Below, piece after piece: positions 1 to 64,000 of a DNA stretch of 64,000 nucleotides. The DNA lies in assembly GCF_014190775.1 (NCBI RefSeq), contig NZ_JACHVP010000002.1, forward strand, positions 620,001 through 684,000, in the 5' to 3' direction. Below the pieces are notes generated by a model that was given only the letters and a program-made list of their open reading frames with translations, was not told the origin of the DNA and did no database searches. Position numbers and translations under genes: made by a program. The DNA comes from Leifsonia aquatica. Lineage in GTDB: Bacteria > Actinomycetota > Actinomycetes > Actinomycetales > Microbacteriaceae. Positions within the stretch are counted from its first letter, which is position 1. The number at the start of each line of letters is the position of its first letter.

Positions 1-820
1 CGTACTCGAAGGCATCCGGATCGCGTCCCGCCGAGGAGATGATCGCTCGCAGCTCCGCAACGGCGGCGTCTGCTGACGGAACCGCGGGAGGCGCACCACA
101 TGCATGGGCGGAGTCGCCGTCACAGACCATCGGGTCGATGGCGGAGTCGTAATAGGAGAAGCTCAGCGTCCCGTCCAGTCCGACGGTGAGGGAGGGGGCG
201 GTGCCGTCTTGGGGCCCGGCCTGCCAGCTGCCGTCCTTCAGCGCGGGTGCCATATCGATCCCGAGTGCCTTCGCGAGCGCGCCCACCGTCTTCGCATCGG
301 AGGCGGCGCGCGCGTCGAAACCGTACGCGCGCGCGGTGCCCGCCGACGTGGAGAGGCCGGAGGCCGTGAAGCTGTTGCGGCCGTAGCCGGAGCGGTAGAC
401 CTGATCGAACGCCCCGGGGGCCGCGATCTTCTGCCCGGCGGTGGGCCCCGAGGCGGCACTCCGCCCTTCCGCCGTCTGGGCACCGCCGCCCTCGAGCGAG
501 ATCGGCGCCGCCGCACCTCCAGCGACGCTCGACGCCGTGGTGACCGAGCCGACCGCGAAGCCGGCACCGCCGAAGACGACCACGGAGGCCGCGACCGCCG
601 CGATCGGCAGCCAGAGGCGGCGGCGTCGCGTACGCGCCGAGGTGATCTCCGTGACAGTCGCCTCCTGCTCCGGCGCCTCCTGCTCCGTCGATTCGCGCCC
701 GGCGTCCGCTGTCGCCTCGGCCACGACCCGTGCCGCGAACCCGTCGGGTGCCTCCACCTCCGCGGCAGGGTCGGCGGCGCGCAGTCGCGCCAGCGGGTCG
801 AGCTCGTTGTCGTCGGTCAT
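1..820 (-). CDS. Single-pass membrane protein, possible anti-sigma partner (partial)
   Basis: Only the N-terminal 273 residues are visible; the gene leaves the window at the left edge. Residues 1-68 are polar and end in an arginine run. Residues 69-91 form one hydrophobic membrane segment, followed by a long Ala/Gly/Ser-rich part that should lie outside the cell. This layout and the position 70 bases behind an ECF sigma gene on the same strand suggest a membrane protein that controls or serves that sigma factor. I see no zinc anti-sigma motif (HxxxCxxC), so the anti-sigma role is inference from context. An in-frame ATG also lies at 826, but GGAGG sits only 3 bases before it and 9 bases before the ATG at 820, which favours 820. 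Confidence 0.75.
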   Translation of the reverse strand, partial: MTDDNELDPLARLRAADPAAEVEAPDGFAARVVAEATADAGRESTEQEAPEQEATVTEITSARTRRRRLWLPIAAVAASVVVFGGAGFAVGSVTTASSVAGGAAAPISLEGGGAQTAEGRSAASGPTAGQKIAAPGAFDQVYRSGYGRNSFTASGLSTSAGTARAYGFDARAASDAKTVGALAKALGIDMAPALKDGSWQAGPQDGTAPSLTVGLDGTLSFSYYDSAIDPMVCDGDSAHACGAPPAVPSADAAVAELRAIISSAGRDPDAFEY

Positions 821-890
821 GTCCATCACCCTCCGTGGGAACGCTTCATCAACGCTTATGTCCGGCGCGCCGGTGACCTTGCAGGGCTGG

Positions 891-1412
891 TCAGAACGAC
901 AGCCGCGCACCCCAGGCGTCTCGCAGCCGCTTGCGGGCGCGCGAGAGGGCGGCGTCGGCTCCGGACCGCGAGATGCCGAGCGCGGCGGCCAGCTCCTCTC
1001 CGCTCAGCCCCTCCCAGGCGTGCAGCAGCAGGATGTCGCGGTCGCGCTCGCCGACGCTCGCCAGCGCCCCGCGCAGCTCGGCGTCGAACAGCGCCTTCAG
1101 CTCGGGGTCGTCGGCCACCCGGGTCGTGCCCGCCTCCGGCACCTCCTCGACGGGGAGGTCGACCGTCTTGCGGCGGTGGTTGGCGAGGGTGAATCCGGCG
1201 GTGCGGTACAGCCACGGGAGCACGGCTTCGTCGGGGACGTCGGCCCGGCGGCGCCAGGCCGTGGTGAAGACCTCGGCGGCGAGATCCTCCGCATCCTGAC
1301 GGGGGCCGCGGCGGGCGAAGTACCGCACGAGGGCCGTGGAATGCTCCTCGACGACCGCGGTGAACCAGGCCACATCGTGCTCGGGGGCGTGCGGGAGGTC
1401 GTCGTCGGGCAT
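891..1412 (-). CDS. ECF-type RNA polymerase sigma factor
   Basis: A 173-residue extracytoplasmic-function sigma-70 protein. Region 2 covers about residues 24-80, with an AEDLAAEVFTTAWRR core that matches the usual D-x-x-Q/E-x-x-F pattern of core-binding region 2.2 and the -10-binding helix. Region 4 covers about 120-165, with the helix-turn-helix GLSGEELAAALGISRS at 135-150. There is no extra C-terminal domain. It directs RNA polymerase to a dedicated set of promoters. The downstream membrane protein gene is probably co-transcribed. A purine-rich stretch (GAGGGGGA) sits a few bases before the chosen ATG. The target promoters cannot be told from this window. Confidence 0.9.
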   Translation of the reverse strand: MPDDDLPHAPEHDVAWFTAVVEEHSTALVRYFARRGPRQDAEDLAAEVFTTAWRRRADVPDEAVLPWLYRTAGFTLANHRRKTVDLPVEEVPEAGTTRVADDPELKALFDAELRGALASVGERDRDILLLHAWEGLSGEELAAALGISRSGADAALSRARKRLRDAWGARLSF

Positions 1413-1519
1413 CCCGTCCCCCTCGGTCGTCTCGGCGTCGGCTGCGGTCCTGGCGATCCTCACACCCTGGCTGTGTCGAGTATCCCGCGGATCTTGCAGG
1501 CGGCGTCGACGAGCCGGCG

Positions 1520-2131
1520 CTACGCGGGGGTGTTCCGCGCCCCGACCGTGATGCCGAGCGCCCGCAGCAGGTAGGCCATGTGGGCGCGCAGGTCGATGGA
1601 CCTGTCGTACATCCACTGGATGCGCAGCCCGTCCCAGCTGGCGTAGACGAGGGCGGCCACGGCGTCGGGATCGATGTCGGGGGCGAGCCGCTCCTCGGTC
1701 TGGAGCTGGACGATCGCGTCGCGCACGACGACGCGCACCAGCTCGTAGCGGTGGCGGATGAACTCGTGCGCGAGATGGTCGGGCTCGGTCGCCTCGCCGG
1801 TGACGCGCAGAGCGAGCTGAGCGAGGCCGGGGGAGGAGGTCTCGGCGTCGAGCGCGCTCAGCAGGGCCTCGACCATGTTCTCGGCGAAGCCCTCTCGCTG
1901 CACGTCGATCTCGATCTCGGAGAGCTCGTCGCGGCGCCGGAGGATCTCGGCGAACAGCGCGTCCTTCGAGCCGAAGTAGTGCAGGAGGCCGTTCTGGCTG
2001 AGGCCGACGGCGTCCGCCAGCTCTTTGACGGTCGCCGCGCTGTAGCCCTGCTCGTCGATCACCGCGAGCGCGGCGTCGAGGATCTCGGCGCGCTTCGCCT
2101 TGCCCTTCGCGTAGGGACCTCGTGCTGCCAT
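1520..2131 (-). CDS. TetR family transcriptional regulator
   Basis: A 203-residue one-component repressor with an N-terminal TetR helix-turn-helix at about residues 29-60 (TVKELADAVGLSQNGLLHYF core) and a divergent C-terminal ligand-binding half. It is transcribed away from the MFS/hydrolase operon that starts at 2261, the usual arrangement for a repressor of its neighbour. A longer start at 2140 is possible. I prefer the ATG at 2131 because the protein then begins MAARGPYAKGKAKR, as is common in the family. TATCAT, 7 bases upstream, would fit a leaderless transcript. An interrupted inverted repeat in the intergenic region is the likely operator. Confidence 0.87.
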   Translation of the reverse strand: MAARGPYAKGKAKRAEILDAALAVIDEQGYSAATVKELADAVGLSQNGLLHYFGSKDALFAEILRRRDELSEIEIDVQREGFAENMVEALLSALDAETSSPGLAQLALRVTGEATEPDHLAHEFIRHRYELVRVVVRDAIVQLQTEERLAPDIDPDAVAALVYASWDGLRIQWMYDRSIDLRAHMAYLLRALGITVGARNTPA

Positions 2132-2134
2132 AAC

Positions 2135-2187
2135 CAGCATGATATGCGGTTTTGGCTTGCGAAAGCTGAAACCCGTATGTCATGCTG
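2135..2187. promoter_or_regulatory. Candidate operator pair of the TetR/MFS divergent promoter
   Basis: Two near-identical sites face each other: bases 2135-2152 read on the minus strand AAACCGCATATCATGCTG, and bases 2169-2187 read on the plus strand AAACCCGTATGTCATGCTG. Each also holds a short palindrome of the form GYAT-N3-ATGC. They cover the start region of the regulator and the upstream region of the transporter, as expected for a TetR operator. No binding data are implied. Confidence 0.5.
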
Positions 2188-2260
2188 CTTTCGCCGACAC
2201 GATGCAGCCCTGCTGCGTCACCCCGAGCGTCGGCCATCACCGACGATGGGACCCCTTCGA

Positions 2261-3736
2261 ATGAGCGACACCCTGGCGCCCGAACCGAGATCCAGCACCC
2301 CCGAGCCCGACGGCCCCGTGAAGAAGAAGGGCAACGTCGTCCTCGAACCGGCCGAGCCCGGCACGTCGCCGATCCTGATCCGCGGGCGCAGCTCGCGCCG
2401 CTATCTCACTTGGTACACGATCCTCACCATCGCGATCAGCGCGGTGTGGGGCGCCGTGCTCGGGATCCTGCTGCCGAACCACGTGCAGATCCTCGAGTTC
2501 GGCCAGTGGTTCACCGGGAGTGACGCCGGCCTCGACCTCCAGAAGCTCACCCTCCTGCAGCAGGCGGTCGACGCGGGCACCACGACGGCGAACGCCGCGC
2601 AGGCGCACCAGCTCGAACTGCTGAAGGGGTTCAACTCCGCCCGCGCCCAGTCCCTGGCGATCATCACCTCCATCGGCGTCGTGCTCACGATGCTGATCCA
2701 GCCGGTCGTCGGCGTGCTCGCGGACCGCACCCGCAGCCGCTGGGGCCGGCGCGCACCGTGGATCCTCTTCGGGAGCCTGATCGGCGCGCTGCTGCTCGTG
2801 CTCATGCGGTTCTCGCCCACCCTCGTGGTGCTGGCGATCGTCTACATGTTCGCGCAGGCGTTCATCAACGCGGCCGTCGGCCCGCTCGCCACCACGGTCG
2901 CGGACCGCATGCCCGAGAACCGCCGCGGCACGGCGTCCGCGCTCGGCGGCTTCGGCAACTTCTTCGGCGGACTGCTCGGCGGCCTCGCCGCGGGTTCGCT
3001 CTTCGCCGTCCTCGGCCTCGACATCTACTTCATCGTGGCCGCGTTCGTCGCGTTCGCGGGTGTGATGTTCGTGCTCTTCGCCAAGGACCGCTCGTCGAAG
3101 AACCTGCTCGTGCCGAAGATGAACTGGAGATCGTTCTTCGTCGGCTTCACCATCGCCCTGCGGTCGCGCGACTTCCGCTGGGTGTGGGTGGCGCGCATCC
3201 TGCTGAGCTTCGGCTACACGGTGTCGACCGCGCTCAGCCTCTACATGCTCCAGAGCTACATCCGCCCCGCGCTGAGCCAGACCCAGGCGACGCAGCTGGC
3301 GCCGCTGCTCACCCTGGTCGGGGTCCCGGTGACGATCATCGCCCTGTTCATCGCGGGCAGGCTCTCGGACAAGCTCGGCAAGCGCCGCATCTTCGTCATC
3401 ATCTCGTCGGTGCTCATGGCGTTCTCGATGCTCATCCCGATCGTCTCGCCCACGATCCTCGGACTCTTCCTGCAGGCGGTCGTCGGCGGCATCGCGTTCG
3501 GGATCTACCTGCCGGTCGACCAGGCCCTCTTCATCGACGTGCTGCCCGACGAGAAGGCGGCGGGCCGCGACCTCGGCGTCGCGGGCCTGGGCTCCAACCT
3601 GGGCCAGGCGCTCGGCCCGATCCTCGCCGGCGCCGTCGTCGCGACGACCGGCGGCTACGTCGGCGTCTGGATCGCGGCGTTCGGCCTGGTGCTGCTCGCC
3701 GGCGTCGCACTCTTCCCGCTCAAGGGCATCAAGTGA
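2261..3736 (+). CDS. MFS transporter, GPH/SLC45-like
   Basis: A 491-residue integral membrane protein with about 12 hydrophobic segments. A motif-A-like loop GVLADRTRSRWGRRAPW lies at about 151-167 (D-x-x-x-x-R-W-G-R-R), as in the glycoside/cation symporter and SLC45 groups of the major facilitator superfamily. The loop between the first two segments (about 75-130) is unusually long. The hydrolase gene starts 46 bases downstream in the same direction, so the pair probably takes up and breaks down, or exports, one compound. The ATG at 2261 is chosen because it begins a typical cytoplasmic leader; an ATG at 2246 is in frame, and neither has a strong ribosome binding site. The substrate is unknown. 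Confidence 0.8.
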   Translation: MSDTLAPEPRSSTPEPDGPVKKKGNVVLEPAEPGTSPILIRGRSSRRYLTWYTILTIAISAVWGAVLGILLPNHVQILEFGQWFTGSDAGLDLQKLTLLQQAVDAGTTTANAAQAHQLELLKGFNSARAQSLAIITSIGVVLTMLIQPVVGVLADRTRSRWGRRAPWILFGSLIGALLLVLMRFSPTLVVLAIVYMFAQAFINAAVGPLATTVADRMPENRRGTASALGGFGNFFGGLLGGLAAGSLFAVLGLDIYFIVAAFVAFAGVMFVLFAKDRSSKNLLVPKMNWRSFFVGFTIALRSRDFRWVWVARILLSFGYTVSTALSLYMLQSYIRPALSQTQATQLAPLLTLVGVPVTIIALFIAGRLSDKLGKRRIFVIISSVLMAFSMLIPIVSPTILGLFLQAVVGGIAFGIYLPVDQALFIDVLPDEKAAGRDLGVAGLGSNLGQALGPILAGAVVATTGGYVGVWIAAFGLVLLAGVALFPLKGIK

Positions 3737-3782
3737 CGAGGCGCACGGCGCCCGAACCATCCCGAACAGAAGGAGTAGCACG

Positions 3783-5810
3783 ATGAGTGCAGAGCAGACC
3801 ACGACCGCGAGCGAGACCCTGGTCGGCGCGGAATGGGATGCCGTGGGCGACGACGAGCTGTTCGCGCAGCCCTACGTCGACCTCGACGAATGGCGCGACA
3901 CCCCGGTCCGCCACCGCCACGTGCACGGCGGCTTCGCGGGCACCGACACCCGGTTCTCGTTCTACTTCCCGGCAGCCGACGGCTATGAGGGCCGCTTCTT
4001 CCAGCACGTGACGCCCGTCCCGCAGAGCGAGAACCTCGCTCCGGAGCTCGACGGCGAGTACAACAAGATCGCGTTCGCGGTCGACAGCGGCGCGTACTTC
4101 GTCGAGACCAACGGTGGAGGCCCCGACGCCGCCGACCCGTTCTCGGGCATGGACCCGACGATCGGCGCGTACCGGGCCAACGCCGCGGCCGCCCGGTTCT
4201 CCCGCGTGGTCGCGGTCGCCCTCTACGGCGACCACCGCCCCTTCGGCTACCTCTACGGCGGCAGCGGAGGCGCGTACCGCACCATCGGCGCGGCCGAGAA
4301 CACCACCGGCGTGTGGGACGGCTTCGTCCCGTACGTGCCGGGCAGCCCCATGTCCATCCCGAACGTGTTCAGCGTGCGCATGCACGCGCAGCGGATCCTG
4401 CGCGACGTGTTCCCGGCCATCGTCGATGCGTACGACGCCGGCGGCGACCCGTCGGCGCTGCGACTGGACGACGAGCAGGCCGCGGCGCTCGCCGAGGTGA
4501 CGAAGATGGGGTTCCCGCCCCGCTCCTGGTTCGGCTGGGAGACGATGGGCATGCACGCCTTCAGCGTGCTCTTCCCGGGCGTGCTCGCCGCCGACCCCGG
4601 TTATCCCGCCGACTTCTGGTCGGTCGACGGCTACCTCGGCGCCGATCCGGAGGCCTCCGTGCACCGCGACCGCGTGCAGCTCTCGACCGCGGTGGCCGAG
4701 CTGGTCGCGGACGCCGCAGCGCCCGCGGGCGACCTCGCCGCGGGCGGCGTCGACGAGTCGTTCCTCCACACGTCCGGCGCCGGAGCGGCGATCTCCGCCG
4801 TCCGTCTGGGCGAGGCTCCGACGGGATGGATCCTCGGAGCCCAGCTGGCCGTGACGAGCGGCGCGGCGGCGGGCGGCGTCCTCCGCCTCTCCGGCGTCGA
4901 CGGCGATCTCGCCCGCGTCGAGCCGGGCCAGGAGGAGCTCCTCGCGGCGCTCGCGATCGGAGACGAGGTCGTGCTCGACAACTCGAGCTTCCTCGCCGCG
5001 CAGACCTACCACCGCCACCAGGTGCCGGGCCCGGAGTACGCCGTGTGGGACCAGTTCCGCGCCGCAGACGGCGCGCCGCTGCCCCCGCAGCGGCCGATGC
5101 TGCTCGGGCCGCTCTTCACGATGGCCGCCTCCGGCACCGTGCCGACCGGCGCCGTGTCGGGCAAGATGATCGCCGTGTCGTGCCTGCTCGACCGGGAGGC
5201 GTTCCCGTGGCAGGCCGACTGGTACCGCTCGCGGGTCGCCGAGCACGCGGATGGGGCGGAGGACGGCTTCCGCCTCTGGTACGTCGACAACGCGCTGCAC
5301 GGCGACGACGACCCCCAGGAGTTCCCGACCCGGACCGTGACCTACGTGGGCGCGCTCGAGACGGCGCTGCGCCAGCTCGCCGCCTGGGTGGAGCGCGGCG
5401 TCGAGCCCGCGCCGACCACGTCGTACGCGGTCGTCGACGGCCAGATCGTCGTCCCGCCCGCAGCGGCCGAGCGCCGGGGCGTCCAGCCCGTCGTCTCGCT
5501 CACCGTCGACGGCGGCGCGAGCACGACCGTCGGCGTCGGGCGGCCCGTCGCGGTGCGGGTCGAGGCGGAGGCGCCCGGCGCCGGGGTCATCGTGGAGGTG
5601 CGCGTCGACCTCACGGGGGCCGGCGACTTCGGCTCCCCGCGCGAGGTCGAGCCCGGCGCACGACTGGTGCTCGACGACGAGATCTCGTTCGACGCTGCGG
5701 GCACCTACTTCGTGGCCGTGCAGGTCGCGGCGCAGGCCGAGGGCGACGCGGCGTCCACGCACGCCCGCGTCCAGAACATCGCGCGGGCCCGGGTAGTCGT
5801 GACCGCCTGA
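3783..5810 (+). CDS. Putative tannase-like alpha/beta-hydrolase
   Basis: A 675-residue protein with a good AAGGAG site before the ATG. The clearest motif is GYLYGGSGGAYR at about 155-166, a G-x-S-x-G nucleophile elbow with Ser161 as the candidate nucleophile. A histidine at about 506 in an NALHGDDD context could complete a triad. The arrangement recalls the tannase/feruloyl esterase superfamily, although the overall similarity is something I infer rather than measure. The last 100 residues look like a beta-rich PKD or Ig-like domain. I see no signal peptide, so the enzyme should be cytoplasmic and act on something the adjacent MFS transporter imports. The true substrate is unknown. Confidence 0.6.
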   Translation: MSAEQTTTASETLVGAEWDAVGDDELFAQPYVDLDEWRDTPVRHRHVHGGFAGTDTRFSFYFPAADGYEGRFFQHVTPVPQSENLAPELDGEYNKIAFAVDSGAYFVETNGGGPDAADPFSGMDPTIGAYRANAAAARFSRVVAVALYGDHRPFGYLYGGSGGAYRTIGAAENTTGVWDGFVPYVPGSPMSIPNVFSVRMHAQRILRDVFPAIVDAYDAGGDPSALRLDDEQAAALAEVTKMGFPPRSWFGWETMGMHAFSVLFPGVLAADPGYPADFWSVDGYLGADPEASVHRDRVQLSTAVAELVADAAAPAGDLAAGGVDESFLHTSGAGAAISAVRLGEAPTGWILGAQLAVTSGAAAGGVLRLSGVDGDLARVEPGQEELLAALAIGDEVVLDNSSFLAAQTYHRHQVPGPEYAVWDQFRAADGAPLPPQRPMLLGPLFTMAASGTVPTGAVSGKMIAVSCLLDREAFPWQADWYRSRVAEHADGAEDGFRLWYVDNALHGDDDPQEFPTRTVTYVGALETALRQLAAWVERGVEPAPTTSYAVVDGQIVVPPAAAERRGVQPVVSLTVDGGASTTVGVGRPVAVRVEAEAPGAGVIVEVRVDLTGAGDFGSPREVEPGARLVLDDEISFDAAGTYFVAVQVAAQAEGDAASTHARVQNIARARVVVTA

Positions 5811-5824
5811 CGCCGGAACGCACG

Positions 5825-5855
5825 AACGGCCGGGGACGAGCTGTCCCCGGCCGTT
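5825..5855. terminator. Bidirectional hairpin terminator
   Basis: A perfect 12-bp stem (AACGGCCGGGGA with its complement) around a 7-base loop lies between two converging genes. No long T tract follows, but the stem is strong and its position between convergent stops supports a terminator for both. Confidence 0.7.
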
Positions 5856-5868
5856 CTGTCGTGCAGGG

Positions 5869-7338
5869 TCAGTCGAAGTCCTCGACCCCGAGCGCGAGTG
5901 CCTGCTCGCGGCGCTTGCGCATCGACGGCGCGATGAGCGCGGCGACGATGGCGAGCACGGCGACGCCGGCGCAGACCCAGAACCCGATGGTGAAGGCGTC
6001 GTCCGACGGCAGGCCCTGCGGCGAGCTGTTGGAGGAGATGATCGCGGCGATCACCGCGGTGCCGATCGAGCTGCCGATGGTCCGGGCGATGGTGTTGACG
6101 CTCATCGCCTCGCCGGTCTGGCCGGCGGGCACGCTCTCGATGATGGCGTTCGACATCGACGCGAAGGCCAGGCCGATGCCCGCACCGGTGAGCACGCCGG
6201 AGGCGACGACCTGCCAGAGCTCGCCGTGCGAGATCGCCGGCAGCACGAACGCGGCGGTCACCAGGATGCCGCCCGCGATCATCGGCGGCTTCGGCCCGAC
6301 CTTGCGGACCAGGATGCCGGCGACCGGCCCGAAGATGACCATCATGATGACGGTCGGGAGCAGGAACAGCCCGGCGGACGAGACGCTCTCGCCGAAGCCG
6401 TACCCCGTCAGCTTCGGCAGCTGGAGGAGCGTGGGCACGAGCACGAACGTGCCGAACATCGCGAAGCCGAAGATCAGGGCGACCGCGTTGGCCGTCCACA
6501 CGCCGCGCACCTTGAACAGGCGCATGTCGATGAGGGGCTCCTTGACGCGCAGCTCCACGAGGACGAACACGATGAGCGCGACGGCGCCGACGATCAGCAG
6601 GGTGATCGTGCCGCCCGCATCCCAGCCCCATTCCTCGCCCTTGCTGATGGCCAGGAGGAGCGAGACGAGCGATACCGAGAGGATGAGCGCGCCCACCACG
6701 TCGAGGCGTCCGGGCTTGCGGACCGGCGACTCCGGCATCCCGAAGATGACGCCGAGCAGGGCGATGGCGATCAGGATGCCCGGCAGCCAGAACAGCCACG
6801 GCCAGGAGAGGTTCTCGATGATCGGGCCGGCGGCCACGATGCCGATGCCCGCGCCGACGCCGAAGATGGCGGAGAGCAGGCCGATGGTCACACTGACGCG
6901 GTCGTGCGGGAGCTCGTCGCGCACGATGCCGATCGACAGGGGCATGACCGCGCCGGCCGCACCCTGGAGGGCCCGGGCGACGATCAGCACGCCGAGGTTC
7001 GGGGCGATCGCCGCCAGCACGGCGCCGACGAGGGCGAGCGCGAGCACGACGATCAGGATGCGGCGCTTGCCGACCATGTCGCCGAGGCGACCGAGGATCG
7101 GGGTCAGGACGGAGGCCGAGAGCAGGTAGGCCGTGATGATCCAGCTGGCGTCGCTGGTCGTGGCGTGCAGGTCCTTGCCCATGGTCGAGAGCGCGGGTGC
7201 GACCAGGGACTGCAGGACGGAGAAGGCCAGGCCGCCCAGGGCCAGGTAGACGACGATGAGGGTGGTCCTGCGCTTGGCAGGGGAGGCGGCGACCGCCGGG
7301 ACGGAGCCCGTCGCGGGCTCGTCGATGGTGTGAGACAT
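5869..7338 (-). CDS. MFS drug exporter, DHA2 (14-TM) family
   Basis: A 489-residue proton-antiport exporter of the DHA2 type. Motif A appears as GRLGDMVGKRR, and the motif-C region in the fifth helix is Gly-rich (AIFGVGAGIGIVAAGPII). About 14 hydrophobic segments are visible. Such proteins expel hydrophobic drugs, dyes or bile-like compounds. The start at 7338 is set by a GGAGAG site just upstream; a longer frame to 7392 would run through the operator. The gene is divergent from a TetR gene, with an inverted repeat between them, so drug-inducible derepression is likely. Confidence 0.88.
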   Translation of the reverse strand: MSHTIDEPATGSVPAVAASPAKRRTTLIVVYLALGGLAFSVLQSLVAPALSTMGKDLHATTSDASWIITAYLLSASVLTPILGRLGDMVGKRRILIVVLALALVGAVLAAIAPNLGVLIVARALQGAAGAVMPLSIGIVRDELPHDRVSVTIGLLSAIFGVGAGIGIVAAGPIIENLSWPWLFWLPGILIAIALLGVIFGMPESPVRKPGRLDVVGALILSVSLVSLLLAISKGEEWGWDAGGTITLLIVGAVALIVFVLVELRVKEPLIDMRLFKVRGVWTANAVALIFGFAMFGTFVLVPTLLQLPKLTGYGFGESVSSAGLFLLPTVIMMVIFGPVAGILVRKVGPKPPMIAGGILVTAAFVLPAISHGELWQVVASGVLTGAGIGLAFASMSNAIIESVPAGQTGEAMSVNTIARTIGSSIGTAVIAAIISSNSSPQGLPSDDAFTIGFWVCAGVAVLAIVAALIAPSMRKRREQALALGVEDFD

Positions 7339-7352
7339 GTCTCTCCGGATCG

Positions 7353-7417
7353 ATGTAAACATTTGCTGACTTATGAAGGATAGCCAGTGCATGCATTAAG
7401 TCAATGCGCGTTTACAT
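7353..7417. promoter_or_regulatory. Inverted repeat operator between exporter and TetR gene
   Basis: Bases 7398-7417 read AAGTCA-N6-GTTTACAT. Bases 7353-7372 read on the opposite strand AAGTCA-N6-GTTTACAT as well, with both outer blocks identical. The two 20-base arms face each other across 25 bases in an AT-richer gap, which fits a pair of TetR operators controlling both genes. Confidence 0.6.
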
Positions 7418-7460
7418 GACTCGCAGGCAACGGTAACGTGGAGGAAACGGAGGGACGGTC

Positions 7461-8096
7461 ATGGCACCCGTATCTGCAGCGCGAGGCATCGGCGACGAGG
7501 AGGTCGTCGAGGCCTCCGCCGCCCGTGCTCGCGACGCTGCGAACACCCAGTCGCTGCTGCTGGCCGCGGCTCGGCGCCGATTCGCGCTCGACGGCTACTC
7601 GGCGACCACCGTGCGGGAGATCGCCGCGGACGCCGGAGTGAACGTCGCGCTGATCAACCGCTACTTCGTCTCGAAGGAGGGACTGTTCGAGGCGTGCCTG
7701 ACGCGCGCCGTCGAGGGGCTCGAACGGCTCGACCCGGGTGAGGCGCCGCTCGAGATCCTCGTCCACGACATCGTCGCGCAGGTGAGCGAGCCCCTCAGCA
7801 GCGAGAACTCGCTGCGGCTGCTCCTGCTGCTGCGGTCGTCGGGGGATCCCGTCACCGAGCGCATCCGGCGCGAGACCTTCCGTCGCTTCGCGGAGCGGAT
7901 GGCCACCGCGGCCGGCTGGCGTGCCGACGATGACGGCACGACGGACGTCATGCTCCGCGCCGAGATCGCCATGGCGGCCACCTTCGGCATCGTGCTGCTG
8001 CGTGCCACCTCGGGCCTCGAGCCCCTGACGTCCGCGAGCGCGGACGACCTCCGGGAGCCCCTCGCGGAGGTTCTCGGCGCCCTCCTGACGCGGTAG
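7461..8096 (+). CDS. TetR family transcriptional regulator
   Basis: A 211-residue repressor-type protein. The helix-turn-helix is at about 45-72 (TTVREIAADAGVNVALINRYF), where the usual recognition-helix ending is kept. The first 30 residues form an Ala/Glu-rich extension. The C-terminal half, about 80-205, is the variable ligand pocket. A GGAGGG site precedes the ATG. It is divergent from the DHA2 exporter across a clear inverted repeat, so it most likely represses that exporter and itself until a toxic ligand binds. Confidence 0.9.
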   Translation: MAPVSAARGIGDEEVVEASAARARDAANTQSLLLAAARRRFALDGYSATTVREIAADAGVNVALINRYFVSKEGLFEACLTRAVEGLERLDPGEAPLEILVHDIVAQVSEPLSSENSLRLLLLLRSSGDPVTERIRRETFRRFAERMATAAGWRADDDGTTDVMLRAEIAMAATFGIVLLRATSGLEPLTSASADDLREPLAEVLGALLTR

Positions 8097-8322
8097 CGCT
8101 CGCCCCTTTCGGGGTACAGAACGGTCCCCCATGCGACGGACTGTCCCCAGCAATGGGGTGATCGACCCACTACAGGTGTGATCGAAATTCCGATAGGAAA
8201 GACGGGAGGGATTTCTCACCGGACCCGACCGGCGAGCCGCTACCCGAACGACACCCGTCGATCCACCCGAACGACGCTGCCGATGCGGACTGGGATCCTT
8301 CGTCCTGCCTGGGGGACCCGCC
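8097..8322 (+). promoter_or_regulatory. Leader region of the giant surface-protein gene
   Basis: These 226 bases hold no gene. A weak CCCC-TTT-CGGGG hairpin follows the tetR stop near 8110, and a small CCCC-N6-GGGG hairpin lies near 8150. I see no convincing -35/-10 pair, so the promoter of the large gene is unplaced. Confidence 0.35.
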
Positions 8323-11300
8323 TTGCTTACCCGAATCCGGTCTTTTTTCGTGCGCCCGCGCGGCCGTCACTCCGCCGCCCGCCTGGCCCTGCGGACACCG
8401 GTCAGCGTCGCCGCCGCACTCGCTCTGGTGCTGCTCGGCTCCTCCGTGATCGGCGTGCAGGCGGCCAACGCCGACGACCTTGGCTCCGGCGTGCTCAACC
8501 TGTCGAAGACCACGACGGTCACGGATGTCGCGCCCGGCCAGCAGTTCGTCTACACCCTCAACTTCGGCTGCTCGTCGACGACGACCGGGTGCGTCGACGC
8601 CACGATCACCGACCCGCTGCCGGCCCCGCTGACCATCGTCGGAACCCCCACCGTCGTCGGCGGCAGCGGCGCCGTCTCGCTCGACGGCAGCACGATGAAG
8701 ATCGTCTTCGGCGACGTCGTCCCCAACACCACGCCGGCGAGCACGGGGCTCGCCGCGGGTGCGACCGGCACGGTCCAGCTCGTCGTCAAGGTCCCCGACG
8801 ACATCGCCAAGTCGTACGACGGCCAGACCCTCACCAACACGGCGACCTTCACCGCGAAGAACGCGGCGACGGTCCAGGCCTCCGCCCCGGTCGTCGTGCA
8901 CGTCCCCGATGTGCTCGCCGCGACCGCGGCCAAGACCTGGACGCCGGCGGCCACGCAGTACAACGCCGGCGAGCAGTCCACGGCCACGCTGAAGGCGACC
9001 AGCACCTCCAACATCGCCGCGAGCGCACTGACCATCGCCGAGCCGGGCGACCCGTCGGTCGCGGGCGGCGTCTTCGACTTCTACGACTTCGCCGGTTTCG
9101 GCGCCGTGACGTTCCCCGCCGGCGCGGACCAGGTGCAGGTCATCGCGATCACCACCGGTCAGGACGCCCCCAGCAGCGAGGTCGCCGGTCCGGTCGGGAC
9201 GACACCGGTCCTCGCCTCCACCGTGGACCCGGGCGACGTGATCGGGCTCAAGCTCGTCTTCAGCTCGTCGCAGGGCGCCACCATCACGCCGGGTGCGAAC
9301 GGCTCGGCCGACGTCGTGTTCGCCCAGCGCGCCACGAACCGGCGGACCGACGCGCCCCTCGTCACGGGCGGCACCCGCGTCAACTCGATCACCGCCGCGG
9401 TCACGACGCCGAAGGGCGACGCGACCTCCGCACCGGCCACCGCCTCGCAGGAGATCGCTCCGCTGACCGTCAGCGTCTCCGCCGACAAGAGCTTCAGCGT
9501 CCAGCAGCTGCCCGCCGGCCAGTCCACCACCGCCACGCTCACCGCGACGAACACCTCCACCGGTCCGCTGACCAGCCTGTCGGTGCGCGAGCCCGGCACC
9601 GGCACATTCTTCTCCGACAAGATCTCGTTCGGTGGTTTCGCGTCCGGAGCGGCGTGGCCGGACGGCGCGACCGGCGCGACGATCTCGTGGTCGGTCAACA
9701 CCGGGGCGGCGCCGGCCGACTCGACGTTCACCGCGGCCTCCGGTCTGCCCACGACCCCGACGCTCGCGAACGGCCAGTACATCACCGCGTTCCAGGTGAC
9801 CTACACCGGGACCATCGCCACCGGCGCCACGGCGAAGCTGCCGTTCGCGGTCGGCACCACCACGAACGCAGGCCCTGCAGGCTCCGGCTTCGTCACCTAC
9901 CCGAACGCCGCGACCGTGACCGGCACGAACGCCGCGGGCACCGGCACCGACACCGCGACCGCCGACCTGCAGGTCTACTTCCCCGAGGTCATGCTGTCCC
10001 TCGCCAAGACGATCACGCCGCAGACGGTCATCCCGGGCGGCGCGAGTCTCGTCCAGCTCTCGGCGCAGACCCCCACCGGCACCAGCTCCGTCCGCCCGAA
10101 CACCATCGTGGTGAGCGAGCCGCAGGACACCGCCTCCGCCCCCTACTGGCAGGCCTTCGACGCCACCGCCATCGCGCCGACCTCGGTGCCCGCCGGTTCG
10201 ACGCTGACGATCGAGTACACGACCGACGGCACCACCTGGAAGACGCTCTCCACGGTGGATGCGACCTCCGGCGCGAAGACCTACTCGGCCGTCCTCGACA
10301 GCGTGCTGCCCAGCGGCACCACCCATTCGCAGGTGCGTGGGCTGCGCTTCACCTTCACCGACCCGGCAGGATTCGGCCAGGCCACCAACGTCAAGCCGGG
10401 CATCGTCTTCGTCGCCCGCGGCCAGCTCCGCGACACGAACGCCCCGACGAACCCGGGCACCTACCCGGCGCTGACGGCCTACGAGAACTGCTCCGTGAGC
10501 AGCGCGAGCGGCAGCGTCAACGGCGGCACCACGATCACGAGCCGTCCCGCCACCTCCTGCGCCACCGCGAACGTCCAGGCCACCGACGGCGGCCCCGGCC
10601 CGCTGATGGCGAGCAAGTCGTGGGACGGCACCAAGGTGCTGCAGGCGCAGTCCGGCGTCACCACCGGCGTCACGCTCGGCTGGGGCACCCAGACCACCGG
10701 CATCGGCTCGATGGTCGTGCAGGACCCGGCGACGCCGTCGCCCCTGACCGGCAGCGTGTTCCAGGCGTTCGACCTGACGCGCATCGACGCGATCACGCCG
10801 ACCTCCACGGGAGGCGCCACCTTCGACCCGCTGATCCGCTACGACAAGGTCTCGAAGGTCGAGCTGTTCGACGGCACCGCCTGGAACGACATCACCGCCA
10901 AGGCGTGCACCACCGCGAACGCCTGCGACGGGACCTTCCCGGGCTACACGCTGACCGCCGCCGAGCGCAGCTCCACCCAGGGTGTGCGCCTCACGTTCAT
11001 CGAGAGCCCGAACCGCGCCGCCGCGATCGCCGCCACTGGCGACCCGATGGCGCCGACCGTCGGCAGCGGCGTCGCCAGCGCCTCCGCCGGAGCCTTCCCC
11101 GGCGCGAACGCGAACGCGCGCACCATCCACCTCGCCCTGAAGCTCCGGAACGCCGTGCGCGGCAGCACCGCCACCGACTGGGTGACCGGGACCCGCGAGT
11201 ACAACATGGCCGGCTCGGCCGGAGCGGTCGACAACACCGTCCTGGTGCGCGGCATCCCCGTCACCGGCGACCCGTTCGAGCGGACCGCGGACGACCACGT

Positions 11301-14300
11301 CACGATCATCGACCCGACCTTCACCACCAAGGTGACGAAGACCGCGAACCCGACGTCGCTCGTGATCCCGCAGCCCGACGTGCCCGCGGCCTCCTACCCG
11401 ACCACGGTCTACACGACGACGATCGCCAACACCTCCACCAGCAGCACCTGGCAGCTGCGGATCAACGACCCGATCGACTGCACCAACGCGGCCACCACCG
11501 CTCCGTGCGTCTTCGGTGCCTACGACCCCGCCGCCAACCCGCTGGACAAGCTGAATCTGACGAAGATCGCTGTCGACCTCACCTCGGCGACCGGCGTGCA
11601 GACCTCCCTCAGCGTGGTCTCGCTGCTGCACCGCGCCGCCGACGGGACCCTGTCGACGACGACGCACACGATCGCGCAGGCCACCGCCCTGACCGCCGCG
11701 CAGCTCGCCGACGTCGTCGGCGTCAGCGTGCTGCTCCGCGGCACGAACGCGCAGGGGACCGACGGCACCGGCGCGACCATCGCATCGGGCCAGAAGGCCA
11801 CCGTCACCCTGACCACCCAGCTCCGGCCGACCAGCCGGGCCACGGGCGTCGCGCCCACCGCCGGCACCTTCGTCAACACCGTGTACGGCGCCCTCCACGA
11901 CGACGTCTACCCGACGGTCCAGGCGACGGACACGCAGAGCGCCTCCGTGACATTGGCCAACGGCAACCTCCAGGTCGCCACCGCCAAGACGTTCACGCCG
12001 ACCAGCACCCTGCAGGCGAGCCCGACCAACCCCATCCAGGTGAACCTGCGGGCCCGCGCCACGGGCACGCTCGCGCCGAAGTCCCTCGTCATCGAGGACT
12101 CGACGCCCACCTTCTGGAACGCGTTCACCCTGACCGGGTTCGCCATCCCGAACGTGCCCACCGGCGCCGACCGCGTGACCATCGACGCGCAGACCGGCCA
12201 GGGCGCGTCCGCGACCTGGAACCCCGGCACGGCGACGACCATCGCGACCGCGTCGCTCCCCTCGGGAGTCGCTGCGGCGGACGTGACCGGCCTCCGCTTC
12301 ACCTTCACGAAGGCGGACGGCACCAGCTTCGCCGCCTCGAACAACGCGGACAACGTGCGCCTCAGCGTGAGCCTGCGCTCGCAGCTGCGCGACGGCTCCG
12401 GCCCGGTCGCCTCCACGGCCGTCACCACGCCGATGCCCGGTGAGACCGCCGCGGGCACCATCACGGACACGGTGTTCGCCGACGCCTCCTACAACGACGT
12501 GAAGGCCACGCGCGCCACGGCGACCGCCACCTTCACGGTCAACCCCGGCACCGCCGCCATCGCGGTGGAGAAGACGAGCCCCGGCCAGGCGGCCTCCGGC
12601 AAGGAGGTCAACTGGACCCTGCGGTTCAAGAACACCGGCACCGGCTACCTGCCCAACCCGGTCGTGACGGACACCCTCCCGGGCGACGGCTCGCTGCTCT
12701 TCGTGCCGACCAACGTGCCGGTCTACAGCACGTCGACGGGCGGCACGCTGCCCACCGACGCGACCAAGGTGACCCGCGCCTACGATGCGGCCGCCGGGAC
12801 CATCCGCTTCACCTGGCCGGCCGGATCCCAGCTGGCCCCTGGTGAGACCTACAGCATCACCATCTCGCTGCAGATCAAGCCCGGCCTGGCACCTGCAACC
12901 GTCGCGACCAACCGCTTCGGCGTAAGCACCGACCGCGCGCTGACCGCCGGCGTCTGCACCGCGCTCAACCCGGGCAACGGGCGCGCCGTCACCTTCGCGA
13001 CGAACACGTGTTCCACGAGCAATGTCGTCACGACGCTGTCGCAGGGCTCGTTCACCGCCTCCAAGGGCGTGCGCTCCGACAGCGGTGCCGCGCAGAACAT
13101 CAACAACCCGGCCGTGCCCTGCACCTCCGACGCGGACGGCTACTACCGGTACCCGTGCGCGGCCGTCAGCGCGATCGGCGACACCGACCACTGGAAGCTC
13201 GAGATGGTGAACGGCGGGAACGTCGCCGCCAAGAGCCTCACCGCCGTGGACGTGTTCCCCTACCCGGGCGACGTCGGCGTGGTCGACCCGTCGCAGCGCG
13301 GCTCGGTCTACACCCCGCGGTTCAACGGCGACATCGCCTTCCAGACCTCGGGCGGTCAGGACGGCAGCCGCATGGACTGGTACGTCACCACCTCCGCGAA
13401 CCCCTGCACCAAGGAGATCACCCCCGGCGCCGGCACGTGCCCGGCGGGATCGTGGCTGCCGTCGAGCGTCGTCGGCACGACCGTCGACCCGGGCGCGGTC
13501 ACCGCGGTCAAGCTGGTCTTCGACTTCAGCGGCGCTCCGGGGGCCGTGCTCCCGGCCGGCGGCTCGCTGAAGGTGACGTACTCGACGACCAACGTCCCGA
13601 CCACCCAGGCGGGCGACGACCGTGCGCCGGTCACGGCCCCGGTCACCGGCGTGCGCGCCTGGAACTCGTTCGGCTTCTACCCGACCTACGTGTCGGGATC
13701 GCAGCCCGCGGGTCCGCAGGAGCCGATCAAGTCCGGCGTCATCCTCACCGGCGGCCCGCTGCAGATCACGAAGACGATCACGGGAGACGCCGCCCAGTAC
13801 GCGCCGACCAGTTTCGTCGCCGACGTGGTGTGCACGATCGACGGCGTGAAGGTCGATCTCGGCAGCGCCTCCTCGGTGACGCTGAGCAAGGCCGGCGGCT
13901 ACACGGCCCGCATCGACGGCATCCCGGTCGGCTCCTCCTGCGCGGTGACCGAGCACGGCGCGGACGGCTCCTACGGCGAGTCCAGCCGCACGGTCACCCC
14001 GTCGAGCGTGGTCATCGCGACCGCGGCCGACGCGACGGCCGCCGTCCCGGCCGGGCAGAGCGTGGCCATCGCGAACGACTACGCGACCACGCAGCTCACC
14101 GTGACCAAGCACGTCGACACCGCGGCGACCGCCGGATCGTTCGGGCCGTTCGGGATGACGCTGGTCTGCACCAGCGCCCTCGGCGCGCGGATCCCGCTCG
14201 CGGCGGGCGACGCGGCCTTCACGCTCGCCGATGGCGCGTCGCGCACCGTGACCGGCCTGCCGATCGGCGCGACGTGCGTCGTCAGCGAGACCGACGCCGA

Positions 14301-15903
14301 CGGCGCCGCCACCGCCCCGAACCACGTCGGCATCGCGTTCGACGGCGCTGCCGAAACGACCGGCGACACCGCGACCGTGACCCTCACGAACGCCGCCGAG
14401 GGCGACACCGTGCTGGTGACGAACCACTACGCGGCCGGCACCCTGACGATCACCAAGACCGTCGACGGCGACGCTGCGGGCGACTACGGCAACGGCCCCT
14501 TCACCGTCCACGCCACCTGCGTGTACGCCGGAGACCAGACGCTGTTCGACGGTGACGTGACGATCCGCGGCGGCGAGACCGTGACGGTCCCGGGCGTGTA
14601 CCCGGCCGGCACCGTCTGCGATGTGACGGAGACGGCGACCGGAGGCGCGACGGACAGCACCGTCGACACGCCCTCGGTCACCATCCCCGGCGCCCTCGAC
14701 GGCAGCGTGCAGAACGTGACGGTCGACGTGACCAACACGTTCTCCGCCGGCTCCGTCGCGATCGAGAAGGTCCGCACCGGTGACGGCGCCGCGACCTACG
14801 GCTCCGGTCCGTTCACCGCCCAGCTCACCTGCACCTGGGTCAAGGACGGCGTCACGCTCACCATCCCGCTGCCCGACGCCGGACGGGTGGTCCTGGACGA
14901 CGCGAACGGCTACAAGGCCACCGTCACCGGGCTCATCCAAGGCGCGCACTGCGACACCGCCGAGACGGCAACGGGAGGCGCGACCTCCGTCGCGATCGCC
15001 CCGGCTGCGGGTGTGACGGTTCCGGCGGGCACCCCCGCCGCGGTCACGATCACGAACACCTTCGACACCGGGTCGCTCACCATCGACAAGAAGCGCGTCG
15101 GCGACGGCGTCGCCCTCTTCGGGGCCGGGCCTTTCACGATGCAGGTGACCTGCACCTACGACGTCGACGGCGTAACCACGCCGATCGACCTCGGGACGGA
15201 CGGGACGCTGACCCTCTCGAAGGCGAACGGCTACACGGCGACGATCGACGACCTGATCGCCGGCGCCTCCTGCTCGGTCGAGGAGACGGATGCGGGCCTC
15301 GCCACGCAGACGACCCTCGACCCGGCGGACGGCATCGTCGCGATCCCGGCCGGCTCGGCCGCCACGGTCACGGTCACCAACCGCTTCGACATCGGGCACC
15401 TCTCGATCCTGAAGAGCGCGGACCGGGCCTCGGCGTCCGTGGGCGACACGATCGTCTACACGATCGTCGTCACCAACGACGGCCAGATCGACGCGGTGGA
15501 CGCGACGGTCAGCGACCTCCTGCCGAAGGGCCTGCGCGTGGTCAGCACCAACCCGCTCTCCACGGCGTCGGCAGGCAAGCTGACCTGGAAGATCCCGGCC
15601 CTCGCGGTGGGCAAGTCCGTGACGTTCACGGTGACCACCGTGCTCGACGAGCCGCTCGACACCACCAACCGCGCGACGGTCACCACCCCGCCCGGGCCGT
15701 GGGAGCCGTCCACCGGCGAGGGCGGCTGCGGTGACGCGGGCGTGGCGTGCGCCGTCGTACTCGACCCGCCGCGGGCCGCCGGGCTCGCGAGCACCGGCTC
15801 CGACCAGCGCACCGGGATGCTGTGGGCCCTCGGCCTGCTGATCGGCGGCGCCGGCGGACTCGTGGCGACGCGCCTGCGCCGCCGCCACCCCCGGCACGGC
15901 TGA
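8323..15903 (+). CDS. Giant LAXTG-anchored surface protein with DUF11/DUF5979-type repeats
   Basis: A 2526-residue secreted protein. It has a signal peptide with a twin-arginine-free basic N region and a hydrophobic core (about 28-45), and probable cleavage after Ala50. Then come many beta-rich modules of 100-200 residues, each opening with a lysine strand such as AKTWTP, ADKSFS, LAKTITP, VTKTANP or VEKTSP, as in DUF11 and isopeptide-type adhesin domains. Five DUF5979-like modules start near 1813, 1924, 2039, 2144 and 2249 (pattern KxxxGD-x-A-x-YG-x-GPF-x-x-x-x-x-C). A DUF11 module fills about 2355-2480. The end is a sorting signal: LASTG at 2488-2492, a hydrophobic helix and an RLRRRHPRH tail. 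A class E-type sortase should anchor it to the wall. The start is TTG, with GGGGGA 7 bases upstream; no better start is in frame. Roles in adhesion or surface architecture are inference. Confidence 0.88.
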   Translation: MLTRIRSFFVRPRGRHSAARLALRTPVSVAAALALVLLGSSVIGVQAANADDLGSGVLNLSKTTTVTDVAPGQQFVYTLNFGCSSTTTGCVDATITDPLPAPLTIVGTPTVVGGSGAVSLDGSTMKIVFGDVVPNTTPASTGLAAGATGTVQLVVKVPDDIAKSYDGQTLTNTATFTAKNAATVQASAPVVVHVPDVLAATAAKTWTPAATQYNAGEQSTATLKATSTSNIAASALTIAEPGDPSVAGGVFDFYDFAGFGAVTFPAGADQVQVIAITTGQDAPSSEVAGPVGTTPVLASTVDPGDVIGLKLVFSSSQGATITPGANGSADVVFAQRATNRRTDAPLVTGGTRVNSITAAVTTPKGDATSAPATASQEIAPLTVSVSADKSFSVQQLPAGQSTTATLTATNTSTGPLTSLSVREPGTGTFFSDKISFGGFASGAAWPDGATGATISWSVNTGAAPADSTFTAASGLPTTPTLANGQYITAFQVTYTGTIATGATAKLPFAVGTTTNAGPAGSGFVTYPNAATVTGTNAAGTGTDTATADLQVYFPEVMLSLAKTITPQTVIPGGASLVQLSAQTPTGTSSVRPNTIVVSEPQDTASAPYWQAFDATAIAPTSVPAGSTLTIEYTTDGTTWKTLSTVDATSGAKTYSAVLDSVLPSGTTHSQVRGLRFTFTDPAGFGQATNVKPGIVFVARGQLRDTNAPTNPGTYPALTAYENCSVSSASGSVNGGTTITSRPATSCATANVQATDGGPGPLMASKSWDGTKVLQAQSGVTTGVTLGWGTQTTGIGSMVVQDPATPSPLTGSVFQAFDLTRIDAITPTSTGGATFDPLIRYDKVSKVELFDGTAWNDITAKACTTANACDGTFPGYTLTAAERSSTQGVRLTFIESPNRAAAIAATGDPMAPTVGSGVASASAGAFPGANANARTIHLALKLRNAVRGSTATDWVTGTREYNMAGSAGAVDNTVLVRGIPVTGDPFERTADDHVTIIDPTFTTKVTKTANPTSLVIPQPDVPAASYPTTVYTTTIANTSTSSTWQLRINDPIDCTNAATTAPCVFGAYDPAANPLDKLNLTKIAVDLTSATGVQTSLSVVSLLHRAADGTLSTTTHTIAQATALTAAQLADVVGVSVLLRGTNAQGTDGTGATIASGQKATVTLTTQLRPTSRATGVAPTAGTFVNTVYGALHDDVYPTVQATDTQSASVTLANGNLQVATAKTFTPTSTLQASPTNPIQVNLRARATGTLAPKSLVIEDSTPTFWNAFTLTGFAIPNVPTGADRVTIDAQTGQGASATWNPGTATTIATASLPSGVAAADVTGLRFTFTKADGTSFAASNNADNVRLSVSLRSQLRDGSGPVASTAVTTPMPGETAAGTITDTVFADASYNDVKATRATATATFTVNPGTAAIAVEKTSPGQAASGKEVNWTLRFKNTGTGYLPNPVVTDTLPGDGSLLFVPTNVPVYSTSTGGTLPTDATKVTRAYDAAAGTIRFTWPAGSQLAPGETYSITISLQIKPGLAPATVATNRFGVSTDRALTAGVCTALNPGNGRAVTFATNTCSTSNVVTTLSQGSFTASKGVRSDSGAAQNINNPAVPCTSDADGYYRYPCAAVSAIGDTDHWKLEMVNGGNVAAKSLTAVDVFPYPGDVGVVDPSQRGSVYTPRFNGDIAFQTSGGQDGSRMDWYVTTSANPCTKEITPGAGTCPAGSWLPSSVVGTTVDPGAVTAVKLVFDFSGAPGAVLPAGGSLKVTYSTTNVPTTQAGDDRAPVTAPVTGVRAWNSFGFYPTYVSGSQPAGPQEPIKSGVILTGGPLQITKTITGDAAQYAPTSFVADVVCTIDGVKVDLGSASSVTLSKAGGYTARIDGIPVGSSCAVTEHGADGSYGESSRTVTPSSVVIATAADATAAVPAGQSVAIANDYATTQLTVTKHVDTAATAGSFGPFGMTLVCTSALGARIPLAAGDAAFTLADGASRTVTGLPIGATCVVSETDADGAATAPNHVGIAFDGAAETTGDTATVTLTNAAEGDTVLVTNHYAAGTLTITKTVDGDAAGDYGNGPFTVHATCVYAGDQTLFDGDVTIRGGETVTVPGVYPAGTVCDVTETATGGATDSTVDTPSVTIPGALDGSVQNVTVDVTNTFSAGSVAIEKVRTGDGAATYGSGPFTAQLTCTWVKDGVTLTIPLPDAGRVVLDDANGYKATVTGLIQGAHCDTAETATGGATSVAIAPAAGVTVPAGTPAAVTITNTFDTGSLTIDKKRVGDGVALFGAGPFTMQVTCTYDVDGVTTPIDLGTDGTLTLSKANGYTATIDDLIAGASCSVEETDAGLATQTTLDPADGIVAIPAGSAATVTVTNRFDIGHLSILKSADRASASVGDTIVYTIVVTNDGQIDAVDATVSDLLPKGLRVVSTNPLSTASAGKLTWKIPALAVGKSVTFTVTTVLDEPLDTTNRATVTTPPGPWEPSTGEGGCGDAGVACAVVLDPPRAAGLASTGSDQRTGMLWALGLLIGGAGGLVATRLRRRHPRHG

Positions 15904-15918
15904 GACCGGCACGGTTGA

Positions 15919-15968
15919 CACCGCAGCGGCGGGATGAGGGCGACACCCCTCGTCCCGCCGCTGCGGTG
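15919..15968. terminator. Strong bidirectional terminator hairpin
   Basis: A 22-bp stem (15919-15940 with 15947-15968, one G-U type pair) closes a 6-base loop, and TTT follows on the plus strand. It lies between the stop of the surface-protein gene and the stop of a converging transporter gene, so it can end both transcripts. Confidence 0.85.
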
Positions 15969-15978
15969 TTTCGCGTGG

Positions 15979-17181
15979 TCAGGCCGTGCGTCGTCGTGCC
16001 CGCCCGGCCATGACCAGCAGGACGGCCAGTCCGAGGACCGCCATCGCGATCCCGATCAGCACGGGTCCGACCGCGCCGAACGGCGACGCGATCGCGCCGG
16101 CCCCGGCCGCGGTTCCGATCGCCGTCCCGCCGTTGAACGCGGCGACGGAGACCGCCGCCGCGAGGGTGGGTGCCGCGCGGGCGTAGCCCACGGCGAGGCC
16201 CGTGCCGACGGGCGGGATCCCCATCCCGGCGACGCCCAGGAGGAACAGCAACACGAAGGTCGCGAGGGCGTCGGTCGACAGCGGGACAAGCGCCACGAGG
16301 ACGACGACGCTGCCGGCCGTCGCCGTGATGAAGGTCGTGAGCGGCCGCTCGTCGGCGAAGCGCCCGGCGAGGTTCGTGCCGAGGACGGCTCCGACGCCGA
16401 ACGCGACGAAGAGCAGGGGCACGGCCGCCTCGGGGATCCCGGCGCGTCCGGTGGCCAGCGGCGAGAGGTAGCTGAACGCGGTCATGTACCCGCCGGTGGC
16501 GAGGACGGTCGCGACCAGGAGGATCGCCATGCGTCCGGTGGCCACCGCGCGGAGCTCGCCTCGAATCGACGACGCCGTGTGCTCCTCGTCGCGGGGCGTG
16601 AACCGGGCGATCACCGGAGCAGCGAGTGCGGCGAGCCCGGCGAGGGCCCAGAAGGTCCCGCGCCATCCGAGCAGCTGGCCGACGACCGCGCCGAGAGGCA
16701 CTCCCGCCACGGTGGCCAGCCCCACGCCGGTCATCATCACACCCAGGGCGCGGGAGCTGTTCGCCGGTCCGGCGGCGGTCGTCGCGACCGCCGAGGCGAC
16801 CGCCCAGAAGGCACCCGCCGCAAGTGCCGTGATCACTCGCGCGACGAGCACGACCCCGAACGCCCCGCTGACCGCCGCGAGCACATGACCGGCGGCGAAG
16901 ACGAGCAGGGCGAGCACGAGGGTGGCCCGCCGTGGTAGCCGGAGGGTGGCGAGCGCCACGAGCGGCGAGCCCACGATCATGCCGCCGGCGAAGGCGGTGA
17001 TCAGCAGCCCGGCCTGCGCGATCGAGACATGCAGGTCCGCGGCGATCTCCGGGAGCACGCCGGCGACGATGTACTCGGTCGTGATCATGAGGAACGTGCC
17101 GAGCGTGAGCAGCGGGACGACGAAGGGCAGCCGATCCCGGCGAGGGGGAGTGTCCGTGGAGGCGGTGGAGGGTGCGGTCAT
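15979..17181 (-). CDS. MFS exporter, DHA1 (12-TM) type
   Basis: A 400-residue transporter resembling the arabinose-efflux/chloramphenicol-resistance (DHA1) exporters. The N terminus has the TEYIVAGVLPEIAADLHVS signature of that group, helix 5 is Gly-rich, and about 12 membrane segments are visible. The ATG overlaps the stop of the upstream exporter gene by 4 bases (ATGA), so the two are translationally coupled. Both probably respond to the divergent XRE/MmyB-type regulator. The substrate cannot be told. Confidence 0.87.
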   Translation of the reverse strand: MTAPSTASTDTPPRRDRLPFVVPLLTLGTFLMITTEYIVAGVLPEIAADLHVSIAQAGLLITAFAGGMIVGSPLVALATLRLPRRATLVLALLVFAAGHVLAAVSGAFGVVLVARVITALAAGAFWAVASAVATTAAGPANSSRALGVMMTGVGLATVAGVPLGAVVGQLLGWRGTFWALAGLAALAAPVIARFTPRDEEHTASSIRGELRAVATGRMAILLVATVLATGGYMTAFSYLSPLATGRAGIPEAAVPLLFVAFGVGAVLGTNLAGRFADERPLTTFITATAGSVVVLVALVPLSTDALATFVLLFLLGVAGMGIPPVGTGLAVGYARAAPTLAAAVSVAAFNGGTAIGTAAGAGAIASPFGAVGPVLIGIAMAVLGLAVLLVMAGRARRRTA

Positions 17182-18548
17182 TCGGTACCGGCCTTTCGGG
17201 GCTGTTGCGCACGGATGCGGAGGCTGAGGAGTGCCGCGGCGAGCAGGGCGGCCGCAGTGATCGCGAAGGCGAGCTGCATGCCCTGCACGAACGTCGCCGG
17301 GTTCGCGACGAACGCGCCGAAGACGGCGATGGCGACGGCGCCTCCGATCTGACGGAAGGTGTTGAACACGGCGCTCGCCGCTCCCGCCCGCTGGGCGGGA
17401 GCGCTGGAGAGGACGACCGAGGTCACCGGCGGCATGGCGATCGAACCGCCCGCCCCGGTGAAGACGAGGAAGAGTCCCGCCGGCAGCGGTGAGCCGGTCG
17501 GCGCGCAGGCCAGCAGGCCGACGAATCCGAGCGCCATCAGGCCGAGGCCGACGGCGACCGGCATCCGTGGGCCGTACCGGTTGGCGAGGCTGCCGCTGAC
17601 GACGTTGCCGGTGATGCTGAACGCGGCCGACGGCAGGAACACCAGGCCGGCGAGCAGCGGCGACATCCCGAGGTGCTGCTGCAGGTAGAGGCTGACCACG
17701 AAGACCGAGCCGAAGTTGCCGACCATGAAGACGAATCCGTCGAGCAGCGCGATGCGCATCCCCGCCGGACGGAACAGCTCCAGCGGCATCATCGGATGGC
17801 GCACGCGGGCCTGGACGAGTACGAAGGCGGCAGCTCCGGCCACCGCGGCGACGAGGGACGCGATCACCTCCGGTCGGCCGAACCCGCGGTCGCCACCGGT
17901 GATGAGCCCGTACAGGAGCGCGGTCAGCGCGACCGCGGCGAGCGCCTGGCCGGCCCAGTCGAACGGCGTCGGCCGGGACGGTGACGCGGCGACCACGGTG
18001 AGCAGGGCGAGCATCGCGACGCAGACGGGGAGGTTGATCGCGAAGACGAGCCGCCAGTCCACCGTCGTGAGGAGGCCGCCGACGAGTGGCCCGACGGCCC
18101 CGGCGACCGCGCCGCCGACCGCCCAGATCCCGAGCGCGTGCGTGCGCTGTCGCGGGTCCGGGTACGCCTCCCGGATCAACGCCATCGAGGCCGGGAGCAT
18201 GATCGCCGCACCGGCCCCCTGGACGACGCGGGCAGCGACGAGCAGGCCGAGCGACGGGGCGAGCGCGCATGCGATCGACGTCAGCAGGAACAGGGCGATC
18301 CCGGAGCCGAACGCTCGCTTCGCGCCGACGCGGTCGGAGAGGTTGCCCGCGAACAGGAGGAGGACGGCGAAGGTCAGCGTGTAGCCGTCGATCACCCACT
18401 GCCGTCCCGAGGCGCCTCCGCCGAGCTCGACGCCGATCTGCGTCAGGGCGAGGTTCACGATCAGGATGTCGAGGGTGATCAGGAAGAAGCCCAGCGACGC
18501 CAGCAGCAGGGTCGCGCGCATTCGCCGAGTCGTCTCCTGGCGGTACAT
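17178..18548 (-). CDS. MFS exporter, DHA2 type
   Basis: A 456-residue exporter with about 14 hydrophobic segments, the N-terminal helix LDILIVNLALTQIGVELG typical of DHA2 proteins, and motif A as GNLSDRVGAKRAFG. The ATG at 18548 has a GGGAG site upstream. A longer frame to 18644 has no such site and runs through the regulator's promoter. The gene forms an operon with the DHA1 exporter behind it. Two exporters of different families in one coupled operon suggest export of two related compounds or of a substrate and a counter-compound. Confidence 0.87.
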   Translation of the reverse strand: MYRQETTRRMRATLLLASLGFFLITLDILIVNLALTQIGVELGGGASGRQWVIDGYTLTFAVLLLFAGNLSDRVGAKRAFGSGIALFLLTSIACALAPSLGLLVAARVVQGAGAAIMLPASMALIREAYPDPRQRTHALGIWAVGGAVAGAVGPLVGGLLTTVDWRLVFAINLPVCVAMLALLTVVAASPSRPTPFDWAGQALAAVALTALLYGLITGGDRGFGRPEVIASLVAAVAGAAAFVLVQARVRHPMMPLELFRPAGMRIALLDGFVFMVGNFGSVFVVSLYLQQHLGMSPLLAGLVFLPSAAFSITGNVVSGSLANRYGPRMPVAVGLGLMALGFVGLLACAPTGSPLPAGLFLVFTGAGGSIAMPPVTSVVLSSAPAQRAGAASAVFNTFRQIGGAVAIAVFGAFVANPATFVQGMQLAFAITAAALLAAALLSLRIRAQQPRKAGTE

Positions 18549-18679
18549 GGTGCTCCCTCGGTCGGCGGGTGGTGGTCGGCCTCCAGCCAACCGGCGTTCC
18601 CGCGCGCGAGGGAGTCTCCGGTGAGAGGTGTTCCGCCAGGGCACCCCACGGCGGCCGATCGGCTCGTACGGTTGGAGGC

Positions 18680-19630
18680 ATGACGACGAACCGTGACGAG
18701 GTCCGTGAGTTCCTCACGAGCCGCCGGGCCAAGGTGCGGCCCGAGCAGGTCGGCCTGCCGGCCGGGCCGAATCGCCGCGTCCCCGGTCTGCGTCGCACCG
18801 AGGTGGCGATCCTCGCCGGCGTGAGCGTCGAGTACTACTCGCGACTCGAGCGGGGTGACCTGGCCGGTGCGTCGGAGTCCGTGCTGCACGCCGTCGCGAC
18901 CGCGCTCCAACTCGACGAGGCCGAGCGCGACCACCTCTTCGACCTCGCGCGCACCGCGAACGGATCGTCGGCGCGCCGTCCGCGCGCGCGTTCCCGGACG
19001 GCGTCGGTGCGGCCGTCCCTGCAGCTGATGCTCGACGCCGTGTCGGCCGGTCCGGCGCTGATCCGCAACGGGCGCATGGACATCCTGGCGACGAACCTGC
19101 TCGCGCGGGCCCTCCATGTGGAGGCGCTCGCCGCCGTCCCGGAGCGTCCGCTCAACATGGCGCGCTTCGCCTTCCTGCACCGGGAGAGCGCCGAGCGGTT
19201 CTACCCCGACTGGGATGTCGCCGCCGACATGATCGTCGCCATCCTGCGCACGGAGGCCGGCCGTGACCCCTACGACCGCGACCTGCAGGACCTCGTCGGC
19301 GAGCTCTCCACGCGCAGCGCCGAGTTCCGCACGAAGTGGGGCGACCACAACGTGCGGCGGCACGTCACCGGCGTCAAGCGCTTCCGGCACCCCGTGGTCG
19401 GCGACGTGGAGTTCCTCTTCGAGGGCACGGAGCTCCCCGGCACTCCCGGGTGGAACCTGAACATCTACCTGGCCGAGCCGGGCACCCCGACGGAGGACGC
19501 ACTGCGGCTCCTCGCCTCCTGGGCGGCGACCCGGGAGCAGGAGGCGTCGACAGGCACCCCGGAGGGGAAGGCGGCAGGTCCGGCCACCGCCACTCCACCG
19601 GCACCCGGAGCCGCTAGATCGGCAGGTTGA
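18680..19630 (+). CDS. XRE-type regulator with MmyB-like ligand domain
   Basis: A 316-residue regulator. The N-terminal helix-turn-helix spans about 5-85 (RRTEVAILAGVSVEYYSRLERG core, typical of the actinobacterial XRE/MmyB group). A MmyB-like domain spans about 110-275, with RWNxxA-like features weakened but the HxxGxxxFxHPVVG-type core kept as HVTGVKRFRHPVVGDVEF. The tail from about 285 is disordered. GGAGG touches the ATG too closely to act as a ribosome binding site, whereas TACGGT 7 bases upstream suggests a leaderless transcript. The gene is divergent from the two-exporter operon and very likely controls it. Its 3' end overlaps the converging amidohydrolase gene by 17 bases. Confidence 0.85.
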   Translation: MTTNRDEVREFLTSRRAKVRPEQVGLPAGPNRRVPGLRRTEVAILAGVSVEYYSRLERGDLAGASESVLHAVATALQLDEAERDHLFDLARTANGSSARRPRARSRTASVRPSLQLMLDAVSAGPALIRNGRMDILATNLLARALHVEALAAVPERPLNMARFAFLHRESAERFYPDWDVAADMIVAILRTEAGRDPYDRDLQDLVGELSTRSAEFRTKWGDHNVRRHVTGVKRFRHPVVGDVEFLFEGTELPGTPGWNLNIYLAEPGTPTEDALRLLASWAATREQEASTGTPEGKAAGPATATPPAPGAARSAG

Positions 19631-20663
19631 ACAGCCGCTTCGCGTTCCCGGAGAGCACGAGCTCGCGATCGGCGTCATCGAGTTCGAGCTCGTTCTGCAC
19701 GAAGTCGACCCCCTGGTTCATCCAGGAGCGGAAGACGGGGAACGACGAGCCGAACAGGTAGTGGTCGGCGCCGCTGACCTCGATCGCCGCCTCGACCTGC
19801 GTCTTGCCCCAGGAGTGCGGGTGCGTCAGGTCGAAGAAGATGTTCTCGTCGAGGTACTGCTTGATCTTCTCGCCGCCCGTCGGGTCGAGTCGTGACATCG
19901 CCTCCGCCTTGTTGGGGGCGTGCGGGGTGAGCAGCGCCGCGTTCGCGAACCAGTTGCCGCCGAGCATCGTGTGGATGAAGCGGAGGTTCGGGTACTTGTC
20001 GAACATCCCGCTGAACAGTTCGCGGCCGACGGCGGTGGCCTGGTCGACGATGCGGCCGTACTCGCGGCGGAGGTTCGTGTAGTCGATGACCGACTTCCAC
20101 TCGACCGGGAGTGGGGTGTGGTGCACGATGACCGGCACGTTCAGGTCGTTGAGCACCTTCAGGTACGGGTCGAACGCCTCGTCGTCGAGGTAGAGCTGGC
20201 CGTAGTGGCAGGCGAGCTGGACGCCGACGACGCCGAGCTCCTTGATGCAGCGCTCGAGCTCGTAGATGTTCTCCTTGCCGCCCCACGGCGGCACGCACGC
20301 GGTGGAGAACAGCCGGCCGTTCGACTTCTGCACGATCTCGGCCGCATTGTCGTTGACCGCCTTGCAGGTCTCCAGGCCGAGCCACTCCTGCCACACGGGG
20401 ACCCGCATGATGCCGTAGTCCACGCCGGCCTCGTCCATCGCGGCCAGCTTCGCCTCGGCCGAGTAGTCGCCCTCGATGTAGTTGAGGTTCTGGAAGCCGG
20501 CCGGCTTCTCGAGGATGAGCTGCTTCTTGCCGCTGTCCATCGTGATGACGCGAGCGATCTCGCCGAAGCCGCGAGGCGCGGAGTCGAGGAACCCGTTGAG
20601 GATCTTCTCGTTCGTGAAGAGATCCTCCGGCAGGTGGTGGATGTTGATGTCGACGACCGTCAT
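19614..20663 (-). CDS. Amidohydrolase-2 family protein with altered metal ligands
   Basis: A 349-residue TIM-barrel protein of the amidohydrolase-2 (ACMSD-like decarboxylase/hydrolase) family. The usual N-terminal D-x-H-x-H is DINIH here, so the first metal histidine is Asn7 while His9 remains. His181/His182 (VIVHHTP) and His231 (FIHTMLGG) are kept. The C-terminal FGSD motif reads FGSS, replacing the metal and catalytic Asp with Ser307. It may therefore be metal-poor, use a different mechanism, or be a non-enzymatic homologue. It stands divergent from the dienelactone-hydrolase operon, with GntR-type sites between, and probably works on the same pathway. An AGGGAG site precedes the ATG. Confidence 0.8.
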   Translation of the reverse strand: MTVVDINIHHLPEDLFTNEKILNGFLDSAPRGFGEIARVITMDSGKKQLILEKPAGFQNLNYIEGDYSAEAKLAAMDEAGVDYGIMRVPVWQEWLGLETCKAVNDNAAEIVQKSNGRLFSTACVPPWGGKENIYELERCIKELGVVGVQLACHYGQLYLDDEAFDPYLKVLNDLNVPVIVHHTPLPVEWKSVIDYTNLRREYGRIVDQATAVGRELFSGMFDKYPNLRFIHTMLGGNWFANAALLTPHAPNKAEAMSRLDPTGGEKIKQYLDENIFFDLTHPHSWGKTQVEAAIEVSGADHYLFGSSFPVFRSWMNQGVDFVQNELELDDADRELVLSGNAKRLFNLPI

Positions 20664-20816
20664 GGTCTGAACTCCCTTGTGTCATAACCCGTGGTGCGAT
20701 CAGCATACGGGATCCGAGCACGATCGCAGTGGAAATCGTGTGCGATCCTGTGTACGATCGCACTGCGCCTCATGGTCGAGCGACGACGCCCGACCGCTGC
20801 GCGGAAGGGCAGAGCA
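20664..20816. promoter_or_regulatory. Divergent promoter with GntR-type half-sites
   Basis: Several related elements are packed here: ATCGTGTGCGAT at 20735-20746, TGTACGAT at 20751-20758, CACGATCGCA near 20719 and TGCGATCAGCATACGG near 20696. They resemble the ATNGTATACNAT operators of FCD-type GntR regulators and match a site at 24165-24176. TACGAT at 20753-20758 could also be the -10 of the rightward operon. Confidence 0.5.
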
Positions 20817-21545
20817 GTGAGCGACCTCATCGAGCGGGACGTCGAGTACTCGACGGCCGGCGTGGCCATGACGGGCTACTTCTGCGCACCGCGCGCCGAC
20901 CACCGCCTCCCCGGCGTCGTCCTCCTGCATGACGCCTTCGGGCTGACCGCGGAGGCGCGCACCGCCGCGGTTCGCCTTGCGGACGAGGGACGCGCCGTCT
21001 TCGCGGCCGACGTCTGGGGTGGCCGACGGAGCCCGGGCGGCGGCGCCGAGATCAGGGAGCTCATCGGCTCGATGACGGCGGACCGCGGAGCCTGGATGGC
21101 CAGAGTCGCCGCCGCGCACGCCGCCGCCGGCCGCCAGCCGGAGCTCGACACCGATCGTGTCGCGACGCTCGGCTACTGCGTCGGCGCCTCGGCCGCGCTG
21201 GAGTACCTCCGGGTCGGCGGACGCACCCGGGGTGTCGTCAGCATCCACGCGGGGCTCGACCTGCTCTCCCCGGGGTGGGAGGCGTCCACCCGCGACGCGC
21301 GCGTGCTCGTGTGCTCCGGTTCCGAGGATCCGATGGCCACCCCCGCGCAGTGGCAGGCGCTCAAGTCGGCGCTCACCGAGCGCGGCATCGGCTGGGAGCT
21401 CGACCTCTACGGCGGAGCGAAGCACGCGTTCACCGACCCGCGCTCGGACAGCCTCGGCATGCCGGGCGCAGCCTACGACGCGTACGCCGCGGAGCGCTCC
21501 CGCGGCTCCGCCGACCGATTCCTCGACGAACTGCTCGCACAGTAA
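20817..21545 (+). CDS. Dienelactone hydrolase family protein
   Basis: A 242-residue alpha/beta-hydrolase with the cysteine triad of dienelactone hydrolase: Cys121 in GYCVGA, Asp171 in GSEDPM and His203 in AKHAFTDP. Length and spacing are normal for the family. The GTG at 20817 is chosen because GGAAGGG lies 7 bases upstream; an in-frame ATG at 20772 falls inside the operator region. The enzyme hydrolyses a lactone or ester in an aromatic-acid pathway. It is the first gene of a run (hydrolase, FAD hydroxylase, NTF2-like, FAH) with 9-base or overlapping junctions. The substrate is not known. Confidence 0.85.
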   Translation: MSDLIERDVEYSTAGVAMTGYFCAPRADHRLPGVVLLHDAFGLTAEARTAAVRLADEGRAVFAADVWGGRRSPGGGAEIRELIGSMTADRGAWMARVAAAHAAAGRQPELDTDRVATLGYCVGASAALEYLRVGGRTRGVVSIHAGLDLLSPGWEASTRDARVLVCSGSEDPMATPAQWQALKSALTERGIGWELDLYGGAKHAFTDPRSDSLGMPGAAYDAYAAERSRGSADRFLDELLAQ

Positions 21546-21554
21546 GGGACACGA

Positions 21555-22838
21555 ATGCTCGATATCGCCATCATCGGAGCGGGGCCGGCCGGCCTCCTCA
21601 CAGCCCTCAGGCTGCACCAGGCGGGGTACAGGCCGACGATCTACGAATCCGTCCAGGAGCTGAGACCGCTCGGTGTCGGCGTCGACATCAAGGTCTACGG
21701 CACCAAGGAGATCGAGGAGATCGGGCTGCTCGACGAGTTCCGCGCCCTCTCGGTGGACGCGGAGGACTCCATCTTCTTCAACGCCCACGGGCAGGAGATC
21801 TACGCCGAGAAGTGCGGCGTGCACATGGGGTACCTGAACGAGCAGCGGTTCGTCCACCGCGGTCGGCTGCAGATGCTCTTCCTGCGGACCGTGCTCGAGC
21901 GCCTGGGCGCCGACGCGGTGAAGGCCGACACCCGGGTCACGGGATACAGCCAGGACGACGACCGGGTGACCCTCCAGATCCAGCACGGTGACGGGACGAC
22001 GGAGGAGGTCTCGCACGACGCCGTGATCGCGGCCGACGGCATCAACTCCGCCGTCCGCCGGCAGATGCGTCCCGAGAGCTCCACGCCGCACTACTCGGGC
22101 ATCACGATGTGGCGCGGCGTCACCGTGCACCCGCCGTTCCTCAACGGCCGCACCATCCTGCACATCGGCGATCCCCGGGTCTCGTCGATGATCATCTACC
22201 CGATCCAGGACGACGTGGACGGCAACGGCAACCAGCTCATCAACTGGGTCGTGGAGTACGAGCGCGACGAGACGGTCGAGGACTGGAACCAGCAGGGCAC
22301 GGTCGATGAGATCCTCCCCCTGTACGACACGGTCGAGCTCCCCTTCCTCGACGTCCAGCAGCTCATGCGAGACGCCCGCGAGGTCTACCTCTTCCCGCTC
22401 ATCCGCCACGATCCGCTCGACGACTGGGTCGACGGCCGGGTCGTCCTGCTCGGCGACGCCGCCCACGCGATGTACCCGCGCGGAGGCAACGGCATCTCCC
22501 AGGCCCTCGTGGACGCGCATGTCATCGTGGACCAGCTCGTCGCGCACCCGGACGACCCGCACGCGGCGTTCACCGCGTACGACGCGATCCGGCGCGAGCC
22601 CGTCAACCGCATCGTCATGAACATGCGCGGCGAGGGGTACGAGGTGATCCGCCGCATGGTCGCGGAGCGCACGGACGGGCGTCCGTTCGACGACATCGAG
22701 ACCGTGCTCCCGCTCGCCGAGGCGGACGCGATCTTCAGCAAGTACCACGCGCTCGTCGGAGCGCCGCGCCCCGGCCGCGACGCCGGCGAGGCGACCGGCT
22801 ACCGCACCTGGGCCGCACCGAAGGCCCCGGCATCGTGA
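21555..22838 (+). CDS. FAD-dependent aromatic monooxygenase
   Basis: A 427-residue flavoprotein of the class A aromatic hydroxylase family. The FAD-binding GAGPAG is at 8-13, the DG motif region is near 160 (AADGINSAVRRQ), and the second FAD motif GDAAHAMYPRGGNG is at about 300-313. It would use NAD(P)H and O2 to hydroxylate an aromatic ring, preparing it for cleavage. The start has an AAGGGA site and lies 9 bases after the hydrolase stop. The next gene overlaps by 4 bases. A second enzyme of the family is encoded at 30613-31746, so two successive hydroxylations are possible. Confidence 0.87.
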   Translation: MLDIAIIGAGPAGLLTALRLHQAGYRPTIYESVQELRPLGVGVDIKVYGTKEIEEIGLLDEFRALSVDAEDSIFFNAHGQEIYAEKCGVHMGYLNEQRFVHRGRLQMLFLRTVLERLGADAVKADTRVTGYSQDDDRVTLQIQHGDGTTEEVSHDAVIAADGINSAVRRQMRPESSTPHYSGITMWRGVTVHPPFLNGRTILHIGDPRVSSMIIYPIQDDVDGNGNQLINWVVEYERDETVEDWNQQGTVDEILPLYDTVELPFLDVQQLMRDAREVYLFPLIRHDPLDDWVDGRVVLLGDAAHAMYPRGGNGISQALVDAHVIVDQLVAHPDDPHAAFTAYDAIRREPVNRIVMNMRGEGYEVIRRMVAERTDGRPFDDIETVLPLAEADAIFSKYHALVGAPRPGRDAGEATGYRTWAAPKAPAS

Positions 22839-23302
22839 GCGGGGTCCAGGAGGTCGACGGCGAGACGCGCGAGGCGATCGTCGCCGTCGAGGACGTCCGG
22901 CGGCGTGCGCTCGTCGACGGTGACGTGGCGGCGCTCGCCGCCATCTTCGACGACGCGCTGATCCACATCCACGCGCCCGGACTCGTCCACACCAAGGCCA
23001 TGCTGCTCGAGCACGTCGCGACGCGGCGCGCCTACCTGTCGGTCGAGCGCGGCGAACTCGTGATGCGCCGGGTCGGAGACGTCGTGATCGTCGTCGGCCC
23101 GATCACGAACCACCTGCGGAACCCGGACGGCTCGACGAGGGTCCAGACGGGGACCGTGACCCAGGTGCTCCGCCTCGGCGACGACGGGGCGTGGCGGTTC
23201 ATCAATTTCCAGCTGACGCCGACCGGCGAGGAGATCTGGGGCGCACTGCCGTCCGAGGGCGCTTCCGAGACAGCTGCAGAGACCGGGGAGGACGCGGCAT
23301 GA
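22835..23302 (+). CDS. NTF2-like (SnoaL/DUF4440) protein
   Basis: A 155-residue protein whose N-terminal 120 residues follow the NTF2-like fold pattern: an initial helix with RRRALVDGDVAALAAIFDDAL, then the strand pair around IHIHAPG and a final GAWRFINFQLTP strand typical of DUF4440/SnoaL-like domains. The GTG start overlaps the preceding stop (GTGA), and its own stop overlaps the next ATG, so translation is coupled on both sides. Proteins of this fold serve as small isomerases, hydratases or ring-hydroxylation partners in catabolic operons; the activity here is not predictable. Confidence 0.78.
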   Translation: MSGVQEVDGETREAIVAVEDVRRRALVDGDVAALAAIFDDALIHIHAPGLVHTKAMLLEHVATRRAYLSVERGELVMRRVGDVVIVVGPITNHLRNPDGSTRVQTGTVTQVLRLGDDGAWRFINFQLTPTGEEIWGALPSEGASETAAETGEDAA

Positions 23303-24162
23303 GACTCGCGCGCTACCGCATCGACGGCCAGGTCCGCATCGGACGGGTGGACGGGACGGACACCGTCACCGTCACCGATCTGACGGGCGTGCCCGGCGTC
23401 GGCACCTCCCTGCGGGGGATGCTGCCCCGGCTGAGCGAGCTGGCTCCGGCGATCCTCTCCGCCACGGGCGAGACGCACGCGCTCGCAGACGTCGACCTCC
23501 TCCCCACCATCGACGATCCGCAGAAGTTCCTGGGCATCGGCATGAACTACAAGGAGCACGCGGCGGAGGCGGCGCTCGCGGGCATCCCGACGCCGACGAG
23601 CCAGCTCTGGTTCAACAAGCAGGTGTCGTGCATCGTCGGGCCGTACGACGACGTGGTGAAGCCGGACGTCTCCGATCAGCTCGACTACGAGGTCGAACTC
23701 GGCGTGGTGATCGGGCAGCGGTGCAAGAACGTGGCCGTCGAGGACGCGCGCTCGGTCATCGCCGGCTACGTGGTGCTCAACGACTTCTCGGTGCGCGACT
23801 GGTTGCAGAAGCGCTCGCCCACGTTCACGCTCGGCAAGTCGTTCGACACCCATGGCCCGATCGGGCCGTGGCTCACGACGGACGACGAGATCGCCGACCC
23901 GCTCGCGCTGCGGATGACCCTCTCTGTGAACGGCGAGGTCCGTCAGGACCACGTGACCGACGACATGATCTACGACATCTACGAGCAGATCGCGTACCTC
24001 ACGCAGGTCATGACGCTCATGCCGGGAGACGTCCTCGCCACGGGGACGCCGCAGGGGATCGGCGCGCCGACGGGCGCCTTCCTCCGGGTCGGCGACGTCG
24101 TCACCGCCACCATCGACGGCCTCGGCACGATCGAGAACCGGATCGTCACGGAGAAGCCGTGA
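23299..24162 (+). CDS. Fumarylacetoacetate hydrolase (FAH) family protein
   Basis: A 287-residue enzyme with a short N-terminal region and a catalytic FAH domain from about 75. Visible motifs are GIGMNYKEHAAE (79-90), DYEVELGVVIG with metal-binding Glu131 and Glu133, and the Asp of VLNDFSVRD (Asp162). This family includes fumarylpyruvate and acylpyruvate hydrolases and the HpaG isomerase/decarboxylase of the homoprotocatechuate route. With hpaD, hpaH and hpaI homologues nearby, an HpaG-like role is plausible, but C-C hydrolysis is equally possible. A GGGGAGG site precedes the ATG, which overlaps the preceding stop. Confidence 0.87.
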   Translation: MRLARYRIDGQVRIGRVDGTDTVTVTDLTGVPGVGTSLRGMLPRLSELAPAILSATGETHALADVDLLPTIDDPQKFLGIGMNYKEHAAEAALAGIPTPTSQLWFNKQVSCIVGPYDDVVKPDVSDQLDYEVELGVVIGQRCKNVAVEDARSVIAGYVVLNDFSVRDWLQKRSPTFTLGKSFDTHGPIGPWLTTDDEIADPLALRMTLSVNGEVRQDHVTDDMIYDIYEQIAYLTQVMTLMPGDVLATGTPQGIGAPTGAFLRVGDVVTATIDGLGTIENRIVTEKP

Positions 24163-24164
24163 AG

Positions 24165-24188
24165 ATCGCATACGATGTCACACACGAT
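24165..24188. promoter_or_regulatory. Candidate GntR operator before the ABC importer operon
   Basis: ATCGCATACGAT at 24165-24176 is nearly palindromic and close to the ATNGTATACNAT sites of FCD-type GntR proteins; CACACGAT repeats the half-site 12 bases on. The same core occurs, reversed, at 20735-20746. It starts 3 bases after the FAH stop, so the importer can be transcribed separately. Confidence 0.5.
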
Positions 24189-24250
24189 AAAGATCCGGAC
24201 GCCTCCGGATCGATCGTGACCGCAACGACGCGAACCAGGGAGCACGACCG

Positions 24251-25264
24251 ATGACCACACACGAGAGCGCGACCGCCGCGATATCGCGCGTCACACCGGA
24301 CCGCGAACGCCACGGCTTCGGCTGGTGGTCGTCGCGATACGCCGTCATCGTCGTCTGGCTCGCGCTCATCATCCTGTTCAGCCTCCTCGAGCCGTCCACG
24401 TTCTTCACGGCCGGTGCGTTCCGGGTGATCTTCGGGGGCCAGCTCGAACTCGTCTTCCTGTCGGCGGGCCTGCTGTGCACGATCATCGTCGGCGAGTTCG
24501 TCGACATGTCCGTCGCCTCGAACTTCGGCCTCTCCGCCGTGCTCATCTCCGTGCTCAATGTGAACTACCACTGGGACGTCTGGGTCGCCGCCGTCGTCGC
24601 GGTCGCGGTCGCGGCGCTGGTCGGGGTGATCAACGGCCTGCTCGTCGTGCGCGTCGGCGTCAACACGATCGTGGTCACGCTCGGGATGAGCACTGTGCTG
24701 CTCGGACTGGCGATGTGGGTGACGAACCTGCAGCCGATCAGCGGACTCCCGCAGAGCTTCGCTCAGATCGCGCTGTTCACCTTCGGCATCAAGGGAGGAC
24801 TGCCGATCGGCTTCTTCATCGGTCTCGTGCTCATGCTCGGGTTCGCGTACATCCTCCAGTTCACCCCGCTCGGCCGGAACATGCGCTTCGTCGGCGAGAA
24901 CCGCGAGGTCAGCCGCCTCGCCGGCGTGCGGGTCAACCGGATCAGGCTGGGAGCGTTCGTCGCTGCCGGCGTCATCGCGGGGATCGGCGGTGTGCTCGCC
25001 GCCGCGAAGACCGGCGGCTTCGACTCCTCCGTCTCGCAGACCTACCTGCTTCCGATGTTCGCCGCGGTCTTCCTCGGCACGGCGATCCTGCAGCCCGGAC
25101 GCTTCAACCCGATCGGGACGCTCATCGCGGTCTACTTCCTCGCGACGGGTGTGCTCGGTCTGCAGCTCCTCGGCGCCACCTCGTGGGTCGCGAACGTCTT
25201 CTACGGGGCGGTGCTCATCACCGCCGTGACGCTGTCGACCATTCTCAACCGACGCACGAGATAG
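24251..25264 (+). CDS. ABC transporter permease, RbsC/CUT2-like
   Basis: A 337-residue membrane protein of the branched-chain/ribose permease type, with 8-10 hydrophobic segments. It carries the GxxVNxxxxTLGM-like signature (RVGVNTIVVTLGMSTVLLG) and the coupling-loop region GRNMRFVGENREVSRLAGVRVNRI at about 212-235. It forms the membrane channel of an importer with the binding protein and fused ATPase downstream; a homodimer is expected because only one permease gene is present. The ATG has a GGGAG site upstream. Transporters of this class usually carry sugars, but here the neighbours are aromatic-acid enzymes. Confidence 0.88.
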   Translation: MTTHESATAAISRVTPDRERHGFGWWSSRYAVIVVWLALIILFSLLEPSTFFTAGAFRVIFGGQLELVFLSAGLLCTIIVGEFVDMSVASNFGLSAVLISVLNVNYHWDVWVAAVVAVAVAALVGVINGLLVVRVGVNTIVVTLGMSTVLLGLAMWVTNLQPISGLPQSFAQIALFTFGIKGGLPIGFFIGLVLMLGFAYILQFTPLGRNMRFVGENREVSRLAGVRVNRIRLGAFVAAGVIAGIGGVLAAAKTGGFDSSVSQTYLLPMFAAVFLGTAILQPGRFNPIGTLIAVYFLATGVLGLQLLGATSWVANVFYGAVLITAVTLSTILNRRTR

Positions 25265-25321
25265 CGCCGGTCGCACCATCCCATCCGCATTGCCAATGCT
25301 GTCAAGAAGGAGCCACAACAC

Positions 25322-26482
25322 ATGACCACCACAGCACTCCGGGCGCGCCGGACACTGATGCTCGCCAGCGGCGTCGCCCTCGCGGCGCTCGCCCTCGCCG
25401 GCTGCTCGTCGAGCGACGCCGCGGCTCCGACCTCCAGCTCCGGCGGAGGCAGCTCCGAGTTGGCCAAAGCGGTCGCCGCGGCCGAGGCCCTGCCCACGTC
25501 GTACCCGATCCCCACCGACCCGATCCCGGGCGTGAGCGCGCTCGCGGGCAAGACGATCTACTACATCCCGATCACCCAGCAGGCCCCGCAGTTCGCCGTC
25601 ACCGGCGCCGCCCTCAAGAAGGCGCTCGCCACCGTCGACATCTCCGTCCAGACCTGCGACGGCAAGGGCACGCCGACCGACATCGGCGCCTGCATCGGCC
25701 AGGCCCAGGGCGCCGGGGCGGCGGGGATCGTCCTCGACGCCGTCCCGTACGAGCTCGCCGCCAACGGCATCGACGCCGCCCGCGCGGCCGGGATCCCCGT
25801 GATCGTCTCCGACCAGGGGCCGACCGACGACAAGTACCCGGCGGACGCGACCCTCGCCTACCTGCCCGCCCCTGCTCCGGCGACCGACACCGCGCTCCTG
25901 CAGTGGATCGCGCAGGACTCGGGCGGCAAGGCCAACATCCTGATCAACCAGGATGCGGACGGCCCGTGGCCCGCGGCGTACATGAAGACGGCGCTCGCCC
26001 AGCTGAAGAAGGACTGCCCCGACTGCAAGACGACGATCAACAAGGTCTCGTCCGCGAACTTCCCGCAGGTGGCGCCGTCGACCTCGGCCGCGCTCCTCGC
26101 CGATCCGTCCATCGACTACGTCTTCACCGACTTCGCGCAGTTCCTCCAGCCGACGCAGGGCGGCATCCAGTCCGCCGGTGTCGCGGACACCGTGAAGGTG
26201 GTCTCCGGCGCGGCCGTGCTCGGCACCTACCAGGCGGTCAAGTCGGGCCAGCTGGCCGCGGCGGCGGGCCAGGCGGCATCGTTCCAGGGCTGGCAGTCGG
26301 CCGACATCATCCTGCGGCTCATCACGAAGACCAAGGTGGGGGAGTACGCGATCCCGACCCGCCTCTTCAGCCCGACCAACATCGGCAGCGTCTCGCTGAC
26401 CGCGGCGGCCGAGGCGTCCGGCGAGTGGTTCGGACCGACGACGTTCCCCGACGACTTCGCGAAGCTGTGGAGCGCGGAGTGA
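25322..26482 (+). CDS. Periplasmic-binding-type lipoprotein of the ABC importer
   Basis: A 386-residue lipoprotein with a signal peptide and lipobox LALAGC (Cys28), then a Ser/Gly linker and a type I substrate-binding fold (Peripla_BP_4-like), with GKTIYYIPITQQAPQF as the first strand-helix unit. It should sit on the outside of the membrane and deliver ligand to the permease upstream. The pair CPDCK at about 236-240 (two Cys) is uncommon in this family. A strong AAGGAG site lies before the ATG, and the ATPase GTG overlaps its stop by 4 bases. Confidence 0.87.
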   Translation: MTTTALRARRTLMLASGVALAALALAGCSSSDAAAPTSSSGGGSSELAKAVAAAEALPTSYPIPTDPIPGVSALAGKTIYYIPITQQAPQFAVTGAALKKALATVDISVQTCDGKGTPTDIGACIGQAQGAGAAGIVLDAVPYELAANGIDAARAAGIPVIVSDQGPTDDKYPADATLAYLPAPAPATDTALLQWIAQDSGGKANILINQDADGPWPAAYMKTALAQLKKDCPDCKTTINKVSSANFPQVAPSTSAALLADPSIDYVFTDFAQFLQPTQGGIQSAGVADTVKVVSGAAVLGTYQAVKSGQLAAAAGQAASFQGWQSADIILRLITKTKVGEYAIPTRLFSPTNIGSVSLTAAAEASGEWFGPTTFPDDFAKLWSAE

Positions 26483-28077
26483 CGGACGAGCACTCGGCAC
26501 CGGGGTGGGCGGCGACGCCCGCCCCGGCGCTCGCGCCTCGGCTGTCGGTCGAGTCGCTGTCCAAGACCTTCGGCAGCAACCGCGGTCTCTCCGACGTGGC
26601 GTTCGACGTCAGGCCGGGAGAGATCCACGCGCTGGTCGGGCAGAACGGCTCCGGCAAGTCGACCGTCGCGAAGATCCTCTCCGGTCTGTACACCCCGGAC
26701 CCCGGCAGCACCGTCTCGATCGACGGCGAGCCGTTCCCCCTCCCGGTCCAGCCGGCCCGTGCGCTCGAGCGGGGGATGGCCGTCGTGCACCAGAGCCTCG
26801 GCCTGGTCGACTCGTTCACGGTGCTCGAGAACCTCCGGGTCGGACGCTTCAACGCTTCGCGGGTGTTCCGGCGCATCGACTGGAAGCACGAGCGGGCCGA
26901 GGCGGAGAAGGTCTTCGAGAGCATCGGTAGGACGGTGCCGCTCGACGCACTGGTCGGATCGCTGCGCGAAGAGGACCGCGCGACCGTGGCGATCGCGCGG
27001 GCCCTGCAGGATGCGACACCCGGCCGCGGCCTCATCATCTTCGACGAGTCGACGCGCGCGCTCGGGCGACGTTCTCTGGAGCACTTCTTCCACATCCTCC
27101 ATGACATCGTCGCGACCGGCACCTCGGTCCTGCTCATCACCCACCGCCTCGAAGAGGTCGTCGACGCCGCGGACCGCGTGACCGTCCTCCGCGACGGAGC
27201 CACCGTCGTCAGCGGCAAGGACGTGGACGGCATGACGGAGGCGGAGCTGACGTCCCTCATCCTGGGCCGCGGGTTGGAGGTCTTCGGCGCGAAGACGGTG
27301 AGCCACGCGACCCCCGGCGCGCCGTCGGTCCGCGTCACGGGTGTCACCGGACTCGGCGTGGAAGACGTCGCCTTCGACGTGCGTCAGGGGGAGATCGTCG
27401 GGCTGACGGGCCTCGCGGGCTCGGGCTACGACGACATCCCCTACCTGCTGAGCGGCGTGAGCAGGGCGGAGGCCGGTTCGCTCGCGCTGCCGGAGAAGAT
27501 CGTCAACCTCTCCGGCCTCACCCCTCCGGCCGCGATCGAGTCCGGGATCGCGCTGGTCCCGGAGGGGAGGGAGCACTCCGGCATCGCGGCGGGCATGTCG
27601 ATCGAGGAGAACATCGCCTTCCCCCGGACGGCGCGCGCGAAAGCCTCCCTCCTGCCGATCAGGAGCAAGGGCCAGCGCGCGCTCGCCGAGGAGTGGATCG
27701 GCCGGCTCGACGTGCGGCCGCCGCGGGCCTCGGCGCACGTCGGCACGCTCTCCGGCGGCAACCAGCAGAAGGTCTTCATCGCGAAATGGCTCGCGACCGA
27801 TCCGACTCTGCTCCTGCTGCACGAGCCGACGCAGGCGGTGGATGTCGGCGCCCGGCAGACGATCGCGATGGCGGTGCGGGAGGCGGCGGCCGCGGGCCGG
27901 TACGTCGTCGTCGCGGGCTCCGACGAGAACGAGCTCGCCCTGATCTGCGACCGGGTGCTGGTCTTCGAGGCCGGCGTGATCGCACGCGAGCTCACCGGTT
28001 CCTTCACCCCCGACGACATCGTCGGGGCGATCTACACCAACGGCTCGCGCGCACGCCTGCGGAACGACCGGAGGTGA
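26479..28077 (+). CDS. Sugar-type ABC importer ATPase with two nucleotide-binding domains
   Basis: A 532-residue fusion of two ATPase domains, as in RbsA/MglA. In the first, Walker A is GQNGSGKST (54-62) and Walker B ends FDES, but the signature segment reads VGSLREEDRATVAIARAL, without LSGGQ. The second has the degenerate P-loop GLAGSGYDD usual for this family, a good signature LSGGNQQKV near 424 and Walker B LLLLHEPT. It powers the importer formed with the permease and lipoprotein. GTG is chosen as start because it overlaps the preceding stop (GTGA) and follows GGAG; the open frame continues upstream only as out-of-frame noise. Confidence 0.88.
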   Translation: MTDEHSAPGWAATPAPALAPRLSVESLSKTFGSNRGLSDVAFDVRPGEIHALVGQNGSGKSTVAKILSGLYTPDPGSTVSIDGEPFPLPVQPARALERGMAVVHQSLGLVDSFTVLENLRVGRFNASRVFRRIDWKHERAEAEKVFESIGRTVPLDALVGSLREEDRATVAIARALQDATPGRGLIIFDESTRALGRRSLEHFFHILHDIVATGTSVLLITHRLEEVVDAADRVTVLRDGATVVSGKDVDGMTEAELTSLILGRGLEVFGAKTVSHATPGAPSVRVTGVTGLGVEDVAFDVRQGEIVGLTGLAGSGYDDIPYLLSGVSRAEAGSLALPEKIVNLSGLTPPAAIESGIALVPEGREHSGIAAGMSIEENIAFPRTARAKASLLPIRSKGQRALAEEWIGRLDVRPPRASAHVGTLSGGNQQKVFIAKWLATDPTLLLLHEPTQAVDVGARQTIAMAVREAAAAGRYVVVAGSDENELALICDRVLVFEAGVIARELTGSFTPDDIVGAIYTNGSRARLRNDRR

Positions 28078-28081
28078 CGCC

Positions 28082-29380
28082 GTGACCCGGCAGGACGACG
28101 ACATCGACGGGTTCTTCTCGACGGCCCGCGTCAGCGCCAGGGACGAAGCGGTCGTGCTCGGGACCGAGGACTACCGCGACTTCCTGAAGCGGCACGACGA
28201 CCCGGAGCTCGCCGCGCTGCGCGGACTGACCTACGAGAAGTTCACGGCGGTGCGGCAGCAGAACGAGTTCCTCGCCGCGCTCCTGCGCGACTGGGACGCG
28301 TTGTACGCGGAACCCTTCGTCGGCGTCACCGCGGACGGCGTCGTGCAGGAGGGGCTCTACCGCCTGCAGCGCGGGGGCACTGCCGATGACACCCTGGTCT
28401 CCGCGGCCGAGCGCGCGCTGTCCGTGCTCTCCGACGACCAGCGCCGACGCGTCCGCTACCCGGTCGACGCACCGGACTGGCGGGGCTGGAGCAACCCGGA
28501 GTTCGTGTTCCATCGCAACGGCCTGCGCTTGGAGGACGTCGCCGACGACCAGGCCGACGCCATCCTCGATCTCGTCGCCGCGTCGCTCAGTGCGGAAGGG
28601 TATGCGCGAGTGCGCGAGGCGATGGCGCTCAACGGGCTGCTCGGCGACCTCACCGACCTGCCGAACGTCATGAACGAGCGCAGCTACTGGTTCGCGCTCT
28701 TCGGGACCCCTTCCCCGGCCGAGCCGTGGGGCTGGCAGCTCTACGGCCACCACGTCTGCGTGAACTTCGTCACGGTCGGCGGCCGGGACGTCATCGCTCC
28801 GGCGTTCATCGGCGGCGAGCCGGCCACGACCGGCGACCGGCCGCCCCTCTTCGACGAGCGGGAGCGTCTCGCCGTGCGGCTGGCGTCGTCGTTGACGCCC
28901 GAGCAGCGCGCCGAAGCGGTCGTCTACGAGTCGGTCCTGGATTCCGCCATGCCGGAGGGGCGGCTCCATCCGGCGGACGAACGGCACGTCGGCGGCGCGT
29001 TCCGCGACAACCGCGTGGTGCCGTACGAGGGCATCCCGGCCGGACGGCTCTCGGCCGAGCAGGTCGCACTGCTCCGCGCGATCGCGGACGACTCCCTGCT
29101 GCTGCTGCGCGAACCGCAGCGCCGGCGGACGCTCGCCGAGTTCGACGCCCACCTCGCCGAGACGCGGTTCTCCTGGTACGGCGCCACGGACGGCTCGCAG
29201 CCGGTGTACTTCCGCATCCAGAGCCCGGTCATCCTCGCCGAGTACGACAACCACGCCGGGGTGTGGCTGAACAACCGGCTCCCGGCCCGGTTCCACGTGC
29301 ACACGACCCTGCGGATGCCGAACGGGAACGACTACGGCACGGCGACCATCGCCTCCTGGGAGGCGGACGGGCGCCCCTGA
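28082..29380 (+). CDS. DUF3500 family protein
   Basis: A 432-residue protein with the features of DUF3500. The segment EPWGWQLYGHHVCVNFV is at about 217-233, an FIGGEPA turn follows, and the C terminus has GSQPVYFRIQSPVILAEYDN with HVHTTLRMPNGNDYG. The conserved His pairs suggest an enzyme active site, but the family has no assigned reaction that I know. It starts 4 bases after the ATPase stop and is clearly part of the importer operon, which ties it to metabolism of the imported compound. A GGAGGTG site precedes the GTG/GTGACC start region. Confidence 0.82.
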   Translation: MTRQDDDIDGFFSTARVSARDEAVVLGTEDYRDFLKRHDDPELAALRGLTYEKFTAVRQQNEFLAALLRDWDALYAEPFVGVTADGVVQEGLYRLQRGGTADDTLVSAAERALSVLSDDQRRRVRYPVDAPDWRGWSNPEFVFHRNGLRLEDVADDQADAILDLVAASLSAEGYARVREAMALNGLLGDLTDLPNVMNERSYWFALFGTPSPAEPWGWQLYGHHVCVNFVTVGGRDVIAPAFIGGEPATTGDRPPLFDERERLAVRLASSLTPEQRAEAVVYESVLDSAMPEGRLHPADERHVGGAFRDNRVVPYEGIPAGRLSAEQVALLRAIADDSLLLLREPQRRRTLAEFDAHLAETRFSWYGATDGSQPVYFRIQSPVILAEYDNHAGVWLNNRLPARFHVHTTLRMPNGNDYGTATIASWEADGRP

Positions 29381-29390
29381 CGGAGGGGCG
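29372..29390. terminator. Short hairpin between convergent genes
   Basis: A 7-bp stem (CGCCCCT with AGGGGCG) and a 5-base loop overlap the stop of the DUF3500 gene, directly before the converging gntR stop. The stem is modest and lacks a T tract. Confidence 0.45.
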
Positions 29391-29398
29391 GCGGCTTC

Positions 29399-30067
29399 TC
29401 AGCCCTGCGCGCGCTGGTCGGAGAGGTCTTCGTCATACTTGGTGATCGCCTCGAGCGTCTTCACGTCGTGATCACGCGCCGCGGCCTCGATGGTGTCGGC
29501 GTCGCTGCCGGCCTCGATGAGGTCGAGGATGCCGTCGTGCTCGTCGACCGACTCCATCGCGCGTCCGGGTGCGTACCAATAGGCGGATCGGCGGATGAGG
29601 TCCATGCGCACCCACTCGGCCATGACGAGCTCGTTGAGCCTCGGGTCATCGCACTTGGAGCAGACCAGCTCGTGGAACTGCCGGTTCAGGACGCCGAACT
29701 GCATCGTGTCCAGGTTGCGCAGCGCCTCGCGCATCCGCACGTTCATCTGCCGCGCGGCGGCGATGTCCTCCGGGGTGAGGTTGGGTGCCGAGAGCGCCGT
29801 GGCGAGGCCTTCGAGCCGCGCCAGCAGCCGCATGGTGCGCTGCCACGAATTGGTGTCGAACGTCTTGACCGTCGCGCCGGCGTTCTGCACGATGTCGACC
29901 CAGCCTTCGGCTTCCAGCCGTCGCAGCGCCTCGCGCCAGGGGACGGAGCTGATGTCGTGCTCGCGCGCGAGCTGGTCGATGACGAGCCGGTACCCCGCGC
30001 CGTAGGTGCCGTCCATGATGCGGGATCGCAGAATGTCGTAGGCCTGCACCGCTCTGCTCGACGCCAT
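29399..30067 (-). CDS. GntR family regulator, FCD subfamily
   Basis: A 222-residue one-component regulator. The winged helix lies at residues 1-70 (QLAREHDISSVPWREALRRLEAEG). The FCD ligand domain covers about 75-215, with the metal/ligand histidines His132 (NRQFHELV), His177 (DEHDGILD) and His200 (ARDHDV). Proteins of this group usually sense a pathway acid and act as repressors. It is encoded at the centre of the catabolic region, converging on the importer operon. The ATCGCATACGAT-like sites at 20735-20758 and 24165-24188 are its probable operators. An AAAGGG site precedes the ATG. Confidence 0.88.
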   Translation of the reverse strand: MASSRAVQAYDILRSRIMDGTYGAGYRLVIDQLAREHDISSVPWREALRRLEAEGWVDIVQNAGATVKTFDTNSWQRTMRLLARLEGLATALSAPNLTPEDIAAARQMNVRMREALRNLDTMQFGVLNRQFHELVCSKCDDPRLNELVMAEWVRMDLIRRSAYWYAPGRAMESVDEHDGILDLIEAGSDADTIEAAARDHDVKTLEAITKYDEDLSDQRAQG

Positions 30068-30103
30068 CGTCCGCCCTTTCGTCCCGCGCGATACTATCAG
30101 AAA

Positions 30104-30565
30104 TCACATGCGATCCGGGGTCGCCGGGCCGCTCCGCACCAGCCGGGTGAGCTCGGCCATGGCTCCGGCCGCCGCTTCGAGCGACGCCCGTTCGGCCGGG
30201 GCGAGCTGCGCGATCGCCTCCGCGACGGAGGCGGCCCACCCCGTGGCGATCGCTTCGTGCTCTGCGCGCCCGACATCGGTCGCAACGATCCGGACGGTCC
30301 GTCGGTCGGCGGCGTCCGGGACCCGTTCCACCAGCCCCCGCTCGACGAGCGTCCGGATGGCCGCGCTGGCGTTCGGCTGGTGCAGGCCGAGGGTGGCCGA
30401 CAGCTCGCCGACGGTCGCCCCGGGGGTGTCGATCACCTGTTTGAGCAGGGCGACCTCCACGGTCGGCAGGGGGCCGACGCCCGCGCGGTCGGGCGTGCGC
30501 TTGTGGATGGTCCAGGCCAGTTCGCGCAGGATGATCGGCAGTCTCGCGCTCGCAGTCTCGGCCAT
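30104..30565 (-). CDS. MarR family regulator
   Basis: A 153-residue winged-helix regulator. The DNA-binding part is about 45-100 (ATVGELSATLGLHQPNASAAIRTLVERGLVERVPDAADRRTVRI, with the D-x-R-wing DAADRR). GGGAG lies 9 bases before the ATG. It sits 47 bases behind the FAD hydroxylase gene and 36 bases ahead of gntR on the same strand, so the three may share a transcript. The usual role is repression relieved by a phenolic ligand, here probably of the adjoining hydroxylase/RidA divergent promoter. Confidence 0.87.
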   Translation of the reverse strand: MAETASARLPIILRELAWTIHKRTPDRAGVGPLPTVEVALLKQVIDTPGATVGELSATLGLHQPNASAAIRTLVERGLVERVPDAADRRTVRIVATDVGRAEHEAIATGWAASVAEAIAQLAPAERASLEAAAGAMAELTRLVRSGPATPDRM

Positions 30566-30612
30566 GGCGTCATTCTCCCAGAGCCCGGCCGCTTCGCGCG
30601 GGGTCTCCCGGG

Positions 30613-31746
30613 TCAGAGCGGTCGCGCCATCGCATCGAGGACGTGCCTCGTCGCGGCGACGTTGTCGAAGCCGGGGAGGCGGCCCATCTCCCATTCCGCG
30701 ATGCGGAGTGACGTCTCGACGACGAGGCGGCAGCGTTCGAGGCGACGATCGGTGTACTCGGTGAACGCGTCGTCGAGCTCGTCGTGCGTGCTCAGCGTCT
30801 CGGCGAGCACGACGCCGTCCTCGATCGCCTGCGCGGCGCCCTGCCCGAGGTGCGGCGTGATCGTGTGCACGGCATCGCCCATCAGGACCACCCGACCGCG
30901 GTGCCACGGGGTCGGCACGCCCATGGTCTCCTCCGGGCGGAGCACGATGTCGGCGTCGTCCGTGACGAACTCGTCACGCACGCGCCCGGCGAGACCTCCG
31001 AACGGTGCGAGGTAGGCGCGGAGCCGCGAAGCCAATCGGTCCTGGGGGATGCGCTCGGGCACCTCCATGTGCGCGTTGTAGAACATGTAGGCGAGGTCGG
31101 GACCGATCGGCACGAAGCCCGCCATGTCGCCCGTCGGGGCGACCTGGAGCACGATCCTGTCGATCTCCGGCAGGCGCGGGATGTTGAGGCGGAAGGCCGA
31201 CTGGCCGATGTAGGTGGTCTCGATGTCGTCGCCGAGCACGTGACGCCGCACCTTCGAGCGGACGCCGTCCGCGCCCACCACGACGTCGACCTCGAACACG
31301 CCGCGTGCGGTGGTCACGGCGACGCGGTCCCCCCGGTCGTCGAGGTCCTCGAACGCGGTCGCGTAATGGACGACGACGCCCACCTCGGCCGCGCGGGCGG
31401 TCAGGATGTCGTGGAGCTGCGGACGGGTCACTCCGTTCATCGGGGGGAACCTCGTGCCCTCGATGCGGATGCCCTGGATGTCGTGGAGGTGCACGCCGTC
31501 GACGTCCACCATCTCGCCCCACGCTGCGGCGCCGTAGCCGACGGCGACGCAGGCGTCCGCGCAGCCGATCGCATCCAGTGCGCGCAGGGCGTTGCCCGGC
31601 TGGATGATGCCGACGCCGTGGATCGAGCTGTGCACGTCGGCCGACTTCTCGATGACCACGACGTCGTGGCCTGCCTGACGCAGCGCGATCGCCGCGGAGA
31701 GGCCTCCGATTCCGGCGCCGACGACGAGGATGCTGAGGTGTGGCAT
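30613..31746 (-). CDS. FAD-dependent aromatic monooxygenase
   Basis: A 377-residue class A flavoprotein hydroxylase. GAGIGG (10-15) binds the FAD ADP moiety; GADGVRSKVR near 155-165 is the DG motif; GDAVHTITPHLGQGAAQAIED at about 289-309 is the second FAD motif. It resembles salicylate/6-hydroxynicotinate-type hydroxylases in length and layout. Its gene is divergent from a ridA-like gene and followed by marR. Together with the monooxygenase at 21555-22838 it could give two ring hydroxylations before extradiol cleavage. An AGGGA site precedes the ATG. Confidence 0.87.
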   Translation of the reverse strand: MPHLSILVVGAGIGGLSAAIALRQAGHDVVVIEKSADVHSSIHGVGIIQPGNALRALDAIGCADACVAVGYGAAAWGEMVDVDGVHLHDIQGIRIEGTRFPPMNGVTRPQLHDILTARAAEVGVVVHYATAFEDLDDRGDRVAVTTARGVFEVDVVVGADGVRSKVRRHVLGDDIETTYIGQSAFRLNIPRLPEIDRIVLQVAPTGDMAGFVPIGPDLAYMFYNAHMEVPERIPQDRLASRLRAYLAPFGGLAGRVRDEFVTDDADIVLRPEETMGVPTPWHRGRVVLMGDAVHTITPHLGQGAAQAIEDGVVLAETLSTHDELDDAFTEYTDRRLERCRLVVETSLRIAEWEMGRLPGFDNVAATRHVLDAMARPL

Positions 31747-31805
31747 GGGTGGTCCCTACTTCGCTGTAGTGGAGCGGACGCGGTCGCGTCATCGCATATG
31801 TCAAA

Positions 31806-31823
31806 ATATATATCGATCCATAT
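31806..31823. promoter_or_regulatory. AT-rich palindrome between hydroxylase and RidA genes
   Basis: ATATATATC-GATCCATAT is an 18-base palindrome (7 of 9 pairs) in an otherwise GC-rich intergenic region; CATATG elements flank it. It fits a MarR-type operator for the divergent genes. Confidence 0.45.
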
Positions 31824-31849
31824 GGAGTGAGTCAAGTACGATCGCCACC

Positions 31850-32251
31850 ATGTCGCGCCGCACCAGCATCCACATCGCCGGATTCGCCCACGCGAACCCG
31901 GTCCCGGTCGCCAGCCGCATCGACCGGCACGTCTACTCGGGCGTGCTCACGGGCCGCGACCCGGAGACGAAGGCGTTCCCGGCCGACCTCGACACCCAGA
32001 TGGCGAACGTCTTCGACCGCGTGCGCGAGCTGATGACCGCCGCGGGCGGGACGACCGACGACATCATCAAGCTGACCTTCTGGCTGGCGGACTACCGCGA
32101 CAGGGACGCGCTCAACCGGCAGTGGCTGGCGATGTTCCCCGATCCGGACGACAGCCCCGCCCGCCAGGCGATGTCGGCGCAGCTCGACAACGGCGCCCTG
32201 GTGCAGTGCGACCTCGTCGCGATCCTGCCGGAGGCGTATCCCGCTCCGTGA
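31850..32251 (+). CDS. RidA/YjgF/YER057c family protein
   Basis: A 133-residue protein of the RidA superfamily with the usual central pattern QMANVFDRVRELMTAAGGTTDDIIKLTFWL and the PARQ arginine near residue 105 that contacts carboxylate ligands. RidA proteins hydrolyse reactive enamine/imine intermediates, and related members in aromatic operons act as 2-aminomuconate deaminase-like enzymes. It is divergent from an FAD hydroxylase. No ribosome binding site is seen; TACGAT 7 bases before the ATG suggests a leaderless mRNA. Its stop lies 3 bases from the converging lysR stop. Confidence 0.85.
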   Translation: MSRRTSIHIAGFAHANPVPVASRIDRHVYSGVLTGRDPETKAFPADLDTQMANVFDRVRELMTAAGGTTDDIIKLTFWLADYRDRDALNRQWLAMFPDPDDSPARQAMSAQLDNGALVQCDLVAILPEAYPAP

Positions 32252-32254
32252 GCG

Positions 32255-33178
32255 TCAGCCGGTGGCGGCGGCCGACGGCCAGCGCGAGATGCGCTCGAGC
32301 AGGCGCCCGACGACCGGGTCGGCGGCAGCGCCCGCCCGGGCGAGGACGAGGGCCCGAAGACTCCCCGGGTTCGGCTCGATCCTCCGCACGACGACGTCGA
32401 AGCGGGCCAGGCTGGCGTGATCGGGGTCGGGCAGGATCGCCCATCCGGCGCCGGCTTCGATCAACGGCAGGGACGTCTGGATCGTCTCGACCGTCCTCGT
32501 GGCTCCCGGGATCACACCGTGCTTCCGCAGCGCCTCGGTCACCGCTTCCGGAAGGCTCGGCACCGCGGAGGTCCGGCGAGGGAGCAGCAGGGTCGAGCCG
32601 TCGAATGCCTTCAGCGGGAGCGGATCGGGCGCGTCCTCCTCGCCAGGGGGCAGCGCCGCGACCAGGGGGACGCTGCCCCAGTCGACCACGTCCACGGCGC
32701 CGCGGTACCGGCGGACGAAGCGCCGCGGATCCGCGACCATGATCGCGGCGAGGTCGACCTTCCGCTGCTGGAGCATGTCGATCGCGGTCCACGGGGGAGG
32801 GTCGACCAGGCGCACCTCCACCTCGGGGGCGTCCGCGAGATGCGCCTTGAGCAGCTGGGGCAGCCGATGCCACATCAGCGCGGGGACCGCCGCGAAGGTC
32901 AGGGACCCGGCGACGCCGGTGCCGAAGCGTCCCAGGGCGGCGACGACCTCGTCGACCTCGCTCAGGATGCGCGAGGACGCGTCGAGCAGGAAGCGCCCGG
33001 CGCTGGTGGGTTCGACGCCGCGCGGGCTGCGGACGAGAAGGGGCACGCCGACATCGGCCTCCAGCTTCGCGATCGCGACCGACAGCGGCGGCTGGGACAT
33101 CCGCAGCTCAGCGGCGGCGGCGGTGAGCGACCCCGCTTCGACCACGGCCGAGAAGTAGCGAAGATGGCGCAGCTCCAT
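32255..33178 (-). CDS. LysR family transcriptional regulator
   Basis: A 307-residue LysR-type protein: helix-turn-helix at about 18-37 (SLTAAAAELRMSQPPLSVAIAKLE) and a substrate-binding-like effector domain from about 90. It is divergent from the extradiol dioxygenase operon, the classic layout for a LysR activator of an aromatic pathway, and a long inverted repeat lies between. The ATG at 33178 begins MELRHLRYF, the standard LysR opening. TACACT, 6 bases upstream, suggests a leaderless transcript. Confidence 0.9.
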   Translation of the reverse strand: MELRHLRYFSAVVEAGSLTAAAAELRMSQPPLSVAIAKLEADVGVPLLVRSPRGVEPTSAGRFLLDASSRILSEVDEVVAALGRFGTGVAGSLTFAAVPALMWHRLPQLLKAHLADAPEVEVRLVDPPPWTAIDMLQQRKVDLAAIMVADPRRFVRRYRGAVDVVDWGSVPLVAALPPGEEDAPDPLPLKAFDGSTLLLPRRTSAVPSLPEAVTEALRKHGVIPGATRTVETIQTSLPLIEAGAGWAILPDPDHASLARFDVVVRRIEPNPGSLRALVLARAGAAADPVVGRLLERISRWPSAAATG

Positions 33179-33206
33179 GCGGCGAGTGTATCGCGAAGCC
33201 CTGGCC

Positions 33207-33241
33207 ATATCCCATCGCTATGGCGCGCAGAGCGAAGGGAT
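33207..33241. promoter_or_regulatory. LysR-type inverted repeat ahead of the hpaD operon
   Basis: TATCCCATCGCT (33207-33218) pairs with AGCGAAGGGATA (33230-33241) at 11 of 12 positions, with an 11-base spacer. A second repeat GCCATA-N9-TATGGC overlaps it. Both lie between the divergent lysR and dioxygenase genes, as expected for the LysR recognition site. Confidence 0.6.
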
Positions 33242-33303
33242 AGTTCCCGCGGCGCCGGCCGGCTGGGAACCTGGATCCACGATCCCCACCGAAGGAGTCA
33301 GCG

Positions 33304-34299
33304 ATGCTGCCGACCGAGAACCTGGACCCGCCCTTCGCCATCACGCGCGCCAGCCACGTGGCGCTCGCCGTGACGGACCTCGAGAAGAGCCGCGACTTCT
33401 ATCGCGACACGATCGGCCTCGTCGTCACGACGGAGACCGACGACGCCATCCACCTGCGCGGCCTGGAGGAGGCCTCCCACCACAGCCTGACCCTGGAGCG
33501 GGCCGACGAGGCGAAGGCGCTCGTGATCGGCCTCCGGGTGCGCACCGACGCCGACATCATCGCGGCGGAGAATCACTTCAAGGCCGTCGGCGTCGAGTAC
33601 GAACGCGTCGAGAGGGACCACCAGGGGCCGACCATCCGGTTCCGGGATCCGGTCGGCACGCACATCGAGCTCACCTCGTCGATGGAGGTCGTCCACCGCA
33701 AGATGCAGGACTTCGACGAGTTCCGCGCCGGCTTCCCGCAGCGCCTCGACCACTACCAGGTCGTCACCTACGACGTGCAGGCGGCGACCGACTTCTGGAC
33801 CGGTCTCGGCATGCGGTTGTCCGAGTACACCGCGACGGACGGAACCGACGAGCTCTGGGGGAGCTGGATGGAGGTCAAGGGCAACACCCACGACCTCGTC
33901 TTCACGAACGGCCGCGGCCCGCGCCTCCACCACTTCGCGTACACGGTGCCAGACGCGACCTCGCTGCTCAACGCGGCCGACGTCGCCGGCGCGCGCGGAT
34001 TCGGCGAGGAGATCGATCGCGGGCCCGGCCGCCACGGCATCAGCAACGCCCTCTTCCTCTACCTGCGCGACCCCGATCAGCACCGGATCGAGCTGTTCAC
34101 GACGCACTACCAGTTCATCGACCTGGAGACCCCGCCGCTGCGGTGGGACGTCAGCAATCCACGACGCGCCCAGCTCTGGGGCATGCCGGCCTCGCGGCGC
34201 TGGTTCTTCGAAGCGAGCGAGTTCCCCGGCGAGCCGGTGCGCGAGCCGCTGTTGCAGGCGAACCCTGCGACGCTCGAGGACTACCTGAGCATCCACTGA
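33304..34299 (+). CDS. hpaD: Extradiol ring-cleavage dioxygenase, homoprotocatechuate 2,3-dioxygenase-like
   Basis: A 331-residue type I extradiol dioxygenase with two vicinal-oxygen-chelate modules. The metal triad is visible as His150 (LDHYQV), His210 (RLHHFAY) and Glu263 (HRIELFTTHY), with the catalytic His196 (NTHDLVF) and Tyr269. The segment GRHGISNALFLYLRDPDQHRIELF closely follows 3,4-dihydroxyphenylacetate 2,3-dioxygenases. It opens the ring next to the diol to give a hydroxymuconic semialdehyde. It leads an operon with an RraA-like gene, hpaH and hpaI. AAGGAG lies before the ATG. A related catechol is also a possible substrate. Confidence 0.85.
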   Translation: MLPTENLDPPFAITRASHVALAVTDLEKSRDFYRDTIGLVVTTETDDAIHLRGLEEASHHSLTLERADEAKALVIGLRVRTDADIIAAENHFKAVGVEYERVERDHQGPTIRFRDPVGTHIELTSSMEVVHRKMQDFDEFRAGFPQRLDHYQVVTYDVQAATDFWTGLGMRLSEYTATDGTDELWGSWMEVKGNTHDLVFTNGRGPRLHHFAYTVPDATSLLNAADVAGARGFGEEIDRGPGRHGISNALFLYLRDPDQHRIELFTTHYQFIDLETPPLRWDVSNPRRAQLWGMPASRRWFFEASEFPGEPVREPLLQANPATLEDYLSIH

Positions 34300-35015
34300 T
34301 GGCCGCCGTCGAACCGCTCGGGCCGGAGCTCCGCGCCGCCCTGGAGCAGACGCCGGTGGCCGCACTCTCCGGGCAGTTGCGCGCACGCGGCCTCCATCAC
34401 ATGACGATCGACGGCGTCCGCCGGTTGCGACCGGGCGAGAGGCTCGTGGGCAGTGCCAAGACGCTCCGGTACCTGCCCCTGCGCGAGGACCTCTTCGACG
34501 CCCACGGCGGCGGGATGAACGCGCAGAAGGCCGCGTTCGACAGCGTCGAGCCCGGCGAGGTCATCGTGATCGAAGCCCGCGGGGAGGCCGGGTCGGGCAC
34601 CCTGGGAGACATCCTCGCCCTGCGGGCCCGAGCGCGCGGTGCGGCCGGGATCGTCACCGACGGAGGGGTGCGCGACTGGGACGCGGTCTCCGCCGCCGGC
34701 ATCCCGGTCTACGCCGCCGGCCCGCATCCCGCCGTGCTCGGCCGCAAGCACGTGCCCTGGGAGGCCGACGTCACCATCGGATGCGGAGGGACCGCGGTCC
34801 AGCCCGGCGACGTGATCGTCGGGGACGCCGACGGCGTGATCGTGCTGCCGCGCGGGATCGCCGAGGAGGTCGTGGCGGCCGCGCTCGAGAAAGAGCGCGA
34901 GGACGCCTGGATCGCCGCGCGGGTGGGGGAGGGCGCGTCGCTCGACGGTCTCTTCCCGATGAGTCCGGCCTGGCGGGCCCGATTCGAGGCGGAGGCGTCC
35001 CGTGCTCCCCGCTGA
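34299..35015 (+). CDS. RraA/HMG-aldolase family protein
   Basis: A 238-residue protein of the RraA-like superfamily, which includes 4-hydroxy-4-methyl-2-oxoglutarate/oxaloacetate aldolases and decarboxylases. Visible motifs are GSGTLGDILALRARARGAAGIVTDGGVRD at about 98-126, cut here by its key Gly-Asp and Arg-Asp positions, and GDVIVGDADGVIVLP near 165-180. The ATG shares one base with the hpaD stop (TGATG). Standard homoprotocatechuate operons do not have this gene; it may replace the decarboxylation step or cleave a product of the pathway. It is not the RNase E inhibitor itself, given the context. Confidence 0.8.
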   Translation: MAAVEPLGPELRAALEQTPVAALSGQLRARGLHHMTIDGVRRLRPGERLVGSAKTLRYLPLREDLFDAHGGGMNAQKAAFDSVEPGEVIVIEARGEAGSGTLGDILALRARARGAAGIVTDGGVRDWDAVSAAGIPVYAAGPHPAVLGRKHVPWEADVTIGCGGTAVQPGDVIVGDADGVIVLPRGIAEEVVAAALEKEREDAWIAARVGEGASLDGLFPMSPAWRARFEAEASRAPR

Positions 35016-35787
35016 GACCATCGCGCGGATCGCCGACGAGCTGGCGGAGGCGGAGCGCGAGCGCGTCGTCGTTCCGCTGCTGACGGCACGCCACCCCGGG
35101 ATGACCGTGGACGACGCGTACGCCGTGCAGAACGAGTGGCGGCGACGCGGTGTCGCGGCCGGGCGGCGTCCGGTCGGCCACAAGATCGGGCTGACCAGCA
35201 AGGTGATGCAGACCGCGACGGGCATCACCGAACCCGACTTCGGCGTCCTCTTCGACGACGTCGTGTTCGAGAGCGGAGCCGCCATCGAGCACGCGCGCTT
35301 CTCGAACGTCCGCATCGAGGTGGAGCTCGCGTTCGTCCTGGGCCTGCCGCTCGAGGGCCCGCACACCACGATCTTCGACGTCCTCCGGGCGACCGAGTAC
35401 GTCGTCCCCGCCCTGGAGGTCCTGTCGAGCCGCATCGAGCTGCCCGGCCGCACGATCGTCGACACCATCAGCGACAACGCCGCGTTGGGCGCGGTCGTCC
35501 TGGGCGGCTCGCCGACGAGACCGGACGCGGTCGACCTGCGCTGGGTCAGTGCACTCCTCTACCGCAACGAGACGATCGAGGAGTCGGGGGTGAGCGCGGC
35601 CGTCCTCGGCCACCCCGCGAACGGTGTGGCCTGGCTCGCGGGCAAGCTGGCCGGTCACGGCGACCGCCTCGAGGCCGGCGAGATCGTCCTCTCCGGTTCG
35701 TTCACGCGCCCGATGTGGGTGGAGAGAGGGGACACGGTGTTCGCCGACTACGCGGAGCTGGGATCCGTCACATGCCGCTTCAGCTAG
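35002..35787 (+). CDS. hpaH: 2-oxo-hept-4-ene-1,7-dioate hydratase-like enzyme
   Basis: A 261-residue hydratase of the MhpD/HpaH family. GHKIGLTSKVMQ (59-70) and the metal-binding Glu106 and Glu108 in RIEVELAFVLG are typical, as is the C-terminal GSFTRPMWVERGDTVFADY. It adds water to the 2-oxo-4-enoate formed after ring cleavage and decarboxylation. The GTG start lies inside the end of the RraA-like gene (14-base overlap), and its stop overlaps the next gene by 16 bases, so the operon is tightly coupled. Confidence 0.87.
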   Translation: MLPAETIARIADELAEAERERVVVPLLTARHPGMTVDDAYAVQNEWRRRGVAAGRRPVGHKIGLTSKVMQTATGITEPDFGVLFDDVVFESGAAIEHARFSNVRIEVELAFVLGLPLEGPHTTIFDVLRATEYVVPALEVLSSRIELPGRTIVDTISDNAALGAVVLGGSPTRPDAVDLRWVSALLYRNETIEESGVSAAVLGHPANGVAWLAGKLAGHGDRLEAGEIVLSGSFTRPMWVERGDTVFADYAELGSVTCRFS

Positions 35788-36542
35788 CGCCGACCCTCCG
35801 CGATCGGCTGCGGGAGGCGTCGCGCCCGCTGGCCGGCCTGTGGGTCTGCAGCGGATCGCCGCTCGTCGCGGAGATCTGCGCCGGGAGCGGGATCGGCTGG
35901 CTCCTCATCGACATGGAGCACGCTCCGAACGGCCTGGAGTCCGTGCTCGCGCAGCTCACCGCGGTGGCGCCCTACCCGTGCGTCCCGGTCGTCCGCGTCC
36001 CGCAGAACGACCCGGTCACGATCAAGCAGGTGCTCGATCTAGGGGCGCAGAACCTCCTCGTCCCGATGGTCTCGTCCGCCGACGAGGCGCGTGCAGCCGT
36101 CGCTGCGGTCCGCTACCCGCCGCGCGGTGTCCGCGGTGTCGGCTCGGCGCTCGCGCGATCCGCGCGCTGGAACCGCGTGCCGGACTATCTCGCACGGGCG
36201 GACGAGCACGTGGCGCTGTACGTCCAGATCGAGACCGGGGCGGGCATCGGAGCGGCAGCCGAGATCGCGGCGGTCGACGGCGTCGACGGGGTGCTCGTCG
36301 GCCCGAGCGACCTCGCGGCGTCGAAGGGCCTTCTCGGCCGGCAGACGCACCCGGAGGTCGTCGACGCGGTGCTGCGTGTGTTCGCAGCGGTGCGGCAGGC
36401 GGGGAAACCGGTCGGCGTCAACGCCTTCGATCCGGTGGTGGCGCGTTCGTACGCCGATGCCGGCGCCTCGTTCATCCTCGTCGGCGCCGACGTCGTCCTG
36501 CTGGCGCGAGGGTCGGAGACCGCCGCGGCGGCGTGGGAGTAG
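35772..36542 (+). CDS. hpaI: 4-hydroxy-2-oxo-heptanedioate aldolase-like enzyme
   Basis: A 256-residue class II aldolase of the HpaI/HpcH family. The key motifs are LLIDMEHAPNG with catalytic His50, the QIETGAG metal glutamate near 152 and VGPSDLAASKGLLG with the metal aspartate near 178. It splits the hydrated product into pyruvate and a semialdehyde, the last step of the meta-cleavage route. It is the final gene of the hpaD operon. A TAG stop is followed within 20 bases by the -10 of the next gene. Confidence 0.87.
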   Translation: MPLQLAPTLRDRLREASRPLAGLWVCSGSPLVAEICAGSGIGWLLIDMEHAPNGLESVLAQLTAVAPYPCVPVVRVPQNDPVTIKQVLDLGAQNLLVPMVSSADEARAAVAAVRYPPRGVRGVGSALARSARWNRVPDYLARADEHVALYVQIETGAGIGAAAEIAAVDGVDGVLVGPSDLAASKGLLGRQTHPEVVDAVLRVFAAVRQAGKPVGVNAFDPVVARSYADAGASFILVGADVVLLARGSETAAAAWE

Positions 36543-36573
36543 ACCCGTCCCCGATCCCGCGTAGCCTGGGCGG

Positions 36574-37560
36574 ATGAGCGCTGACATCGAGGGGGCGTCG
36601 CGGCAGCGGCGCGCGGCCGTCGTCGTCAACCCCACCAAGGTGCGGATGTCCGCGCTGCAGAGCGCCGTGGCGGCGCAGGAGGCGAAGGGCGGCTGGGCGG
36701 CCGCGGAGTGGTTCGAGACCAGCGCCGACGACGATGGCCGGGCGGCCGTCGAGCGTGCGGCAGCCTCCTCCCCCGACCTCATCGTCGTCGCGGGCGGCGA
36801 CGGCACCCTGCGCGCGGCGGCAGCGGTGCTGGCCGGGTCCGGGATCGCGATCGGGGTCATCCCCTCGGGCACGGGCAACCTCTTCGCCCGCGAGCTCGGC
36901 CTCCCGGTGAACAACCTCGGCTCGGCCGTGGCGACCGCGTTCGACGGGGACGACCGCCCGGTGGACCTCGGCTTCGCCCGGCTGGAGCGCGATGGCGGCG
37001 AGAGTGAAGAACGCGCGTTCCTCGTCATGGCCGGCATCGGCCTCGACGCCCACATGGCCGCGCACACCAACCAGAAGCTGAAGAAGCGGATCGGCTGGCT
37101 CGCCTACTCGGACCCCATCGCGCGGAGCATCCTCGGCAACCGCCGGTTCGACATGACCTACGGCCTGGACGACAAGCCCGACGTCGAGATGCGGGCGCAC
37201 ACGGTCATCGTCGGCAACTCGGGCAGTCTGACGGCCGGGATGCTGCTCATCCCGGACGCCGTCATCGACGACGGCCTGCTCGACGCGGTCGTCATGCGGC
37301 CGAAGGGCGGGGGAGGCTGGACCAACATCGGCTACCGCCTCGCCTTCAACCGCGTGCTGCACCGCACCCGGTTCGGCCGGTTCATCGGCCGGCTGACGCC
37401 CAAGCCGCGCGCCATCCTCTACGCGCAGGCGAAGACCCTCCGCGTGCGGTTCCGCGAGCCGCAGGAGATCCAGCTCGACGGCGACCCCAACGGCTCGGTC
37501 ATCGCCGTGCACCTGCGGGTGGAGCACAGCGCGCTGACCATCCGCGTGCCGCAGGGCTGA
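36574..37560 (+). CDS. Diacylglycerol kinase family lipid kinase
   Basis: A 328-residue protein with a DAGK catalytic domain: GGDGTLR at 74-80 (ATP site), PSGTGNLFARELGLP at about 99-113 and the C-terminal QLDGDP element. Such bacterial enzymes phosphorylate diacylglycerol or related lipids at the membrane. The ATG has no ribosome binding site; TAGCCT at 36562-36567, 6 bases before it, marks a probable leaderless start. It does not seem related to the flanking catabolic operons. Confidence 0.88.
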   Translation: MSADIEGASRQRRAAVVVNPTKVRMSALQSAVAAQEAKGGWAAAEWFETSADDDGRAAVERAAASSPDLIVVAGGDGTLRAAAAVLAGSGIAIGVIPSGTGNLFARELGLPVNNLGSAVATAFDGDDRPVDLGFARLERDGGESEERAFLVMAGIGLDAHMAAHTNQKLKKRIGWLAYSDPIARSILGNRRFDMTYGLDDKPDVEMRAHTVIVGNSGSLTAGMLLIPDAVIDDGLLDAVVMRPKGGGGWTNIGYRLAFNRVLHRTRFGRFIGRLTPKPRAILYAQAKTLRVRFREPQEIQLDGDPNGSVIAVHLRVEHSALTIRVPQG

Positions 37561-37573
37561 GCGGCCGCCCGGT

Positions 37574-37711
37574 TCAGCCGGGCTCCTCCTCCGACTCCAA
37601 GGTCTCGTCCGCGTCGACGCCCGAGTCGTCCGTCTCCGTCGCCTCCATCGCGGCCTCCGCCTGGGCCTCCGCTTCTGCGGCAGCGGCCTCGCGGCGCTTC
37701 TCTCTGCTCAT
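37574..37711 (-). CDS. Very small acidic Ala/Glu-rich protein
   Basis: A 45-residue open frame, MSREKRREAAAAEAEAQAEA and on to an acidic Asp/Glu tail. The first eight residues are basic and the rest strongly acidic; a helical, charged peptide is likely. AGGGG lies about 10 bases before the ATG, and codon positions follow the genomic bias. It stands alone on the minus strand between the lipid kinase and flavin reductase genes. I recognise no family. The ribosome binding site is the main support for it being real. Confidence 0.5.
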   Translation of the reverse strand: MSREKRREAAAAEAEAQAEAAMEATETDDSGVDADETLESEEEPG

Positions 37712-37856
37712 GCCGTCGTTCCCCTCTCGAGTCGTGCGTGTGCAGACAGTTTCTCGCGGATCCGTAAGAGCGCGTAATGAAAAGACGTGCCGGGACGATC
37801 GCGCGACGACGATGGGCAGTTCCGGACACCGACCGCGAACGAGGAGACGAGCCGTC

Positions 37857-38423
37857 ATGAGCGATGCGCAGACGATCAGCACCGAGGACCCCGACCAGGG
37901 CTCGCGCCGCGCGGGCTTCTCGGTCGGCCTGAGCCCGGACGAGTTCAAGCGGGCGTTCCGCAACCACGCGGCCGGTGTCGCCGTGATCACAGCGGACGAC
38001 GGCAACGGGCCGGTCGGCCTCACGGCGACGAGCGTCTTCTCGGTGAGCGCCGAGCCCGCCCTCCTGGTCTTCTCCGTGTCGGCGCAGTCGTCGAGTGCGC
38101 CGACGCTGTTGCGGGCCGAGCACGTGGTCGTGCACCTGCTGGCGGAGGGCCAGCGCGACCTGGCGCAGCTGTGCGCGACGAGCGGCATCGACCGGTTCGC
38201 CGACACGAGCATCTGGACGCGCCTGATCACCGGCGAGCCCTACTTCCCGGCCGCCCACTCGTGGATCCGCGGCCGGGTGGTCGACACGATGAGCGCCGGC
38301 ACGTCGACGATCGTGGCGGTCCAGGCTCTGCAGGCGCAGGTCCCGGAGGGGGAGGCGGCGCCGCTGGTCTACCACAACCGCACCTGGCACAGCCTCGGGG
38401 ATGCCTCGCGCATCGAGCTCTGA
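37857..38423 (+). CDS. Flavin reductase domain protein
   Basis: A 188-residue FMN/FAD reductase of the flavin-reductase-like (HpaC/SsuE-partner) group: FKRAFRNHAAGVAVITADDG and GLTATSVFSVSAEPALLVFSV carry the flavin-binding loop, and YHNRTWHSL is the C-terminal end. It would supply reduced flavin to partner monooxygenases. The nearest partners are the LLM-class and DszC/SfnB-like enzymes downstream, so it most likely serves the sulfur operon, though a two-component aromatic hydroxylase is an alternative. GAGGAG lies upstream of the ATG. A 162-base gap separates it from the importer genes. Confidence 0.85.
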   Translation: MSDAQTISTEDPDQGSRRAGFSVGLSPDEFKRAFRNHAAGVAVITADDGNGPVGLTATSVFSVSAEPALLVFSVSAQSSSAPTLLRAEHVVVHLLAEGQRDLAQLCATSGIDRFADTSIWTRLITGEPYFPAAHSWIRGRVVDTMSAGTSTIVAVQALQAQVPEGEAAPLVYHNRTWHSLGDASRIEL

Positions 38424-38585
38424 CCGCGCGCACCTTACAAGATCACGCCCGTCATCCCATATCGCCGCTTCATCGACGGACACAAGTTGAAACGTTCGTA
38501 ATGCGATGACGTCGCGGCGCGGGATCCCTTGCAGGATCGGTGCCTGCACCCCCGAGACCCCCGCACTGCTACAGGAAGGCAGACC
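38424..38585 (+). promoter_or_regulatory. Leader of the ABC importer/monooxygenase operon
   Basis: No annotated gene lies in these 162 bases. A 33-codon frame starts with ATG at 38506 and ends at 38607 inside the next gene in another frame; it has three Cys codons. I see no match to SAM-I or SAM-IV riboswitch cores. TTGAAA at 38488-38493 could be a -35 element. Confidence 0.3.
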
Positions 38586-40226
38586 TTGCGCATCACGAAG
38601 ACCCTGATCGCGGCGATCGCGCTCGTCGGAGGCACGGCCCTCCTCAGCGGCTGCGCCGCAGGCGGCGACGCGGCGGACAGCACCGCGGCCACCGCCAAGA
38701 CCGGCGGCACGCTCGTCTACGCGACCGGCGACGACGAGCCGCCGTGCCTCGACTCCGCGAACCGCGGCAACGTGCCCCAGGCGCTCCTCGCCTCCCAGTA
38801 CCTCGAGACGCTCTTCTACCAGGACAAGGACGGCACGATCGAGCCCTGGCTCGCGAAGAGCTGGAAGGTCGCGGCCGACGGGCTCAGCGTCGACGTGACC
38901 GTGCGCGACGGCGTGACGTTCTCCGACGGCACCCCGCTCACCTCGGAGGCCGTGAAGGCCAACATCGAGCGCGTGGTCGACGGCTCCACCCAGTCGACGA
39001 CCGGCCGGCTGGCGCTCTACGCGGTGAAGGGCGTCGACATCGTCGACGCCACCACGGCGCGGATCAACCTGAGCACCCCCGACAGCGCCCTGCTCGAATC
39101 CCTGTCGCAGATCTGGCTGCCCATCGAGTCGCCGACGGCGATCAAGCGCTCCCTCGAGGAGAACTGCGTCAGCCCGGTGGGCACCGGCCCGTTCGTCGTC
39201 CAGAGCTGGACGAAGCAGGACAACGTCACGCTGGTCAAGAACCCGCACTACACGACGCCCCCGCCCGGCGCCGCTCACACCGGAGCCGCCTACCTCGACA
39301 AGATCGTCTGGAAGTTCGTGCCCGACGCGTCCGCCCGGTTCGCGGCACTGCAGAGCGGCGACGCCGACGTGATCGACACGCTGCAGCCCGAGAACGCCGT
39401 CGCCGCGAAGGGCGACCCCGCGCTGGCCGTCCTGATCGGCTCCCGCCCCGGCGCCCCCGTGCAGCTCACGCTGAACACCACGCGCGCGCCGTTCGACGAC
39501 GCGAGCGTGCGCAAGGCCTTCTTCGAGTCCCTGGATGTCGACAGCGCGCTGAAGAGCGTCTACCTCGGCACCGTCGACCGGTCGACGTCGCTCCTCAGCA
39601 CCTCCACGCGGTACGGCGTCTCCGACGTCTCGGTGAAGTACGACCCGAAGGATGCGGGCAAGCTGCTCGACGCCGCCGGCTGGAGCGCGCGCGACAGCGA
39701 CGGCTACCGGGTCAAGGACGGCAAGCGCCTCACCGTCGTGATCCCGACCACCGTCTTCGTTCCGCTGTCGCAGGCCGTGTACGAGCAGTTCCAGGCCACC
39801 GCGAAGAAGGTCGGCTTCGACGTGCAGCTGAACCCGCAGGACTCGGCCGGCTGGTGGAGCCAGAACTACGCCTGGAACTACGACGCCATCCCGATCTACT
39901 ACACGAAGAACTCGGCCGACGTGCTGCGCATCATCTACTGGTCGAAGAACGCCACCTCCACCACGGTGAACGGCTACCACTCGAACAACGCGGGCGACCT
40001 CGGACCCGAGATCGACGGGTACCTCACGCAGGCGGAGGCGACCACCGACGACGCCCAGCGCGCCGCCCTCTACAAGAAGGCGCAGGACGCGATCGCCGCC
40101 CTGAACGTCACGCTGCCGATCTACGACCAGCAGACGCGCCTCGGCTACCGGGCCGACGTGAAGGGCATCCGTTTCCTCCCGTCGCTCACGCTGCCGTCGT
40201 TCTACGACGCCTGGCTCGACAAGTGA
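38586..40226 (+). CDS. ABC transporter substrate-binding lipoprotein, family 5
   Basis: A 546-residue family 5 (peptide/opine/nickel) binding protein. It has a signal peptide and lipobox LLSGC (Cys23), GTLVYATGDDEP at the mature start and a DGVTFSDGTPLTSEAVKANIER element characteristic of the family. The TTG start is chosen because AGGAAGG lies 7 bases upstream and the signal peptide then begins directly (MRITKTLIAA). It should bind an organic sulfur compound or peptide-like ligand outside the membrane; the sulfur assignment rests on the monooxygenases encoded downstream. Confidence 0.85.
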   Translation: MRITKTLIAAIALVGGTALLSGCAAGGDAADSTAATAKTGGTLVYATGDDEPPCLDSANRGNVPQALLASQYLETLFYQDKDGTIEPWLAKSWKVAADGLSVDVTVRDGVTFSDGTPLTSEAVKANIERVVDGSTQSTTGRLALYAVKGVDIVDATTARINLSTPDSALLESLSQIWLPIESPTAIKRSLEENCVSPVGTGPFVVQSWTKQDNVTLVKNPHYTTPPPGAAHTGAAYLDKIVWKFVPDASARFAALQSGDADVIDTLQPENAVAAKGDPALAVLIGSRPGAPVQLTLNTTRAPFDDASVRKAFFESLDVDSALKSVYLGTVDRSTSLLSTSTRYGVSDVSVKYDPKDAGKLLDAAGWSARDSDGYRVKDGKRLTVVIPTTVFVPLSQAVYEQFQATAKKVGFDVQLNPQDSAGWWSQNYAWNYDAIPIYYTKNSADVLRIIYWSKNATSTTVNGYHSNNAGDLGPEIDGYLTQAEATTDDAQRAALYKKAQDAIAALNVTLPIYDQQTRLGYRADVKGIRFLPSLTLPSFYDAWLDK

Positions 40227-41206
40227 CAGCCGTCGCCGCCCCGGCCGGTGCACCCGCCGCGCGACGCTTCGGCGCCGCGCGGTGGGTGGCCGGCCGTGCC
40301 ATCGGCGCGGTCTTCGTGCTGTGGGCGGTGGCGACGGTCACGTTCTTCGGGATCCGGCTGATCCCGGGGGACCCGGCGGAGGCGGTCCTCGGCGGTCCGG
40401 GTTCGCGCGCGACCGCGCAGGCCCTCGCCCAGGTGCGGGCGGAGTATGGCTTCGACCGTCCGCTGTGGCAGCAGTACCTCTCCGAGATCGGCCGGCTCGC
40501 GACGGGCGACCTCGGCACCTCCTACGCCCTGCGCACCAAGGTCACGACCCTCATCGGCGAGCAGCTGGGCAACACGCTCATCCTCGCGGCGGTGTCGCTC
40601 ATCGTCGCGTGGCTGCTGGCGATCGGGCTCGCGCTCTGGGCGACGCGCGGTGGCCGCATCGCCGCCGGCGTCGCGACCGTGCTCGAAGTGACGGCCGCGG
40701 CCGTGCCGCACTTCTGGCTCGGCACGATGCTGATCATCGTCTTCAGCGCGACCCTCGGCTGGCTGCCCGCCACCAGCGTGCCCGGGCCGGCGGGACTCGT
40801 GCTCCCGGTCATCACGCTGGCGCTTCCGCTCGCCGGGTTCCTCGGCCAGTCCATGCGCGAGTCCATGCTGGCGGCGCTCGAAGCCCCGTTCGTCACGTCC
40901 GCCCGGGCGCGCGGCGAGAGCGAGACCGGCGTCCGCCTCCGGCACGCGCTGCGGCACTCGGCGCTGCCCGGCATCGCGCTCTCGGGATGGGCGTTCGGCT
41001 CCCTGATCAGCGGCGCCGTCGTCGTCGAGACGGTGTTCTCGCGCCCCGGACTCGGCCGCTCCCTGCTCAGCGCGGTGCTCGTCCGCGACATCCCGCTGGT
41101 GATGGGGATCGTGCTGGTCGTCGCGCTCGTCTACATCATCGTCACCCTCGTCGGCGACCTCGCGGAGCGGATCGCCGACCCGCGTCTGCGCCAGGTGCAG
41201 CGGTGA
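40223..41206 (+). CDS. ABC transporter permease, DppB-like
   Basis: A 327-residue permease with six hydrophobic segments. It shows the family-5 permease features: TFFGIRLIPGDPAEAVLG near the N terminus and the coupling loop FVTSARARGESETGVRLRHALRHSALP at about 220-246 (EAA loop). The GTG start overlaps the binding-protein stop by 4 bases. It pairs with the DppC-like permease that follows to form the channel. Confidence 0.88.
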   Translation: MTAVAAPAGAPAARRFGAARWVAGRAIGAVFVLWAVATVTFFGIRLIPGDPAEAVLGGPGSRATAQALAQVRAEYGFDRPLWQQYLSEIGRLATGDLGTSYALRTKVTTLIGEQLGNTLILAAVSLIVAWLLAIGLALWATRGGRIAAGVATVLEVTAAAVPHFWLGTMLIIVFSATLGWLPATSVPGPAGLVLPVITLALPLAGFLGQSMRESMLAALEAPFVTSARARGESETGVRLRHALRHSALPGIALSGWAFGSLISGAVVVETVFSRPGLGRSLLSAVLVRDIPLVMGIVLVVALVYIIVTLVGDLAERIADPRLRQVQR

Positions 41207-41243
41207 CCGCCCGCACGCACCTCCGGCCCCCTCGGGAGAACCC

Positions 41244-42149
41244 ATGACCATCGACCTCGACGCCGACCGCCCGGCGGTCGCGCCCGCGCCCGACGCCGGC
41301 AGCGTCCCGGCTCCCGCCGCTCCGCGCCGGGCCCGTCGGCTGCGCCTGCCGCGCGCCGGAGAGACGATCGCCGGACTGATCCTGCTCGTGCTCCTGCTGG
41401 CCGTGTTCGTGCCCCAGCTCTTCACGCACGCCGATCCGCTGGCGATCGCCCCCGCCGACGCCTTCCAGGCTCCCTCCGCCGCCCACCTGTTCGGTACGGA
41501 CGAGTCGGGCCGCGACGTCTACACCCGCGTGATCTACGGCGCCCGCCCGTCGCTGCTCATCGGCTTCTCGGCCACGGCGATCGGGATGGTGCTGGCCGTG
41601 GTGCTGGGCGGCCTCGCCGCGCTGGGCGGCCGCGCCGCCGACTTCACCGTGAACCGCTTCCTCGAGGTGATGTTCGCCTTCCCCGGTCTGCTGCTCGCCC
41701 TGGTGTTCATCGCGATCTTCGGAGCCGGAGTGGTCACCTCGACGATCGCGGTCGGCCTGGCGACGGCCCCCGGCTACGCGCGCATCCTGCGCACGCAGAT
41801 CCTGTCGGTGCGCCGGTCGGGCTACGTCGAGGCGTCGCGGGTGCTGGGACGGTCGCCGGCGACCATCCTGCGCCGCACCATTCTCCCGAACGTGCTGACC
41901 TCGGTGTTCGTGCTCGCGACGCTCGGCATCGGGCAGGCGATCGTGTGGGCGTCCTCGCTCAGCTTCCTCGGCCTCGGGTCGGTGCCGCCGGCCGCCGAAT
42001 GGGGCGCCATGCTCGCCGCGGGGCGGACCTACATCGGGAACGCCTGGTGGCTGACCGTCTTCCCCGGCATCGCGATCGTGCTGAGCGCCGCCTCGGCGAC
42101 GGTGCTCGGGCACGCCCTGCAGAAGCGCGTCAGAGAGGCACGACCGTGA
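41244..42149 (+). CDS. ABC transporter permease, DppC-like
   Basis: A 301-residue permease. The N-terminal HLFGTDESGRDVYTRVIYGARPSL is the hallmark of DppC/OppC proteins, and the coupling loop reads YVEASRVLGRSPATILRRTILPN. The first 35 residues are a Pro/Ala-rich cytoplasmic tail. A GGGAGA site lies before the ATG, and the ATPase GTG overlaps its stop. Confidence 0.88.
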   Translation: MTIDLDADRPAVAPAPDAGSVPAPAAPRRARRLRLPRAGETIAGLILLVLLLAVFVPQLFTHADPLAIAPADAFQAPSAAHLFGTDESGRDVYTRVIYGARPSLLIGFSATAIGMVLAVVLGGLAALGGRAADFTVNRFLEVMFAFPGLLLALVFIAIFGAGVVTSTIAVGLATAPGYARILRTQILSVRRSGYVEASRVLGRSPATILRRTILPNVLTSVFVLATLGIGQAIVWASSLSFLGLGSVPPAAEWGAMLAAGRTYIGNAWWLTVFPGIAIVLSAASATVLGHALQKRVREARP

Positions 42150-43762
42150 CCGAACCCATTTTGGACGTCCGCGGGCTGACCGTCGGGTTCCGCGCCGACC
42201 GCGCCGTCACCCCGGTCGTGCGCGGCGTCGACCTGCGCATCGAACCCGGCCGGTGCCTCGCCCTCGTGGGCGAGTCCGGGTCGGGCAAGTCGGTCACCGC
42301 CCGCAGCATCGTGGGGCTGAACGGTCCCGCGGCGCGCACCGAGGCCGACCGCCTCTCGGTGGGCGACCGCGACATCCTGCGCCTCAGCGACCGCGGCCTG
42401 CGCCGGGTGCGCGGCAAGGAGGTCGGCTACGTGCTGCAGGATGCGCTGGTCTCCCTCGACCCGCTGCGCCCCGTCGGGCGCGAGATCGACGACGCTCTGC
42501 GCCTGCACACCCGCCTCTCCCCGGCGAAGCGGCGCGAGCGCGTGCTCGAGCTGCTGGCCTCCGCCGGCGTCCCGGAGCCCGCGCAGCGTTCCCGGCAGCG
42601 CTCCGGCGAGCTGTCCGGCGGCCTCCGGCAGCGTGCCCTGATCGCCTCGGCGATCGCGCTGCAGCCGCCCCTGCTCATCGCCGACGAACCGACGACGGCG
42701 CTCGACGCGACCGTGCAGGAGCAGATCCTCGCACTGCTGGAGGAGCTCAAGGAGCGCGGCACCGCCATCCTCCTGATCAGTCACGACCTCGCGGTGGTGG
42801 GCCGGGTCGCCGACGACATCTCCGTGATGAACGGCGGCGAGATCGTCGAGCACGGTCCGGCGGAGCAGGTGCTCTTCGACGCCCGCGACGCCTACACGCG
42901 GCGCCTGATCGCCGCCGTGCCGGCGGATCGCCCGCGCGGCACCCGGCTCAGCGAGACGGCGCCTCCTCCGCGCGAGGCGGCCCCGGCGCCGGCCGCGCCC
43001 GCCGAGGTCGTGCTGCAGGCGCGCGACCTGGTGAAGCACTACCGCAACCCGGACGGCACGGCGCGGCTCGTGCTCGACCGGGTCTCCTTCGACCTGCACC
43101 GGGGCCGCACCCTCGGGCTCGTGGGGGAGTCGGGCTCCGGCAAGACCACCGCGGCGCGCGTCGCGCTCGGGATCACCGAGCCGGAGTCGGGCGCCGTGAC
43201 GCTGTTCGGCGCACCGTGGACGGCCGCCTCCGAACGCGACCGCCGGCGCGAGCGGCACCGCATCGGCGCCGTCTACCAGGACCCGCTCGGCTCTTTCGAC
43301 CCGCGCCTGTCGGTGGAGGACATCCTCGCCGAGGCGCTCGGGTCCCGGCCCGGTCCGGCGACCGCGGACATCGCCCGGCTGCTCGACGAGGTGGGGCTGC
43401 CCTCGACCGTGCTGCGCCGCCGCCCGCTGCACCTCTCGGGAGGCCAGCGCCAGCGGGTCGCCATCGCGCGCGCCCTGGCGCCGCGCCCCGAGATCATCGT
43501 CTGCGACGAGCCCGTCTCGGCGCTCGACGTCTCGGTGCAGGCCCAGGTACTCGATCTGCTGGACGACCTCCAGCGCGAGCTCGGCCTCAGCTACCTCTTC
43601 ATCTCGCACGACCTCGGCGTGATCCAGCACGTCAGCGACGAGGTGGCCGTCATGTCCGCCGGCCGCATCGTCGAGACGGGATCCGCCGAGCAGATCTTCC
43701 GGTCGCCCGCCGACCCGTACACGCGGGCGCTGCTCGAGGCAGCCCCGCGCCTCGTCCGCTGA
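42146..43762 (+). CDS. ABC transporter ATPase, fused DppD-DppF type
   Basis: A 538-residue protein with two complete ATPase domains of the peptide/nickel type. The first has Walker A GESGSGKS near 43, signature LSGGLRQRALIA and Walker B LLIADEPTTALD. The second, from about 290, has GESGSGKTT, LSGGQRQRVAIARAL and IIVCDEPVSALD. A Pro/Ala linker at about 272-285 joins them. Unlike the CUT2 ATPase in this window, both halves keep all motifs. The GTG overlaps the permease stop by 4 bases. Confidence 0.9.
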   Translation: MTEPILDVRGLTVGFRADRAVTPVVRGVDLRIEPGRCLALVGESGSGKSVTARSIVGLNGPAARTEADRLSVGDRDILRLSDRGLRRVRGKEVGYVLQDALVSLDPLRPVGREIDDALRLHTRLSPAKRRERVLELLASAGVPEPAQRSRQRSGELSGGLRQRALIASAIALQPPLLIADEPTTALDATVQEQILALLEELKERGTAILLISHDLAVVGRVADDISVMNGGEIVEHGPAEQVLFDARDAYTRRLIAAVPADRPRGTRLSETAPPPREAAPAPAAPAEVVLQARDLVKHYRNPDGTARLVLDRVSFDLHRGRTLGLVGESGSGKTTAARVALGITEPESGAVTLFGAPWTAASERDRRRERHRIGAVYQDPLGSFDPRLSVEDILAEALGSRPGPATADIARLLDEVGLPSTVLRRRPLHLSGGQRQRVAIARALAPRPEIIVCDEPVSALDVSVQAQVLDLLDDLQRELGLSYLFISHDLGVIQHVSDEVAVMSAGRIVETGSAEQIFRSPADPYTRALLEAAPRLVR

Positions 43763-43796
43763 CGGCCCCCGCGCACCGCACCCCCGAAAGGAATCC

Positions 43797-45158
43797 ATGT
43801 CCGCCCTCCACTTCAACGCCTTCGTGATGAACACCGCGTCGCACATCAACCACGGCCAGTGGCGCCACCCCGACTCCCGGCAGACCGACTTCGAAGACGT
43901 CGACGTCTGGATCGACCTGGCCAAGCGGCTCGAGGACGGCCTGTTCGACGCCATGTTCTTCGCCGACGTGGTCGGCGTGTACGGCCCGGCGGACGGCGAC
44001 TACACGCCGAACGCGCGGCAGGGCCTCCAGATCCCGAGCAACGACCCCGCCGTGCTGCTGTCGGCGCTCGCCGTCAACACCCGCGACCTCGGCTTCGCGT
44101 TCACGAGCAGCGTGCTGCAGGAGCACCCCTTCGCGTTCGCCCGCAAGGTCTCGACGCTCGACCACATCAGCCGGGGACGCATCGCCTGGAACATCGTGAC
44201 GAGCGCGCAGGAGAGCGCGGCGCGCAACTTCGGTCTCCCGGGCCTCGTCGAGCACGACGAGCGCTACCGCTGGGCCGAGGAGTACGTGGACGTGACGTAC
44301 AAGCTGTGGGAGGGGTCGTGGGACGAGGGCGCCCTCGTCAAGGACCGCGAGGGCGGCGTCTACGCCGACGCCTCCAAGATCCACCGGATCAACCACGTGG
44401 GCGAGCGCTACCGCGTGGAGGGTCCGCACCTCCCGTCGCCGTCGCCGCAGCGCACCCCTCTGCTGTATCAGGCGGGCGCCTCCGGTGCCGGCCGCGCCTT
44501 TGCCGCCCGCAACGCCGAGGCCGTTTTCCTGGCCGCGCCCACTCCGGCGATCGCCGCCGAGACGATCGTCGAGACCCGCCGTCTCGCGGTCGAGGCGGGC
44601 CGCCGCCCGGAGGACATCAAGTTCTTCCAGGGCATCAGCTTCGTCATCGGCTCGACGGAGGAGGAGGCGCGCCGCGCCGAGGCCGAGCTGGACGAGTACG
44701 CCAGCCTCGAGGGCTACCTCACCCACATGAACTTCGGCACCCGGCCCGACGGCACGCCCTACCCGCCGGAGACGCAGCTCAAGGACATCCACACCAACGC
44801 CAGCCAGTCCATCCTCGAGTGGCTGCGCCGCTCGGTGCCCGACCGCGAGGCCACCGTCGCCGACCTCGGCAAGGTGCTCCTGAGCCGGGGCCGCCTGGTC
44901 GGCACGCCCGAGACCATCGCGGACAAGCTGGAGGAGTGGCAGCGCGCCGGGGTGGACGGCATCAACGTCGTCAACTGGCGCATCCCCGGCTCCTACATCG
45001 AGTTCATCGACCACGTCCTGCCCGAACTGCAGCGACGCGGGCTCGCGCAGACGGAGTACACGCCCGGCACGCTGCGCCGCAAGCTCTTCGGCCGCGACCA
45101 CCTCGACGAGCGGCACCCGGCCTCCCGTTACCGCGGCGCCTTCGGTGGTGAGGCGTGA
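43797..45158 (+). CDS. LLM-class flavin-dependent monooxygenase, NtaA/DszA-like
   Basis: A 453-residue bacterial-luciferase-like monooxygenase of the NtaA/SnaA/DszA group (HFNAFVMNTASHINHGQWRHPDS opening is split here by its HxNHG core). The barrel includes EHPFAFARKVSTLDHISRGRIAWNIVTS at about 103-130 and PLLYQAGASGAGRAFAARNAEAVF near 221-244. It uses reduced FMN and O2 and commonly opens sulfone or nitrilotriacetate-type substrates. AAAGGA lies before the ATG. The two DszC-like genes that follow support a role in releasing sulfite from an organosulfur compound. Confidence 0.87.
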   Translation: MSALHFNAFVMNTASHINHGQWRHPDSRQTDFEDVDVWIDLAKRLEDGLFDAMFFADVVGVYGPADGDYTPNARQGLQIPSNDPAVLLSALAVNTRDLGFAFTSSVLQEHPFAFARKVSTLDHISRGRIAWNIVTSAQESAARNFGLPGLVEHDERYRWAEEYVDVTYKLWEGSWDEGALVKDREGGVYADASKIHRINHVGERYRVEGPHLPSPSPQRTPLLYQAGASGAGRAFAARNAEAVFLAAPTPAIAAETIVETRRLAVEAGRRPEDIKFFQGISFVIGSTEEEARRAEAELDEYASLEGYLTHMNFGTRPDGTPYPPETQLKDIHTNASQSILEWLRRSVPDREATVADLGKVLLSRGRLVGTPETIADKLEEWQRAGVDGINVVNWRIPGSYIEFIDHVLPELQRRGLAQTEYTPGTLRRKLFGRDHLDERHPASRYRGAFGGEA

Positions 45159-46345
45159 ACGCGGTGCCGTACGAGCAGCTCGCGGCGCGCTTCCGCCCGC
45201 TCTTCGCCGAGATCGCTGCGGGGGCGCCCGACCGGGAGCGGGATCGCACGCTCGCCCACGACGCGGTCCGTGCGCTCGCCGCGGCCGGGTTCGGGGCGGT
45301 CCGTCTGCCGGTCGAGGAGGGCGGTGCGGGGGCGTCGGTGTCGCAGCTCATCCATCTGCTGATCGAGCTCGGCGCAGCCGATTCGAACCTCCCGCAGGCG
45401 CTGCGCGCCCACTTCGGGATGGTGGAGGAGCGTCTCATCGATCCCGACGGCCCGGCCCGCGCGAAGTGGTTGCGGCGCGTCGCCGACGGGGCGATCCTCG
45501 GCAACGCCGTGACCGAGATCGGCGGCGGCAAGGTCGGCGCCACCGGCACCCGCCTCGACACCGCGGGCGACGAGTGGACCATCACGGGCACGAAGTTCTA
45601 CAGCACCGGCAGCCTCTACGCCGACTGGCTCGCGATCGGCGTCTCGGACGAGCGCGACGAGCGGGCGTTCGCCGTGGTGTCCGCGACGCATCCCGGCCTG
45701 CAGCTCGTCGACGACTGGAACGGCTTCGGCCAGCGCCTCACCGCCTCCGGCACGACCCACCTCGATGCGGTCGCCGTCGAGCGGGACGACGTCTTCTGGT
45801 ACGCAGACCGCATCCCGCACTACATGATCGCGTTCTACCAGCAGGTGCTGCTCGCCTCGCTCGCGGGCATCGGGCGTGCGATCGTCGCGGACGCCGTCGG
45901 CTACGTGCAGCATCGCACGCGCGTCTTCAGCCACGCGCAGGCCGACCTGCCCCGGGAGGACCCGCTCGTGCAGCAGGTCGTCGGTCGCCTGGCCGCGGCC
46001 TCCTTCGCCGCCGACGCCGTCGTCCTCGCCGCCGCCGATGCGCTGGAGGCGGTCGCCACCGCGCGCGCCGCCGGCGAGCCCGTCGAAGACCTGATCGATG
46101 CCGCCGAGCTCGCCACGTCGAAGGCGCACAGCACCGTGGTCGACACCGTGCTCGGCGCCGCGACGACGCTCTTCGAGGTGGGAGGCGCCTCCGCCGTCGA
46201 CCGCGACCGCACGCTCGACCGGCACTGGCGCAACGCCCGCACCATCTCGGTGCACAACCCCGGCATCTACAAGCAGCGCACGGTCGGCGACCACCTGCTC
46301 AACGGCACCGCGCCGACGCACGCCTGGGTGGTGGGCACCCGATGA
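45155..46345 (+). CDS. Acyl-CoA-dehydrogenase-fold flavin monooxygenase, DszC/SfnB-like (1)
   Basis: A 396-residue protein with the acyl-CoA dehydrogenase fold but without a catalytic glutamate context typical of true dehydrogenases. The C terminus reads RHWRNARTISVHNPGIYKQRTVGDHLLNG, a pattern of DszC/SfnB monooxygenases that use reduced flavin from a separate reductase. The GTG overlaps the LLM gene stop (GTGA). It probably oxidises a thioether or sulfoxide to a sulfone as the first step before the LLM enzyme acts. Confidence 0.84.
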   Translation: MNAVPYEQLAARFRPLFAEIAAGAPDRERDRTLAHDAVRALAAAGFGAVRLPVEEGGAGASVSQLIHLLIELGAADSNLPQALRAHFGMVEERLIDPDGPARAKWLRRVADGAILGNAVTEIGGGKVGATGTRLDTAGDEWTITGTKFYSTGSLYADWLAIGVSDERDERAFAVVSATHPGLQLVDDWNGFGQRLTASGTTHLDAVAVERDDVFWYADRIPHYMIAFYQQVLLASLAGIGRAIVADAVGYVQHRTRVFSHAQADLPREDPLVQQVVGRLAAASFAADAVVLAAADALEAVATARAAGEPVEDLIDAAELATSKAHSTVVDTVLGAATTLFEVGGASAVDRDRTLDRHWRNARTISVHNPGIYKQRTVGDHLLNGTAPTHAWVVGTR

Positions 46346-47562
46346 GCCGCTTCGACCTCCTGCCCGATCCGTCGGACATCGGCGGCGACCACGACCGGTA
46401 CGCGGAGTGGATCGCCGTGGCGCGCGAGGTCGCCGGCCTCCTCGCCGTCGACGCGCTCGAACGCGACCGCGGCAACCGCCTCCCGACCGCCGAGATCGAG
46501 CTGCTGCGCGAGCGTGGACTGCTCACCATCGGCATCCCGGTGGAGTTCGGCGGGGCGGGCGTGCCGTGGACGATCACGGCCCAGATCGTCCGGCTGATCG
46601 CCCGCGCCGACTCCTCGATCGCCCACCTCCTCGGCTACCACTACGTCTGGCTGCGGTTCATCCAGTCGTTCGACACCGACCAGTCGCGCCGCGCGCTCGT
46701 GGACAGCGCCGCCGGCCGCTGGCTCTGGGCGAGCCCCGGCAACAACCGCGCGTCCGGCTATCCGCCGATCGTTCCGGACGGCGACGGGTTCGTCATCACC
46801 GGCGACAGCGGATTCGCCTCCGGCGGGCCCGTCGCCGACCGCCTCTTCGCGATCGCCCTGCGCGACGGCGACCGGATGACCGTCGTCGAACTCGACCCGG
46901 CGGACGCCGGCATCACCTTCAGCGGCGACTGGGACGTGCTCGGTCAGCGCCTCTCGGCCAGCCAGTCGATCACCCTCGCCGACGTGCGCGTCGACGAGTC
47001 GCGCATCCTGCGCCGCTTCGGGCCGATCCGCGAGCAGGAGGCGCGGCAGTCGGTGCAGGTGCTGCACTTCCAGCTCACCTTCGGCATCCTCCACCTCGCC
47101 ATCGCCGAGGGAGCGCTGGAGGCCGCCACGGCCTACACGCGCGAGCACACCCGCCCGGCGTTGCACTCGACGGTGGAACGCGGCCGCGACGAGCCGTACA
47201 TCCTCGCCGGCTACGGCACCCTCGTCGCGAAGGTCCAGGCCGTGTCCGCGCTGGTCGAGCGCGCGATCCACGCGCTCGACTGGCTCTACGCCCTCGGCGA
47301 CGAGGTCACGGCCGAGCAGCGGGCGGCCGTCGCGGAGATCATCGCGAGCGCCAAGATCGTGTCGACCGACACGGCCCTGGAGGTGACGAGCGCGATCTTC
47401 GAGTACACCGGCGCCCGCTCGACCGCCGCCGCGTTCGGGCTGGACCGTTTCTGGCGCAACGTCCGCACGATCTCGCTGCACGATCCCGTCGCCTACAAGC
47501 GCGACGAGGTGGGCCGGTACGTGCTCAACGGAGAGGCTCCGACACCGTCGGGCGTGCGCTGA
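46342..47562 (+). CDS. Acyl-CoA-dehydrogenase-fold flavin monooxygenase, DszC/SfnB-like (2)
   Basis: A 406-residue paralogue of the preceding gene, with the same closing pattern RFWRNVRTISLHDPVAYKRDEVGRYVLNG and a YHYVWLRFI segment near 97-105. It starts inside the upstream stop codon (ATGA). Two tandem members suggest two successive oxidations, a heteromeric enzyme, or two substrates. It is the last gene of the operon, and a strong inverted repeat follows downstream. Confidence 0.84.
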   Translation: MSRFDLLPDPSDIGGDHDRYAEWIAVAREVAGLLAVDALERDRGNRLPTAEIELLRERGLLTIGIPVEFGGAGVPWTITAQIVRLIARADSSIAHLLGYHYVWLRFIQSFDTDQSRRALVDSAAGRWLWASPGNNRASGYPPIVPDGDGFVITGDSGFASGGPVADRLFAIALRDGDRMTVVELDPADAGITFSGDWDVLGQRLSASQSITLADVRVDESRILRRFGPIREQEARQSVQVLHFQLTFGILHLAIAEGALEAATAYTREHTRPALHSTVERGRDEPYILAGYGTLVAKVQAVSALVERAIHALDWLYALGDEVTAEQRAAVAEIIASAKIVSTDTALEVTSAIFEYTGARSTAAAFGLDRFWRNVRTISLHDPVAYKRDEVGRYVLNGEAPTPSGVR

Positions 47563-47567
47563 CGCGC

Positions 47568-47586
47568 TGATAGGCGGAACCTATCA
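47568..47586. promoter_or_regulatory. LysR-type site TGATAGG-N5-CCTATCA
   Basis: A perfect 7-bp inverted repeat with a 5-base spacer has the T-N11-A geometry of LysR sites. Its right half, CCTATCAAT, recurs at 49880-49888 and 52358-52366. It lies 20 bases ahead of the -35 element of the first promoter of the MFS gene. Confidence 0.6.
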
Positions 47587-47605
47587 ATGCGGGCGCGGAT
47601 GCTGC

Positions 47606-47635
47606 TTGATCCGCTTTCCGCCGCCGACCTAGCGT
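47606..47635 (+). promoter_or_regulatory. Upstream promoter P1 of the MFS gene
   Basis: TTGATC (47606-47611) and TAGCGT (47630-47635) are separated by 18 bases. The -10 element is identical to that of the kinase promoter and of the second MFS promoter. Confidence 0.5.
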
Positions 47636-47643
47636 TGTCGTAT

Positions 47644-47681
47644 CCCGGGTCGCTGCCTGTCATCGGCGTCGGCGACCCGGG
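47644..47681. terminator. Inverted repeat, terminator or attenuator
   Basis: CCCGGGTCGC and GCGACCCGGG form a perfect 10-bp stem with an 18-base loop. It could end the sulfur operon, but it also lies in the leader of any transcript from the promoter at 47606-47635. No T tract follows. Confidence 0.5.
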
Positions 47682-47720
47682 ATCGATAGCCTCCATCGAT
47701 CAATGACCCTCGACTTCTTA

Positions 47721-47749
47721 TTGAGGGCGGAAGAATCGAAACCTAGCGT
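47721..47749 (+). promoter_or_regulatory. Leaderless promoter P2 of the MFS gene
   Basis: TTGAGG (47721-47726), a 17-base spacer and TAGCGT (47744-47749) lie 6 bases before the GTG start, which puts transcription start on the start codon. A degenerate CGATAGCCTCCATCGATCAA element upstream (near 47683) resembles the LysR site. Confidence 0.6.
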
Positions 47750-47755
47750 GGACGG

Positions 47756-49006
47756 GTGACCGTCCTCTCCCCTTCCCGCCGTCGCGTCCGTCCGCCGAGC
47801 GTCCTCTCCCTCATGGGCCTCCGCTACATCGCGCTCGCCCTGATCGCCCGGCTGCCGTTCGCCATGATGGTGGTCGGCGCGCTCACGATGATGGTCGAGC
47901 TCGGCCGGTCGGTCGCCGAGGCCGGCATCGTCTCGGCCGTGGCGGGGATCGGCACCGCGCTGGGCGCGCCCCTCCTCGGGCGCTCGATCGAGCGGTTCGG
48001 CCAGCGCCCCGTGCTGCTCGTGATCGGGCCGGTCTTCGGCCTCCTGCTCGTCGGTTTGACGGCGCTGGTCTGGTTCGGCGCCGCCACCGGGGTGCTCGTC
48101 GGTGTCGCGGCGCTCGCCGGCGTCGTCAGCCCGCAGGTCGCACCGCTCTCGCGCTCGCGGGTCGCGGCGGCGGTGCTCGACACCGAGTCGGGTCCGCGGC
48201 TCGATGCGGCGATGGGCTACGAGTCGATGGCCGACGAGGGCGCGTTCGTCGTCGGGCCGGTGCTCGTCGGCGCCCTCTCCCTGGCCCTGGGCCCGTGCGC
48301 GCCGCTGCTGGTCGCCGCCGGGCTGACCTTCACCGCGGTCGTCGCCTTCGCCCTCCATCCGACGGCCGTCGGGCTGGCCGGGGCGACCAGCGGAGCGGGC
48401 GGGCGCCGTCACCGCCTCTGGTCCGGGAGGTTCGTCATCCTGGTGGCGGGCATGTCGTGCGTGGGCGCGATCTTCGGCGCCACCCTCACCGCGCTCACGC
48501 GGGAGCTGGAGGTCGCCGGCATCCCCGGCTGGACCGGGCTCGTCTACGGTCTGATGAGCGTCGGGTCGATCCTCTCGGCGGCCTCGCTCGCCCACATCCC
48601 GCAGACGCTCCTCCCGCGTCGCGCACGCTGGATCGTCGCCGCGAGCGTCGCCGTCGCGGGGGCGGTCGTCCTCGCACTCGGCGCCGCACTGGTGTGGACG
48701 TGCATCGGGCTCTTCCTCCTCGGCTGCGGGATGGGCGCCGCCCTCGTGACCGTGTTCGCCCTGACCGCCGAGGACGTGCCCGCGTCGCGTCGCACGACCG
48801 CGTTCGCCGTGCTCAGCAGTGCGCTGATCGTCAGCCAGGCGGTCGTCACGGCCGGAGCGGGTCAGCTGGTCTCGTCGGCCGGCGCCGCGCTCGGCTTCCT
48901 CGTCGCCGTGGCCGCCGGCGTCGTGCTCCTGGCGCTGGCGGTCACCCACCGGTTCGTGCCCGCTCGGAGCGTCAGCGAAGAAGCTGCGAGGCCGTCGAAC
49001 GGATGA
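47756..49006 (+). CDS. MFS transporter
   Basis: A 416-residue transporter with about 12 hydrophobic segments and a motif-A-like loop GRSIERFGQRPVLLV at about 73-87. The first 15 residues are basic. The GTG start has no ribosome binding site but lies 6 bases after TAGCGT, so the message is probably leaderless. Its 3' end overlaps the converging lysR gene by 35 bases. Shared CCTATCAAT elements link it to the pseudouridine genes, so it may carry a nucleoside or related compound. Its substrate is otherwise unknown. Confidence 0.8.
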   Translation: MTVLSPSRRRVRPPSVLSLMGLRYIALALIARLPFAMMVVGALTMMVELGRSVAEAGIVSAVAGIGTALGAPLLGRSIERFGQRPVLLVIGPVFGLLLVGLTALVWFGAATGVLVGVAALAGVVSPQVAPLSRSRVAAAVLDTESGPRLDAAMGYESMADEGAFVVGPVLVGALSLALGPCAPLLVAAGLTFTAVVAFALHPTAVGLAGATSGAGGRRHRLWSGRFVILVAGMSCVGAIFGATLTALTRELEVAGIPGWTGLVYGLMSVGSILSAASLAHIPQTLLPRRARWIVAASVAVAGAVVLALGAALVWTCIGLFLLGCGMGAALVTVFALTAEDVPASRRTTAFAVLSSALIVSQAVVTAGAGQLVSSAGAALGFLVAVAAGVVLLALAVTHRFVPARSVSEEAARPSNG

Positions 49007-49871
49007 GCTCCACCGTCTCGTGCAGGCTCTCGCGCGGGTCGCGGTCCCGGTAGATCATCTCGAGCGGCAGCGCGCCCGGCGGATCCAGCGGCACGGCGAC
49101 GACCTCCGACGGCAGTGACGGCACCGCCGACCGAGGCACGAGGCTGAACGCGCGTCCCTCCCCGAGCAGGTAGCTCCGCGACCCGACGATGCGGGGAGGC
49201 GAGACCAGGATCATCGGGCTCAGCCCCCGGTCGTGGCACAGCGCGAGGAGGGCGTCGTAGTACGCAGGCGCCTGCTCGCGGGACCACAGGAGCAGCGGCA
49301 GGTCGCCCAGGTCCGCCGGGTCGATCGAGGCCGAGCCGGCGAGGGGATGCGCTGCCGAGACGACCGCGAGGAACTCCTCCTGCAGCAGCACCTCGGTGGC
49401 GAAGCGCGGCGGCGGGGTCAGGAACCGGCCGATGCCGATGTCCGCGGTCTGCCGCAGGACCTCGGCGACGACGGCCCCGCTGTCGGCCGCGATCTCCTCG
49501 ATGCTCGTGTCGGGCGTCTCCTGCTCCGCGCGCCGGATGACGGCCGGGAGCAGGGTGTTGATCACGCTCGGCGACGCCACGACGCGCACGCGCTGGAGGT
49601 GCTCGGTCTGGAAGAGGCGGGCGCGATCGGTGAAGCGGTCGGCGGAGTCGAGCAGTGCGCGCGCCTCCTCGACCAGGGCCTCGCCGGCCGGCGTCAGGCT
49701 GGCCGTGCGCGTGGATCGTGTGAACAGTCTCAGGCCGAGCGCGACCTCCAAGCGCTTCAACTCCTGGCTCGCCGTAGCTTGGGCGATGTGCAACCGATCC
49801 GCCGCGCGCCCGAAGTGGAGCTCGGTGGCGAGGGCGAGGAAGATCTCGACCTGGCGGAGAGTGACAGCCAT
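48972..49871 (-). CDS. LysR family regulator of the pseudouridine region
   Basis: A 299-residue LysR-type protein with the helix-turn-helix at about 18-40 (HFGRAADRLHIAQATASQELKRLE) and an effector domain from about 92. It is divergent from the kinase gene, with 96 bases between starts. CCTATCAAT sites at 47578, 49880 and 52358 near three nearby promoters are its likely targets. The effector might be pseudouridine or its phosphate, which is inference from the neighbours. Confidence 0.88.
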   Translation of the reverse strand: MAVTLRQVEIFLALATELHFGRAADRLHIAQATASQELKRLEVALGLRLFTRSTRTASLTPAGEALVEEARALLDSADRFTDRARLFQTEHLQRVRVVASPSVINTLLPAVIRRAEQETPDTSIEEIAADSGAVVAEVLRQTADIGIGRFLTPPPRFATEVLLQEEFLAVVSAAHPLAGSASIDPADLGDLPLLLWSREQAPAYYDALLALCHDRGLSPMILVSPPRIVGSRSYLLGEGRAFSLVPRSAVPSLPSEVVAVPLDPPGALPLEMIYRDRDPRESLHETVELIRSTASQLLR

Positions 49872-49879
49872 AGCGCGAG

Positions 49880-49934
49880 CCTATCAATTGGTCGTCTTTT
49901 CCGCCTTGGTCGAATCACCAAGCGTCATTAGCGT
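49880..49934 (+). promoter_or_regulatory. LysR element and promoter of the kinase operon
   Basis: CCTATCAAT (49880-49888) is followed by TTGGTC (49906-49911), a 17-base spacer and TAGCGT (49929-49934). The order and the -10 sequence repeat those at the MFS promoter. Confidence 0.6.
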
Positions 49935-49967
49935 TGACCTCGCTCGAACGAAAGAACAGAGGCAAGG

Positions 49968-50900
49968 ATGCTGGCTGTAGTAGGTGACCTGGTGGAAGAC
50001 ATCGTCGTGTGGCCGAGTGGCGCACTGCGACGAGGGACGGACAACCAGGCCGAGATCTATCGCACCCGGGGCGGGTCGGCGGCGAACGTCGCCGCGTTCG
50101 CCGCGGGGCTCCACCCGACCCGCTTCATCGGCTGCGTCGGCGACGACGCGACCGGCGAGAACCTGGGCCGCGTGCTGTCGGAGTCCGGGGTCGACGTGCG
50201 CGTGCAGCGCCGCGGGACGACCGGCACGATTGTCATCCTGATCGAACCGGACGGGGAGCGCACGATGCTCCCGAACCGCGGGGCGGCGACGAAGCTCGAG
50301 CGCGTCGCGGACGCGTGGCTGGACGGCGTGGAACTGCTGCACATCCCCGCCTACTCGTTCGACGGGGACCCGGTGCGGCAGAGTGTCGAGGCGATGATCG
50401 ACGTCGTGCGGGGGCGCGGCGGGCTCATCTCGGTCGACGCCTCCTCGACCCAGGTCATCGAGACGTTCGGCGTGCAGCGGTTCCGCGACTACCTCGAGCG
50501 CATCGCCCCGGACTTCCTCATCGCGAACGGCGACGAGGCCGAGCTCCTGGGCTTCGGCAGCGCGGACGCCACCGCGGAGAACCTGCGCCGCAACCCGTCG
50601 ACGACCTTCGTCCTCAAGGCGGGCGCGCAGCCCACCCGGGTGCTCTCCGCCCATGCCGAGCCGCTGACGGTCGACGTGCCGCCGGTCACGGTGATCCGTG
50701 ACTCCACGGGAGCGGGCGACGCGTTCGCCGCCGGCTTCCTCACCACCTACCTCACCAGTCGCGACCTCGTCGCCTCCTGCCGCGGCGGCCACCGCAGCGC
50801 GCAGGCCGTCCTCGGCTCGCCGGGCGCCACCACCCCCATCCCCGTCGTCGGCGCGTCCACCCCCGGTGCGCCGGCGCCCAGTGCAAGGACGAAGCAATGA
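49968..50900 (+). CDS. psuK: PfkB family kinase, probable pseudouridine kinase
   Basis: A 310-residue ribokinase-type sugar kinase. The N-terminal GDLVEDIVV and RGGSAANVAAFAAGLHP are the first PfkB signature region. DSTGAGDAFAAGF at about 244-256 is the second, with the catalytic Asp. It would phosphorylate pseudouridine (or a related nucleoside) at the 5' position. The adjacent MFS transporter and PsuG make pseudouridine the best guess, since PsuG needs the 5'-phosphate. GAGG lies upstream of the ATG. The last 30 residues are a Pro/Thr-rich tail. Confidence 0.75.
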   Translation: MLAVVGDLVEDIVVWPSGALRRGTDNQAEIYRTRGGSAANVAAFAAGLHPTRFIGCVGDDATGENLGRVLSESGVDVRVQRRGTTGTIVILIEPDGERTMLPNRGAATKLERVADAWLDGVELLHIPAYSFDGDPVRQSVEAMIDVVRGRGGLISVDASSTQVIETFGVQRFRDYLERIAPDFLIANGDEAELLGFGSADATAENLRRNPSTTFVLKAGAQPTRVLSAHAEPLTVDVPPVTVIRDSTGAGDAFAAGFLTTYLTSRDLVASCRGGHRSAQAVLGSPGATTPIPVVGASTPGAPAPSARTKQ

Positions 50901-52348
50901 CGCAACTCCATCCCGCGGACACCTCCGCACCGACCGGGTCCGCCTCCATCAGGCGGATGGTCTTCGCCCTGCTGGTGGCGTGCGCCGCCTTCCAGCTCAA
51001 CGCCAGCATGCTGGCGCCGGCCCTCGTCACGATGGCCCACGAACTCGACGTCAGCGAGGCCAGTGCGGCGCTCGCGCAGACGGTCTTCTTCACCGCGACG
51101 GCGGTGTTCGGGATCTTCCTCCCCCGCTGGAGCGACATCGTCGGCCGCAAGCGCATCATGCTCCTGATGCTGGCGGCGATGACCGTCGGCAGCGTCGTGG
51201 CCGCCCTCGCGCCGACCCTGCCGATCCTGCTCGTGGCGCGGGCGCTGCAGGGCGCCTCGGGCCCGATCGTCGCCGTCAGCCTGCTCATCCTGCGGGCCGA
51301 GGTGAAGGACGCGCGCCGGTACGGCTACCTCATGGGGCTCGTCGCCGCCGTCAACGGTGGAATCGCCGGGGTGGATGCCATCGCCGGCGGGTTCATCACC
51401 AGCCTCTGGGGATTCCGGCCGATCTTCTGGGTCATCACCGTGCTCGGCGTCCTCGCGCTCGTCTTCACCCGCTCGTGGACTCCCGAGTCCCGTCCGTCCG
51501 CCCGCGCGCGGATGGACTGGTGGGGCGTGATCACGCTGGTCGGCGCGATCCTGTCGTTCCAGCTCGCGATCAACGAGCTGCAGCAGCTGGGCGACGCGAA
51601 CTGGTGGCTGATCGGCGGACTCGCCGTCCTCGGTCTGGTGTTCGGCGCGGCTTTCCTCACTGTCGAGCGCATCGTCCCCGTTCCGCTCGCATCGATCTCG
51701 CTCCTCAAGCAGCGCTCGGTGTGGGCGCTGCTGCTCACGACATCGCTCACCATCGCCGGGGTGGTCCCCGTCGTGAACGCGGTGGCCCTCTCGCTCGCGC
51801 AGAACCCGACGAATGGGTTCGGGCTGGCTGCGGACACGACCTCGCTGATCCTGCTCACCCCGTACGCGCTGCTGGGCTGGATCGTCGGTCCGTTCGCCGG
51901 GCGGCTCGCGCCGGTGGTGGGCTACCGCACGATCCTGCGGGTCGGACTGGCCGGGTCGGTGCTCGGCATCGTCGGCCTGGGCTTCCTCGGCACGCAGAGC
52001 CTCCCCTTCCTCATCGGCGCGGTGCTCTTCCTCGGCGTGGTCTACGCCGGGATGGCGAACATCATGCTCAACGGCCTCGGCGTCGTGCTGAGCCCGCCCG
52101 AGAACCCCGGGTTCCTGCCGGGCCTGAACTCGGCGGCCTTCGGGTTCGGCGCCGGTATCGGCTTCACGGTGATGCCCGCACTCCAGATGCTCGGCAGCGG
52201 TCCCACCGGAGTGCCGACCCACCTCGGCTACAGCGTCGCGATGTTCGCCGCCGCCGGGATCACCGCCCTGGCGCTCGCGGTCTCGCTGCTGCTGCCGAAG
52301 CCCCGCGGGGTCGAGCTGAACACGACCTCGGTCTCCGCCGTCCACTAA
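50897..52348 (+). CDS. MFS transporter, DHA2-like, in the pseudouridine operon
   Basis: A 483-residue transporter with about 14 hydrophobic segments; motif A reads PRWSDIVGRKRIMLL and helix 4 has RALQGASGPIV. It resembles DHA2 exporters, but its ATG overlaps the kinase stop by 4 bases and psuG follows, so uptake of a nucleoside is as likely as export. The stop is followed by a promoter-like region with its own CCTATCAAT element. Confidence 0.82.
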   Translation: MTQLHPADTSAPTGSASIRRMVFALLVACAAFQLNASMLAPALVTMAHELDVSEASAALAQTVFFTATAVFGIFLPRWSDIVGRKRIMLLMLAAMTVGSVVAALAPTLPILLVARALQGASGPIVAVSLLILRAEVKDARRYGYLMGLVAAVNGGIAGVDAIAGGFITSLWGFRPIFWVITVLGVLALVFTRSWTPESRPSARARMDWWGVITLVGAILSFQLAINELQQLGDANWWLIGGLAVLGLVFGAAFLTVERIVPVPLASISLLKQRSVWALLLTTSLTIAGVVPVVNAVALSLAQNPTNGFGLAADTTSLILLTPYALLGWIVGPFAGRLAPVVGYRTILRVGLAGSVLGIVGLGFLGTQSLPFLIGAVLFLGVVYAGMANIMLNGLGVVLSPPENPGFLPGLNSAAFGFGAGIGFTVMPALQMLGSGPTGVPTHLGYSVAMFAAAGITALALAVSLLLPKPRGVELNTTSVSAVH

Positions 52349-52357
52349 TTGTTAAAA

Positions 52358-52403
52358 CCTATCAATCGTCGAACATTTGCTTGTTGATCCGGCCTAATAG
52401 CGC
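52358..52403 (+). promoter_or_regulatory. LysR element and promoter of psuG
   Basis: CCTATCAAT (52358-52366), TTTGCT (52376-52381), a 16-base spacer and TAGCGC (52398-52403) lie ahead of psuG. TTGATCCG between them also occurs at the MFS promoter at 47606. Confidence 0.55.
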
Positions 52404-52446
52404 ACCCGAGACTGGCATCACCACCGCAAGAAAGCAGGAAGACACC

Positions 52447-53355
52447 ATGAGCTCCATCCGCATCTCCGACGAGGTCCGCGAGGCCGTCGCCGCCGGCCGG
52501 CCCGTCCTCGCCCTCGAGTCGACCATCTTCACCCACGGGCTGCCCCGCCCCCGTAACCTGCAGGTCGCGACCGAGTCCGAGGCCCAGCTGCGCGCCTCCG
52601 GCGTCACCCCGGCGACGATCGGCGTCGTCGCCGGCGAGCTCGTCGTCGGGCTGTCGTCCGCCGAGATCGAGCTGCTCTCCAACGACGACTCCGTCGTCAA
52701 GGCCTCGATCCGCGACCTCCCGATCGCCGCCGCCAAGCAGCTCAACGCCGGCACGACCGTCGCCGCGACCGCCTACGCGGCGCACGCCGCCGGCATCAAG
52801 GTGTTCTCGACCGGCGGTCTCGGCGGGGTGCACCAGGGCGCCGCCCAGACCTTCGACGAGTCGGCGGACCTCGGCGCCCTCGCGACCCTGCCCATCGTCG
52901 TCGTGAGCGCGGGCGTGAAGTCGATCCTCGACATCGGCCTCACCCTCGAGCGGCTCGAGACGCTGAACGTGCCGGTCGTCGGCTGGAAGACCACCGACTA
53001 CCCCGGCTTCTACATCACCGACTCCGGCTTCGACATCGAGTACTCGGTGGACAGCACGGACGAGATCGCGAGCATCGCCGCCAGCCGCGACGAGCTGGGG
53101 CTCGCCTCCACGGTGCTCGTCGCCAACCCGATCCCCGCCGAGAAGCAGCTCTCGCCCGAGAAGCTCGAGCAGGTGCTCGTCTCCGCGCACGCCGCGGCGG
53201 CCGACGCGAACATCGTGGGTCACGACACCACGCCGTTCCTGCTCGACTACATCCAGCGCGCCACCGGCGGCGAGAGCCTCGAGGTCAACATCGACGTGTA
53301 CCGCAACAACGTCGCGCTGGGTGCGGAGATCGCCCGCTCGATCAGCGCCCGTTAG
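52447..53355 (+). CDS. psuG: Pseudouridine-5'-phosphate glycosidase
   Basis: A 302-residue enzyme of the PsuG/IndA family. The opening LALESTIFTHGLPRPRN matches the family's ESTIxxHGxPxPxN signature. GVVAGELVVGLSSAEIELL and KASIRDLPIAAAK follow, with the Lys that forms the ribosyl intermediate expected in the GVKSILDIGLTLERLE region. The C-terminal LVANPIPAEKQL is also typical. It splits pseudouridine 5'-phosphate into uracil and ribose 5-phosphate, salvaging modified bases from RNA turnover. It is normal in length and has its own promoter and a strong terminator. Confidence 0.93.
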   Translation: MSSIRISDEVREAVAAGRPVLALESTIFTHGLPRPRNLQVATESEAQLRASGVTPATIGVVAGELVVGLSSAEIELLSNDDSVVKASIRDLPIAAAKQLNAGTTVAATAYAAHAAGIKVFSTGGLGGVHQGAAQTFDESADLGALATLPIVVVSAGVKSILDIGLTLERLETLNVPVVGWKTTDYPGFYITDSGFDIEYSVDSTDEIASIAASRDELGLASTVLVANPIPAEKQLSPEKLEQVLVSAHAAAADANIVGHDTTPFLLDYIQRATGGESLEVNIDVYRNNVALGAEIARSISAR

Positions 53356-53374
53356 GCTACGGAATCGGCCAGGC

Positions 53375-53410
53375 GCGACGGCCTCGCCCCGACCGGGGCG
53401 GGGCCGTCGC
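53375..53410 (+). terminator. Terminator after psuG
   Basis: A stem of about 16 bp (GCGACGGCCTCGCCCC with its near-perfect complement, one G-U type pair) closes a 4-base loop between the psuG stop and the trpF start. No T tract is present. Confidence 0.7.
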
Positions 53411-53429
53411 TCATGAACGAGGAGTCCCG

Positions 53430-54035
53430 ATGTACGTGAAGATCTGCGGTCTCTCCACGATCGAGTCGGCCAGGGTCGCGCTCGACGCCGGTGCGGACGC
53501 CGTCGGCGTGGTCATGAGCAGACGCAGCCGTCGCACGGTCTCCGCCGACGTCGCGCGCGAGATCGCCGGCTTCGTCGGGGGCGCCGCCGACGTCGTGCTC
53601 GTCGTGGACGAGCTCCCCGCGGTGGAGGCGGCTTCCGTCGCTGGTGGGATCGGCGCCGACGTGGTCCAGCTGCACGGCACTGGGTACCGACCGGACGACG
53701 TCGCAGCGGCCGCCGGTGCCGGTCTTCGCGTCTGGCGCGCGACCTCCGTCACCTCGGCCGACGAGGTCGACGTCGGATCCTGGGGCGAGGAAGCCCTCCT
53801 CCTGGACTCACCCGACCCCGGCTCCGGCCGCCGCTGGGACTTCGCCGTGCTCGAGGACCGACCCCTGCGCGGCCGGTGGATGCTCGCGGGCGGACTCGAC
53901 CCCGAGAACGTCGCGGAGGCCGTCGCCTCCGCGCGCCCGTGGGGAGTCGACGTCTCGAGCGGCGTCGAATCCGCGCCCGGGGTCAAGGACCTCGACCGCA
54001 TCCGCGCCTTCGTCGCGGCGGCGAAGACGGGCTGA
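53430..54035 (+). CDS. trpF: Phosphoribosylanthranilate isomerase
   Basis: A 201-residue TIM-barrel enzyme of tryptophan biosynthesis. VKICGL (3-8) carries the catalytic Cys7; QLHG is at about 80-83; LAGGLDPENV near 152-161 and GVDVSSGVES with GVKD near 172-186 form the phosphate-binding loops. It converts N-phosphoribosylanthranilate to the ribulose form (CdRP). It stands alone, without other trp genes. GAGGAG lies before the ATG. The last 103 bases of the gene are repeated, with changes, at 54580-54680. Confidence 0.92.
   Translation: MYVKICGLSTIESARVALDAGADAVGVVMSRRSRRTVSADVAREIAGFVGGAADVVLVVDELPAVEAASVAGGIGADVVQLHGTGYRPDDVAAAAGAGLRVWRATSVTSADEVDVGSWGEEALLLDSPDPGSGRRWDFAVLEDRPLRGRWMLAGGLDPENVAEAVASARPWGVDVSSGVESAPGVKDLDRIRAFVAAAKTG
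53924..54026 (+). repeat. Direct repeat copy 1, 3' end of trpF
   Basis: This intact copy belongs to the functional trpF gene. It matches 54580-54680 closely over its whole length, with a handful of substitutions and a 2-base difference. Confidence 0.85.
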
Positions 54036-54078
54036 ATGTTACATTCGACGTCGGGCTGGAATCGAGCGTGGAGGAAAC

Positions 54079-54378
54079 ATGGCGAAGCCGCTGCAGGAAC
54101 TGACCGCCGCCGATCTGGCGTCGGTGCTGTCCGTGATAGCGCATCGTCAAGCCAGCGATGGCTCGCGCGAGTCGTGGGACGTCTCGCTGTTCACTTCGAG
54201 GTCGGATTCACCGATTGCCACAGACGTCGTCGGTCTACCCAGCCCCGTCTCTGAGGACCTCGTCACCGAGCATGTCGTCTTCGTGCTGGGCAGAGAAGGT
54301 GTGAAGCTTGAGCTTCCGTGGCGTACCCGTCGCGAGGGCTACTTCATGTCAGGAGTATCCGCGCCCGAGGCTGCCTGA
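54079..54378 (+). CDS. Hypothetical protein inside the duplicated patch
   Basis: A 99-residue protein, MAKPLQELTAADLASVLSVI to an Ala-rich end, with no family I recognise. It seems a small alpha/beta protein without membrane segments or cysteines. GAGGAA lies just before the ATG. Its base composition is visibly less GC-rich than that of the neighbours, and it lies inside the segment flanked by the two trpF 3'-end repeats, both of which suggest arrival by transfer. A function cannot be suggested. Confidence 0.6.
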   Translation: MAKPLQELTAADLASVLSVIAHRQASDGSRESWDVSLFTSRSDSPIATDVVGLPSPVSEDLVTEHVVFVLGREGVKLELPWRTRREGYFMSGVSAPEAA

Positions 54379-54384
54379 GGCCCA

Positions 54385-54579
54385 TCAGTCTCCTGAGTAC
54401 GCCCCGCCCAGGATGTCCCCGATCAGCGTCGGCCCGGTCGGCTCCCAGCCGAGCAGTTCGCGCGTGCGTGCGCTGGTGCCGGTCATGGTGGCGCCGAAGA
54501 AGTGGCCGACGACGCCGAAGTGCGCGGTCGCGTCCGCCGGGTCGATGGAGGTCACGGGCAGGCCGAGAGCCTCGCCGAG
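54385..54579 (-). pseudogene. C-terminal fragment of an NAD(P)-dependent oxidoreductase/epimerase
   Basis: The minus-strand frame ends in a 64-codon stretch closed by a TGA stop: LGEALGLPVTSIDPADA, then HFGVVGHFFG, TSARTRELLGWEPTGPTLI and GDILGGAYSGD. This is the typical C terminus of SDR-type NAD-dependent epimerase/dehydratases (the RELLGWxPTGPxLIxDL motif). The upstream part, with the Rossmann GxxGxxG domain, is missing: the frame is cut exactly where the second trpF repeat begins at 54580. It is a truncated, non-functional remnant left by the rearrangement. Confidence 0.75.
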
Positions 54580-54680
54580 CGCCTCCGCGCGCCCTTGGGG
54601 AGTCGACGTTTCCAGCGGCGTCGAATCCGCTCGGGGTCAAGGACCTCGACCGCATCCGCGCGTTCGTCGCGGCGGCGAAG
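54580..54680 (+). repeat. Direct repeat copy 2, degraded trpF 3' end
   Basis: This copy carries the trpF end from GCCTCCGCGCGCCC to GCGGCGGCGAAG, but lacks 2 bases (GCTCGGGG against GCGCCCGGGG), which breaks the reading frame. There is no start or upstream trpF sequence. The 60 bases after it hold nothing recognisable. Confidence 0.85.
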
Positions 54681-54740
54681 GCGGCCCGAACCAGACCAGG
54701 GTCGTCTCTCGCGTGGGCGCCCCGCAGCACTCGCTCGTGC

Positions 54741-55382
54741 CTAGGCCTGCGAGCCGAATGCGGCGAGGAAGGTCGCGACTCCGGCGCGCACCGAGCCGTC
54801 GAGTTCGGAGCTCGTGATGCGGCGGGTGCCGTATCCGCTGGCGGGGAGGGCGCCGTCCGTGACGAGCGCCATGAAGTGAGAAGCTGCGCGCTCCGGGTCG
54901 GGGAGTCGCAGGAGGCCGCGCGCACTGTACTGCGCGAGCTTTCCGGCGAGCTGATCGAGATTCGACGCGCGGGACCGCTCCGACGTCTCGTCGAGTTCCG
55001 GGAAGCGCGAGCGCTCGCCTGCCTGGAGGCGGAGGATGGCCGACCCCTCCTCGTCGGTGACGCATTCCACCAGCGCGTGCCCGAGGGCGACGAGCGTGCG
55101 CTCGAGGTCGTCCGGTCGCGGATCGGCCGCCTCGATCGCCCGCTGGACCCGGTCTCGGGATCGCAGCGCACCGGTGGTCCACGCGCGGACGAAAAGCGAG
55201 CGCTTGTCACCGAAACGGTTGTACACCGTGGGCTTCGCAACTCCCGCGGCGCGGGCGATGTCGTCCACGCTGGCATCGGCGTAGCCGGATCTGCCGAACT
55301 CCGCGAGCGCCGCCGTCAGGATGGCGGCCTCGCGGTCCGCCACGGCGCCACCTGTGCGTCGCGAGGGAGGCGGGGTTGTCAT
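54741..55382 (-). CDS. TetR family transcriptional regulator
   Basis: A 213-residue regulator with a helix-turn-helix at about 33-62 (ASVDDIARAAGVAKPTVYNRFGDKRSLF) and a C-terminal domain of the TetR_C type common in multidrug-efflux repressors. It is divergent from an MFS gene. TAGCAT 6 bases before the ATG suggests a leaderless transcript; the GAGG beside the ATG is too close to be a ribosome binding site. A palindrome over the start of the MFS gene is its probable operator. Confidence 0.9.
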   Translation of the reverse strand: MTTPPPSRRTGGAVADREAAILTAALAEFGRSGYADASVDDIARAAGVAKPTVYNRFGDKRSLFVRAWTTGALRSRDRVQRAIEAADPRPDDLERTLVALGHALVECVTDEEGSAILRLQAGERSRFPELDETSERSRASNLDQLAGKLAQYSARGLLRLPDPERAASHFMALVTDGALPASGYGTRRITSSELDGSVRAGVATFLAAFGSQA

Positions 55383-55402
55383 GCCTCGATGCTACTCGAG
55401 GG

Positions 55403-55447
55403 TTGCGAAGAGTGAACCGATGTGTATATTGAACTCGTGAGTTTAAT
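55403..55447 (+). promoter_or_regulatory. Leaderless MFS promoter with overlapping operator
   Basis: TTGCGA (55403-55408), a 16-base spacer and TATATT (55425-55430) lie 6 bases before GTG at 55437. The palindrome ATTGAACTCG-TGAGTTTAAT (55428-55447, 8 of 10 pairs) covers the -10 end and the start codon, so a bound repressor would block initiation directly. Confidence 0.65.
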
Positions 55448-56804
55448 AATCTTGTCGCGACGATACAGCCTCGGTCGGGTGGCGGCACTCCTCATCCCGG
55501 GAGGGATCCTCGCCCTGCTGAGTGTGACCGTCGCCGGGGTGATGATCCCCTCGATGCGGGCCGAGTTCCCCGCCGCGGGGGAAGCCGTCCCGTGGGTCAC
55601 CACCGTCTATCTCCTGGTCAGCGCGACGGCGATCCCGGTCGGCGGCTGGGCCGGGACGAGGTTCGGCGTCCGGCGAACATGGCTCATCGCGCTCGCCGTG
55701 TTCGCGGCCGGTTCCCTAGCGAGCGCCGTCGCCCCCGACGTGTCCCTCCTCATCGCGGCGCGTGCCCTGCAGGCTGCCGGCGGCGGAGTGCTCGAGCCCT
55801 TGATGCTCACCGCGCTGGCGCGTGCCGCCGGGCCGGCACGGATGGGGCGGGTGATGGGGGGTGTCGCGGCGGCGATGTCGATCGGCCCCCTGGCCGGTCT
55901 TGCCCTGGCGGCCGCGGTCGTCACCCTCGCCGGCTGGCGGACGGTGTTCCTCGTCATCGCCGCGGTGGCGGCCGTGCTTCTCGCGTGCGCGGCGCTGTGG
56001 CTGCCGACGGGAGCGGATACTGAGGGCGACGGGTCGCGACGGCTCGATGGCCTTGGTCTGCTTCTGCTGATCGCAGGAGTCGTCGGCATCCTCGTCGCGC
56101 TCGGCCAGTCCGTGCTCTGGGCGGGCATCGCCGGTGTCGCGGGTCTCGGCGGGTCGATCGCGTGGATGCGACTCCGCGGGGACGAAGCCTTGATCCCGCC
56201 GCGGACGTTCCTGCAGCGGGGATTCGGTCCGGCCGTCGTGATCATGGTCGGCCTGGGTGCGGCGATCTTCCCACTCTTCTTCGCCGTCCCGCAGTACCTC
56301 GGTGCTGTAGTCGGCGTGCCGGTCGTCGCCGCGGGCTCCCTCCTGATCCCGTACGGGATCGGGACGGTGATCGCGATGCCGGCCGTCGGGGCCCTCAGCG
56401 ACCGCATCGCGCCTCGCAGGCTGGTCACCGTCGGGGCGGGGGTCGCGGCCCTGGGGTTCGTCGGACTCGTCGTCGCTCCATCGCTGCCCGTCGCGCCGGT
56501 GGCTCGAGGAGCCCTTCTCGTCGGGAGCCTGCTCCTGGTGGGGCTCGGTCTCGGCGCCGTCGGGAGCCCGACCGTCGCCACGCTGTACCGCGTCCCCCCA
56601 CCCGACCTGCTCGGCACGGGATCGACGGTGCTGTTCGTCGGAAATCAGATCGGGGGCGCTGCAGGTGTGGCCGTGGTCGCCGCCCTGATCGGTTCCGACG
56701 GTTGGACCGTTACTGACGGCGCCGTCCCGCTTCTGCTCCCGCTGGCCGCTGTGGCGCTCATCGCCGTGCTGGCGCAGCGGCTCCCCGCGCCGACGCCGGC
56801 GTGA
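55437..56804 (+). CDS. MFS drug exporter
   Basis: A 455-residue exporter with about 14 hydrophobic segments, motif A as GGWAGTRFGVRRTWL and helix 4 as ARALQAAGGGVLEPL. I chose the GTG at 55437 rather than the one at 55422 because a good -10 box ends 6 bases before it, which indicates a leaderless message. The divergent TetR gene is its likely repressor. The 3' end converges on the NIPSNAP-like gene with 26 bases between. Confidence 0.85.
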   Translation: MSLIILSRRYSLGRVAALLIPGGILALLSVTVAGVMIPSMRAEFPAAGEAVPWVTTVYLLVSATAIPVGGWAGTRFGVRRTWLIALAVFAAGSLASAVAPDVSLLIAARALQAAGGGVLEPLMLTALARAAGPARMGRVMGGVAAAMSIGPLAGLALAAAVVTLAGWRTVFLVIAAVAAVLLACAALWLPTGADTEGDGSRRLDGLGLLLLIAGVVGILVALGQSVLWAGIAGVAGLGGSIAWMRLRGDEALIPPRTFLQRGFGPAVVIMVGLGAAIFPLFFAVPQYLGAVVGVPVVAAGSLLIPYGIGTVIAMPAVGALSDRIAPRRLVTVGAGVAALGFVGLVVAPSLPVAPVARGALLVGSLLLVGLGLGAVGSPTVATLYRVPPPDLLGTGSTVLFVGNQIGGAAGVAVVAALIGSDGWTVTDGAVPLLLPLAAVALIAVLAQRLPAPTPA

Positions 56805-56830
56805 CACCGGCGGTCCGATCGGGATGCGTC

Positions 56831-57136
56831 CTACTCGAAGACCGGCGTCAGGAAGCGGCGCTCGTAGCGGCGGATGCAGCCGGTCTCGCGCGCGAACTGG
56901 AAGGCCTCCTGGCATTCGGGGTCCGTCGCCGATGCCTCCCGGTACCGCTCGTACTCCGCCAGCGACGGGAAGGTGAACAGCGCGAACGCCTCGTCGCTGT
57001 CGCCTTCGCTGGGCATGAAGTACCCGTGGTGGTCGCCGCCGAGCCTGTTGACGAGGCGGATCCAGCGCTGCCCGTAGTCGGTGAACTCCGCCAGCTTGTC
57101 GGCATCGATCTCGTAACGCAGGTGGACGGTGATCAC
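56831..57136 (-). CDS. NIPSNAP-like small protein
   Basis: A 101-residue protein with the ferredoxin-like pattern of the NIPSNAP family: MITVHLRYEIDADKLAEFTDYGQRW at the start (core hydrophobic strand then helix), GYFMPSEGDSDEAFALFTFPSLAEYERYR in the middle, and a C-terminal RRYERRFLTPVFE. The function of such bacterial proteins is unclear. It lies 55 bases behind the alkylsulfatase gene on the same strand, so it may belong to that operon. Confidence 0.75.
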   Translation of the reverse strand: MITVHLRYEIDADKLAEFTDYGQRWIRLVNRLGGDHHGYFMPSEGDSDEAFALFTFPSLAEYERYREASATDPECQEAFQFARETGCIRRYERRFLTPVFE

Positions 57137-57191
57137 GGGTGCTCGCTCTCGTCGGCAGGCAGGGACGACCTCATCCTGACAGAGCGCGGGA

Positions 57192-59063
57192 TCACGGCGT
57201 CACGATGTCGAACCCCGTGTCTCCCTGGTCGAGCACACCGAGCAGCGCCTGGAGGGCGCCCTGGTCGCCGGCGAGCTCGATCCCGGGGCCGGCCAGATCC
57301 CCTCCGGCGAGCTGGATGAGTCGCGGCTTCGTGAGCGTCAGGTGCACGTCGGCATCGGCGTCCGCGGGCTGCCGCGTGTAGATGAGCACCCCGTTGTGGA
57401 GTTCGAGCCGGTAGTTCGCGTCCAGGTCGGTGAGGGTGACGTCGATGGCGAGCGTCAGATCCCACGCCTTCGGCCCGTCGACGGAGAGGGAGAGGGAGTC
57501 GAAGAGCTGCTCGGGCGTCAGCTGGGCGACGATCGCCGGCGAGGCCGCGACCGTCGGTGTGCCGAAGTTGCCGTCGCGCAGCTCGGTCGCGCCGGAGAGG
57601 AAGAAGTTGCGCCAGGTGCCGTTCTCCGCTCCGTACGCGAGCTGTTCGAGCGTGTCGGCGTAGAGCTCGCGTGCGGCCGCGTGGCCGGCATCGGCGAAGA
57701 CCGCATGGTCGAGCAGGGTCGCCGCCCAGCGGAAGTCCGCGGCGTCGAACGCGGTCTGCGCGAGCTCGACGACGCGGTCGACCCCGCCGAGCGCCTCCAC
57801 GTACCGGGCGGCGAGCTCCGTCGGCGGGTGCGGCCAGAGCCGGGCCGGGTTGCCGTCGAACCAGCCCATGTACCGCTGGTAGACCGCCTTCACGTTGTGG
57901 CTCACCGACCCGTAGTAGCCGTGCGCGTTCCACGCCTTCTCGAGCGCCGGGGGCAACTGGAACATCTCGGCGATCTCCGGCCCGGTGAACCCCTTGTTCA
58001 GGAGGCGGAGGGTCTGGTCGTGCAGGTAGGCGTACAGGTCGCGCTGGGTCGCCAGGAACTCGACGATGCGGTCCGACCCCCAGGTCGGCCAGTGATGCGA
58101 GGCGAACACGACATCGCTGCGGTCGCCGAAGCTGCCGATCGCCTCGGTGAGGTAGATCGACCAGATGTGCGGGTCGCGCACCAGCGCACCGCGCAGGGTG
58201 AGGAGGTTGTGGAGGGTGTGCGTCGCGTTCTCCGCCATGCACAGAGCCCGGAACCGGGGGAAGTAGAAGTGCATCTCCGCCGGGGCCTCCGTTCCCGGTG
58301 CCAGCTGGAACTCGATCTCGACGCCGTCCACGGTGAGGGTCTCGCCCGTCTCGGTGATGGACACCGTGGGCGGGATGATCCCGACCTCGCCGATCGAGGT
58401 CGTCTGGCCGAGGCCCGCACCGACCTGGCCCTGCGGCCCGCGGGCGAGCGCCGCCCCGTACATGTAGCCGGCCCGGCGGCCCATCGCGACGCCCGCGTAC
58501 ACGTTCTCCTCGACGGCGTGCCCGAGGAACCCGTCGGGGGCGATGATCTGTACGCGCCCCGCATCCACGTCCTCCACGCTGGTCACCCCGAAGACCCCGC
58601 CGAAATGGTCGACGTGGCTGTGGGTGTAGATCACCGCGACGACCGGGCGCTCGCCGCGGTGCTCGCGGTAGAGCGCCAGCGACGCAGCAGCCGTCTCCGT
58701 GGAGATCAGCGGGTCGATAACGATGACGCCGGTGTCGCCCTCGACGAACGTGATGTTGGACAGGTCGAATCCGCGCACCTGGTAGATGCCCTCGACCACT
58801 TCGTAGAGCCCGTGCTTGGCCACGAGTCTGGACTGCCGCCACAGGCTCGGGTTCACCGAATCGGGTGCGGCGCCGGTGAGGAAGTCGTAGCTGCTGAAGT
58901 CCCAGACGGTCCGCCCGTCGGCCCTCGTGATCGTCGGTGCGTCCACCGTCCCGAGGAACCCGCGATCGGCGTCCTCGAAGTCGGTCTCGTCGTCGAACGG
59001 CAGAGACTGCAGCAGCGCCGCGTTCGCCTTCCTGATCGCGTCGGTCGGCGGCTTCTGCTCCAT
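57192..59063 (-). CDS. SdsA-type linear alkylsulfatase
   Basis: A 623-residue metallo-beta-lactamase-fold sulfatase. The zinc site THSHVDHFGG has His148, His150, Asp152 and His153; MAENATHTLHN near 252-262 provides the glutamate and histidine typical of SdsA1/BDS1. A helical dimerisation region follows (about 380-500), and a C-terminal SCP2-like domain fills about 510-620. It hydrolyses primary alkyl sulfates such as dodecyl sulfate to alcohol and sulfate. I see no signal peptide, so it acts in the cytoplasm. It is preceded by an MFS gene and followed by a NIPSNAP-like gene. Confidence 0.9.
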   Translation of the reverse strand: MEQKPPTDAIRKANAALLQSLPFDDETDFEDADRGFLGTVDAPTITRADGRTVWDFSSYDFLTGAAPDSVNPSLWRQSRLVAKHGLYEVVEGIYQVRGFDLSNITFVEGDTGVIVIDPLISTETAAASLALYREHRGERPVVAVIYTHSHVDHFGGVFGVTSVEDVDAGRVQIIAPDGFLGHAVEENVYAGVAMGRRAGYMYGAALARGPQGQVGAGLGQTTSIGEVGIIPPTVSITETGETLTVDGVEIEFQLAPGTEAPAEMHFYFPRFRALCMAENATHTLHNLLTLRGALVRDPHIWSIYLTEAIGSFGDRSDVVFASHHWPTWGSDRIVEFLATQRDLYAYLHDQTLRLLNKGFTGPEIAEMFQLPPALEKAWNAHGYYGSVSHNVKAVYQRYMGWFDGNPARLWPHPPTELAARYVEALGGVDRVVELAQTAFDAADFRWAATLLDHAVFADAGHAAARELYADTLEQLAYGAENGTWRNFFLSGATELRDGNFGTPTVAASPAIVAQLTPEQLFDSLSLSVDGPKAWDLTLAIDVTLTDLDANYRLELHNGVLIYTRQPADADADVHLTLTKPRLIQLAGGDLAGPGIELAGDQGALQALLGVLDQGDTGFDIVTP

Positions 59064-59128
59064 GGCGTCCCCATCCACTCGTCTGATGGGACCGACTCTG
59101 TACCTCGTGTCGTCGCCGCGGCAAGGGG

Positions 59129-60391
59129 TCACGTGAGCCGGCGGCGCCGTTCCACCGGGGACAGCCGCGTCAGCGCCCGCACCCCCAGCGCCGATCCGAG
59201 GAAGACGGCGGCGAGGGCGATCCAGCCCGGCATCCCGTGGTCGAGGGCGGTCGCGGTGACGACCAGCGGCGCCAGCATGCTCCCGAGCGAGAAGCCCATG
59301 GCGAAGACCCCTTGATACGCGCCCGGGCGCGCTCGGTCGGCGAGCTCGAAACTGAGACTCCAGGTGCCTGCCGACGACAGGATCTCTGCGAACGTGTGGA
59401 GGAGCACGGCGGCGAGGAGGAGCGCCACGGCGAGCGGTGCGACGACCCCGGCCGACCCGCCGTACGCGACGCACGCAGCCGCCATCAGCGCACCGGCCAG
59501 CCCGGTCATGCTTCCGGCGCGGCGGAGGTCCTCGGATCCGCGCGACAGCGGGATCTGCAGCAGGATGACTCCCGCCGTGTTGACGATGAGAGCGATCGAG
59601 ACGATGACGTGGGGCGCTCGCGTGTCCGAGACCACCCAGATCGGGAGGCCGACCTCGGCCACGCCGAACTGCATCGCGAAGACGCCCGCGAGCAGTGTGA
59701 GCGCGAGGTAGCGCGGGTCGCGGAACGGCGAGCGGCCCAGCGGAGCGGTCGCGCGTGGGCCGGCGCCGGCGGGGGAGGCCGCGTGGCCGTCGAGGGAGCG
59801 CGGGAGGGCGAGCAGCGTCACCGCTCCGGCCAGCGTGATGCATCCCGCGACGAGGAAGGCGACGCGGTAGGCCGCCGGCGTGCCGATGAGCACGGGGACG
59901 CCGGCTGCGGCCGATCCGATAGCGATCCCCAGGTTGGCGGCGGTGCGCAGGATCGCCCGCGTGCCCGCCCGGGAGGCGCCCTCGAAGGCGCGCGCCACGA
60001 TCGCGGAGCGGACCGCGTTGGAGGCACGGTTGGCTCCGATGGTGAGGGAGGCGACCGCGGCCACGACGGCGACCGCCGGGGACCACGTGAACGCGATGAG
60101 GGCGCATCCCTCGACCGCGACGAGCGCGACGAGCAGCAGGCGGGCCGAGACGCGGTCCGCCAGGTGGCCCGCGACCACCGACGTGAGCACGCCGACCCCG
60201 CTGGCAATGGTGAGGACGACGGCGACGACGGTCGTCGACAGCCCCGCGGACAGGGTCAGGTAGAGGATCGACAGGGTGAGGAACACGCCGCGCCCGAGGG
60301 CGTTCACGAGCGCGGCGGACACGAGGATCCGCAGCACAGGGTCGGCGAGAGCGGAGGGGACGGGCGGGCGGAGGCGCGGGAGGCTGGACAC
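59129..60391 (-). CDS. MFS transporter upstream of the alkylsulfatase
   Basis: A 420-residue transporter with about 12 hydrophobic segments and motif A as GHLADRVSARLLL. The GTG at 60391 has no ribosome binding site; an AATAAC box lies 6-7 bases upstream, as at other leaderless starts here. It is 65 bases ahead of the alkylsulfatase on the same strand and could import the sulfate ester or export the alcohol. It is divergent from a winged-helix regulator gene, which may control it. Confidence 0.82.
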   Translation of the reverse strand: MSSLPRLRPPVPSALADPVLRILVSAALVNALGRGVFLTLSILYLTLSAGLSTTVVAVVLTIASGVGVLTSVVAGHLADRVSARLLLVALVAVEGCALIAFTWSPAVAVVAAVASLTIGANRASNAVRSAIVARAFEGASRAGTRAILRTAANLGIAIGSAAAGVPVLIGTPAAYRVAFLVAGCITLAGAVTLLALPRSLDGHAASPAGAGPRATAPLGRSPFRDPRYLALTLLAGVFAMQFGVAEVGLPIWVVSDTRAPHVIVSIALIVNTAGVILLQIPLSRGSEDLRRAGSMTGLAGALMAAACVAYGGSAGVVAPLAVALLLAAVLLHTFAEILSSAGTWSLSFELADRARPGAYQGVFAMGFSLGSMLAPLVVTATALDHGMPGWIALAAVFLGSALGVRALTRLSPVERRRRLT

Positions 60392-60446
60392 CCGTCCGTT
60401 ATTCCAGCGACGGCGCTCGCAGCGAACTGATGTAGCGTATTGCTTC

Positions 60447-61400
60447 ATGCTGACGTACGAGCTCGACGAGGACGACGTCGGCGCGGTCCGCCTCGCACTC
60501 TCGCCGCTCTGCGAGCTGGGGCTCTCGATCCGGGCGCTCACGCGGCCCGAGCTGTACCCCCTCCAGCTGCCGTGGGTCCGGCTCACAGAAGAGGCCCGGC
60601 ACGAGCTCGACCAGGATGCCCTGCTCGCGCTCGTGAACGACGGCCTCTCCACCCCCGACTTCCTCAACCCGCGGCCGACCTCCCCGCTCACGCGCATCGA
60701 CGACGAGCTCGACGCCCTGCGCCACCTCGACGCCGACCGCTTCCGGCAGCAGCTCGTCGAGGTGCACGGCGAGCTGCCCGCGCCGTTCCGCGGCGACCCG
60801 CGCCAGGCGATCGATCGCATGGTCGACGCGCTCGCCGAGTACTGGAGCGTCGCGTTCGCGCCGCACTGGCCGCGCATGCGCCGCATCCTCGAGGCGGACA
60901 TCGTCTACCGCGGCCGCGAGGTCGCCCGGGCCGGCCTCACCGGCATGCTGAACGGCATCTCCCCGAACCTCCGCTTCGCCGACCGGGTGCTGTCCGTCAC
61001 GCTGCACACCCGCCTCCACCGGCACGAGGTGATCGGCGGCCACGGCCTGACGCTGGTCCCGACGATGTTCTCCCGCCGGGTCTCGGCCCCGATCGCGGCA
61101 GGCGAGCCCCCGATGATCCTCTACGCGGCCCGCGGCCAGGGCGTGATGTGGGAGGTCGGGGAGGCCGTCGACGATCGCGCCCTCGTCGCCCTGATCGGCC
61201 GCACCCGCACGACCCTGCTGCACGCGATCGCCGAGCCCGCGTCGTCGACCGAGCTCGCCGCGCGCTTCGGCGTCACCACCACCGCGGTCAACCAGCACCT
61301 CCGCGCGCTGAGGGATGCACGGCTCCTGACGTCGGCGCGGTACGGGCGGAGCGTGCTCTACTTCCGCACCGACCTGGGGAACGCCCTGCTCGGCGGCTGA
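60447..61400 (+). CDS. Winged-helix (ArsR-like) regulator, DUF5937 type
   Basis: A 317-residue protein with a long N-terminal domain of the DUF5937 kind (about 1-230) and a C-terminal ArsR/SmtB-like winged helix at about 250-315 (SSTELAARFGVTTTAVNQHLRALRDARLLTSARYGRSVLYF). I see no metal-binding cysteines. The ATG at 60447 is preceded by TAGCGT 8 bases upstream, and no ribosome binding site is visible. It is divergent from the MFS-alkylsulfatase operon, with 55 bases between starts, so it is the best candidate to regulate that operon. Confidence 0.85.
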   Translation: MLTYELDEDDVGAVRLALSPLCELGLSIRALTRPELYPLQLPWVRLTEEARHELDQDALLALVNDGLSTPDFLNPRPTSPLTRIDDELDALRHLDADRFRQQLVEVHGELPAPFRGDPRQAIDRMVDALAEYWSVAFAPHWPRMRRILEADIVYRGREVARAGLTGMLNGISPNLRFADRVLSVTLHTRLHRHEVIGGHGLTLVPTMFSRRVSAPIAAGEPPMILYAARGQGVMWEVGEAVDDRALVALIGRTRTTLLHAIAEPASSTELAARFGVTTTAVNQHLRALRDARLLTSARYGRSVLYFRTDLGNALLGG

Positions 61401-61427
61401 CGGCGCGGCGCGGCGGCCCTGCAGTGC

Positions 61428-61922
61428 TCAACCGCCGGGAGGCACCTCGGGCTCCGGGCTGCCGTCGACCGTCCCGATCGTCCAGGACCGGTGGTCCTGA
61501 TCCCAGTACATCCACCAGCTGCACGAGCCCGCGCGCGGGACCGTGTACGCCGGCTGGCCGTCCGCGACGATGAGCACCGCCTGTGGACCGTCCCCCTCGC
61601 TGAGGTTCGGGTGGATGCGCGAATCGCGCTGGCCCGCGCACAGGCCCATCACTTCGTCGACCTCGACTGCCGGGGAACCGGGTACCAGTCTGTCGACGGC
61701 ATCCCGATCGCCCGCCTCCAACGCCCGCAACAGGCGGGGCGCGAGTTGCGCGGCGCTGTCCCGCGGCGGCACCGAGCCGCTCGCGACCTGATCGGAGAAG
61801 TATCCGGAGGCCATCAGATAGGCGAGGTACCCGGCACCGGCCAGCACCAGCACGGCGAGACCGACCGTGATGGCGATCGGGAGGCGGCGACCGGGGGCGG
61901 TCCGGGATACCCGCGCCGTCAT
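61428..61922 (-). CDS. Membrane-anchored protein of unknown function
   Basis: A 164-residue protein with one N-terminal membrane segment at about 15-41 and an extracellular remainder. The outer part has an Ala/Leu helix (SAAQLAPRLLRALEAGDRDAV) resembling lumazine-binding or NTF2-like modules, then single cysteines near 95 and 134 that could form a disulfide. Its ATG overlaps the stop of the AraC gene by 4 bases, so the two are co-translated. I do not recognise a family. Confidence 0.7.
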   Translation of the reverse strand: MTARVSRTAPGRRLPIAITVGLAVLVLAGAGYLAYLMASGYFSDQVASGSVPPRDSAAQLAPRLLRALEAGDRDAVDRLVPGSPAVEVDEVMGLCAGQRDSRIHPNLSEGDGPQAVLIVADGQPAYTVPRAGSCSWWMYWDQDHRSWTIGTVDGSPEPEVPPGG

Positions 61923-62902
61923 CGGCGCAGAGTCTCCGACGGGCGTTCGCCGAACGCGCGGGAGTACGCCCCGGCGAATCGGCCGAGGTGCACGAAGCCC
62001 CACCGCGCGGCGACCTCGGTCACGCTGACCGAACCGGGCTCCGCCGCGGACAGGGTGTCGCGGACCTTCTCGAGCCGGAGGGCGCGGAGGTACGCCATCG
62101 GCGTGGTGTCGAGCGACCGGCGGAAGCCTTCCTGCAGGCTTCGGACGCTCACGGAGACGGCCGCCGCCAGCTCGGCGACGGTCCACGGATGCGCGGGGCT
62201 GTTCCGCAGCAGGTCCACCGCCCGCGAGACGGGCCCGCCCCCCGCTGCCGGAGTCGGGATGGCGAGCCGGGTGGAGTAGTTGTGGGGCTGTGAGAACAGC
62301 AGGCTGTGCACCAGCACCTGCTCGAAGCGCTGCGCGGCCAGCGGGTGGGCCAGCGCTCCGCCGTCCTGTGCGGAGGCGTGGTCGATCATCCGGAGCGTCT
62401 GCATCACCAGCCGGCCGCCGGGGGTCGACAGGCTCAGTTCTGCCGAGAATTCCAGGGGGCCGGCGGCGCGGGAGCCGAGCAGGTGCTCGAGCTCCCGCTG
62501 CAGTTGATCGCGCGGGATCATCAGGGCGAGCTGGGAGAACCGTTCGCCGCAGTCGAGCTCGACCGGCCGCCCGGGCATGAAGATCGCGGCCGTCTGGGGA
62601 GTGCCGTAAACCGGAGTCGACAGGGCTGCTCGCATGGTCGCGCGGCCGCCCACCGGGATGTCCACGTGGTAGTTCTCCGCCTCCGCGGTCCTGATGCGCA
62701 CGGCCTCCTCGAACCGCATGAAACCGCAGGTGGTCCGGCCCACCGTCACCGCGTTGAGCTTCAGGTCGATGACGCTCGCGGGAGCCGCCGAGGGGAAGTC
62801 CACCGGCAGGAAGACGTCGGACAGGGCATATCGCGCCTGCTCGACACCGCGTCCCGCCGCGATGCGGCGGCTGCCGAACATCTCGTTCACGTCGGATCGC
62901 AT
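61919..62902 (-). CDS. AraC family transcriptional regulator
   Basis: A 327-residue regulator: an AraC_binding_2-type sensor domain (about 20-200, with GFMRFEE and a VDIPVGG strand) and a C-terminal pair of helix-turn-helix units at about 225-325 (WTVAELAAAVSVSVRSLQEGFRRSLDTTPMAYLRALRLEKVR, then VTEVAARWGFVHLGRFAGAYSRAFGERPSE by its key positions). The ATG at 62902 is chosen because TACAAT lies 6 bases upstream, a clear leaderless signal; a longer start to 63019 has no support. Its target genes are not evident. Confidence 0.88.
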   Translation of the reverse strand: MRSDVNEMFGSRRIAAGRGVEQARYALSDVFLPVDFPSAAPASVIDLKLNAVTVGRTTCGFMRFEEAVRIRTAEAENYHVDIPVGGRATMRAALSTPVYGTPQTAAIFMPGRPVELDCGERFSQLALMIPRDQLQRELEHLLGSRAAGPLEFSAELSLSTPGGRLVMQTLRMIDHASAQDGGALAHPLAAQRFEQVLVHSLLFSQPHNYSTRLAIPTPAAGGGPVSRAVDLLRNSPAHPWTVAELAAAVSVSVRSLQEGFRRSLDTTPMAYLRALRLEKVRDTLSAAEPGSVSVTEVAARWGFVHLGRFAGAYSRAFGERPSETLRR

Positions 62903-63043
62903 TCCGCGATTGTATGCGTCGGATCTCGACGCCGGACGACCCGTCCGCGCACATCGGACAGGACTCCGCGCCGACCGGATATCGATGCCGGAGCGCCGTG
63001 CATAACGTGAAATCGTCACCGCCTCCCCGGACGGCGACGATCT

Positions 63044-63080
63044 CCGGTGATCCTCCCCTTCGGGTGGGGAGGGTCACCGG
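63044..63080. repeat. Strong hairpin in the leader of a two-gene unit
   Basis: CCGGTGATCCTCCCC and GGGGAGGGTCACCGG form a 15-bp stem (one G-U type pair) with a 7-base loop. A weaker repeat, ATCGTCACCGCC to GGCGACGAT (about 63012-63043), precedes it. They stand 84 bases before the next gene, with no coding sequence ending upstream on that strand. Confidence 0.55.
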
Positions 63081-63164
63081 GGCCCTCCCACCCGTGCACC
63101 CGCAGGCACCGAACCACCCCGAGGCGGCAGCACATGCACCACCGAACCGCACGCGAGACGTCCC

Positions 63165-63425
63165 ATGGCTGAGCCGGACGTGCCGAGACGTCCGCGCCGG
63201 TGCGTGCGATGCGGTGCGGCGGTGCGGGTCGTGGCCAATCCGTACTACGGCGTGGGCCTGGCGGTCCATCGCCAGCTGTCCAGCTGCACGCGGTGCGACC
63301 TCGTCGAGTTCATGCCGGCCGGGCGGGACGGCGACGAAGTCCCCGCTCGGGGCGAGGTGCTCCGGTCGTCGCGCTGGCAGCGGCTGCGCTGGAGCATCGT
63401 GCGCCTGCTCCGGCCGGGCGGATGA
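63165..63425 (+). CDS. Small four-cysteine protein
   Basis: An 86-residue basic protein with two CxxC pairs, Cys13/Cys16 (CVRCGA) and Cys41/Cys44 (CTRCDL), 24 residues apart, a spacing that fits a zinc ribbon. The C terminus is rich in Arg/Trp/Leu (RWQRLRWSIVRLLRPGG). Such proteins bind nucleic acid or partner proteins. No clear ribosome binding site is seen. The stop overlaps the ATG of the next gene by 4 bases. I do not know a named family. Confidence 0.6.
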   Translation: MAEPDVPRRPRRCVRCGAAVRVVANPYYGVGLAVHRQLSSCTRCDLVEFMPAGRDGDEVPARGEVLRSSRWQRLRWSIVRLLRPGG

Positions 63426-63757
63426 CGCACGAGTCCCACTTCGTCGACGCCGACTCGTGGGTCGCCGCGGTGGATCACGTCGTCGGGCACCCGGCCGCGC
63501 GACCGATCCTGGACGAGACCGGGATGGAGCCGGGCACCCTCCTCGCCGTCGCGCGGGTGGAGGCCGTGCGGGCGGACGCCGGCGGCATCGCCCTGCTGAG
63601 CCACGAACAGCTCGCGGAGTGCACGGGCCTGCCGCGTGCGACCGTCCTCCGCGCACGCCTGGCGCTGATCGAGTTGGGGCTCGAGCATCTGGCGACCGCG
63701 CCGGGTGCGCCGGGGACCATCCGGCGGCTTCTCTGCCTCCACTGCGCAACCGCGTGA
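63422..63757 (+). CDS. Small helix-turn-helix protein
   Basis: A 111-residue protein coupled to the four-cysteine protein by an ATGA overlap. Residues about 62-92 (LLSHEQLAECTGLPRATVLRARLALIELGLE) look like a winged helix of the GntR or plasmid-replication type. Nearby is CLHC at the C terminus. With its neighbour it may form a small regulatory unit. The function is unknown. Confidence 0.62.
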   Translation: MTHESHFVDADSWVAAVDHVVGHPAARPILDETGMEPGTLLAVARVEAVRADAGGIALLSHEQLAECTGLPRATVLRARLALIELGLEHLATAPGAPGTIRRLLCLHCATA

Positions 63758-63843
63758 GTGCGCTCACTTGAGCCGATTCTATCAACCACCCAGGGTCGGC
63801 GGTGGCGATCGACCGTGACATGCTCGCGCGATCGAAAAGGCAT

Positions 63844-63871
63844 TTGACCAGGAATTTACTGCATTTACGAT
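63844..63871 (+). promoter_or_regulatory. Sigma-70-type promoter
   Basis: TTGACC (63844-63849), a 16-base spacer and TACGAT (63866-63871) lie in an AT-richer stretch upstream of the last gene of the window. Confidence 0.5.
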
Positions 63872-63932
63872 ATCCGCCACCGAAGGTCGACCCGACTCAC
63901 CTCAGCAACACCAACGAGCCGAAAACTCCCGT

Positions 63933-63960
63933 TTGACAGAATCTGATAGTGCGCTAACAT
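63933..63960 (+). promoter_or_regulatory. Sigma-70-type promoter, consensus -35
   Basis: A perfect TTGACA (63933-63938), a 16-base spacer and TAACAT (63955-63960) make this the best promoter match in the window. It lies 36 bases before the start of a gene that runs off the right edge. Confidence 0.65.
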
Positions 63961-63995
63961 GAACGCACGAACCCCAATCAACAAAGGAGTTGGAC

Positions 63996-64000
63996 GTGAC
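63996..64000 (+). CDS. Start of a gene cut by the window edge
   Basis: A GTG start codon follows a strong AAAGGAG site (63983-63989) with 6 bases between, downstream of two good promoters. Only the first five bases are present, so the product cannot be named. Confidence 0.5.

Follow-up and report, generated by a model that had tools for sequence, protein, structure and literature searches.

In a 64,000-nucleotide stretch of the Leifsonia aquatica genome (the window; G000:C2:620001–684000 of a 4.41-Mb draft assembly in nine contigs), the 3′ end of trpF is present twice, and the second, decayed end most likely marks the join left by an ordinary DNA duplication and deletion rather than the footprint of a mobile element. 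Positions 53924–54036 recur at 54580–54690 with 103 of 113 alignment columns identical, and the alignment contains a single 2-base gap, a deletion in the second copy. Because the deletion has cost this copy its reading frame and the stop codon is lost as well, the second trpF end is dead and decayed. Self-BLAST of the window returned three self-matches at E 1e-8, among which the trpF-end repeat (160 bits) is the only one with at least 80% identity; a chance repeat was rejected on these grounds. The first-pass annotation of this DNA had reported a degraded copy of the trpF end from 54580, and this is borne out. The 103- and 101-base core that it described stands, but not the extent, as the repeat runs approximately 10 bases further, and the intervening spacer, given as 553 bases, comes to 543 bases when the full-length repeat is counted. 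The features of the region are as follows.

53430–54035, plus strand: intact trpF (phosphoribosylanthranilate isomerase, 201 aa), covering positions 1–192 of the 193 of PF00697
53924–54036, plus strand: repeat copy 1, the 3′ end of intact trpF, from the alignment
54079–54378, plus strand: 99-aa open reading frame (ORF), no Pfam match at E 0.01
54385–54589, minus strand: truncated 3′ end of an NAD-dependent epimerase-type oxidoreductase gene, from the G012 match (last 10 bases common with the repeat)
54580–54589, no strand: seam, from the alignment
54580–54690, plus strand: repeat copy 2, the decayed trpF 3′ end (2-base deletion, stop lost), from the alignment
54691–54740, no strand: probable remnant of the original trpF–tetR spacer, directly after the copy; the G012 BLAST alignment starts at 54752
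54741–55382, minus strand: TetR-family regulator (PF00440, PF14246)
55422–56804, plus strand: MFS transporter (PF07690)
56813–56832, no strand: junction at which 7.07 kb of G012 (L023:7973–15041) are absent, from the G012 alignment

The proximal trpF is left intact, as had been claimed. The draft state of the genome raises the question of an assembly artefact, which we regard as highly improbable. Since 10 columns distinguish the two copies and their flanks are not the same, they cannot be one sequence misplaced; moreover, the seam lies inside a 692-kb contig.

The evidence for a local origin comes from comparison with the nearest member of the genus, G012, evidently Leifsonia sp. 71-9 (a MAG; NZ_MKVJ01000021.1), which is by far the best match. 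The blocks common to both genomes are trpF alone (95.4% identity over 53427–54035, the gene plus 3 preceding bases), tetR together with the MFS gene (93.5%, 54752–56812), and the sequence from 56833 onward. G012 contains a single trpF, and its 3′ end is not repeated. Directly to the right of its MFS gene lies an intact oxidoreductase gene on the minus strand (MFS end, L023:7964; oxidoreductase stop, 7986), approximately 3 kb from trpF. In the window, the oxidoreductase tail instead abuts the trpF copy, on the left side of tetR. The succession of oxidoreductase tail, trpF end, and tetR thus has the order and orientation that a tandem-duplication seam predicts from the gene order observed in G012. 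A duplication with later deletion, which the first-pass annotation had offered only as an alternative, fits best, since the intact oxidoreductase gene is local in G012 and the order at the seam is as predicted.

At the seam, the 10 bases at 54580–54589 equal trpF, and 8 of them, the last 6 consecutively, also equal the G012 oxidoreductase gene, which corresponds to a microhomology of 6 to 10 bases (6 consecutive exact matches to the G012 gene, up to 10 possible). Shared bases are expected at the join of a microhomology-mediated duplication, and a shared run of at least 6 bases occurred at 0.47% of 200,000 random junctions between the trpF and oxidoreductase genes. The earlier description of the oxidoreductase as cut exactly at the repeat needs a small correction: the piece before the repeat (54385–54579, minus strand) does consist of the last 64 codons and the stop, but the match to the G012 gene continues into the opening 10 bases of the repeat, as far as 54589. 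According to the available text of PMC11111574, the join of tandem duplications in almost all evolved E. coli strains fell at the engineered 9-bp microhomology borders, and microhomology is not necessary for tandem duplication. The arrangement found here resembles the short-homology illegitimate tandem duplications described in that text in the few GC-rich bases shared at the seam, in the joining of one gene's end to an upstream point of another, and in that no recombinase is seen. It differs in that the seam alone is left, and decayed, the duplicated body being gone.

Based on these data, we favour with moderate confidence a local illegitimate rearrangement, of which the structure would be the seam; the model comprises a microhomology-mediated tandem duplication, later deletions, and the gain of a small gene. 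The course of events that we infer would start from an ancestor with the order trpF, tetR, MFS, and oxidoreductase, in which trpF and tetR were convergent and approximately 50 bases apart. Slippage, a template switch, or unequal exchange would have connected the interior of the oxidoreductase gene with trpF 112 bases short of its end, so that the left-hand trpF stayed intact and only a headless end of the right-hand one was left. Subsequent deletions would have removed the first tetR–MFS copy and, from the second copy, the intact oxidoreductase gene together with approximately 6 kb beside it, and the small 99-aa gene would have entered beside trpF. The model requires at least three steps and one gene gain, and duplication leaves the 99-aa gene unexplained. 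No second copy of tetR or of the MFS gene was found by self-BLAST of the window, nor did an intermediate carrying the complete duplication turn up; because the second copy of the unit is absent from the window, the structure is filed, by inference, as the remnant of a tandem duplication.

To the right of the MFS gene, the window continues with a 20-base stretch and then a NIPSNAP gene, and the approximately 6 kb that lie past the oxidoreductase gene in G012 seem to be missing from the L. aquatica genome. A comparison of the 7.1-kb G012 stretch with this genome, in which 40 of 1,032 first-look candidates were scored, yielded, besides a 70% match to an oxidoreductase paralog and the 205-base tail, just short matches, none longer than 157 bases. 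From position 600001 to the end of contig 2, the alignment with G012 consists mostly of collinear blocks of 0.2–11.5 kb, with indels reaching 17 kb. Within so plastic a region, the trpF seam is a single small feature and belongs to ordinary genome plasticity. Two larger segments of the window, 19583–36556 (approximately 17 kb) and 38417–53426 (approximately 15 kb), are absent from the aligned G012 stretch and have sharp borders, the right one ending 3 bases short of the trpF start codon.

The origin of the oxidoreductase tail was considered further. It shares 183 of 205 bases (89%) with the 3′ end of the intact gene in G012 (L023:7986–8882), and deducing a foreign donor from this value is not needed, as 27% of 734 overlapping 205-base windows, drawn only from aligned G012 blocks of more than 85% identity and more than 600 bases, are equally low or lower. 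Among matches of at least 150 bases in the 28 genus genomes, with 11 first-look candidates scored per genome, only G012 exceeds 75% identity, and a local source is therefore the simplest. An origin from the intact paralog in the same genome (G000:C2:107065) was rejected, its identity being 74% compared to 89% for the G012 gene. The other oxidoreductase matches in the genus, at 18 loci (L002, L006–L022), were set aside as paralogs with 51–60% protein identity over the aligned pieces, the alignment at L018 covering only 78 residues; flanks of up to approximately 1.5 kb beside these 18 loci contained no MFS or TetR protein at E 1e-8.

The differences between the tail and the G012 gene comprise 13 synonymous and 9 non-synonymous changes, and 13 of 22 exceeds the 27% synonymous fraction expected under neutrality (P = 0.0016). 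Because the differences are mostly synonymous, the tail was probably cut well after its split from the G012 gene, and this pattern suggests that it was probably part of a working gene for much of the time since then. A three-way comparison of the dead copy, the intact trpF end, and G012 over 111 ungapped columns gave 5, 3, and 2 unique differences, respectively, a distribution which, in this unrooted comparison, is compatible with an event dating from roughly the time at which the two species separated. The dead copy and G012 have the same base at 3 sites where the intact trpF differs; hence, either the duplication is old, or one of the trpF ends comes from another strain.

The latter possibility leads to a different model, in which foreign DNA carrying trpF, the 99-aa gene, and the oxidoreductase gene entered by homologous recombination within trpF, while at its other end the microhomology served for an illegitimate join to the resident trpF end. 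In homology-facilitated illegitimate recombination, a resident gene end could become duplicated as DNA is imported, and a single event of this kind would yield the duplicated trpF end, the foreign gene, the cut oxidoreductase, and the seam. The three shared sites of the dead copy and the predominance of synonymous changes in the oxidoreductase tail slightly favour a later cut or an import, and for this reason we hold an import to be a possible, if clearly less probable, origin. However, no donor sequence was found here: a DNA search of the 28 genus genomes revealed none with the order trpF, 99-aa gene, and oxidoreductase. In addition, the intact trpF end differs from G012 at 4 of 112 bases and the remainder of the gene at 24 of 494; the end is thus not the more diverged part, which also speaks against an import.

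The 99-aa gene bears on the same question. Its GC content of 63.3%, measured one base off frame, compares with 71.2% for the window, in agreement with the first-pass description of a less GC-rich gene between the copies, and by its composition the ORF looks acquired. Apart from its own genome, the only DNA match among the 28 genus genomes is in G004, where 70 of 94 amino acids are identical and the match begins 26 bases upstream of the start codon. The two versions differ by 28 synonymous and 38 non-synonymous changes in 282 bases, 37 of the 66 differences falling at codon position 3. The G004 homolog sits in a 14-kb stretch that otherwise has no match to window positions 50000–64000. The low GC content, the single other carrier among the 28 genus genomes, and its otherwise unmatched surroundings count in favour of an import. 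Against an import, a draw of 398 genomes from the family contained a match in 6, including the own genome, the other five at 30–33% identity; G004, which is not among the 6, was apparently absent from this draw. In G004 (L024:6172–7112), the ORF next to the homolog looks by eye like that of a secreted protein, and the two may form a pair.

The first-pass annotation had interpreted the repeat as the scar of an integration event, in which a mobile element inserted at the trpF 3′ end, supplied a replacement end, and was then almost entirely lost. The geometry of an intact proximal gene and a decayed distal end does resemble that of prophage e14 in icd, and a direct repeat of the gene's 3′ end at both borders, a trait of the e14/icd type, is present. 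The available text of PMC6379469 reports that e14 leaves a 163-bp duplicate of icd in E. coli, and the intact gene with a displaced 3′-end duplicate, 113 columns long in the present case, is the feature common to both. The differences are that no element and no recombinase are found here and that what adjoins the duplicate is, in G012, a gene of the same neighborhood. Profile searches of the own genome showed no tyrosine (PF00589) or serine (PF00239) recombinase, either in the insert or within 600 kb on the contig. PF00589 matched 6 times in the genome (5 above the cut-off), with the two matches on this contig at 33 and 47 kb, approximately 627 kb or more away, and both matches to PF00239 were on contig 9. 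Because an intact ortholog lies approximately 3 kb from trpF in G012, the oxidoreductase piece need not be element cargo. An exact 28-base pattern of the trpF end, the one pattern used, occurred in no viral contig, and, at the settings used, searches of plasmids, phages, and viral contigs gave no relative of the small gene; 11 viral stretches fit its peptide pattern, none of them confirmed as a relative. With no PF00589 or PF00239 recombinase near and a neighboring piece that is local in G012, little stands behind the integration reading, and a site-specific element, by analogy with e14, is unlikely and less probable than a local duplication.

The trpF–tetR interval in a close relative, to which the first-pass annotation had pointed as informative, contains a single trpF end in G012, but it is filled by an Abi_2 gene (PF07751; abortive-infection type; L023:4761–5747), and the 3′ end of tetR is altered there. 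Because of this different insert, G012 does not represent a plain empty site. Different single-gene inserts thus follow directly after the trpF stop in the two genomes, the 99-aa gene here and the phage-defence-type Abi_2 gene in Leifsonia sp. 71-9. Such a pattern might mean that the trpF end is an acceptor hot spot and that an undescribed minimal integrating unit, using a recombinase in trans, has the repeat as its border, which we consider a rather remote prospect; the borders of the Abi_2 insert in G012 carry no copy of the trpF end, just short weak repeat families.

For a local duplication followed by deletions, which remains the preferred explanation, the region would show at base resolution that gene turnover can produce a decayed gene end with the look of an attachment-site repeat. 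When 3′-end repeats are used to call integration scars, it should be checked, before an element is proposed, whether a relative has the neighboring piece as a local gene. The general interest of the case is limited.

The distribution of trpF also weighs against integration. It is an accessory gene in the genus, present in 3 of 28 genomes by protein search and by PF00697; since it was not found in the other 25, it is not a conserved integration target. The available text of PMC13055916 describes trpF as regularly missing in Actinomycetota and names as carriers Corynebacterium, Streptomyces, and some Streptosporangiaceae; in its main text, as available, neither "Leifsonia" nor "Microbacteriaceae" is mentioned. 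In the present genome, trpF co-occurs with a HisA/PriA-type gene (PF00977; L152:1468–2346) containing an RGWTQDGGDLW stretch that resembles PriA. We take this gene to be PriA-like from the motif and the adjoining his genes, as judged by eye. Six plasmid records match parts of 53430–55382, none covering 80% of it, and two carry an annotated trpF of their own. Annotated relatives of trpF occur on plasmids of Streptomyces sp. WAC00288 and Tsukamurella tyrosinosolvens, with 68–77% DNA identity over parts, and the gene can therefore travel in Actinomycetota.
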